A stretch of 32,082 nucleotides of DNA from a virus, in the IMG/VR virus record IMGVR_UViG_3300044638_001444, positions 1 to 32,082 of that record, one strand, 5' to 3'. Positions within the stretch are counted from its first letter, which is position 1. Each line of letters begins with the position of its first letter. The translations under genes and the position numbers were made by a program. The notes beneath the pieces were generated by a model. That model was not told the origin of the DNA, searched no databases, and was given only the letters and a program-made list of their open reading frames with translations. Shown here piece after piece: positions 1 to 32,082 of this stretch.

Positions 1-336
1 AGTAACTGTTTGTGGATAGCCTGTTTTTGAATACACAACGGCTACGTTAAGTATTCCAGAATCACCTACTCCAATATCCGCAATATCAGAAAATGCTTCG
101 GTCAAAGTCCAGTCAAGCAACACAGCATTGTACTCAATAGCGATTGCTTCAAATAATGATTCTGGAGTTGTTGGGACTACTGCAATAATGTCCGTTGAGC
201 GGATAGCAGAGTCTTGGTCAAGAGAAGATGCTCCAGCAGTCGTCTGTAGGGCACTGGTACCTCTTACAAATGAACCAACACCAACCGTATCTCCAGATAC
301 AATTGGGCGCCTAAGCCTAAAAGATTGACGTGCCAT
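1..336 (-). CDS. Partial baseplate/tail protein (3' end beyond window)
   Basis: The reading frame is open from an ATG at 336 to the left edge, giving 112 codons with no stop, so the C-terminus lies outside the window. The start is preceded by an AGGAGG Shine-Dalgarno sequence 7 bases upstream and lies 3 bases after the stop of the baseplate J/gp6-like gene. The protein begins MARQSFRLRRPIVSGD and has no motif I recognise. Its place directly after the wedge gene suggests a further baseplate or fibre-attachment component, by synteny only. The visible part has no membrane segment or signal peptide. The coding call is firm and the role is not. Confidence 0.8.
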   Translation of the reverse strand, partial: MARQSFRLRRPIVSGDTVGVGSFVRGTSALQTTAGASSLDQDSAIRSTDIIAVVPTTPESLFEAIAIEYNAVLLDWTLTEAFSDIADIGVGDSGILNVAVVYSKTGYPQTVT

Positions 337-339
337 TTA

Positions 340-1914
340 TCAGCCTCCTGAGGCGATGATGCCACCACTTGGGTTAATAGTAAAGGTAGATGATGAGGCA
401 ATAGTCAACAAAGACGTGTCTGGTGCTATTACCCCAGTAAACCCACCACTACTATCAATCACATTACTGCTTGTTGTAGTAAAACGAGTAACAACGGCAT
501 AGTCAACACCTTGAATATCCAGAATTGTTCGGTAAACAGTACCTAGTGACACACGTCCACCAAAGTCCATATTGTCAAAAGAGAACAACTCACGAATGGC
601 TGCAACCACATTGTCGTTTACTGCCTCCTGGATATACCCATCTTGTACTTGGACGTTTGCAACAAAGTTTACTTTTGTCAAACTTACAGAAGCGCCAACG
701 TTTGATGAAGCAAATACGATCTCTCTTGGCTCTAGGTAATCAATAATTTCTTGTTGTTTAGTGGCGCTAAGGGCAAGGGTTAATGCTGAACCATAATCTG
801 ATGGTTCTTCTAAGGCCAGTACTTGAACGATGTTACTACCGTCAACGTATGCTGTTGAACGCACAATACCAGGAATTCTCTTTACAATGTCTTTGTAGTC
901 TTGAAGGGATACTGCACGATCTTGTGTTCTAAACGATGCAGGGATATTTGCTTTTAGAGAAGCCATTGATTCAATGTCAACACCACCAGAAGCCACAACA
1001 GTGTTAGGTATAACACGAATACCATCAAGTGCTGGCTTATTTAAAACGGTAGTGCTTTCTAAAGTAGTGATTGCACCAACAACTACGTTTCCAGCAGATC
1101 CACGACTACGGCGATACTCAATAGTTATAGAAGCGTTAGTAGTAGGAATCTTCCCGTTAATACCGTTTCCAAAAGAAACAATGGTGTAGTTGTCCGCATC
1201 AATATCTACAGTGAATATCTTAGAACCACTATTACCATCAATGATACGTGCAGAGTATGCGTATCTTACGTCTGATTCATTAGGACCTTCACCAACATTA
1301 ACAAGTATGCTTCCTGTAACAACTCCACTTTGGCGAAGCGTTATTCGCTGACCAGCAAGACCTGTAGCCGTATATGTTTCAGTAAATCGTTCACCTTCAG
1401 TAACTACAGCAGAAACAGTTGTTGTCTTTGGGTATGTCGCATACGTAACACCATCTGACACAATGTTGGCACTTGCTCCAGATACTGTTCCCACAAAGGC
1501 AATAGGGGTATTTAAAGTAAACACAACACTAGTAGCGGTATCTACTAATGGAGACGCTAAGAAACGGGTGTATTGGGGAATAAAAATAGGAGTTGAGTCT
1601 GTAGCCGTAGTCAGGGTGGCGTCCAATTGAATGGTTGCAGTAGCAGGGCGTCGTCCTGTAGGGACGTAATCTAGTAAGTTTGCAATAGCAAGTACACTTT
1701 CACGTTGTGTGGCTGTGTCTAGAAATGACTCACCAGCGGCACGGTCTACGTAATAATGAAGGACATCCCCCATGTACGACCACAAGTCAACCATGACCAT
1801 ACCAAAGTCAGAAGACTCACGTGATGTCCATTCTGGTATTTGTCTTGATGCACGTGCAAGCAAGTCTGTTTGAATAGCCGCATAATCACGACTTGTATAG
1901 TCAAAAGTTGTCAT
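340..1914 (-). CDS. Baseplate wedge protein, J/gp6-like
   Basis: The 524-residue protein matches the baseplate J / T4 gp6 type of wedge subunit, which forms the ring around the hub and transmits the contraction signal. The N-terminus (FDYTSRDYAAIQTDLL) is followed by the typical region VMVDLWSYMGDVLHYYVDRA, in which the wedge protein starts its helical section, and by a repeat-rich beta middle. A later segment around residues 330-400 (QDYKDIVKRIPGIVRSTAYV) resembles the J-family core. The ATG overlaps the stop of the gp25-like gene in an ATGA, so the two wedge proteins are translationally coupled. The C-terminal end is Ser/Gly/Thr-rich. Length and position agree with the family. Confidence 0.9.
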   Translation of the reverse strand: MTTFDYTSRDYAAIQTDLLARASRQIPEWTSRESSDFGMVMVDLWSYMGDVLHYYVDRAAGESFLDTATQRESVLAIANLLDYVPTGRRPATATIQLDATLTTATDSTPIFIPQYTRFLASPLVDTATSVVFTLNTPIAFVGTVSGASANIVSDGVTYATYPKTTTVSAVVTEGERFTETYTATGLAGQRITLRQSGVVTGSILVNVGEGPNESDVRYAYSARIIDGNSGSKIFTVDIDADNYTIVSFGNGINGKIPTTNASITIEYRRSRGSAGNVVVGAITTLESTTVLNKPALDGIRVIPNTVVASGGVDIESMASLKANIPASFRTQDRAVSLQDYKDIVKRIPGIVRSTAYVDGSNIVQVLALEEPSDYGSALTLALSATKQQEIIDYLEPREIVFASSNVGASVSLTKVNFVANVQVQDGYIQEAVNDNVVAAIRELFSFDNMDFGGRVSLGTVYRTILDIQGVDYAVVTRFTTTSSNVIDSSGGFTGVIAPDTSLLTIASSSTFTINPSGGIIASGG

Positions 1915-2324
1915 ATCAAAGACTCCTCAGTAAGGCCATTAGGTGTTGCTATTTTAAAAGAAAACACTCTGCTAGTAGACATAGCCATGCTGTACTGGAC
2001 TTTAATTTCAATAACTACAGAGGGGTCTTCATCTACGTATGGGTTTTCAGAAGGTTGGATAAGCATATTGTTAATAGACGCCATGGTTAAATGTTTATTT
2101 AATTCCATTAAAGCATCTGTTTTGAACTCTCCATAAATCAGGTCGTCAACTGGTTCATAGAGTAATTGCGTGGCACCAGCACCATATGTTGGGCGCATTA
2201 CCCGTTCAAATTTAGAAGTCGTCAAAACATCTATAATTTGTTGCTCTACAATCCGTTCTGGGGTATTGGTTTTAGCAACCCTTCCCGAACTTTCAATTCT
2301 AAATGGCGTGTATATAGATGGCAT
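1911..2324 (-). CDS. Baseplate wedge protein, gp25/GPW family
   Basis: This 137-residue protein fits the gp25 / P2 W family, the conserved small wedge component that contacts sheath and hub in contractile tails. The sequence begins MPSIYTPFRIESSGRVAKT, followed by the helical part ERIVEQQIIDVLTT and the family-like segment FERVMRPTYGAGATQLLYEP; the C-terminal half (VVIEIKVQYSMA) is beta-rich. Size is typical for the family (about 110-140). It starts at an ATG 3 bases after the stop of the spike-like gene and overlaps the downstream wedge gene by 4 bases. Together with that gene it forms the wedge pair seen in most myophages. Confidence 0.9.
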   Translation of the reverse strand: MPSIYTPFRIESSGRVAKTNTPERIVEQQIIDVLTTSKFERVMRPTYGAGATQLLYEPVDDLIYGEFKTDALMELNKHLTMASINNMLIQPSENPYVDEDPSVVIEIKVQYSMAMSTSRVFSFKIATPNGLTEESLI

Positions 2325-2326
2325 AA

Positions 2327-2752
2327 TTAATTAAATACTCCTAAAAGAAATGCGTCTTTGTATGACTCTAGTTCAGTTATACGACCTGTGATACTAGAGA
2401 TAGATGATGTATTAGAACCTACAGTTGTTTGTAGAGTTCCTACGTCAGATTGCAATGTGTCTACATCTGAAGTTACTGCGTCTATCTGTGCCTGTATACC
2501 TGTTAACGAAGTGGTGGGATCAGGGGCTACCTGAAGCCAAAACAGGTTAGTAAGGTTGGCATCGTCAGCAGTGACTACAATTTGTGAACCTATTGATGGA
2601 ACAGCCCAGACTCCATTATACGCTGTCCGTCCTACATAAGAAATAGGCAAAGCGCCGTCAACACCTGCTAATACAGGCACCCGAACCTTTATTTCTCCAG
2701 TAACACTATTAGAGTAAATAACGGTTCCACGATAAACAGGGGCATCAAACAT
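2327..2752 (-). CDS. Baseplate spike/hub OB-fold protein
   Basis: I place the start at the ATG at 2752 (MFDAPVYRGTVIYSNS), giving 141 residues; the frame is open further upstream, but that part lies inside the hub gene. The start overlaps the hub stop by 8 bases. Residues 6-75 look like an OB-fold module of the gp5 N-terminal/VgrG type (VTGEIKVRVPVLAG, then GRTAYNGVWAVPSIGSQIVV), which in contractile tails sits between the hub and the spike. The last 60 residues are a heptad-like coiled coil with repeated TLQS/TLQT units, probably a trimerising stalk. No lysozyme domain is present. A puncturing-tip function is inference. Confidence 0.75.
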   Translation of the reverse strand: MFDAPVYRGTVIYSNSVTGEIKVRVPVLAGVDGALPISYVGRTAYNGVWAVPSIGSQIVVTADDANLTNLFWLQVAPDPTTSLTGIQAQIDAVTSDVDTLQSDVGTLQTTVGSNTSSISSITGRITELESYKDAFLLGVFN

Positions 2753-3914
2753 AGATGTCACCGTATGCCTTAGAAGATAGCCAAATCCCATCAAGTAGTG
2801 TTGGGGATGGGGGGTCAACATATGCAGCAACTGGAACAACCTCGGGGTTTTTACCGCTTGTTGAATCTGTAGAAATGTTTAGTTCTGTTAGGAAGTTAGA
2901 TCTAGTTACAGTATGGCGTACTGAACGGACCAACCAGTACCCATCAAAATTAGAATCGTAATTGTCAATCTTTGCAATAGACCCTGGTACGGGATCTGGG
3001 GTTCCCGTAACAATTACTTTGGCGTTGTATGGGTAGTGCTTACGAATTGCTGAATTTGCAAACTTATTTAACATTTCTAATGACGATACGTTAACGTTTA
3101 CAGTTGTTGTGTATCGTGATGGTACTGCCTCACCTAAACGACTGTATTCCATGTCATCTGGTGATGTTGTAATAGCCCTACCTGAGGCATCTACTCCTAC
3201 ATAATTAACTTTATTTGAATCACCGTCTGGGGTAACATCTCCAAAAGTACCTGTAAATTCCATAATGCGTCCTGGAACATAGTCTAAATCTCCATAAGCA
3301 CCACGAACCGTAACTAGTTCAACGTATGGTAGTCCACGTCCTAACGCTTTAAATGGATCATAAACATGGATGTGGGTGCCATTAGTAGTTAAAGAGTACC
3401 CAAGAGATGAACAAGTCTCTTGAAGGAAAGCCCAATCAGACTGTTGGTTTTGTAACAATCTTTTCCAAACAAAGTATTCTGCTGGTACAGAATATGAATA
3501 ATTATAAGTAGTTGCTAAAGATTCAACAATGTTTGTAAGCGTTGTATTTTCCCAAACTTTGTTCTTGCTATTAGACATGGTGTAACTGGCGCCTAAACAA
3601 ACAACAGTTGCAGATTGCACTGGGCTGTTATTAATTAAACCCTTCCTTGTAATCATCTCAGGTTCTATATAAGTGACGTATCCATAGAAGGTTGTGACTT
3701 GTGCTGGGCTTACTGAAATAGATATGTAGACAGGGGTGCCAACATAATCAGTAATGGCTTTTGGTAATAACCCAACAAACTCAATAGTTGCCATGTCATG
3801 TTTGTTTTCAGCAATGTCAATAATGACAGTTTGAATAGATGTGTAATCAACAGATACACCACTGAACACGACAGAGACATCTGGGGAATTAGGAAAAGCA
3901 CTTTTAAAAATCAT
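2745..3914 (-). CDS. Baseplate hub protein, gpD/gp27-like
   Basis: The 389-residue protein has the make-up of phage hub proteins of the P2 gpD / T4 gp27 type, which form the ring joining tail tube to spike. Seen in the sequence: an N-terminal beta domain (VVFSGVSVDYTSIQTVIIDI), a family-like segment around residues 120-180 (TTLTNIVESLATTYNYSY, then SDWAFLQETCSSLGYSL), and a C-terminal beta domain with VTGTPDPVPGSIAKI. The SDWAFLQ motif is characteristic of this group. It overlaps the LysM gene by 4 bases upstream (ATGA) and the spike gene by 8 bases downstream, as expected for a hub-spike cassette. Confidence 0.85.
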   Translation of the reverse strand: MIFKSAFPNSPDVSVVFSGVSVDYTSIQTVIIDIAENKHDMATIEFVGLLPKAITDYVGTPVYISISVSPAQVTTFYGYVTYIEPEMITRKGLINNSPVQSATVVCLGASYTMSNSKNKVWENTTLTNIVESLATTYNYSYSVPAEYFVWKRLLQNQQSDWAFLQETCSSLGYSLTTNGTHIHVYDPFKALGRGLPYVELVTVRGAYGDLDYVPGRIMEFTGTFGDVTPDGDSNKVNYVGVDASGRAITTSPDDMEYSRLGEAVPSRYTTTVNVNVSSLEMLNKFANSAIRKHYPYNAKVIVTGTPDPVPGSIAKIDNYDSNFDGYWLVRSVRHTVTRSNFLTELNISTDSTSGKNPEVVPVAAYVDPPSPTLLDGIWLSSKAYGDIYV

Positions 3915-4162
3915 GATGGAATTCTAAGGTACGTACCTACTGGAATCTCATTAGGAAACTTAACTTGAGGGTTAAGATTAGCAATACGCCAGTATTGACT
4001 AGGGTCTCTATAAATACGTGTGGCAATATTGTCAAAAGTATCACCAGACCTAGATACATATGGGGTGTACTCTTCTGATGATATTTGTTTAGGAATAGCA
4101 AGCAACGTAGAGGTACTTGGATCCCTGTAAGTCGTGTAGCGTGATGAGGAATTAAGAGCCAT
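3911..4162 (-). CDS. LysM-like baseplate protein (gpX/gp53 type)
   Basis: This 83-residue protein carries one LysM-like module at residues 34-83: YVSRSGDTFDNIATRIY, then YWRIANLN, ending PVGTYLRIPS. Proteins of this type (P2 gpX, T4 gp53 C-terminus, eCIS afp7/PVC7) bind between the hub and tube initiator in contractile devices rather than to peptidoglycan. The start ATG overlaps the end of the CIS-tube-like gene by 11 bases, and its stop overlaps the hub start by 4 bases. The N-terminal 30 residues are Ser/Thr-rich and may be a flexible arm. Family assignment is firm; exact placement is inferred from context. Confidence 0.88.
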   Translation of the reverse strand: MALNSSSRYTTYRDPSTSTLLAIPKQISSEEYTPYVSRSGDTFDNIATRIYRDPSQYWRIANLNPQVKFPNEIPVGTYLRIPS

Positions 4163-5798
4163 TTTCTAACTCCGCTATTTCTGTGTCTCCATACTTTTTA
4201 CCATTCATTGAGTCTGCCATGAACCAAATTTCTCCATAAAGCATTGACTGCTTTTCTGCTACACCTACTTGAGGCGCTGTAACACTTCCAGTAGCACTTT
4301 CTAGTGTAAAGAAAACCGTGGCTTTTATTTTATATTTAGCATTAGACGCTCTATCAAAAGATTTAGAAGTGGTATCTTTTGGGTTTTCAATCTTAAAGGT
4401 AATCGTGTCTCTACCTTTACCCACATCGGTCATATTGCATGTTCCATTGATAGTTGTTTCAAATGCTGTTTGATTAATACCATATGCAAGATTAGTTGCA
4501 GGATCACCTGACGTCCTACCTAAATAGGTCATCAGTATATGAATATGTGGAGTAATTGTTCCCTTTTTTTCTTTTGCCCAAGTTTTAGTAGACTCACTAA
4601 AAGAAACACTTACTTTCAAATCCGTTGTACCATCTCCGTCATCATTAAAGATTCTAAATGCATTTAAAACGTATGCATCTTTAGTAGTAAAGAATGATTG
4701 TAAGGTTTCGTAATCTTTAGTTAAGTCTTCACCTAGTTTTTTAAGAGCCTTATTTTCAGCAGTTTGATCGGTACCTGAAGAACCATCAGAACCAAATGCA
4801 GTAGTGGCATCGTAATCTTTATACAAGGTAGTAAGGTACGTATCTTTATTAGCAAATCCAATATACATTGCTTGCATCTGTACTGATATCTGACACTGTG
4901 TTGGAACCATTGCCGTATTAAACTTATTAAATACAACTGCCGTGCTAGTTATAAACCCTTCAACCATAAAACTAGAAGAAAACACAACACGTATTGGTTG
5001 AGCAATTAAAAACGCTGAGTTTCCAATGTTCGTTCCTAAAAAGATTTCAGTTTTACTCTTATCAAAAGGTATTTCTTTATCCTCTTCATCCTCCGTACCC
5101 CCTCCAGGGTTTGCAAGGTTGTAAGCAGACGTAACTTCTCCTGCCCGTGTAACAATTGCTTCTATCAATCCTTTATTCATCCCTTGACCAATAATTTGAT
5201 CAAAGACCATAAGGTCGGCAAGTACCCCAATATCTGTAACCCATGACTGGTCATAAGGATTGTCTTCAAATCCTATAGTGGTCTTTTTTGGCCTTGATGG
5301 GTGCCCACCACCTGAGTTTGTAATTACTTCTCTTGATATGTTTGCTGCTTTTTCATTTTTTACAACTTTTCCGTTGTTGTTTCTGTAAGAACCACTAACC
5401 AACTCTGCTTCTCTGTTGAACAGCAGATCAAATGAGAAGTTTGCATCACCAGGGATTGGTTGAGTAAATTGAAAAGGATCCTGGTTTTGCCACATTTGAA
5501 TGTCATTACGGGCAGAAACCATTCTGGTTAAAGTGTCTGGATTAAATTGAAAATGAAGCCTACGATTATGTAAAAGGCTGTCTGCTCCCAAAGCGTCACC
5601 ATATGCAGATGTAATCATCTTCATGTAGCCACGTTGTATTTTGGTAGTACCCTCTGGACCTATCGCAGCATTTTTATTTACATCGTTAGGCCATATAAAC
5701 TTTGGGTTATCTTGTGTTGTCCTATTTGAGGCTTTTCCAATACCTGGCTCATAGTTTCCAAAGTTATAAAATTGGTTTGTTGCATAACGATCAGCCAT
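4152..5798 (-). CDS. CIS-tube-like tail tube initiator/baseplate protein
   Basis: The 548-residue protein has near its N-terminus the segment RRLHFQFNPDTLTRMV (79-94), the Phe-Asn-Pro signature of the contractile injection system tube (CIS_tube) domain found in eCIS tube-initiator and hub-adjacent proteins. Later parts are beta-rich, with a Glu/Asp stretch near 237-244 and an unannotated C-terminal half. The neighbouring LysM protein is its usual partner. A role as tail tube initiator (functionally like T4 gp48/gp54) is therefore inferred from motif plus synteny. It is larger than simple CIS_tube proteins (about 220 residues), so extra domains are present. Start ATG at 5798 follows GGAG and overlaps the tape measure stop by one base (TAATG). 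Confidence 0.75.
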   Translation of the reverse strand: MADRYATNQFYNFGNYEPGIGKASNRTTQDNPKFIWPNDVNKNAAIGPEGTTKIQRGYMKMITSAYGDALGADSLLHNRRLHFQFNPDTLTRMVSARNDIQMWQNQDPFQFTQPIPGDANFSFDLLFNREAELVSGSYRNNNGKVVKNEKAANISREVITNSGGGHPSRPKKTTIGFEDNPYDQSWVTDIGVLADLMVFDQIIGQGMNKGLIEAIVTRAGEVTSAYNLANPGGGTEDEEDKEIPFDKSKTEIFLGTNIGNSAFLIAQPIRVVFSSSFMVEGFITSTAVVFNKFNTAMVPTQCQISVQMQAMYIGFANKDTYLTTLYKDYDATTAFGSDGSSGTDQTAENKALKKLGEDLTKDYETLQSFFTTKDAYVLNAFRIFNDDGDGTTDLKVSVSFSESTKTWAKEKKGTITPHIHILMTYLGRTSGDPATNLAYGINQTAFETTINGTCNMTDVGKGRDTITFKIENPKDTTSKSFDRASNAKYKIKATVFFTLESATGSVTAPQVGVAEKQSMLYGEIWFMADSMNGKKYGDTEIAELENGS

Positions 5799-8503
5799 TA
5801 GTAACTCCTCATAGCAGCACGCTTAAGATCTTGGGTCATTATCTTGGCAACTTCCTGAGCGGCACGTTGAGCATCAGCAACGTTACTACCTGTGCTTTGG
5901 ATATAAATGTTTGGTGCAATAGTAATACCACCGCCTGAAACTACTGTAGTTCCTCCCCCACCACTACGCATAGGTGTTGTAGGGTCACCTGTAGTAGGGA
6001 GGTTCATGCTTTGGGCGATCTTCTTACTTTGCGCCATAGCACCTGGATCTATTCCATTTTTCCAATCGCCCTTAACATTCCATGGGCTTAAGTTGCCACC
6101 ACCGTAAGTAATACGTGCGGCTTTAATATTTATCTTTGGATCAAACAGTTCACCATCTTCAGAGATGCCAAATTGCTTACGGCGAGCCTCTCCTAAATAG
6201 CCTTTCATGTTTATTTGGAAGAGACCGTAGGAGTCATCAACAGGTCCAACGTTTCTTACAGAAGGGATCCAACGTGATTCTCTGTTGGAGATAGCAAGCA
6301 TCTTCCAAATATCTTCTCTTTTAAAACCACGGCGTAAAAGGATCTCAGCAATAGATCGTGGGTCCATAGGACTACCAGTCGTAACAGACCCTGATGTTTG
6401 AGTTGATGTACTAGCGGACCCGATGTTACGAACACGCTTACCAGTCATCATGCGTCCGCCGCCACCACCCCCTCCACTTAGTCCTGTAGCGGCTTTAAAA
6501 GCCATGACTTGCTCACTAAGCCCCATTTGGCTAAATGAAGGAACTGCGCCACCACCGCTTGATTTCATTAAAGCATCAGAAACACCACCATCTGAAGACA
6601 TTCCTTCAAACTTGCTGTTTGGGTCAAACTGTTCTGCACCAGCAATAGTTCCCCATGGAGCGCCTGCTTTTTCGTATTGCCTTCTACTGTTTGGTAGTTC
6701 TGCTGGCTGTACGTGCCAAGGTTCATCGTTAACATCCGCAAATGTCTTTAGACCATACTTAGCCGCATTTTGTTGAACCCATGCAAGGTCACCCGTAAGG
6801 TCAGCCGCAAGTCCAATTTCGTGCATAGACATTCCTGGAGGAGCCGCATCGGCTACACCTGAGTTTTTCTTCCAGTATGCACCATCCCAGAAAGTCCCTG
6901 TCTTTTCTGATGTGCGTGAGTAACGTGACAAGAACAAAGTCCGCTGTTGTGCACTTGAACGAAACCCACCACCAACAGAAACGTTGGGGTTATCTTGCAT
7001 CATCTTTTCAAGACGCTGTCTAAAGGTTGTATTTAAACTGTTTAAAGAAGATGAAGTCTTTCTAGTGGTGCTTACAGTGGCACCTTTATTATTACTCTTT
7101 GTTTCAGTACCATCACCTGTAAAAGCACTACCAAACATGGTAAGTCCACTAGCCGCTAAACCAAGACCTAGTGGGGCACCAGCACCAGTAAACCCAATTG
7201 CTGCTCCACCACCCATCATTGCCAACCCAGCAACGCCTTTAAGTGCACGCATACCAATAGAACCACGTGTAGAAATACGCTTACCAATAAGACCTGACGC
7301 CATTTCTTCCATAGCGGTCTTTAACTCAATCAGCGCTTGAGTGTTCTTTTCCATTGTTGCAAGGTTGTCTTTTTGACGGTTGTAATACTTCTCATCACGC
7401 AGTTCTGACAAGCGAGTAGTCTCTTCACGCTGTGTAGCAAAGTTGGCTTCAATACCCATGGCTTGGCGTTGTGCTTTGTTCTCAGGGTTATACATACCCT
7501 GACGACCGCCAGTTTTCTTTTGGAACTGTACGTTTGACTGAGCGTACTGAAGAACAAGGTCTTGCATGTCCTCAGGAACACCCATAGCGCTCAAACGAGC
7601 ACGGGTCATAGATCCTTGTTGCATAGCGCCCTGTACAGTTCGTGCATTGGTTAAACCAGCACCACGGGTAATACCTTGGAATACCTCGGTCATTGAACGT
7701 TGTTTACCACCAATGCCATACAAGCCTGTACCAAGAGTCATGGTCATACGGTTGTTTACTTGTGGTGATGCAAGTGTTTGAAGCATCTGAGCCATTTGGT
7801 CAGTGCTAAATGAATAACCAGATACGGCTCGCATACCTGCTACGGCATTGGCTTGTGTGCTTGCTTGAATACCTGTACGTGCCTGTAAGGCTAAAAGGCT
7901 ATTGATACCGCCAGCACCTAAACGTGCACCCTGTATTCCTTTTCTATAATCGTTGTAATACTGCTGTTGGCTGATACCTTGTGTCTGCTGGTACAGAACA
8001 GCCAATTGATCGTTCTGTAGCATTCGTGGGTATGCAGAGTTAGTGCGGGCATCAATACCACCCAGTATCTGCCCACCCACTTGCATTGCAGTATTTGCGG
8101 CACTTGCATAACCCGCACCTCCACCACTGCCAAGAGCACCACGCATGTTGGCAAAGAAGCCACCACCGCCACCACCCATAGCGGCGGCAGAAGCAATAGG
8201 AGCACTACCAACTTGTGCTTTGGATGAAGCGATCGCTTGAGCGATAGCCCCGCTTGAAGACATTGCGGAAGTAGAAGAAGCACCAGTCTTACCAGTTGCA
8301 TTTTTAAGTGCGTTTGCAAAAGCATTAATTTGTGCAGTTGCTTTATCCAAGCGTGCAGAGAACTTATCAACAAGTTTAGGAACTTGGGCAAGTGTTAAAG
8401 CGGCATCACCTTTACCTGCTGTTGGGGCAGGGACAAACGAGTCAACAGCAGAGCCACCAAACGCCCCACCACCAATGTTCGCTTCATTAGGCATTTCCGC
8501 CAT
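5798..8503 (-). CDS. Tail tape measure protein with M15 peptidase and SLT domains
   Basis: The 901-residue protein sets tail length and carries cell-wall-cutting domains. N-terminal residues 40-150 are Ala/Gly-rich and helical; a hydrophobic stretch at about 418-462 could insert in a membrane. Residues 495-610 form an M15 (VanY-type) peptidase: Gly-Gly-Gly-Phe-Arg at 511-515, His561 and Asp568 in HEIGLAAD, and Glu594/His597 in EPWH. Residues 715-820 form a lysozyme-like transglycosylase: catalytic Glu742 in SNRESRW and the SYGLFQIN motif at 758-765. A poly-Gly linker (677-683) separates them. The start ATG has GGAG upstream and lies 3 bases after the stop of the frameshifted chaperone. Position between chaperone and baseplate is standard for tape measures. 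Confidence 0.92.
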   Translation of the reverse strand: MAEMPNEANIGGGAFGGSAVDSFVPAPTAGKGDAALTLAQVPKLVDKFSARLDKATAQINAFANALKNATGKTGASSTSAMSSSGAIAQAIASSKAQVGSAPIASAAAMGGGGGGFFANMRGALGSGGGAGYASAANTAMQVGGQILGGIDARTNSAYPRMLQNDQLAVLYQQTQGISQQQYYNDYRKGIQGARLGAGGINSLLALQARTGIQASTQANAVAGMRAVSGYSFSTDQMAQMLQTLASPQVNNRMTMTLGTGLYGIGGKQRSMTEVFQGITRGAGLTNARTVQGAMQQGSMTRARLSAMGVPEDMQDLVLQYAQSNVQFQKKTGGRQGMYNPENKAQRQAMGIEANFATQREETTRLSELRDEKYYNRQKDNLATMEKNTQALIELKTAMEEMASGLIGKRISTRGSIGMRALKGVAGLAMMGGGAAIGFTGAGAPLGLGLAASGLTMFGSAFTGDGTETKSNNKGATVSTTRKTSSSLNSLNTTFRQRLEKMMQDNPNVSVGGGFRSSAQQRTLFLSRYSRTSEKTGTFWDGAYWKKNSGVADAAPPGMSMHEIGLAADLTGDLAWVQQNAAKYGLKTFADVNDEPWHVQPAELPNSRRQYEKAGAPWGTIAGAEQFDPNSKFEGMSSDGGVSDALMKSSGGGAVPSFSQMGLSEQVMAFKAATGLSGGGGGGGRMMTGKRVRNIGSASTSTQTSGSVTTGSPMDPRSIAEILLRRGFKREDIWKMLAISNRESRWIPSVRNVGPVDDSYGLFQINMKGYLGEARRKQFGISEDGELFDPKINIKAARITYGGGNLSPWNVKGDWKNGIDPGAMAQSKKIAQSMNLPTTGDPTTPMRSGGGGTTVVSGGGITIAPNIYIQSTGSNVADAQRAAQEVAKIMTQDLKRAAMRSY

Positions 8504-8506
8504 ACG

Positions 8507-8677
8507 TCAGTCTCCAGATTTACGCCATTTGCCCATTGCAGACCAGTAGCGCCTTTGGCGTACCGTCATATTTTGTAAGTCAGTGAGCGTGAAGCCCTTG
8601 TAAACCGTGGCGATCAGATCGTATTCCCAGTATATATGAGTTAGATTAACCAAATAAAAGGGATGCCCAATCAAGCG
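8507..8677 (-). CDS. Frameshift extension of tail assembly chaperone
   Basis: After the chaperone stop at 8646-8648, the frame shifted by +1 (or -2) is open from just after a TAG at 8678-8680 to a TGA at 8507-8509, 56 sense codons in total. It is rich in aromatic and basic residues (for example IYWEYDLIATVYKGFTL and MTVRQRRYWSAMGKW). It has no good start or Shine-Dalgarno and fills the whole gap up to the tape measure, which begins 3 bases later. In tailed phages this spot usually holds a chaperone extension made by programmed frameshifting. The run CCCTTTT (minus strand, 8662-8656) within the overlap is the best candidate slip site. Independent initiation at a TTG (8653) is the alternative. 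Confidence 0.72.
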   Translation of the reverse strand, partial: RLIGHPFYLVNLTHIYWEYDLIATVYKGFTLTDLQNMTVRQRRYWSAMGKWRKSGD

Positions 8678-9428
8678 CTAGAACCATTGGTTCACCACAC
8701 GTGGCGCATTGGGCATTCACCTCCCCTACGACAGGTCCTGGCTGGTTGTCCAGTAGGAGTTTGACGAGGTTGGCTCGGTCTTTTAGACCCAATCCCTTCG
8801 CCCAATTCTCAGCATTTTTAATGTGAGTGCTGGTGACACAGCGAGCAATCATAAAAGTGTTTTGCTCTGCTGTGCTTTTTGCTTTCTTGGCTACAAACTG
8901 GCTATCGCCACCTGTAGGAAGACGGAACTCTATCTCAGAACCATCGGACAACTTACCTAGCAAAGGTTTGTGTACGTCTAGATCAGTCTTCTTGTTTTCA
9001 AATTCATCCATAGAAACAATAACGTCATTGGATGCACCGCATGCATTACAGGTAACTTGGTACTCACGGTTTTTTCCATAGGTGGCTTCAACAACCCCTA
9101 GAAAAAGCAAGTCACGATCACCAATAATAAGGTTGTCAATAACTGATGGGTGATTGGCAATTACCATAGAACCAATAGATACAACTGCTCGCTTTAACAG
9201 CGTTGACATGTACTCGGCGTAAACCAGACTGCGGTTATCTAAGGAAGCCAATGCTTCTTCATCAAAACCGTTCAGTTCACGAACAATAGCCGTGGTGTCC
9301 CATGACCCAAGTTCGTCATTGAAAACACCACGGATAAGTTCAACTACCGTGTTTGGCGCTGGCTTCATTTCTGGAATGTCATCTTGAATAGCCGAATTGA
9401 TGGCGTCAGCCTGTTGTTTTGCGTCCAT
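8646..9428 (-). CDS. Tail assembly chaperone, gp26-like, with zinc-binding cysteines
   Basis: This 260-residue protein lies between tail tube and tape measure, where tail assembly chaperones sit, and has features of the T4-type baseplate/gp26 family of myophages. It contains two Cys-x2-Cys pairs, at 127-130 (CNAC) and 241-244 (CATC), which could bind one zinc between them. The N-terminal 60 residues are acidic, the middle (98-125) helical. The end (ALDWASLLFG) overlaps an open +1 frame (8507-8677), so a longer product is likely made by frameshifting. Start ATG at 9428 is preceded by AGGAG 7 bases upstream. Chaperone role is inferred from position and the frameshift. Confidence 0.8.
   Translation of the reverse strand: MDAKQQADAINSAIQDDIPEMKPAPNTVVELIRGVFNDELGSWDTTAIVRELNGFDEEALASLDNRSLVYAEYMSTLLKRAVVSIGSMVIANHPSVIDNLIIGDRDLLFLGVVEATYGKNREYQVTCNACGASNDVIVSMDEFENKKTDLDVHKPLLGKLSDGSEIEFRLPTGGDSQFVAKKAKSTAEQNTFMIARCVTSTHIKNAENWAKGLGLKDRANLVKLLLDNQPGPVVGEVNAQCATCGEPMVLALDWASLLFG
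8656..8662 (-). promoter_or_regulatory. Candidate programmed frameshift slip site
   Basis: On the minus strand the run CCCTTTT falls in the codons TCC CTT TTA of the chaperone, three codons before the TAA stop (TTT and GGT lie between), and lies inside the interval in which both frames are open. The extension is in the +1 (equivalently -2) frame, so a standard -1 heptamer does not apply. I cannot tell which tRNA slips. Confidence 0.45.
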
Positions 9429-9465
9429 TTGTGCTCCTACTTTGTTTGACTTAATTTAACGAGTG

Positions 9466-10101
9466 TTATTTGGTATCAATGTTAGCGATGTCTGTGTCGC
9501 TCCATGCGATGTAGAAACCTTCGTGGTGAACTGTCATTGATTGGATCAGGATACCATTGTCTCCAGCGTTCAAGTCAGTGAGTGCGTAAGCGCCAGGCCA
9601 TGCGTTGAAAAGTTTAAATGCAAACTTAACGTTACCTGGGGTGATGGAGTCACTCTGGGTGCCACCGTCATACTGGTACTTCAAAGCACCGCTGTTCAAT
9701 TCACTTGCGGTATGTGGGTGATCATAAACACGAACCACGATGTCACAACGGTAGTCTCCGTCGCCCATTGCAAGTCCCTGTTCTCCAGAAATGCCGCCGC
9801 CCAACCATGCATGGATGAACTTTTGCCACTTCCACAATTGGTCTTGCCCAGCAAATGCTCCACGTGCAAAAGACACAGGAGCAAAGTCTGACTGAGCAAC
9901 CATCTTGTGTGGGTGGGTGTTCATTCCGCCTTCACGGTAGGAGATGACTTCGTTGGTTACTGAGATACCACTTACCTGAGCAAAGCCGAGTTCGCCAATT
10001 TGGCTAAGGTTATTAGCCAAGTTGCCATCAGCCGACTTTGGCGAGATGCTCACTCGGAACTTAAAGTTACGGAGTGGATCAGTGCGTAGTGTAGTTGCCA
10101 T
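9466..10101 (-). CDS. Tail tube protein (gp19-like)
   Basis: The 211-residue protein matches the phage T4 gp19-type tail tube family, whose hexameric rings form the inner tube. The N-terminus DPLRNFKFRVSISP is followed by the family-like sequence LGFAQVSGISVTNEVISYREGG (residues 38-59), then HPHKMVAQSDFAPVSFARG. These agree with the conserved strand pattern of contractile tail tubes. It follows the sheath gene and precedes the chaperone, the usual order. Start ATG at 10101 is preceded by AAGGAG. Length is slightly above the usual 140-180, the extra sequence lying in the middle and C-terminal parts. Confidence 0.93.
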   Translation of the reverse strand: MATTLRTDPLRNFKFRVSISPKSADGNLANNLSQIGELGFAQVSGISVTNEVISYREGGMNTHPHKMVAQSDFAPVSFARGAFAGQDQLWKWQKFIHAWLGGGISGEQGLAMGDGDYRCDIVVRVYDHPHTASELNSGALKYQYDGGTQSDSITPGNVKFAFKLFNAWPGAYALTDLNAGDNGILIQSMTVHHEGFYIAWSDTDIANIDTK

Positions 10102-10119
10102 TTTTTAAATGCTCCTTGA

Positions 10120-11697
10120 TTAGAGAGTTCCAGCGGAGTTTCCGCCAGCCCACTGAGTGAGGTTGATTACAACGAATTCGGCTGGGTACTGCAGTGCAAT
10201 GCCAACCTCAATATTTACGTAGCCATCTTCAATAGACGATTGTGTGTTATTTGTAGAATCACAAAGGATGTAGAACGCACTGTCTGGGTTTGAACCCTTC
10301 AAGTTGCCCTTTGCCCAGAAGTCGGTCAAGGTGCTTGACAAAGCAATCTTGATACGGCTCCATAGACGCTCATCGTTTGGCTCAAACACAGCAAATTGTG
10401 TTTGATCCGCAAGAGCAACACGCAAGTACGAAAGGGTACGGCGGATTGGGATGTACTTATCTGGACGATTCTTTGCCAAAGTGCGAGCACCATTGATAAT
10501 GGTTCCGCCTCCTGCAATCGTACGGATGCAGTTAACATGGTTAACGTTGTACAAGGTTCCTTGATCAGCATCTGTAAGAGTTGCTACAAGACCAAATACG
10601 TTCTGTAGATCCAAGAAGTAACCAGCAGGTGCTTTAGCAACACCACGGAGACTTTCTGAACGTACATACGCACCAGCAACTGCTCCACCTGTGTAGGTGT
10701 CACGAATAGCCGTTGGACCACTCTTCGCTGGGTCATACATCTTCAATGCTGGGAAGTACACAGCACCGTAGCCACCGTTGGTGGTGCTGTAACTAGCAAT
10801 GGCAGTCTGCATGTCAGCCTTAGTTGCCGCATTCAAAGGGCAGTCAATGATAACAAAGGCGTCTGCACGTGCTGCAGCGTAAGAAAGGGCTTGGTTGATA
10901 CGGGTGCTGCTGGTTTGTCCAACGAGGTTAATCAACAAAGGACCATTTACAATGTCCAAGTTGGTTACGCCAGTTGCCCACTCAGTGTCATCGCTTACAG
11001 CACCTGGGGTAACTGCGTCCGAACCACCAGTCAATGCGAAGGAAGTCTCATAGTCATTAAGACCAATTCCCGAAACGGTAAGTGTAGCGTTGCTTGCAAT
11101 CGTTGCAGGTGTTCCTTGCAGTTTTACATACGAAGAATAAAGTTCAAGAACAGTCTTGTAGTAGCGACTTGATGAAGCATCAAACGATAGTTCTTGCCAG
11201 CGTTCTACTTCTACTGTTGAACCAGAACGTGTCTGACTTACAGTAAGTGCAAACAAAGTGTTTGCTCGGATTTTTGGTGCTGTTGACAAATCTGCCAAAG
11301 TGTTTGGGTCAAATGAAATGCTTACTGAGAGGTTGTCTCCCCATGCACCCTTTGAAGCGGCTTCCAAAACAAACATTGTTGAAGCGGCTGATGCGCCAGT
11401 CAATGTTCCTTGGAAAGTGTATGACGATGCTACTGCGGTAGTATCAAGCACTCGTGACACATAGGCGTCACGTCCACCGTTAGCAAAGTAGTGGTAGATG
11501 GCATAACCAAGGTCATAAGTATTTGAGATTTCTCCATACTTAGCCTTGTAGTCGTTCCAAGAGGTGATCAATGTTGCTGATGCTGGACCACGTTCTGCGT
11601 AGCCAACAAAGGCAGCGGCAGTAGTAGCGGCACGAGGGGTTACATTGCTGGTAAATGGAGTCTCACGTACGTAGACTCCAGGGCGGTCGTATGCCAT
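10120..11697 (-). CDS. Tail sheath protein
   Basis: The 525-residue protein begins MAYDRPGVYVRET, the near-universal start of phage sheath proteins, followed by AAAFVGYAERGPASATLI. The C-terminal part has the conserved sheath core (VALADQTQFAVFEPNDERLWSR as two adjacent segments, and INLTQWAGG at the end), which carries the strands that connect subunits along and around the tube. The middle (residues 85-240) is a variable surface domain. Its presence defines the tail as contractile. Start ATG at 11697 follows AGGAG 7 bases upstream. It is separated from the upstream neck gene by a short spacer of about 40 bases. Confidence 0.96.
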   Translation of the reverse strand: MAYDRPGVYVRETPFTSNVTPRAATTAAAFVGYAERGPASATLITSWNDYKAKYGEISNTYDLGYAIYHYFANGGRDAYVSRVLDTTAVASSYTFQGTLTGASAASTMFVLEAASKGAWGDNLSVSISFDPNTLADLSTAPKIRANTLFALTVSQTRSGSTVEVERWQELSFDASSSRYYKTVLELYSSYVKLQGTPATIASNATLTVSGIGLNDYETSFALTGGSDAVTPGAVSDDTEWATGVTNLDIVNGPLLINLVGQTSSTRINQALSYAAARADAFVIIDCPLNAATKADMQTAIASYSTTNGGYGAVYFPALKMYDPAKSGPTAIRDTYTGGAVAGAYVRSESLRGVAKAPAGYFLDLQNVFGLVATLTDADQGTLYNVNHVNCIRTIAGGGTIINGARTLAKNRPDKYIPIRRTLSYLRVALADQTQFAVFEPNDERLWSRIKIALSSTLTDFWAKGNLKGSNPDSAFYILCDSTNNTQSSIEDGYVNIEVGIALQYPAEFVVINLTQWAGGNSAGTL

Positions 11698-11735
11698 TGT
11701 TTACTCCTAAATCAGGGGTGACAGGGTTTCAATAA

Positions 11736-12371
11736 TTAATTTGTCTGTTCAAGTGTAGTTGATACAGACGATACTTTCTTGAGACCAGTTAGTGAAGACG
11801 TTGGGATCTCCGACGTCATTTGTAGTGTGTATACCTTACGGAAAATACGCTTGCGGTAGCCCGCCTCAGGGTCTAGGAGGTCTGCTGTAGACCAATCTAA
11901 GAGGTCCAAACGACGAGACGTTCCATCCGCCTCAATCATTATGGAACTGTACCTGTAGGGAACTATGCTCGCAAGCATTTGTGAAGCCAGTTGTCGGTCA
12001 TGTATAGCACTTCTTGTAAACGTAGAAACTTGGTATAAAAGGTCTACAGGGGTAAATTCCGTAGTCCTGAAAGAGTCAAACCCTGCAACATTAGGGGAAC
12101 TAGCCGAAGAGGTGCTAGGCCAGTAGTCAAGGTTATTTGGGTGACCTGCACGGTGGGTGTCCAGATAGGTGTCAGAATGCTGACGGTTTTTGGCATGGAC
12201 AATGTCAATAAGTTCAATCGTAATAAAAGGGTATTTACGCTCAGTTTCACCTTCTGGATAACGAAAGAAAACTTGTACGGGGCGCTGTGCGTCACGATCA
12301 TCAGAGACAGTCAGGTCAGAGAAACGCTTTTTAATAGCCTCGTCTTCAGCGAACAGAAACCCTTGTTTCAT
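11736..12371 (-). CDS. Neck/tail terminator-like protein
   Basis: This 211-residue protein lies between the connector genes and the sheath, where the tail terminator or tail completion protein is usually encoded. I do not recognise a family. It has the segments RPVQVFFRYPEGETERKYPF and ITIELIDIVHA early, and YRKRIFRKVYTLQM near the end, consistent with an alpha/beta ring subunit. The ATG has no Shine-Dalgarno and an in-frame stop lies directly upstream; it overlaps the stop of the 22-codon mini-ORF at 12368-12436, so it is probably translated by reinitiation. Function is inferred from order only. Confidence 0.75.
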   Translation of the reverse strand: MKQGFLFAEDEAIKKRFSDLTVSDDRDAQRPVQVFFRYPEGETERKYPFITIELIDIVHAKNRQHSDTYLDTHRAGHPNNLDYWPSTSSASSPNVAGFDSFRTTEFTPVDLLYQVSTFTRSAIHDRQLASQMLASIVPYRYSSIMIEADGTSRRLDLLDWSTADLLDPEAGYRKRIFRKVYTLQMTSEIPTSSLTGLKKVSSVSTTLEQTN

Positions 12372-12436
12372 TTAGGGGCTTTTACACAGACGGCAAAACT
12401 AGAACTCAAAGGCAACACAGATGACAAGCCGATCAT
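12368..12436 (-). CDS. 22-residue leader mini-ORF
   Basis: A short frame starts at ATG 12436 with AAGGA 7 bases upstream and ends in TGA at 12368-12370, overlapping the ATG of the neck gene (ATGA). It encodes MIGLSSVLPLSSSFAVCVKA plus PK. The neck gene has no Shine-Dalgarno of its own, so this mini-ORF likely delivers ribosomes to it. It may also act as a sensor, because its start region can pair with downstream sequence (12399-12412 with 12444-12456). The coding call rests on spacing and overlap only. Confidence 0.45.
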   Translation of the reverse strand: MIGLSSVLPLSSSFAVCVKAPK

Positions 12437-12456
12437 GGCACATCCTTAAGTTCTAG
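12399..12456 (-). promoter_or_regulatory. Leader stem enclosing mini-ORF start
   Basis: CTAGAACT at 12399-12406 is the reverse complement of AGTTCTAG at 12449-12456, and the inner bases AAGG/CCTT (12409-12412 and 12444-12447) extend the stem after a small bulge. In the minus-strand transcript the 5' arm contains the AAGG of the mini-ORF ribosome site, and the 3' arm is followed by UUUUG. This could mask translation or act as an attenuator. Confidence 0.4.
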
Positions 12457-12467
12457 GCGTTGGACCC

Positions 12468-12483
12468 CTTAGCGCTCGCTAAG
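12468..12483 (-). repeat. Perfect inverted repeat in neck-gene spacer
   Basis: CTTAGCG, two bases, CGCTAAG forms a 7-bp perfect inverted repeat 15 bases after the stop of the neck gene at 12499. No U-run follows on the minus strand, so it is a poor intrinsic terminator. It may be an RNA-processing or stability hairpin at the start of the leader before the neck/sheath genes, or a protein-binding palindrome. Confidence 0.4.
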
Positions 12484-12498
12484 ATTGATCTAAGTTTA

Positions 12499-13035
12499 TC
12501 AAATAATAGGCAACGCTGTAGGCCAAGGTAGGTTTTGAGTACCCATAGATTCAGGACCTACGTCAAACGGCATTTCTTGATTTATGTAAACTTCAATACC
12601 TTCAACCACTACCATGACGTCATCACGAAGGCGACCACGAACACGGTAGGTGGCAATAGCAAAGTAACGACCGTCATACAAGAACATGTCGTTTAGGTGT
12701 CTCTGGTACTCAAACGGGTCGGTAACCCCTGCCGTTCTAAAGTCTTCAATAGATGCCACAAAGTTAGTAAGTTCTACAGGCTGACGACCTTCTGGAATGG
12801 CTCTCTTTTGGTCTTCAGTTTCCGTAACCATCAAGGTAGGAATGACTACACCAGCCTTATACCTACGCCCACCTGTTCCCACAATGCCTTCGTCGTAGAC
12901 ATCATCGTAGATAGATCCTGCACTGGCTGGGGTAGTTTGTGGGATGTACTCAAACCAAACTATTGATTCACCGTAGTTCCTCGTGTATTCACGGTAGTGA
13001 CGGCGTATCTGAGATAACTCACGTCTAATATCCAT
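12499..13035 (-). CDS. Neck / head-tail connector protein
   Basis: This 178-residue protein starts with a basic helix (MDIRRELSQIRRHYREYTRN), followed by a beta-rich middle and an end containing DDVMVVVEGIEVYINQEMPF. No family is recognised by motif. Its place between the connector gene upstream and the terminator/sheath genes downstream fits a head closure or stopper protein. Start ATG at 13035 overlaps the stop of the preceding gene by one base (TAATG), indicating coupling. There is no signal peptide or membrane segment. Confidence 0.75.
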   Translation of the reverse strand: MDIRRELSQIRRHYREYTRNYGESIVWFEYIPQTTPASAGSIYDDVYDEGIVGTGGRRYKAGVVIPTLMVTETEDQKRAIPEGRQPVELTNFVASIEDFRTAGVTDPFEYQRHLNDMFLYDGRYFAIATYRVRGRLRDDVMVVVEGIEVYINQEMPFDVGPESMGTQNLPWPTALPII

Positions 13036-13847
13036 TAGAAAAACGAATTGTTGACGTAGCCCTCTTGAGGAGCCATATCAACAAATACGTCCTCACGCAA
13101 GTTGTCAATCGGGGCTTCTTCCAATTGAATAACCTCTTTGTCAGGGTTCGGGAAGATACGCTCGGTAGGACTGTAGTCACCAAGTTCTTTAGCCTTGAAC
13201 ATCGGTACATAACGGTTAGTCGTTCTGGAGACACGACGCAGATTGAATATTTCAATTCTGTCAACACCAATATTGAGGGAACGAGCCTGTGTCTCATATT
13301 GGTTGCTCCAATACGCAAGGAGGCTCTGTACCATGCGGAAACGCTGGCTGGCAGGAATATGGATGGACTCTGAGGTCATGACGTCAATGTCACGGCTGAA
13401 CTCAGACATCAAAGCACCAAGGGCTTCTACAATGCACCCAATACCAATGGTTTCAATAATTAGTTTAGCCATGTTTTCTAAAGGAATGTCAAGGCTAAAA
13501 GTATGTTGGTTAATGGCTTGCTTGGCGTAGAACTCTAGATCCTGTGGGGAAACCCATTCGTAGTGGTATCCCTCAATCATGATCTTGGCGCCAGATGCAG
13601 GCGTGGTAGCCAAGCGCAGGATTCCATTGCGGGTATCCAAGGAGTATTGAGCGGTAGTTAATTCGCTAACTGAAGCGCCAACATTACTGGCAATCCACAA
13701 AGTATCAGGATCAATGTTAGGATGACCTAATTCGTAAGTCCTGCCTACGGAGTCAAAAGAAACCTGAAAGAACTTAGGGAAGTCTCGTAGGTATGTCCGT
13801 GCTACTTCTGTGACTTCATCAAGGATGCTCTGGGCGTAGATTGACAT
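13035..13847 (-). CDS. Head-tail connector / neck protein
   Basis: The 270-residue protein is unrecognised by motif but sits in the connector block. The N-terminal part (SILDEVTEVARTYLRDFPKF) is helical, the segment at 60-100 beta-rich, and 105-190 contains long helices (LENMAKLIIETIGIGCIVEA, FRMVQSLLAYWSNQYETQA). This alpha-rich layout with an extended C-terminal tail fits adaptor-like neck proteins (functionally like T4 gp13/gp14). The start ATG at 13847 lies 19 bases after the stop of the 51-codon GTG-initiated gene upstream. Assignment to neck is from context. Confidence 0.75.
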   Translation of the reverse strand: MSIYAQSILDEVTEVARTYLRDFPKFFQVSFDSVGRTYELGHPNIDPDTLWIASNVGASVSELTTAQYSLDTRNGILRLATTPASGAKIMIEGYHYEWVSPQDLEFYAKQAINQHTFSLDIPLENMAKLIIETIGIGCIVEALGALMSEFSRDIDVMTSESIHIPASQRFRMVQSLLAYWSNQYETQARSLNIGVDRIEIFNLRRVSRTTNRYVPMFKAKELGDYSPTERIFPNPDKEVIQLEEAPIDNLREDVFVDMAPQEGYVNNSFF

Positions 13848-13866
13848 GCTTACAGTTTACTTCAAA

Positions 13867-14022
13867 TTACTGATCTCCTGAGCCAGCCCCAGGAACAGTG
13901 TCACGTGATGGCTGGTTTATCTCGGGTTGTGTCTCCCTATGGCGGTGGGACATAGTTCCACGAAGACGGGTTATGTCTTCTACGGTGCCTGTTGGTTTAG
14001 GGATTGGTCGCTCTAAGGTCAC
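13867..14022 (-). CDS. Small hypothetical protein, 51 aa (GTG start)
   Basis: A GTG at 14020-14022 overlaps the stop of the upstream 104-residue gene (GTGA) and opens 51 sense codons ending at TAA 13867-13869. The product is charged and Pro-rich (VTLERPIPKPTGTVEDITRL at the start, ending VPGAGSGDQ), with no membrane segment or known motif. It fills exactly the gap between two genes on the same strand. The 4-base overlap is the pattern used by its neighbours, which is the main support. Function unknown. Confidence 0.62.
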   Translation of the reverse strand: MTLERPIPKPTGTVEDITRLRGTMSHRHRETQPEINQPSRDTVPGAGSGDQ

Positions 14023-14333
14023 TTAAACCCACCTTCTGCTTTAGCCCGTTGATAACTAGCCCAAGGACCATTAATAAAGTTATTAAACATAAAAGCCGCA
14101 TTTGTATAGGCGTTGAGAGACGGTGATAGATGAGGTATACCACCTTCAAAGGCTTCACATAAACCTTCAATAGAAGAACGAAGGTTTTCTGTGATGTGCT
14201 TTTTTATGGCTGGTATAAAGTTTGGGTCAGCCTCAGCAAGTTCAATTAATAAATGAGGCTCTTGTATTGTGATGTACTGAGCACCTTGTTTAATTAAAGG
14301 TCCATTTAACGTTGCAATTAATTCATATTCCAT
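14019..14333 (-). CDS. Hypothetical protein, 104 aa
   Basis: This 104-residue protein (MEYELIATLNGPLIKQGAQY) is mostly helical, with an acidic middle and a C-terminus containing FNNFINGPWASYQRAKAE. I recognise no family. It lies 4 bases downstream of the small zinc-ribbon gene at 14338-14493 and overlaps the next small gene by 4 bases, so the three small genes form a coupled set between the lectin-like protein and the neck block. A role in head completion or tail-assembly chaperoning is possible from position only. Confidence 0.72.
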   Translation of the reverse strand: MEYELIATLNGPLIKQGAQYITIQEPHLLIELAEADPNFIPAIKKHITENLRSSIEGLCEAFEGGIPHLSPSLNAYTNAAFMFNNFINGPWASYQRAKAEGGFK

Positions 14334-14337
14334 GTTG

Positions 14338-14493
14338 TTACCATTTTCCTATCGGGCACTTTGACCCTTTGAGTTGTGCTTTTACTTTCATGAAACAACC
14401 ACACTCTTTACAAGTCATGGTTGGTGTAAATAGACGAGGGCACTCACGACAAATGTCCAGCCGTTGTTCTGGAGTAAGTTCTTGTGGGCTCAT
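14338..14493 (-). CDS. Small zinc-ribbon phage protein, 51 aa
   Basis: An ATG at 14493 overlaps the stop of the lectin-like gene (ATGA) and gives 51 codons ending TAA at 14338-14340. Cysteines at 15, 18, 28, 31, 33 and 46 give two Cys-x2-Cys pairs plus CGCFMKVKAQLKGSKCPIGKW at the end (residues 31-51, one residue trimmed here in discussion as CGCF and CPIGKW). This pattern, ending in Cys-Pro-x-Gly-Lys-Trp, is that of a small conserved phage zinc-ribbon family (DUF6171-like, from memory). Its role is unknown; nucleic-acid or protein binding is inferred. The motif and overlap make the gene call firm. Confidence 0.85.
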   Translation of the reverse strand: MSPQELTPEQRLDICRECPRLFTPTMTCKECGCFMKVKAQLKGSKCPIGKW

Positions 14494-15452
14494 GCTGGAG
14501 AGTATATAAACCTTTCCATACTATTTGCTTGTGTTCCTGTAGTTGTTGGCGCCAGTATAAACCCATGTCGTTTAGCCGTAATAGGGCTAGACGGAGTGTT
14601 AGTCAGAGTTTCAATAGTAGTTCCGCCATTCATTTTAGCGGTTGCTGTAATAACTCCAGCCTTAGACACACTTGCCTGTACATACTCAATTGTAGAATTA
14701 GACGTTGTTGTTGTTTGTATGTTCTTTGTGGCTACTTCAGTGACTGTTCCAGCAACTGACTTAATTAACCTTATTTTATATGTGTATTGTGTTGTTGCGG
14801 TGTATGACGCACCTGTAACAGTGTTGTAAATAGTGTAAGGAGTACATGCAGCATCTGCTGAACCAACATAAGACAAACTAGGTGAACTACAACCATATGT
14901 TAAACCCATTCCAGCCCCAGGAATATCGTATAAACAACCTCCCCATATCGCTCCATCAATAAAAGTGAAACAAAGTGTGTCAGTGTAATAAGAAAAAGGG
15001 CCACATGCGTAATACCCATAACAGCCAGTTCCCGATAAAATAAGACCTCCTGGACATGAGTAAGTACAAGACAGTCCTGTAGTTGTAGTCGTAGTGTCTG
15101 GTTTCTTACAAGTTGTACCTGTCAATGTGTCGCCAGGATCACAGACATAACCAAATGTTTTATCAGTAACTACAGCCCACCAGTTGGCTGTATCTTTAAC
15201 CCAAAATGCCACACCCCACCCATGCGTGTCCGCTGCTCCATAATCAACACGAACGTTTACAGCAGGTGTATTAGAGTTAAAAGAAGCAAGAGGGTATGAA
15301 GAAGCCGCAGTCGCTGTAGATGACTTTCCTTCTACAACAGACCATGAGCCACGTGTGCTAGTCCAGCGTTGTGCTAAAGAACCTGTTCCCGAAAACTCGT
15401 CGGTAAAAGCACGAGCGGCTGAAACTGCGGAATCTACAATTCCTGGAATCAT
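14490..15452 (-). CDS. Lectin-like head-region protein with Cys-rich insertion
   Basis: The 320-residue protein looks like a concanavalin A-type beta sandwich, a fold common in carbohydrate-binding and decoration proteins: N-terminal FTDEFSGTGSLAQRWTSTRG and GSWSVVEGK, then GWGVAFWVKDTANWWAVV (79-96), resuming as TYKIRLIKS and VSKAGVITATAKMNGG. Between them, residues 104-203 hold ten cysteines (104, 115, 129, 133, 144, 150, 161, 173, 188, 203) with two similar units (CDPGDTLTGTTC and CPGGLILSGTGC), plus a run of seven Thr-like residues (120-125). The gene lies among head genes, between the fibre-like gene and neck genes. Surface attachment or head decoration is inferred. Confidence 0.75.
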   Translation of the reverse strand: MIPGIVDSAVSAARAFTDEFSGTGSLAQRWTSTRGSWSVVEGKSSTATAASSYPLASFNSNTPAVNVRVDYGAADTHGWGVAFWVKDTANWWAVVTDKTFGYVCDPGDTLTGTTCKKPDTTTTTTGLSCTYSCPGGLILSGTGCYGYYACGPFSYYTDTLCFTFIDGAIWGGCLYDIPGAGMGLTYGCSSPSLSYVGSADAACTPYTIYNTVTGASYTATTQYTYKIRLIKSVAGTVTEVATKNIQTTTTSNSTIEYVQASVSKAGVITATAKMNGGTTIETLTNTPSSPITAKRHGFILAPTTTGTQANSMERFIYSPA

Positions 15453-15455
15453 AGA

Positions 15456-16622
15456 TTAATCCGTAAGGTTTCCGATAGCCACCCAACTATTTGCACCACG
15501 TTTAATCAACGTGCAAGCAGCCCATTGGTTAAGGAGTTTACGCTTACCACTGTCAGTGTTTAGGGTAACGCCCGCTCCAGGAACCAATGTTACTTGACCT
15601 AGATCCGTTTGAATGATGTCAATGCGATCACCTGTAGTAAACGCAACAGAGTCAGTAGGGATGGTGAGGTTGCATGCTGAACCGCTTGCTACTTCAACTA
15701 ACTTACCCAAGTCACTTGCTACCAAAGTGTATGAACCCGCTACAGCATTAACCGTTGAGTTAAAACCTGCACGAGGAGCACCCGTTGCAAGTTTGGCGGT
15801 TGTAATTGAAGCATCTGCAATCTGTGTGCTACCTACAGTTCCAGCAGTAATTGCTGAACCAGCAATGTTTGTTAGTGACGCACCCGATCCTGAGAAAGTA
15901 GTTGCAGTTACAGCCCCTGCGGTGAAATTACCGCTTGCGTCACGTTGAACCAAAGTGTTAGCCGTGTTGGCTGAAGCCATTGCTACATAGGTAGCAAGGT
16001 TGGTCCATGTAGACGCCCCAGTCTTCACATAGACATGAGACTGACCAGTGTTAGATGGGCTGGTGGTAGTTACATAAGTGTCACCTACAGAACCCGTACC
16101 GCCAGCAGGCGCACCAGAAGCCACACGGCTTAGTGAGGACGAAGCAAATGCTCTCTTATCTACAACCAACTCTGTGGTGTAGGTGGTATTAAAAGTATTC
16201 TTTACATAGACGGCATACAGCGGAATTTGTGTGTCAGCCAGCGTTGGGAACACTGGGTTAGTTGCACTAGATGTTCCCTGTACTACGTCAAACTGGAAAG
16301 TACCACTGTTGTTGTATGCAACGATAATGTCAAAGCGGGTGTCGCTACTAATTGGAGCGGCAGCAACAACGACAGTTGATCCTGTAATAGATCCGTATGT
16401 GTTACCAATACGGACCTCTACAGTACCGAGAGTTACGTTGAGGTAGGCAGGCGTTGCGTTACCAGCGGCACTAGCCACTGCAGTAATGTTTGCTCCACTG
16501 ATTACACCATGTCGGTGATCACCAATACTTGAAAAGTCAAGAGAGTCTGGCTCTGACTGATCTAATGAGGCAATATTCCCAAGTCCAAAATCGGTTGCGT
16601 TAGGGACTGTAAAGCCTGCCAT
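15456..16622 (-). CDS. Fibre-like structural protein in head region
   Basis: The 388-residue protein has the modules of phage fibres. Residues 220-255 contain TLVQRDASGNFTAGAVTATT, and 257-280 the unit AITAGTVGSTQIADASITTA, both common in tail-fibre repeats. The C-terminal 90 residues (YTLVASDLGKLVEVASG, then GDRIDIIQTDLGQVTLVPGA) form a beta domain seen at many fibre tips. The N-terminus contains GDHRHGVISG. It is Ala/Ser/Thr-rich with only two cysteines. Because it lies directly after the capsid genes rather than with the baseplate genes, a head fibre or decoration role is as likely as a tail role. Start has GAGG upstream. Confidence 0.8.
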   Translation of the reverse strand: MAGFTVPNATDFGLGNIASLDQSEPDSLDFSSIGDHRHGVISGANITAVASAAGNATPAYLNVTLGTVEVRIGNTYGSITGSTVVVAAAPISSDTRFDIIVAYNNSGTFQFDVVQGTSSATNPVFPTLADTQIPLYAVYVKNTFNTTYTTELVVDKRAFASSSLSRVASGAPAGGTGSVGDTYVTTTSPSNTGQSHVYVKTGASTWTNLATYVAMASANTANTLVQRDASGNFTAGAVTATTFSGSGASLTNIAGSAITAGTVGSTQIADASITTAKLATGAPRAGFNSTVNAVAGSYTLVASDLGKLVEVASGSACNLTIPTDSVAFTTGDRIDIIQTDLGQVTLVPGAGVTLNTDSGKRKLLNQWAACTLIKRGANSWVAIGNLTD

Positions 16623-16630
16623 TTGTTACC

Positions 16631-16870
16631 TCACAAGGTGTCGTAGATGTTTCCGCTTTTCTTCAAATAATTGTAGAGGTCACGTGGAAGCGTGTAGCGG
16701 GTACCATCTTCAAAATTAAAAACTAATTGTCCCCAGAACATCGTCCACGTACCCTTAACACGGGCAGAGACTTGGTCACTGGATACTTCAAGCGGTTGTA
16801 CTTCTACAACGACTTCTTCTGATTCTGTATCAACAGCCTCAGCAAACTGACTGACTTTTTTGGTTGCCAT
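16631..16870 (-). CDS. Small head-region protein, 79 aa
   Basis: The 79-residue protein has an acidic disordered N-terminal half (QFAEAVDTESEEVVVEVQPL) and a beta-rich C-terminal half (GTWTMFWGQLVFNFEDGTRY, then LPRDLYNYLKKSGNIYDTL). I do not know the family. It follows the major capsid protein across a strong hairpin (16905-16930) and has a good AGGAG before the ATG. Proteins in this position are often minor capsid or head-completion factors; here that is inference. Confidence 0.75.
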   Translation of the reverse strand: MATKKVSQFAEAVDTESEEVVVEVQPLEVSSDQVSARVKGTWTMFWGQLVFNFEDGTRYTLPRDLYNYLKKSGNIYDTL

Positions 16871-16904
16871 GATTACTCCTGTTTGTTTAAGTTAACTATG
16901 AATA

Positions 16905-16930
16905 AAGGGGCGGGTTTTACCCCGCCCCTT
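16905..16930 (-). terminator. Intrinsic terminator-like hairpin after capsid gene
   Basis: AAGGGGCGGG, a 6-base loop and CCCGCCCCTT form a 10-bp perfect GC-rich stem 22 bases after the stop of the major capsid gene, in the 82-base spacer before the next gene. On the minus strand it is followed by TTATTC, a weak U-tract. It likely causes partial termination or stabilises the 3' end of capsid mRNA, giving the capsid gene higher expression than its followers. Confidence 0.75.
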
Positions 16931-16952
16931 AACTCTACTTCATTTTGCCTAA

Positions 16953-18029
16953 TTAGGCAGAGGCGATAGCGCCACCCTTGGTGTTGATCAACACTCGGGA
17001 TTCGTGCGTGATTACGCCGAAGCCCCAGATTGCGTACCAAGCGAGACCATGCTCACGACCGAAGTCAATTACGCCACCGTCACGGAGTTCAACTGGCAAG
17101 GCGATTGCCTGACCAAATGCGTTGTCACCGATCATCATTGCGCTGTACGAGGTTGCGCTTGGGTCGTTGATTGAACCACCTGGGGTTACGTCAACGATTC
17201 CAGTGCCACCCTGAAGTACTTGAGTGGTTTCAATGAACACTACGTCGTAGATACGACCGATTTCACCGAGCATGAAGTTTCCTGGAGCGGCATACTTCGT
17301 GACTTCAATGAATTCAGGCCAGTCACGGAGCGAGCGGCTCTGCGATGGGTGAACGAAGCACACGTATGTGTCGCCAAGGCGTGGGATGTTCTGACCAGCA
17401 AGGATTTCAACTGCGTCCTTGATAGTTGCAGGCGAGAGGTAACCAGGAGCCGATGCTGAACCAGCGCTTGAGTACTCGTAAGGAGCGATTGAGCCACGGG
17501 TTGAGCCGTTGGTCGTACGACCGAAGACTACCGATGGAGCAACTGCTGAACCGCCGCCGAATGGAACGCCTGCCGAGTACAGCGTGTTGCGTGCCTGAAC
17601 GTCCATGGACTGTGCCATGTGACGACCGAGCAAGCGGCTGGACGAAGCCATAACGTCATCAAACGATGCGTTCAAGAGAAGTTCGGTTACTGCAACCGAC
17701 TTACCTTGTTCTTTAACGGTGATTTGAATCTGCGATGCAGTCAACGCCGTAGGTTCCATGCGGGTACCTTCGGTAAGTTCTGAACCACTTGCGCCAACCG
17801 AAAGGTTGTTGTAACGCATGAAGTTGACGGTGAGTCCTGGCATTACACCAAGTTCCGTCTTCTTTACTGCGAACTGTTCAAAACGTAGGACTGGCATTGC
17901 CTGGAACAAGATTTCCTTGGACCAGATTTGCTGAATTGCTGGGGAGAGTGCGGTTGCCGAGCCGTAGCCGTTTGGACTAATGCTTGCGGAACTGGTTACT
18001 ACTCCACCTGTTGGGGCTGGAAAAGCCAT
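16953..18029 (-). CDS. Major capsid protein (N4-gp56-like)
   Basis: The 358-residue protein resembles HK97-fold capsid proteins of the N4 gp56 family. Supporting segments are IWSKEILFQAMPVLRFEQFA near residue 35, LTVNFMRYNNL, then ASQIQITVKEQGKSVAVTEL (97-117) and LLGRHMAQSMDVQARNTLY, and the C-terminal AWYAIWGFGVITHESRVLI. It follows scaffold and portal genes in the normal order. There is no visible N-terminal propeptide cleavage signal. The start ATG at 18029 has a strong AGGAGG that lies inside a 7-bp hairpin (18034-18050). A GC-rich terminator-like hairpin follows the gene. Confidence 0.93.
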   Translation of the reverse strand: MAFPAPTGGVVTSSASISPNGYGSATALSPAIQQIWSKEILFQAMPVLRFEQFAVKKTELGVMPGLTVNFMRYNNLSVGASGSELTEGTRMEPTALTASQIQITVKEQGKSVAVTELLLNASFDDVMASSSRLLGRHMAQSMDVQARNTLYSAGVPFGGGSAVAPSVVFGRTTNGSTRGSIAPYEYSSAGSASAPGYLSPATIKDAVEILAGQNIPRLGDTYVCFVHPSQSRSLRDWPEFIEVTKYAAPGNFMLGEIGRIYDVVFIETTQVLQGGTGIVDVTPGGSINDPSATSYSAMMIGDNAFGQAIALPVELRDGGVIDFGREHGLAWYAIWGFGVITHESRVLINTKGGAIASA

Positions 18030-18033
18030 GTTC

Positions 18034-18050
18034 TAATCCTCCTAGGATTA
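18034..18050 (-). promoter_or_regulatory. Hairpin containing capsid gene Shine-Dalgarno
   Basis: TAATCCT-AGG-AGGATTA (minus strand) is a perfect 7-bp stem with a 3-base loop, and its loop and 3' arm contain the AGGAGG ribosome site of the major capsid gene, whose ATG begins 5 bases after the hairpin. The pairing could limit initiation or protect the mRNA end; the stem is AT-rich at its base and would open easily. Confidence 0.5.
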
Positions 18051-18067
18051 AGTGTTGATATTAGGTT

Positions 18068-18865
18068 TTAGAACCGACCCCTATTGGGGCGGGCATTAAG
18101 TAGCCGATCTCGCATTTTTGCATACTGGTCCATTGTCATGTTACGGATGTCATCCGCATTCAACGTTTGGTATTCCGTCTGAGTTTCCATTGGCCCTACA
18201 GGAGGCGCCGTTACTGGTGCCCCCCTCAAACGACCTTGCTGTTGCGCAGTCGCTTGTTGGATTGATTCCATAATAGCATTACTTCGGTCACGAAGTACAC
18301 TAATTGATGTTTCAATCTCATCTTCCGTATTACCCGATACGAGATCAATCAATTCAGGGATGATTTCTTCCTGAGTTTCCTGAAGTCGGCGGTTACGGTA
18401 AGAACTGAGTTCCTGAAGACGGCGCTCTTTTTCAATGATTGCCTCTTGGGCTTGGCGCTGTCCTTCAATCTCCTCAAAACGACGCTTGTATTCACCGTCA
18501 ATTTCCTGGAGTTTTACGTTGAACTCTTCTTCACGCTTAAGGAGTAGTTCCTTGGCGCTTAATTCGTCAACTTCTCGCTGGCGCAAGATGTCGGATTCTT
18601 TAGCCGCACGTGCTTCAGCCTCTTTTTTAGCGGCTTCACGTTCGGCGGAGATTACGCTCATCTGCTCTTCCATGCTCTTTACACGGGTATCCGCTTCTTC
18701 AAGACGCTTATACATCTTGTCTTTTTCTTGCTTGCGGATGCTTTCAACTTCATCTTCGGTAAATACCTTGGATGTTTTCATTGCCGACTCTACGAACTGT
18801 TCCACCATTGGGGCGTCCGCAGGTACGCTGATAATGTCCCCTTCGGGACTGGTATTTCTTGCCAT
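18068..18865 (-). CDS. Capsid scaffolding protein
   Basis: The 265-residue protein lies between portal and major capsid protein and is almost entirely charged helix. Residues 35-170 form a long coiled coil rich in Glu, Lys and Arg (for example KDKMYKRLEEADTRVKSMEE and RRFEEIEGQRQAQEAIIEKE). The C-terminal end (MDQYAKMRDRLLNARPNRGRF, residues 245-265, shortened here to MDQYAKM and PNRGRF) is basic, as in scaffolds that bind capsid protein. This layout and position identify a scaffold that nucleates procapsid assembly and is later removed. No protease domain is fused to it. Start ATG at 18865 follows AAGGA. Confidence 0.88.
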   Translation of the reverse strand: MARNTSPEGDIISVPADAPMVEQFVESAMKTSKVFTEDEVESIRKQEKDKMYKRLEEADTRVKSMEEQMSVISAEREAAKKEAEARAAKESDILRQREVDELSAKELLLKREEEFNVKLQEIDGEYKRRFEEIEGQRQAQEAIIEKERRLQELSSYRNRRLQETQEEIIPELIDLVSGNTEDEIETSISVLRDRSNAIMESIQQATAQQQGRLRGAPVTAPPVGPMETQTEYQTLNADDIRNMTMDQYAKMRDRLLNARPNRGRF

Positions 18866-18914
18866 GTCTGTTCCTTAATGTGTTGTTTGGCGAATAATAA
18901 CTGTTTTTTTAAAC

Positions 18915-20603
18915 TTAATTGTCTTCGTCTGGGTTACGGCGCTGGGCGAACCTTGCTCCGTATGCCCGTGAAACTATCTTGTTTACTAACTCTTCTTCAA
19001 TCGGTGGAACCCCTGGTAAAGGACCATTGCCACCGTCTGACGAAGTTACATTACCATCTCCAGGTGAGGTGGGTGCGGGAGCCGCTCCACCGTCTGGAGT
19101 CGCAACCATTCCAGTAGCCAACATAATGGCTTGCTGAATTTGGGCACGCATCATGTCAAGAGATCCCTGATCCAGGGCGTCTTCTTGAAGTTCTTCAAAG
19201 ATTTCAAGCATCTTTTCGTTCGGGAATTCCTCACCAAGTAGACGTAGAGCGCCACGCTTGGACTCAAGACCAAGAGCCATCTTGGCTTGTACTTCATTGA
19301 GTTTGATGAGTTGATCAACAGGCAATGGTTCAGGCCAGTGAACTGTTGTTTTATAAGTCACAGGGTCACCAGGATTTAACTGCGGTAACTGGTCTGTCTC
19401 AGGTTCAGCAGCAAGCAATGGGTTGTAGGTCAACCACTCAGGTTGGAAGATAGCAACAGTACGAATGATCAATTCGTTTACACGCTCAAGACCCTTTGTA
19501 AAGTGGATCTTTTTCATCATGAAACGGTTCATCATTGGCTGGTATTGAATAGCCAAAGCAACACCTGAGGTGTTAGACACTGGCTGGAATTGACCCAACG
19601 CAGTTTCAGGAACACCTGTCATTTCGTGCATGGTGCGCTTAATAAATGCGATGTACTCCAAAGCGCCAGCCATCTCACCACGAGATTCAAGGTTGAATAC
19701 GTTTGCGTCTTTAGGAAGACCTGCCCAAACCTTCTTAGGACCACGCTCAAGTTGTGAAGCCTTAGCACCAGTGATGATCGTTACAGGAGCGGCGTGGTAG
19801 TTAATGATGTCTGAGACTTCAACCATCTTCTCGTTGAGTTCACGGTTGAGAGGGATGATGTCCCAAATGTCTGACTGACCCCAAGGTGACGACGAGATAG
19901 TGGAGTTAGGAATGTGGACAATAGGGATCGTTCCCAAAACGTTGTCGTACTGGTCAATAAGTTCATCGTTAATAAACTGTTGAACTGTTTCATCAGTGAG
20001 GATCTCAGTAAATGTATAAACCTGACGAGTACCTTCTGGTGATGTTCCCCAGAAACGATACTTAAGTTTGAATCTAATGATTCTGTCACGGTCGTGTGGG
20101 TGATACTCAGGGAAGCAATGCGCTGGGTTCAAAGGAATGATGCGGACACGACCCTCATGCGGGATTCCAGCAGGATCAACAAATGGCTCTTCAAAAGCAA
20201 CTTTGACAAAGGCGTCACCAGTTACAGAAGCAAGTTGACCTAGTTCCCAAAGAACGTAATGCTTGTTGTTGTCTTGATCCCAAACTCTATGAAGTAGGTG
20301 CGGGATAATCGCACCGTTCTGCTCAGGGACTTTAAATTGAACGCCCTTACCAAAACAAAAGTTGGTGATGTAATCCGACATGGTGCGGACATAGTTCATG
20401 TAGAACTGTGACTCACCCATCTCACGGCGGTATGACCAGTGGTGACCTAGGTACCAAGCCCAAGCGGCGCCGTACCTGTTTAGGCGAGGTCCATGGACTT
20501 CAAACTCTTCGTCTGCGAGTTCAACTAACCCAAGCGGGGATATAGCAACTGTTAGGTCGCTTGAAGATGCTCTATATGATGGCGACCAAAAATCAACTGC
20601 CAT
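18915..20603 (-). CDS. Portal protein
   Basis: The 562-residue protein has portal characteristics: length near 500-560, position directly before scaffold and capsid genes, an N-terminal region with MSDYITNFCFGKGVQFKV, a core with GDAFVKVAFEEP and VRIIPLNPAHCFPEYHP, and the helical stem/crown part FIKRTMHEMTGVPETALGQF followed by SGVALAIQYQPMMNRFM, the typical portal signature. Portal dodecamers form the DNA channel at one capsid vertex and bind terminase. The C-terminal 60 residues are Gly/Pro-rich and probably disordered. The ATG is at 20603; no strong Shine-Dalgarno is seen, and the upstream 90 bases are noncoding, so a promoter may lie there. Confidence 0.92.
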   Translation of the reverse strand: MAVDFWSPSYRASSSDLTVAISPLGLVELADEEFEVHGPRLNRYGAAWAWYLGHHWSYRREMGESQFYMNYVRTMSDYITNFCFGKGVQFKVPEQNGAIIPHLLHRVWDQDNNKHYVLWELGQLASVTGDAFVKVAFEEPFVDPAGIPHEGRVRIIPLNPAHCFPEYHPHDRDRIIRFKLKYRFWGTSPEGTRQVYTFTEILTDETVQQFINDELIDQYDNVLGTIPIVHIPNSTISSSPWGQSDIWDIIPLNRELNEKMVEVSDIINYHAAPVTIITGAKASQLERGPKKVWAGLPKDANVFNLESRGEMAGALEYIAFIKRTMHEMTGVPETALGQFQPVSNTSGVALAIQYQPMMNRFMMKKIHFTKGLERVNELIIRTVAIFQPEWLTYNPLLAAEPETDQLPQLNPGDPVTYKTTVHWPEPLPVDQLIKLNEVQAKMALGLESKRGALRLLGEEFPNEKMLEIFEELQEDALDQGSLDMMRAQIQQAIMLATGMVATPDGGAAPAPTSPGDGNVTSSDGGNGPLPGVPPIEEELVNKIVSRAYGARFAQRRNPDEDN

Positions 20604-20695
20604 TAGGACATGTGCCCCTATTCAAATTTGTAGGTGTATAAATTGTAGCCTGAGATAACAATAGCGTGTTGTGAGTCGGTGTGGGAGGAGGTATC
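20604..20695. promoter_or_regulatory. Noncoding spacer between divergent genes
   Basis: About 90 AT-rich bases separate the portal start (minus) from the small plus-strand gene. Because these genes diverge, promoters in both directions are expected here. Candidate boxes such as TACAAT (minus) and TATAAA (plus) occur, but I find no well-spaced -35/-10 pair, so no promoter is assigned. Confidence 0.3.
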
Positions 20696-20875
20696 GTGGA
20701 CGCCATGGGAACTGGAGTATGGGAAAACATAGAACGTTTAGTCAAATCACCAACATGCGTGGTATGTGGTGAAGAGACAAACCTGGGCGGAAAAGGAAAG
20801 TATGAATTGTGCAAAAAACACAATTCGTGGATGACTTACTTTTTCTTACGGTTTAACAACTCTTCAGAAGCGTAA
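20696..20875 (+). CDS. Small plus-strand zinc-ribbon protein, 59 aa
   Basis: The only likely plus-strand gene in the window. A GTG at 20696 is preceded by GGAGGAGG (20684-20691) with about 7 bases spacing from its first GGAGG; an ATG at 20705 in the same frame is an alternative. The 59-residue product has a CxxC...CxxH set: Cys21, Cys24, Cys39 and His42, in SPTCVVCGEETN and YELCKKHNSW, which suggests a small zinc ribbon such as phage DNA-binding or HNH-like fragments. It is not long enough for an HNH nuclease. The last 40 bases run antisense over the 3' end of 20836-21420. A chance ORF cannot be excluded. Confidence 0.6.
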   Translation: MDAMGTGVWENIERLVKSPTCVVCGEETNLGGKGKYELCKKHNSWMTYFFLRFNNSSEA

Positions 20876-21420
20876 ACTCCAGCCATTTCTTCTCGGCTAG
20901 GTATAATCTTCACGGTCTTTTCTGCTTGAGAAACCGCTGGTTTCATTGGGTCCTTTGCAGTCCCAGTTGACCAATCATTACCTGAATGTAGGTGTTCTGG
21001 GATATCAACGCTTCCAGCGTACCCACCTGTCTCATTGACCTCACCAATTGCTTGCTGACGGTTACGAGCGCCTTTTGTGTAGGCGGTCATAAACCCTTCA
21101 TCTGTGCGTGGAAGTGCCTCTGAGACGTCCTGAGTGCCTTCTCCTTCGGCAGGTACCCACCCGCCGTGGTACATGTCAGCACCCTTAAGAAGACCCTTAA
21201 ACTTTCGTTGGTAACGGCTAATTGCACGAGACTGAACAGGGGCTGTAATGGTTTCTTCTACCCGTTCTTTAGGTAGTGCAACCATGTACGAGTCTTTAGC
21301 CTTTGCTCCAGCGTTCGCACCATAGGCGACTCTGGACCAGCCTGAACTACCGTCTTGGGCAATCTCTGTGTTTACTTCTTTAGCAAGTGTAGAGACTTCT
21401 CGCTTGGGCATTTTTGCCAT
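20836..21420 (-). CDS. Hypothetical structural-region protein, 194 aa
   Basis: This 194-residue protein starts MAKMPKREVSTLAKEVNTEI and appears largely disordered and polar, with segments such as RYQRKFKGLLKGADMYHGGW and YTKGARNRQQAIGEVNETGG and a basic end (ELLNRKKK). No family is recognised. It shares a TAATG junction with the small membrane protein upstream and precedes the portal, separated by the plus-strand gene. Three proteins of similar composition (this one, 24868-25326 and 25329-25730) lie near terminase and portal and could be internal head or DNA-packaging accessory proteins; that is inference. Confidence 0.75.
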   Translation of the reverse strand: MAKMPKREVSTLAKEVNTEIAQDGSSGWSRVAYGANAGAKAKDSYMVALPKERVEETITAPVQSRAISRYQRKFKGLLKGADMYHGGWVPAEGEGTQDVSEALPRTDEGFMTAYTKGARNRQQAIGEVNETGGYAGSVDIPEHLHSGNDWSTGTAKDPMKPAVSQAEKTVKIIPSREEMAGVYASEELLNRKKK

Positions 21421-21686
21421 TACTTTTTAGCGGCGGCTTTCTTAGCAGGAGCCTTCTTGACAGGTACGTTTGTCATAGCGGCGGCTACTTCTTTAGCGGC
21501 TGGGAGGCGACCAAAAGCACCATCGTTAGGGTTGATTGCTCGCAAGGCTACTGGAGCAAGAGCCGCCAATAGTGAGTAAGCAAGTGTCTGTGGGTCAGTT
21601 ACACCCGACATGTAGAGAGCAAGACCAGCACCGAGTACTGAACGTCCGTACGATGCGAGCATGCTTTTTAGTTGTTCTGTGTTCAT
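21420..21686 (-). CDS. Small membrane protein, holin-like
   Basis: The 88-residue protein has two hydrophobic segments, about 16-27 (SVLGAGLALYMS) and 34-50 (LAYSLLAALAPVALRAI), a short hinge, and a highly basic tail (VPVKKAPAKKAAAKK). The organisation TM, turn, TM, polar tail with Lys clusters fits small phage holins, and similar proteins with GVTDP between the segments occur in other phages. The gene lies away from the endolysin, so another membrane role remains possible. Start ATG at 21686 is preceded by AAGGAG with good spacing. Confidence 0.65.
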   Translation of the reverse strand: MNTEQLKSMLASYGRSVLGAGLALYMSGVTDPQTLAYSLLAALAPVALRAINPNDGAFGRLPAAKEVAAAMTNVPVKKAPAKKAAAKK

Positions 21687-21713
21687 AACACTCCTTGAAT
21701 AGGTTTAGATTGA

Positions 21714-22346
21714 TTATACCGTTTTACGGGTTCTGGTGCTTTCTTGTCCTTGAACATACGTTTGGTATGGGGGACCTGTATACGGGTCAAACCTAGCCGC
21801 AATATTAAGAGCCTTAAGGGCACTCGTTTTAGCCTGCTGGGCTGTCCACTTCTTTTTGTTCATCATGACCTGTAGAGCACCTAGGGCGTAATGCGCCCCA
21901 GACCCTATGGCGTAGATACCACTGGATTCTGAGCACCATGCGTAGTCGCCATCAACCATGTAGATAACGCCATTGACTACCACAATGATGCTGGATCCTT
22001 GTTCTGCAATGTGCTGTTTGTTTTCATTGAGGTCTGGAATTGAATAACCCTGTGCATCAAAGCACTCACGCAATGAAGGAATGAACTTGGCAGTAAAGAA
22101 CTGATCAAGTTTCTTTCCCTTTAGATTTGGAGGTACTGCTGGGGGCTGGAATACATGGTGCAAGATATTGATTGCACGCACATCTCCAGCCGCTCCTAGC
22201 AAGTATTTACCATTAGTAGACACCTTGCTTGAACCTTCACGAAGCGTTCCAGTTTGAGCAAGACCGTCAGCAAACATAGTTGAGATACGTGAGTCAACAC
22301 ATACCACAGCAAAGCCGTCACCTTGAATGCCAACGATTGTTGTCAT
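21714..22346 (-). CDS. Proteasome beta/HslV-like Ntn peptidase
   Basis: The 210-residue protein resembles proteasome beta and HslV subunits, N-terminal nucleophile peptidases. It begins MTTIVGIQGDGFAVVCVDSR: removal of Met1 exposes Thr2, Asp18 corresponds to Asp17 of the family, and Lys41 (SSKVS) to Lys33. GAAGD (51-55) and IGSGAHYALGAL (147-158) match the family glycines and Ser129, and Asp187 (ARFDPYTGPP) matches Asp166. All catalytic positions are thus present. No ATPase partner is encoded nearby. The gene shares one base with the metallophosphoesterase stop. A role as prohead/scaffold protease is attractive, as no other maturation protease is visible, but a host-directed role is possible. 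Confidence 0.85.
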   Translation of the reverse strand: MTTIVGIQGDGFAVVCVDSRISTMFADGLAQTGTLREGSSKVSTNGKYLLGAAGDVRAINILHHVFQPPAVPPNLKGKKLDQFFTAKFIPSLRECFDAQGYSIPDLNENKQHIAEQGSSIIVVVNGVIYMVDGDYAWCSESSGIYAIGSGAHYALGALQVMMNKKKWTAQQAKTSALKALNIAARFDPYTGPPYQTYVQGQESTRTRKTV

Positions 22347-23500
22347 TAGTCTGCTTGGTATTCTTTACCTTGGTACATTCCCCATCCGTTGTAGATAGGA
22401 ATGACGTCGTAAGAGAAACGATGTTGGTTGTCATCTTCGTAACGAACTATTCCTAAACCTTGTTGCCAGTTTTCGTGACGAGTCAACGGGCGTCCGTCAA
22501 GATCTACGCCTCCACGTGTGGACGGAATCGCTCCGTCAATACGGGCAAGGCAACCAGGAGAAGCAGCCATGATGGTGCGTGGACCATCAAAGTCTTCACG
22601 TGTTTTAAACGCCGTTTCAATGCGGTGAATATGCCCATAGATAACACTCGTCTTCTCTTGGTTGAGATAGATGTGCGCAGTTGAACCTGACGACTTCACA
22701 CGATCGCCGTGGATGATTCGGAGTTTCTCATTGACCCAGTAATCAGATGCTGGGTATCCTGGCTTGTAAACAACATTGAAATCGTCCATACGACAAAGGT
22801 ATGGAACACTCAAAACAGGCCATGATTCTGGGGTGTTTCCCTTGCGCAAACCATAAGCGGCTGATGCATTTACCAAGAGGTACTTAGGCATACGCTCTTC
22901 GTGGTTACCAGCAAGCCAAACGATTTCTGCATCAGGAGCCGCAGAACGCACCTGTGCACAGAACACTGTTGCACGATCAATTGATGCTTGTGTTGTTTGT
23001 GCATACGCAGGGTATGTCAAGTACTTACCCATCTCAGGGAAGTCAAGGTTGTCACCAACACAAATAACAGCATCAGGATTTAATTCTTCAATGATCTTGA
23101 GTGCAACACTAAGTGCCTTCTCATCATGAGTTGGTTCTAGTGTTCCATCACGTCCACGGTAGTAACCAATTTGAATGTCAGGAACAACAACACATGTTTT
23201 GAATGTTGATGCTTTCTTTACCTTTGCTTTAGGCGTTGGCATTTTGATTGCAGGACCTTGTTTAACAACAGGCCACTCTGGACCAGTTTCCCACTTAGGA
23301 GAAAACTGAATAGCGGCGAGGTCATGGATATGCGCCTCACCTTCTGAGTCCTTTGACATTGCTTGGTACAACTTGACACGCTTGATGTCACCAATTTCAT
23401 TGATGTCAATGTTCTTGCTTTCAAGCATTTCAACTAACTTGCCAAGCAACTTACTCTTGTCTTGTGGTGCGGTTGTTAACGCTTTTGCTAGTTCACTCAT
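22346..23500 (-). CDS. Calcineurin-like metallophosphoesterase
   Basis: With the start at ATG 23500 (AGGAG 7 bases upstream), the protein has 384 residues. Residues 1-95 are a charged helical extension; 100-370 form a calcineurin-like phosphoesterase: VVPDIQIGYY (Asp108, Gln110 in place of the usual His), VGDNLDFPE (Asp150, Asn151), AGNHEERMP (Asn199, His200), IIHGDRVKS (His264), and YGHIHRIE (His290/His292 region). These would bind two metal ions, usually Mn or Fe/Zn. The substrate cannot be read from sequence; phage members act on nucleic acid ends, cyclic nucleotides or phosphoproteins. It overlaps the HTH-like gene by 4 bases and the peptidase gene by one, so the three form a coupled unit. 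Confidence 0.9.
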   Translation of the reverse strand: MSELAKALTTAPQDKSKLLGKLVEMLESKNIDINEIGDIKRVKLYQAMSKDSEGEAHIHDLAAIQFSPKWETGPEWPVVKQGPAIKMPTPKAKVKKASTFKTCVVVPDIQIGYYRGRDGTLEPTHDEKALSVALKIIEELNPDAVICVGDNLDFPEMGKYLTYPAYAQTTQASIDRATVFCAQVRSAAPDAEIVWLAGNHEERMPKYLLVNASAAYGLRKGNTPESWPVLSVPYLCRMDDFNVVYKPGYPASDYWVNEKLRIIHGDRVKSSGSTAHIYLNQEKTSVIYGHIHRIETAFKTREDFDGPRTIMAASPGCLARIDGAIPSTRGGVDLDGRPLTRHENWQQGLGIVRYEDDNQHRFSYDVIPIYNGWGMYQGKEYQAD

Positions 23501-23796
23501 TGTGCATCTCCTTGGTAACAGCAACACTCTTTGTTGACGTGTCGCTGGATTGTGCTTATACTCACGTTGTAACCATGTTGACGCATAACTTTAGTAAGCC
23601 ATGATGCGCTGTATGATTTGCTTTTACCTAAACCGTTGTCCTCACGAATGAGTTCAATTGCACGGTTTATTGCTTCTTGTTCGTCAGCAGACATTTTGTC
23701 TACTGTTCTGGTGAACTTGCATGCGTCTGCCGAAAGATTAGTTCGGGGAGAAAGCAGGGCGTCCAGCAGTGTTATTTTCTGCTCTTGTTGTTTCAC
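23497..23796 (-). CDS. Small HTH-like protein, 99 aa
   Basis: The 99-residue protein starts at a GTG (23796) with a weak AAGG upstream. The C-terminal third, YSASWLTKVMRQHGYNVSIS followed by TIQRHVNKECCC, reads like a winged or simple helix-turn-helix (LTKVMRQHGY as first helix, SISTIQRHVN as recognition helix) and ends in three Cys. The N-terminal half is helical and acidic. It could be a DNA-binding regulator or, by size and DNA-binding appearance, a terminase small subunit candidate, though it lies five genes from terL. Its last bases overlap the metallophosphoesterase start (ATGA). Confidence 0.7.
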   Translation of the reverse strand: MKQQEQKITLLDALLSPRTNLSADACKFTRTVDKMSADEQEAINRAIELIREDNGLGKSKSYSASWLTKVMRQHGYNVSISTIQRHVNKECCCYQGDAQ

Positions 23797-23844
23797 AAAT
23801 ACCTAACCTTTTCCAATTCAGAATTACGGTCAGGAATATCCTAG

Positions 23845-23861
23845 CACCCAATTCATGGGTG
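23845..23861 (-). terminator. Weak hairpin after holin-like gene
   Basis: CACCCA, a 5-base loop and TGGGTG form a 6-bp perfect stem starting 9 bases after the stop of the small holin-like gene at 23871. No U-run follows on the minus strand, so termination is uncertain. The rest of the 74-base spacer (23797-23870) shows no gene. Confidence 0.25.
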
Positions 23862-23870
23862 TGTCATGTA

Positions 23871-24107
23871 TCACTTCTTAGCGTCTAGGTGCCAATCAAT
23901 GTGGTTCTCAAGACGTTCGGATACTGCTTCTACTTTGTCTCCGACGCTGTCAACACTGCGTCTTACACTCTTTAAATGAAGCATGACCATTCCGTGGTCA
24001 TTGCGGTTCTCTCTACGGAGTTCTTTTAGTTGTTTAATTCCTGCGCCAACAACTCCAGCAACAGTGGTAATAAGGGTGGCGATAATAAGCGCCCATGCAT
24101 CGGTCAT
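23871..24107 (-). CDS. Membrane-anchored coiled-coil protein, holin-like
   Basis: This 78-residue protein has an N-terminal transmembrane helix (about residues 5-23, LIIATLITTVAGVVGAGI) followed by a charged coiled coil with an HLKSVRRSVDSVGDKVEAVS heptad section, and ends ENHIDWHLDAKK. This layout (short TM plus coiled coil, with the WHL-type end) fits the small actinophage holin-associated proteins annotated as DUF2746-like; the name is from memory. Function in lysis is plausible. The ATG at 24107 has no evident Shine-Dalgarno and lies 2 bases after the upstream gene stop. Confidence 0.72.
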   Translation of the reverse strand: MTDAWALIIATLITTVAGVVGAGIKQLKELRRENRNDHGMVMLHLKSVRRSVDSVGDKVEAVSERLENHIDWHLDAKK

Positions 24108-24109
24108 AG

Positions 24110-24868
24110 TTAATCAACTATTCCCCTCTGTCGGCGCCAGTTTACCCAACCTACAGCCTGTGCTTGGCTTGGGAGCATCCCTAAGTTACCAGCGGCATTA
24201 CGATGCGCTTCAGAAAATGTGTTGTATCTAGTAGGAGTCTGTAGCCCACGGTCAGCACTCCCAAGTACACGACCAACAGTAATATCGTGAGCATGACGAT
24301 CAACTGTCACGGCTTCAGGGTCATCTGGGTTAACAATGTTTTTAAAGAAGTTCCCTGTTTTCCTGTCCATTGGTAAATATTGTTCTGGCTGTGCGGAACC
24401 CTCAAGGACTGAACGAGCCTGTGATACCTGCCGCCCAGTTACAAAACCACCACTAGCGGTTCCAGTATCCCTTAATTGGCGTGCCATACGCTGGTTGTCA
24501 TTCCAACCAACCTGCGAACTTAGGATTGCAATAGCGCCAGCCCCACGGCGTACATCGCCTTTTCCAATTTCAGTTGCAAAATCATGGGCACGCTTATACC
24601 AGTCCATACCAGATTTAACATCTTCTGGACTAGCCGTTTTTACGGCGTGGGTGACGTTATGAACCATGCGATTAAATTGGCTTGGATGTAACTTATCCAT
24701 ACGAGCACCCAATGCATTAGTAGGGTCCCAAGCACCAATGTTCTTACTTCCCTCTTTTGGAAGTACTCGTTTATAACCATGTGCTACAGGATCAAAGCCA
24801 CGACCAGTAGGAAGGCTTAGTTCTCCACTGTTTTCTGGTACATACAAATCGCCAGTATCCTTAGCCAT
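24110..24868 (-). CDS. Conserved phage protein with HhH-GPD-like motifs
   Basis: The 252-residue protein resembles a conserved actinophage family of unknown function. Motifs in order are AIAILSSQVGWNDNQRMARQ (112-131), QVSQARSVLEG (147-157), YLPMDRKTGNFFKNI (164-178), TVDRHAHDITVGRVLG (188-203) and LPSQAQAVGWVNWRR (232-246). The order and spacing recall endonuclease III type DNA glycosylases, with Lys170 and Asp190 in places like the catalytic Lys and Asp (LPGVGRKTA and VDTHIFR in E. coli Nth), but the Gly-Val-Gly hairpin is shortened and no iron-sulfur cysteines exist. A glycosylase fold is therefore only a proposal. It shares a base with the gene upstream (TGATG). Confidence 0.82.
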   Translation of the reverse strand: MAKDTGDLYVPENSGELSLPTGRGFDPVAHGYKRVLPKEGSKNIGAWDPTNALGARMDKLHPSQFNRMVHNVTHAVKTASPEDVKSGMDWYKRAHDFATEIGKGDVRRGAGAIAILSSQVGWNDNQRMARQLRDTGTASGGFVTGRQVSQARSVLEGSAQPEQYLPMDRKTGNFFKNIVNPDDPEAVTVDRHAHDITVGRVLGSADRGLQTPTRYNTFSEAHRNAAGNLGMLPSQAQAVGWVNWRRQRGIVD

Positions 24869-25326
24869 CAGATGCCATCCTTATTTTCAGGGTTAGCCTC
24901 TGCGTACGCACGGGTACCTTGTGCACGTCGTCGCATTGGGTCTTGTGGGCGGTGGTTCATACGAACACCTGTAGAAGTTTTATTTAAACCAGATCGCATA
25001 GGCTTAAACAGATCAAGCGCATCTTGATAACCAACACCAAGTCCTGACATGTTGCGCTTCATGTCAATACCACCCCTAGGTCCTGGGGTTTTTCCAATTA
25101 GTGGATTGCGGTCGCTTGTACCGTAATCAGGGCGTCGGTACTGTTGATGGGTGTCGTGGAATTGTTGTTTACGGGATTTCATTGCCCCCGTAAAGAATCC
25201 TGCCCCAGCATAAACTTGACCAATCGCTATCCCAGATTGGGTATTAGTAGGGGGAGTCGTTGGACTCCCCCCACTTTCAACAGCGCTGTCAGTTGTGCTG
25301 GCGCCTGCATCGGCGCCGCCTTCCAT
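24868..25326 (-). CDS. Low-complexity head-region protein, 152 aa
   Basis: The 152-residue protein is polar and probably disordered: an N-terminal Ser/Thr/Pro/Gly-rich region (MEGGADAGASTTDSAVESGG), a short less polar part (IAIGQVYAGAGFFTGAM, 33-49) that is too weak to call a membrane segment, and a basic C-terminal half (MNHRPQDPMRRRAQGTRAYA). No family recognised. It starts at ATG 25326, 2 bases after the upstream gene stop, and lies two genes after the large terminase. A strong hairpin (25250-25271) lies inside its coding sequence. Internal head protein is a guess only. Confidence 0.7.
   Translation of the reverse strand: MEGGADAGASTTDSAVESGGSPTTPPTNTQSGIAIGQVYAGAGFFTGAMKSRKQQFHDTHQQYRRPDYGTSDRNPLIGKTPGPRGGIDMKRNMSGLGVGYQDALDLFKPMRSGLNKTSTGVRMNHRPQDPMRRRAQGTRAYAEANPENKDGI
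25250..25271 (-). repeat. Strong hairpin inside coding sequence
   Basis: GGGGGAGT, a 6-base loop and ACTCCCCC form an 8-bp perfect stem, with AGT/ACT pairs three bases further out across a mismatch. It encodes a Gly-Gly-Ser-Pro-Thr-Thr-Pro-Pro region, so it may simply reflect codon constraints. A role in mRNA stability or translational pausing is possible. Confidence 0.35.
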
Positions 25327-25328
25327 AA

Positions 25329-25730
25329 CTAGTCGTTAACGACTGTTGGATTCATGCGGTTCATTTTACCGCCGCTGTTTTGCTCGTACTCAAATGCTGG
25401 CATACCGTCGCCTGACATTGAACCTTGAACGAATTCTGAAAGAACCGCAGGTGCTTCAATCCATGAAGCCGAACCTACGTGAGCACGCTCACGCATTGTC
25501 TCTTCAGGGTACTTGTAGAACATTTCTGGGTTGTTGTGGTTCTGACGACCAGGAGCCGACGATGGGTCAGCATATGCACCACGAGCAAAGTCGTTAGGTA
25601 CATCTGTGTCAGTTGCTACGCCTTCTTCAAAGCGAAGTGGTCCACGGTTGCCTGGGATACTTGGCGCCATTGAACGCTCAAAAACGTTCGGTGAGCGCTC
25701 TGGGAATTGTGGTGCTGGTGCTACGTTCAC
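25329..25730 (-). CDS. Low-complexity protein after terminase, 133 aa
   Basis: The start is a GTG at 25730 with GGAGG 6 bases upstream, which decides it. The 133-residue product is Pro/Asn-rich and polar (APAPQFPERSPNVFERSMAP, then SAPGRQNHNNPEMFYKYPEE) with no membrane segment or known domain. It follows the large terminase gene by 46 bases and is followed after 2 bases by another polar protein. A head-completion or decoration role is conceivable; the sequence alone does not decide. Confidence 0.78.
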   Translation of the reverse strand: MNVAPAPQFPERSPNVFERSMAPSIPGNRGPLRFEEGVATDTDVPNDFARGAYADPSSAPGRQNHNNPEMFYKYPEETMRERAHVGSASWIEAPAVLSEFVQGSMSGDGMPAFEYEQNSGGKMNRMNPTVVND

Positions 25731-25776
25731 GTAAGCCTCCGTAATAGGGGTTTTTTAACTTGTTACTAGAGTACCA

Positions 25777-27336
25777 TTAATTAAAGAATGGATTTTCTGC
25801 TACTTGGATCGTAGGCAGGGTGTCATGCATAGACATGAAACAGGCAATAGCCAAGGAGTCTGGGTAGTCGTCAAAAGCACCCTTTTCATCAGGTGCCTCA
25901 GCCAACATATACGGACCACGATAGGTCTTTTCTAGATCGCTCATCTGCTGATTAAAGCGCTTCCATCCACGAGTACGCCGTGCTTTAGAGTGCCCTGGAA
26001 TTATTAATTGATCTCTCTGAATCAACTCTGTAAGATGTACCCATCTCTCATGCTGTGCCTTTGAGTCTGATGAGACTGCAACAACATCTATGTCTGGTAG
26101 AAGTACTTGGAAGCGCTCCGCTACAGCACCACCAACACCTTGAGAGTCAATGCCGATTCTGATCGGGTCATAGTTTCTTAAGAAGTCAATGATCTGGAAG
26201 TACTGGGATTCCCATTCTTCGTTGTTAATCTCCAACCAGTTAAGAACACGGTGCTCATGGAAGCCGAAAGGGTCTGGGTGGTCCCAGTCAACCCAACAGA
26301 CTGTCACTACGGTGGAGTCATTAGATCGGGCAACGTCAATACCGACTACTACAGGAGTACGCCACCACTGCTTTACAAGAGCCATAGAGGGGTCATACAG
26401 GCGTTCTAAGCGCTCATCGGTTACAAACATACCTCGGTCAAGCACCCACTTGTTACAGTAGGACATCTGGAACTCGTCTGAGTCCTCACCGATTCGCAAT
26501 TTCTCTTTAGCAATAAACTTGGCGTAGTTAGGGTTGTACTTTGAAGCAACACGGTAGTCATACTCAAAGTGACATGGGCGTGTTTTCTTACCGTTGACCA
26601 TGCGTCGCTTGTTGTACTGGATCATCTTATAGAAGTAAGACTTGTTACGGGTAGCCGTTCCCGTCAAACAGATACTGCCGTTGTTAAACGCCAACATCGG
26701 CTTAATTGATTTAGCAATCATGTACTCGTCGGCTTCTTGAGCCTCGTCAATCATGACGAAGTGGTACGTCTTTGATTCAATCTTTGCTTTTGGGTTACAG
26801 GTCTGCATACGGCAAAGCGAGCCAGAGTGCTTCAAAGTAATGATGCGACCTTTACCACGGGCACCACCTGAAGTTGCCTTATCGTCAATCTCGGGGTCTA
26901 ACAAGAAGTCCATTGCGTGGTCGCTAGTAAGTTTGCCAACGATACGACTGAACACCGTATCTGCTTGGTCTTCTACTGGGGCGAACACTCCGCACCAAAA
27001 ACCCTTATCAAACTTGTCAAGCCATGTTGGATAAACCTTTGCTAACTTAGGCAAAATCACCATGAGTGAAGCCATGACGTTAGAGAGAACCTCAGATTTA
27101 CCTGACTGACGTGTAGCCACTACCGTCATTTCTTCACCGTCACCAAGGATGACAGATTCAATCAATCGGTAGGCAATAGGTACCTGATACGGGAATAGTT
27201 CCACATCGCAGAACTCTTCGGTAAACACAATGATGCGCTTTACCAGCACGTCTATGAATTCGGCTGAAGTCTCGTCCAGTTCTTCGGCTACGTCCTCGGC
27301 TAAGAGGTTATCGTCTAGTTCTTCGTCTGTTAGCAC
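25777..27336 (-). CDS. terL: Terminase large subunit
   Basis: The 519-residue protein is the DNA-packaging motor. The ATPase domain has Walker A ATRQSGKS (74-81), Walker B VMIDEAQ (194-200) and the coupling motif LTGTATR (224-230). The nuclease domain has the three expected acidic positions: Asp334 (VGIDVARSND), Asp397 (IGIDSQGVGG) and Asp489/Asp493 (FDDYPDSLA), typical of RNase H-fold terminase nucleases. The N-terminus is acidic. The start is GTG at 27336; the in-frame upstream codons carry no ATG before the stop that ends the previous gene, and no strong Shine-Dalgarno is visible. No recognisable small subunit lies directly upstream. Confidence 0.96.
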   Translation of the reverse strand: MLTDEELDDNLLAEDVAEELDETSAEFIDVLVKRIIVFTEEFCDVELFPYQVPIAYRLIESVILGDGEEMTVVATRQSGKSEVLSNVMASLMVILPKLAKVYPTWLDKFDKGFWCGVFAPVEDQADTVFSRIVGKLTSDHAMDFLLDPEIDDKATSGGARGKGRIITLKHSGSLCRMQTCNPKAKIESKTYHFVMIDEAQEADEYMIAKSIKPMLAFNNGSICLTGTATRNKSYFYKMIQYNKRRMVNGKKTRPCHFEYDYRVASKYNPNYAKFIAKEKLRIGEDSDEFQMSYCNKWVLDRGMFVTDERLERLYDPSMALVKQWWRTPVVVGIDVARSNDSTVVTVCWVDWDHPDPFGFHEHRVLNWLEINNEEWESQYFQIIDFLRNYDPIRIGIDSQGVGGAVAERFQVLLPDIDVVAVSSDSKAQHERWVHLTELIQRDQLIIPGHSKARRTRGWKRFNQQMSDLEKTYRGPYMLAEAPDEKGAFDDYPDSLAIACFMSMHDTLPTIQVAENPFFN

Positions 27337-27354
27337 AGACCAATCATAGACTAA

Positions 27355-27624
27355 TTAGTAATCGGTTTTATCAAACTTGAGTTGGAGTTGCGATTCGTCG
27401 TTAAAGACTGGGCGTCGTGGGCGCAATTCTGAGATTAAGGCGGCTGAGTCCTCAATGATCATAATGAGGCTCTTGAGGTCTACGGAGACACTCTCAGGGT
27501 CTTCTTCAGAGGTCTGGAAGACCTTCGGGGAATACGATTCAGTAACCAAAAAGAGGTCATGAACTGCATTGATAAGGCGTCGTTTTTCGGTTGCTTCTAG
27601 GTTGTTGATAGTTGGTTTTGACAT
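27355..27624 (-). CDS. Small protein upstream of terminase, 89 aa
   Basis: I place the start at ATG 27624 (MSKPTINNLEATEKRRLINA), 19 bases after the upstream stop; starts further upstream would overlap the previous gene, and no start has a good Shine-Dalgarno. The 89-residue protein is helical, with VDLKSLIMIIEDSAALISEL (48-67) and an Arg-rich end (RPRRPVFNDESQLQLKFDKT). No HTH is evident. Its position just before terL makes a divergent small terminase subunit possible, but size and sequence give no direct support. Confidence 0.7.
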   Translation of the reverse strand: MSKPTINNLEATEKRRLINAVHDLFLVTESYSPKVFQTSEEDPESVSVDLKSLIMIIEDSAALISELRPRRPVFNDESQLQLKFDKTDY

Positions 27625-27643
27625 GAATTTGATAGTACCACTT

Positions 27644-27880
27644 CTATTTGGTGGCATCAACCCGTCTTTGTAATTCTTCCCAAATATCATCTAGAGCCTT
27701 AATGAACTCTGTTACTTCACCTTCAGGACCACCGTGATAACGCCAACGGTCAAACGAAGCGCCGAGACCCATGATGGTGGTGTCAAACCACTGAAGTAAT
27801 GAGGCTCGGTCTAAGTTCTGTACACGCTTAGGCACATCTCTTCTGGCTGTTTGCTCTTCTTCTTTTTTAAAGAAACCCAT
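27644..27880 (-). CDS. Small hypothetical protein, 78 aa
   Basis: The start is taken at ATG 27880 (MGFFKKEEEQTARRDVPKRV), which overlaps the upstream stop by one base (TGATG); two GTG codons just before are alternatives. The protein is charged and helical, with WFDTTIMGLGASFDRWRYHG (31-50) and a C-terminal helix (VTEFIKALDDIWEELQRRVD). I do not recognise it. It belongs to a run of three small genes between the KTSC-domain gene and terminase that share overlaps and are likely co-translated. Confidence 0.72.
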   Translation of the reverse strand: MGFFKKEEEQTARRDVPKRVQNLDRASLLQWFDTTIMGLGASFDRWRYHGGPEGEVTEFIKALDDIWEELQRRVDATK

Positions 27881-28146
27881 CACCACATTCCAATCTCTTG
27901 TGCAGGTGTGTCCATCTCACGACCACCTATTGCTTGTAGAACACCATCTGTTTCATCTTGCATTTGAATACGCTTACATAGACCTACTTGCGCTGTGTAC
28001 TTGCGGGTGCGCAACTGTATACCTTTACCATGTCTCCATGGGTAGTCAGTTTCTCTTACAATACCCATAGAAACAAAAGGGGTATTAAGGTTTGCGAAAT
28101 CTCTAACAACCCAGTAAAGGCGTCCAATGGCATGGAGCCTATTCAT
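27880..28146 (-). CDS. Small hypothetical protein, 88 aa
   Basis: This 88-residue protein (MNRLHAIGRLYWVVRDFANL) is basic in its middle (YPWRHGKGIQLRTRKYTAQV) and has no recognisable domain, membrane segment or signal. The ATG at 28146 lies 2 bases after the stop of the KTSC gene. Its last base is shared with the start of the next gene. Function unknown. Confidence 0.7.
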   Translation of the reverse strand: MNRLHAIGRLYWVVRDFANLNTPFVSMGIVRETDYPWRHGKGIQLRTRKYTAQVGLCKRIQMQDETDGVLQAIGGREMDTPAQEIGMW

Positions 28147-28148
28147 AA

Positions 28149-28604
28149 CTACATCTGAGATTGTACGAAAAACGTGCTCTCTTCATCGCCTGACGCCCTA
28201 CTGTTTGGAAAGTTATTAAGTACCGAGTTAATATAGCGCCCTTTTGATTGAGCAGACGCAAATGATTGATAAACATGTTCTGGGACGTTCAAGTATTTCC
28301 AAGGAGTGCCGTTTTTAATAAAACGAACAAAGAGTATGCCGTTGTAGCCAATTGCTCCAGATGTACCTTCAGTAGCGACATATCGGAAGGCTTCTACACG
28401 ACTGCTCTCATCAGAGGCATGGTAGTAAGTGGTATTTGGATCCCATTGAATTGGAATCATTTCTGATGGCTTAAACTTCGTTTCGTTTGCACGAGTACGA
28501 GTACGCTCTTCTTGAATAGCGTATTGACCTGAGTAGTAGTTTAAACCTTCAGCCAAACGATCTTTTGCTGATCTACTTAGTCCTGGTTTAGGTCGTGGTG
28601 CCAC
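28149..28604 (-). CDS. KTSC-domain protein
   Basis: The 151-residue protein starts at GTG 28604. Residues 67-132 match the KTSC domain (named for Lys-Thr-Ser-Cys motifs in some members): SSRVEAFRYVATE, then GYNGILFVRFIKNGTPWKYL, NVPEHVYQSFASAQSKGRYI, and NSVLNNFP. KTSC is a small RNA-binding-like or unknown-function module in phages and bacteria. The N-terminal 50 residues are basic, with RSAKDRLAEGLNYYSGQY. The gene lies 4 bases after the endolysin stop. Its role in this phage is not known; possible contact with nucleic acids is inference. Confidence 0.85.
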   Translation of the reverse strand: MAPRPKPGLSRSAKDRLAEGLNYYSGQYAIQEERTRTRANETKFKPSEMIPIQWDPNTTYYHASDESSRVEAFRYVATEGTSGAIGYNGILFVRFIKNGTPWKYLNVPEHVYQSFASAQSKGRYINSVLNNFPNSRASGDEESTFFVQSQM

Positions 28605-28608
28605 TTAT

Positions 28609-29376
28609 TTATTTTAGTCCTAAAAGTTGCTTTACTTTTGGACCGACAACAAAGTCCGCACCAAGTTTGTTAGCAACCTTAAACGCCTTCACGGCTTCAT
28701 CCGTTGCTGAGTCTTTTTGACCAGTGACTTCACCCTTGTAGAAGCCTTTTGCCTTGAGGGCTTCTTGAAGTTTCTTGATGTCATCCCCACCTGCTGGGGC
28801 GGGGGCTGGAGCCGTACCTACTGGTGCAGTTACCCCATTGGCATCCATCCATGCTTTTACTGATGCTGGGATATTGTCGCCACATACATAACGAAGGTGC
28901 CATGGCTCGCTTGGGACAACTTCCCATGAGAAACCAAATTCCTTCACGTTTGCAATCAACCAGTTGAGGCGCTTTGGCTCTGATGCTGAGTGAATGTCAA
29001 CCGCCAAGCCGAGGTTATGCTGCGATTTACCAGGCGTGGCAAGCATCGCCATACCTTTCTTGAGGTACCAAGTCTTGCCTTCAAATGTCTTGGTGCTGGT
29101 TCCGTCCACTTTGTCAAGTGTGTAGCGGGTCAAAAATCCTCGTTTTTGCAACTCGTAATCTCTATATGTATCGCCGCTGGAAGTTGGTTTTAGTTCAACG
29201 CCTTCAGCCTTAGCCTTTTCAACCATTGCGGTCCATGCGCATGCGGCAATCCAATGCATCTTGCCGCCACCAGGAACGGCTTTCAAAAGGTTGGCAGGGA
29301 GTTTTCCTGGTTCAATACCTTTGAGATCTTTTGGAAGTACTACTGGAACAATGTAATCCCATGCAAGTTTGCCCAT
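28609..29376 (-). CDS. Endolysin: M15 peptidase with peptidoglycan-binding domain
   Basis: The 255-residue protein has an N-terminal/central M15 (VanY/D-Ala-D-Ala carboxypeptidase-like) domain: SGDTYRDY at 67-74, KSQHNLGLAVDIH (118-129, His120 and Asp127 as zinc ligands), and PSEPWHLRY (155-163, Glu157 catalytic, His160 zinc ligand). An Ala/Pro linker (184-196) leads to a C-terminal PG_binding_1-like domain (KKLQEALKAKGFYKGEVTG, then AVKAFKVANKL). It lyses the host wall by cutting peptidoglycan peptides. There is no signal peptide, so a holin is expected. The start ATG has GGTGG/AGGAAAG upstream. Spacing from the oxygenase gene is 57 bases. Confidence 0.93.
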   Translation of the reverse strand: MGKLAWDYIVPVVLPKDLKGIEPGKLPANLLKAVPGGGKMHWIAACAWTAMVEKAKAEGVELKPTSSGDTYRDYELQKRGFLTRYTLDKVDGTSTKTFEGKTWYLKKGMAMLATPGKSQHNLGLAVDIHSASEPKRLNWLIANVKEFGFSWEVVPSEPWHLRYVCGDNIPASVKAWMDANGVTAPVGTAPAPAPAGGDDIKKLQEALKAKGFYKGEVTGQKDSATDEAVKAFKVANKLGADFVVGPKVKQLLGLK

Positions 29377-29433
29377 GATTTTCCACCATCTTTCCTGTTA
29401 CACACAGCGTTGTCTTGGCACTATTTTACACCA
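29377..29433 (-). promoter_or_regulatory. Spacer before endolysin, possible promoter
   Basis: The 57-base spacer between oxygenase and endolysin genes is AT-rich and contains TAAAAT preceded 16 bases upstream by TTTCTT on the minus strand, a weak -35/-10 pair whose -35 lies in the end of the oxygenase gene. It could start a lysis/packaging transcript. Support is thin. Confidence 0.25.
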
Positions 29434-30021
29434 CTAGTAAACGAAAGAAATCCAACCAGTAGCAATATACTTTGTATCGTTTTGAGAGGTAACGCCCCTG
29501 TGTGTGTACATCCAATCAGCAGGAAATATGATAGTTAGCCCTTTTTGTGGCTGTATTGACAGTTTTTGATGAAACCATTCTGTTGTCCCACCATCAAAAA
29601 CATCATTTAAGTAGGTGTTAAAGACTAATAGTCTCTTAGATACCCCTGATGTTTGTCGTTCAGAATGCCAAGCAAAAAACCCTTCATTAGGCAAATACCT
29701 CTGAATGTTTATTCTTTCAGTGACCCCCCAATGGTCTAGTTCACCGAGTACAGGAAATAGGTTCTTATACTCAGTAACTACTTTTTCAAGTTCATGTGTG
29801 TACTTAACAAACGGGGTATCCCCACAGTCCGTGACAATTGATAGGTCTGTTGACTTCTTCCAATCCTCACGAAGAACTGGGGTAGTTCCGTTGTAGGTCA
29901 TTCCAGCGCTTTTATTTGGGCTGCTTTCAAAATAAGAAATTAGATCATCACACACCTGACCATCTATGTACCATCCCTTTAAAAAAGGGTCAGCATGATT
30001 CATTTCGTATGATTCAAGCAT
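29434..30021 (-). CDS. 2OG-Fe(II) oxygenase, prolyl-4-hydroxylase-like
   Basis: Start is taken at ATG 30021, overlapping the previous gene by 8 bases, giving 195 residues (a TTG four codons upstream is an alternative). It matches prolyl-4-hydroxylase-type 2-oxoglutarate oxygenases: INIQRYLPNEGFFAWHSERQ (104-123) with His119-x-Glu121 as the iron-binding pair (Glu where most have Asp), VFDGGTTEWF (141-150), the distal His174 in MYTHRGVTSQ and Lys184 in place for 2-oxoglutarate binding (KYIATGWISF). It could hydroxylate a protein side chain. It is the third of three adjacent oxygenase-like genes. Confidence 0.85.
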   Translation of the reverse strand: MLESYEMNHADPFLKGWYIDGQVCDDLISYFESSPNKSAGMTYNGTTPVLREDWKKSTDLSIVTDCGDTPFVKYTHELEKVVTEYKNLFPVLGELDHWGVTERINIQRYLPNEGFFAWHSERQTSGVSKRLLVFNTYLNDVFDGGTTEWFHQKLSIQPQKGLTIIFPADWMYTHRGVTSQNDTKYIATGWISFVY

Positions 30022-30622
30022 TATGTAACCCAAAGTTAAAAGAAATAACTATCTTGCGGTCACCAACAAGGGCTGGGCACCCGTGCATGAAGTCGCTTTT
30101 AAACATTAATAATCTTGCTGGAATGCACTTATATGAAACGTCTTCAAAAGAGTACTTATTAGGAAATGGAGCAGGGCTTATCATGTTCTGCGGGTTGTCA
30201 TAGAACTTAATAATGTCCTTGTCATCACAATCAACGTAATAAGCGCCACTAATAAAACTGCTTGGATGATTATGTGGAAATAGATAATCTCCCTCAACTG
30301 ATAGGTTTGACCACATATTTTCTAATATTAAGTGCTGTTCCCTTAAATCATAACCAAGGGCTACCGCAAACTTTCGTGCTTCGTTTGTTAACTTCCTTAT
30401 AAACTCTGCAAAGAAACTTTCTTTTTCTAAATTTACTTGATTGTGGGTTGAGTTTACATTCAATTCTGGTGTTCTTTTGAAGTCACTATTGAATAGGAAC
30501 ATTTCAGACAACCATATATCCATTTCTTCTATGGTTTCAGAACAAAAGTTATCTAATAAATAGATTGGCTTTGGAAACCATTGTTCAATTTTTGCTTCGT
30601 TATTTACAAATAAAGTTGACAT
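30014..30622 (-). CDS. 2OG-Fe(II) oxygenase, phage type
   Basis: The 202-residue protein fits the phage 2OG-Fe(II) oxygenase family (PF13759-like): N-terminal EQWFPKPIYLLDNF, then ENMWSNLSVEGDYLFPHNHP (101-120) and SSFISGAYYVDC (121-132), followed by MFKSDFMHGCPALVGDRKIV (173-192). His117/His119 take the H-x-H/D place, His180 is the distal ligand, Arg189 binds 2-oxoglutarate. Members are common in cyanophages and other aquatic phages; substrates are unknown. It overlaps the upstream oxygenase-like gene by 23 bases and the downstream one by 8. Confidence 0.88.
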   Translation of the reverse strand: MSTLFVNNEAKIEQWFPKPIYLLDNFCSETIEEMDIWLSEMFLFNSDFKRTPELNVNSTHNQVNLEKESFFAEFIRKLTNEARKFAVALGYDLREQHLILENMWSNLSVEGDYLFPHNHPSSFISGAYYVDCDDKDIIKFYDNPQNMISPAPFPNKYSFEDVSYKCIPARLLMFKSDFMHGCPALVGDRKIVISFNFGLHNA

Positions 30623-31139
30623 TTATTGCAATCCTTTTTGTGTGACTTACTGGATTTGAACCATGGTGCACAACTGTATTATCTAAAATAAGACACCTAT
30701 TAATAACTGGCTCAATTTCGTGCTTTGAGTCATTCTGATAGTAATAAAAGTTACCGTCAGATTCAATTGGGTAATAAACAGCAGTTAGTATACCCTTACT
30801 TGCAGGTTGATTTGGTATGTCTACATGCTTTATGTTTTGATGTTCTTTTCCAACATTTGTTGTCATTACGCATCTTATTCTCAGTATTTCCGATAACTCA
30901 ACGTCAAGTCGGGTTTCAATGCTGCGCAATATTGGAATGACATACTCAAAAAATGAACTTCTTTGCTCTAAATCACGAGAATAAAAGTCGTGTGAAAAAC
31001 CGTAGTTGGAAAAGTCTCCTAAAAAAGAGTCTTCATAGTCAATGTCTTCGTGAAAGTAATACGGGAAATTTCGTGATACAACCAAATTTGACAATGCATC
31101 AAGTTCTTGCGCACTTAACAAACTATCCAGTATTTGCAT
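30600..31139 (-). CDS. 2OG-Fe(II) oxygenase-like protein
   Basis: The 179-residue protein has the motif order of a small dioxygenase: IKHVDIPNQPASKG with His105 and Asp107 as the facial ligands, TAVYYPIESDGNFYYY strands, then VVHHGSNPVSHTKRIAINV with distal His158/His159 and Arg169 as the 2-oxoglutarate site. Sequence resemblance to its two neighbours is limited to these motifs, so the three are not simple recent duplicates. It starts at ATG 31139, 6 bases after the fibre-associated gene stop. Substrate unknown; the adjacent glycine-rich adhesin or other structural proteins are possible targets by context. Confidence 0.8.
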   Translation of the reverse strand: MQILDSLLSAQELDALSNLVVSRNFPYYFHEDIDYEDSFLGDFSNYGFSHDFYSRDLEQRSSFFEYVIPILRSIETRLDVELSEILRIRCVMTTNVGKEHQNIKHVDIPNQPASKGILTAVYYPIESDGNFYYYQNDSKHEIEPVINRCLILDNTVVHHGSNPVSHTKRIAINVNFICK

Positions 31140-31145
31140 AGATCG

Positions 31146-31433
31146 TCAGTCTATGCCAGGTTGCACGTACCATTCTTCAGTTACTGGATTCCACATCCAT
31201 GCTGCTCTTGTTTCTGGTTGTGGCACTGGGTTCAACCAATGACCAGCACCATCTCTAGTAAAGTTTGGTGAAGGCTTAGGGGAATAAAAGTATCCGTCAA
31301 CGTAGTCACCATCAATAAATGCTGGGTTTGAGTCAAAGTACTCTATTTCGTTTTCTTTTAGAACATAGTCATCTGGACAAACAATAGCGTTGACAACAAT
31401 GTTGCCTTCCATAATTGCAATAGTTTTACTCAT
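31146..31433 (-). CDS. Small fibre-associated protein, 95 aa
   Basis: The 95-residue protein starts MSKTIAIMEGNIVVNAIVCP and continues with FIDGDYVDGYFYSPKPSPNF, ending AAWMWNPVTEEWYVQPGID. This arrangement (beta hairpin start, GDYVDG, aromatic-rich end) is typical of small proteins encoded right after fibre genes in aquatic phages; some may be fibre tips or fibre chaperones. Its ATG overlaps the adhesin stop (ATGA), showing coupled translation. Family name is not certain. Confidence 0.82.
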   Translation of the reverse strand: MSKTIAIMEGNIVVNAIVCPDDYVLKENEIEYFDSNPAFIDGDYVDGYFYSPKPSPNFTRDGAGHWLNPVPQPETRAAWMWNPVTEEWYVQPGID

Positions 31434-32082
31434 GGTATTGGGAACCTAATAACAACAACTCCTGCTTTACCTGAACCACCGTCATGATGAGTACCGAAAC
31501 AATTTGCACCACCACCACCGCCTGAACCAAAAGAGTTTGCAGAACCGCCACCTCCACCGTATCCACCGTCTCCTGCACCTGATGCTCCACCTGAAGGCGT
31601 ACCACCGTTGTTGCATTCTCCACCACCACCGCCACCTGAACCAATAACTGTATAGCCAAGAATTGTGGACAAGTACGCATCAAGGTTATTAACAGTTAAG
31701 CCAGCACCTCCACTACCAGCAGCAGCGGCAGCAAAACCACCACCCGAAGAACTATAACGACCACCAGAGCCACCAGTATTACCTTCGCTTGGAGAGAAGC
31801 CACCTTCGTTACCACTACCGTTCACTGAACCATTTACTGAGTGACCACCACCTGAACCACCAGTAATTCCAGCAGTTGTACCAATTCCACACCCTCCACC
31901 ACCACCACCATTAGTGGTCAAACTACCAATAGTAGAACTTCCACCTTTTCCACCTCTGTCACCTGAAGATGCAGCACCAGCAGCACCGACAGTAACTAAA
32001 ACTGTTCCAGCAGAAAGAGAGACTTCTTGCCAAGTTGGACTACCGACAGAAGTAGCAACACGAGCGCCACCACCGCCGCCAC
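31430..32082 (-). CDS. Partial glycine-rich adhesin/tail fibre
   Basis: The frame is open across the right edge, so the N-terminus is missing; about 217 codons are visible. An internal TTG at 31921 is not a real start, as the same frame runs on upstream. The visible protein includes a beta part (TWQEVSLSAGTVLVTVGAAG) and then long Gly-rich stretches broken by NNLDAYLSTILGYTVIG, ending GKAGVVVIRFPIP. Gly-rich C-terminal domains ending in Gly-x-Val-x-Ile-Arg-Phe/Tyr-Pro are found in many phage fibres, and polyglycine packing is used in T-even gp38-type tip adhesins. Host recognition is therefore likely. Tandem Gly codons may recombine and vary binding. Confidence 0.88.
   Translation of the reverse strand, partial: GGGGGARVATSVGSPTWQEVSLSAGTVLVTVGAAGAASSGDRGGKGGSSTIGSLTTNGGGGGGCGIGTTAGITGGSGGGHSVNGSVNGSGNEGGFSPSEGNTGGSGGRYSSSGGGFAAAAAGSGGAGLTVNNLDAYLSTILGYTVIGSGGGGGGECNNGGTPSGGASGAGDGGYGGGGGSANSFGSGGGGGANCFGTHHDGGSGKAGVVVIRFPIP

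Follow-up and report, generated by a model that had tools for sequence, protein, structure and literature searches.

Proteasome-like homologues of group I, which comprise the BPH, AAH, CPH and PPH proteins of bacteria and phages, are defined by the lack of a propeptide and by a compact C-terminus without S12/H5 (Fuchs et al. 2021, PMC8665760). That study includes phage-encoded members, found no genomic context pointing to the function of the phage proteins, and states that no actinobacteria-specific phage with an AAH could be found. Genes named after HslV (ClpQ) have also been annotated in phages: Salmonella jumbo phage pSal-SNUABM-04, a jumbo phage of a different host, carries HslV-type genes without HslU (PMC7823757), and Actinomycetia phage DSL-LC01 carries an "ATP-dependent protease subunit HslV" that is 47.5% identical to the peptidase described here.

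This peptidase is encoded in a window of 32,082 nucleotides, the whole stretch of viral DNA analyzed. Sheath, tube and baseplate genes mark this 32-kb fragment as part of the genome of a contractile-tailed phage. With the group I homologues it shares the proteasome core, equivalents of Thr1, Asp17 and Lys33, the missing propeptide, the compact C-terminus, carriage by a phage, and the lack of a detected AAA+ partner. Because phage relatives have been published (PMC8665760) and 36 viral models in BFVD match our peptidase model at E values up to 0.001, the kind of protein is already known. Our data add genomic context from about 300 viral loci, a few of which share a contig. They show an optional gene that takes turns with a family of small proteins; one lineage has it coupled to a phosphoesterase gene, and another has it adjacent to the portal gene. 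This context argues against a capsid-protease reading and supplies natural plus/minus pairs. We favor, at a probability of about 0.62, an active phage-borne group I threonine peptidase that is accessory, coupled to the phosphoesterase, at work inside the infected cell, and not the prohead protease.

Fold family and active site of the peptidase

The gene is read from the minus strand (the plus strand of the same interval is riddled with stops), starts with ATG, and encodes a protein beginning Met-Thr-Thr-Ile. The protein matches PF00227 at 33.9 bits (cut-off 22.4), while a six-frame search gave 20.5 bits for one stretch, under that cut-off; it also matches phrog_1040, "peptidase HslV family", over residues 1-205 (E 1e-25), phrog_1040 itself being a sequence cluster named by annotation. 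A scan of IMG/VR for relatives returned 147 related stretches, of which 80 were kept. The preliminary description had proposed a member of the proteasome family whose Thr/Asp/Lys site is intact, and both parts agree with these matches and with the Ntn-fold model below. Thr2, Asp18 and Lys41, which it had placed at family positions, are unchanged in all 106 distinct proteins compared, a number that includes the protein of the window; this set joins two large lineages with DSL-LC01 and its relatives, and leaves out the truncated L031 and distant named phages. Those of the named distant phages whose homologue has its start intact show the same Thr, Asp and Lys in the alignment, as judged by eye. 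These residues correspond to the N-terminal Thr nucleophile and the Asp17 and Lys33 equivalents of the proteasome superfamily, Lys41 taking the place of Lys33 if a two-residue shift is allowed in the HMMER alignment (by eye). The same claim for Ser149 and Asp187 stands for the window's protein but not for the family, in which Thr replaces Ser149 in 25 of the 106 proteins (81 keep Ser) and Asn replaces Asp187 in 35 (71 keep Asp). Thr2 is thus the predicted nucleophile once Met1 is removed, with Asp18 and Lys41 as predicted catalytic partners, and the gene is genuine, its product very probably active. PADLOC matched none of five proteins submitted to it, and scans for consensus promoters and terminators gave hits at chance level only.

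An AlphaFold2 model of the peptidase (mean pLDDT 85.1, pTM 0.83) has the Ntn-hydrolase fold, and Foldseek and VIA matches to it span about residues 2-203. In Foldseek against the PDB, the BPH of Thiobacillus denitrificans (5ovs, 5ovt) was the closest fold (best E 1.3e-11, TMq 0.69), followed by HslV. VIA-align gave BPH 5ovt a Z of 19.2, with an rmsd of 3.1 across 176 residues, yet BPH is only about 20% identical in sequence, a proteasome chain reaches the same Z of 19.2, and HslV trails by one Z unit. Since Z scores were alike for chains of BPH, HslV, Anbu and the proteasome (17.7-19.2 among the matches listed), the fold is secure, whereas the nearest subfamily is not. A profile built from 27 relatives likewise retrieved PDB chains of HslV, BPH and the proteasome beta subunit. 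The comparison with proteasome, HslV and Anbu by structure prediction and HMMs, which the preliminary description had proposed, returned a confident Ntn fold and matches to all of these families.

Although the peptidase has the fold and active-site positions of HslV, it misses the HslV equivalog cut-offs of NCBIfam by a wide margin (31.6 versus 137 and 30.4 versus 157.75 bits), as it does that of the 20S proteasome beta subunit, TIGR03690 (18.9 versus 191.9 bits). An HslU-type partner (PF07724, AAA_2) was found in none of 18 gene-bearing records, while the control was positive in 14 of 14; an HslU supplied by the host may still serve as partner. By curated cut-offs, the peptidase counts neither as HslV proper nor as a beta subunit of the proteasome. 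Its features fit a group I proteasome-like homologue, a relative of BPH and HslV: the protein opens with Met-Thr-Thr, and the final element of the model is a strand at 195-200. Within group I, the PPH subgroup differs in length and structure (about 140 aa, helix H2 missing), whereas the peptidase has 210 aa and helices at both 56-65 and 77-98. BPH forms a double ring; the peptidase is represented here by a monomer model only.

WhiB genes occur in the two long records of the window lineage that were searched (G001 and G005, of 97 and 98 kb), and phages of this lineage are therefore probably actinophages. PMC8665760 reports no actinophage with an AAH; if the present peptidase does belong to the AAH, that reported gap would be filled.

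Gene order and natural absence in two phage lineages

The preliminary description had located the gene among head-assembly genes, and by position this is correct: it has the metallophosphoesterase gene on one side and the genes for portal, scaffold and capsid on the other (Table 1). The scaffold assignment rests on position and a coiled-coil-like sequence, the protein having no Pfam or PHROG match. The 88-aa protein encoded next to the peptidase also lacks Pfam and PHROG matches, and BLAST places copies of it beside the peptidase in the nearest relatives only.

Table 1. Features of the window around the peptidase gene
Feature	Coordinates	Strand	Remarks
Proteasome-like (HslV/BPH-like) Ntn-hydrolase gene	21714..22346	-	210 aa; Pfam, PHROG, AlphaFold2 model, alignment
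Calcineurin-like metallophosphoesterase	22346..23527	-	TAA stop overlaps peptidase ATG by one base (TAATG)
88-aa protein, hydrophobic stretch and Lys/Ala-rich tail, holin-like by eye	21420..21686	-	Variable occupant between peptidase and portal
194-aa protein, no assigned function	20836..21420	-	Variable occupant between peptidase and portal
Portal protein (SPP1-type)	18915..20603	-	Anchor of presence/absence test
Putative scaffold protein	18068..18865	-	Position and coiled-coil-like sequence
Major capsid protein	16953..18029	-	phrog_1357, PF25209
Terminase large subunit	25777..27336	-	

Across the 80 relatives retained (L002-L081), the genes for phosphoesterase, peptidase, portal, scaffold and capsid follow one another in this order to the extent that each contig covers them, and the set of small genes lying between those for peptidase and portal varies. 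From phosphoesterase stop to peptidase start, 37 loci have a distance of -1 nt, 40 have 2 nt and two have 3 nt, which covers 79 of the 80 (L042 has no phosphoesterase match, its contig beginning 12 nt before the peptidase gene). An overlap or a gap of at most 3 nt in all 79 window-lineage loci ties the peptidase gene to the phosphoesterase gene upstream.

A portal-anchored scan of the window lineage, restricted to the best 80 of 568 relatives so that its fractions are not population frequencies, found the peptidase gene present in 44 loci and absent from 29, with 7 too short to score. A locus was informative if at least 1500 nt were available on the relevant side of the portal gene, presence was judged by a profile check, and near-identical contigs were counted separately. 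The gene is therefore absent from 29 of 73 informative loci (best 80 of 568), whose portals are 76-84% identical to the window's; 26 of the 29 have at least 2000 nt of upstream sequence and 19 have at least 5000 nt. Some plus/minus pairs are close: the portals of L199 (minus) and L200 (plus) are 92.5% identical, and those of L184 (minus) and L182 (plus) 88.3%. The 16 gene-lacking loci that were displayed show the phosphoesterase, then at least one small unrelated ORF, then the portal. Of 26 gene-lacking loci examined, 23 carry both a scaffold and a capsid gene; the remaining three are truncated, and of these two show the scaffold only and one shows neither. No copy of the peptidase gene occurs elsewhere in 15 gene-lacking records of 12-94 kb, which are mostly fragments, the largest being 94 kb.

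A portal tree was built from 69 of the 80 loci, the window and the Streptomyces phages GiJojo and BRock, leaving out the 7 loci short of upstream sequence and four gene-bearing ones (L204, L205, L219, L243). On this tree the presence label changes, by gain or loss, six times with the two Streptomyces phages scored and five times without them, and well-supported branches force at least four changes. GiJojo and BRock have capsid proteins about 60% identical to the window's and the same portal-scaffold-capsid order (the scaffold gene being annotated in GiJojo and hypothetical in BRock), and neither has a homologue of the peptidase.

The slot between phosphoesterase and portal is often filled by an unrelated family of about 98 aa with a W-D-A...GW motif, here called GW (for example in L184, L195, L226 and L234). 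Among the 69 loci of the portal tree, drawn from the best 80 of 568, 40 have the peptidase only, 25 have GW only, 4 have neither and none has both; four further GW loci (L190, L218, L247, L249) also have no peptidase gene in the available sequence. Because supported branches yield just four independent contrasts between peptidase and GW (sign test p 0.125-0.25), this exclusivity cannot reach significance. GW has no Pfam match above cut-off, and a PHROG scan of two members gave one weak match, for one of them, to a family of unknown function. Its model is all-beta (pLDDT 79), and fold searches returned insignificant matches only, several of them to Sm/Hfq proteins (best E 0.28).

A second lineage consists of Caudovirales sp. 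ct2KA10 and its relatives, phages of about 39 kb in which a 178-aa homologue (34% identical) directly follows the portal gene; all six records searched carry WhiB. The capsid proteins of this lineage and of the window are remote relatives (27% identical), so the two lineages are not independent. Within the best 80 of 592 portal relatives, the peptidase gene is present in 64 loci, in every one directly after the portal, and absent from 13, with 3 too short; among informative loci (best 80 of 592) it is thus missing from 13 of 77. A tree of these 77 loci has two changes of presence. In the 13 gene-lacking loci (L262, L273, L309 and ten more), the place of the peptidase is taken by an ORF of 73-79 aa that ends in an acidic tail and looks similar from locus to locus by eye; one member examined has no Pfam, PHROG or NCBIfam match. 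Further sequence was retrieved for two of these gene-lacking records, and both contain a scaffold gene (65-66% identical) and a capsid gene (71-78%).

Possible roles of the peptidase

Prohead protease genes usually lie directly after the portal gene, where the second lineage has the peptidase. A takeover of scaffold or prohead cleavage had been put forward in the preliminary description: the peptidase would enter the prohead and digest the putative scaffold, replacing S78, S14 or U9-type enzymes. We initially favored this idea on the grounds of the neighborhood, shared by two lineages, and of a complementary distribution of proteases. The earlier statement that the window has no other prohead protease agrees with Pfam scans of 37 of its 41 ORFs, which found no S14, S49, S77 or S78 peptidase (the four small ORFs outside the scans are 20593-20823, 27644-27886, 31146-31433 and 31430-31921), and S78, S14 and S49 were each found in 0 of 15 portal-linked gene-bearing records. 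An S77 search (PF03420) of 20 records was negative, but so was its control, which leaves this result without weight. Head proteases do occur in two phages whose homologue sits elsewhere, as expected of a takeover. DSL-LC01 and three relatives (L169-L171) have the homologue 4.0-6.2 kb upstream of the terminase gene, among small genes and not beside the portal, and DSL-LC01 has an S78 peptidase at 66.3 kb and annotated capsid maturation proteases at 63.8-68.7 kb; in phage D'Alembert the homologue lies kilobases from the portal and capsid genes, and an S49-type head maturation protease is present. The S78 match of DSL-LC01 falls within a large ORF (L172:7612-10167), one of three adjacent genes annotated as capsid maturation proteases.

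The takeover was abandoned when the portal-anchored scans revealed many gene-lacking relatives. A prohead protease should be kept with the head module or give way to another protease, yet the gene is missing from the 29 and 13 loci described above, which retain scaffold and capsid where the sequence reaches, with no recognized substitute. S78 was found in 0 of 17 records (the 15 gene-lacking ones, none with a peptidase copy elsewhere, and two gene-bearing), and S14 in 0 of 16 (13 of the 15 gene-lacking records and three Streptomyces phages); the S49 search covered gene-bearing records and named phages. These searches address recognized families, and most gene-lacking records are incomplete. 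GiJojo and BRock, which share the capsid type, have neither the peptidase nor S78. Among distant phages, the homologue of Microbacterium phage Pumpernickel and Arthrobacter phage Hum25 is tens of kilobases from the portal gene; Hum25 has an annotated scaffold and carries the homologue at the opposite end of its genome; and no head gene is annotated in 12.5 kb around the homologue of MTATph1. Hum25, Pumpernickel and MTATph1 have no S78, S14 or S49 match. The window's capsid protein, by eye, has no long N-terminal delta-like domain, and the open-access literature yielded no paper on a phage proteasome homologue serving as a prohead protease. Since head genes of the same type persist without the peptidase, its service as the prohead protease is unlikely.

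Interference with host proteolysis had been the other option of the preliminary description. The peptidase may redirect or block host proteolysis, either as a ring that borrows a host unfoldase or by obstructing the host proteasome, with GW reaching the same end by another route. The exclusive occupancy of one slot, the lack of a phage-encoded PF07724 unfoldase and the actinobacterial host indicated by WhiB are consistent with this idea, which we nevertheless regard as doubtful: the contrasts between peptidase and GW are few, the slot may simply be a hotspot, and the GW model has no significant fold match. A more elaborate version, in which a proteasome-like ring would reprogram protein turnover through the host unfoldase or by blocking the host proteasome, the portal slot would act as a switch, and GW would bind instead of cutting, seems rather improbable to us. 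Finally, patchy presence and swapping could mark the gene as a selfish or neutral passenger in a variable region with no consistent role. This we consider very improbable, as the invariant active site and the close phosphoesterase coupling indicate selection for an enzymatic function.

We favor an accessory threonine peptidase that would work in the infected cell. Removal of Met1 would expose Thr2, which would attack peptide bonds with the help of Asp18 and Lys41, and the enzyme would probably sit in a homo-oligomeric ring. It may act without a phage-encoded unfoldase of the HslU/ClpX type, on targets that could be unfolded proteins or specific host or phage proteins. Its gene is closely coupled to the metallophosphoesterase gene upstream, and the slot that it occupies holds small proteins of other families in relatives.

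A recent copy from a host was also considered and set aside. A scan of genome contigs with three short patterns returned 49 loci, none of them a close cellular donor and none from a record titled as an actinobacterium, which makes this a weak negative; the closest, L332, is 55% identical to the window's protein and the other 48 are 24-38% identical. L332 (JAURLY010000091.1) comes from a record titled as a gammaproteobacterial MAG, looks actinophage-like (a WhiB-like protein by eye, an endolysin, a phosphoesterase and the peptidase), and is probably misbinned. Its phosphoesterase precedes the peptidase at a distance of 224 nt, and its 15 kb contain no match to the portal of the window or of DSL-LC01.

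Other genes of the window drew attention in their own right, all on the minus strand. In the 37 ORFs scanned, the only peptidase matches besides the proteasome-like one are to VanY D-Ala-D-Ala carboxypeptidase domains, one in the tape measure (5798-8503) and one in the endolysin (28609-29376). A DUF7178 protein (24110-24868, E 1.7e-49) occurs in some close relatives and is missing from others, and three successive genes at 29434-31139 are 2OG-Fe(II) oxygenase-like.
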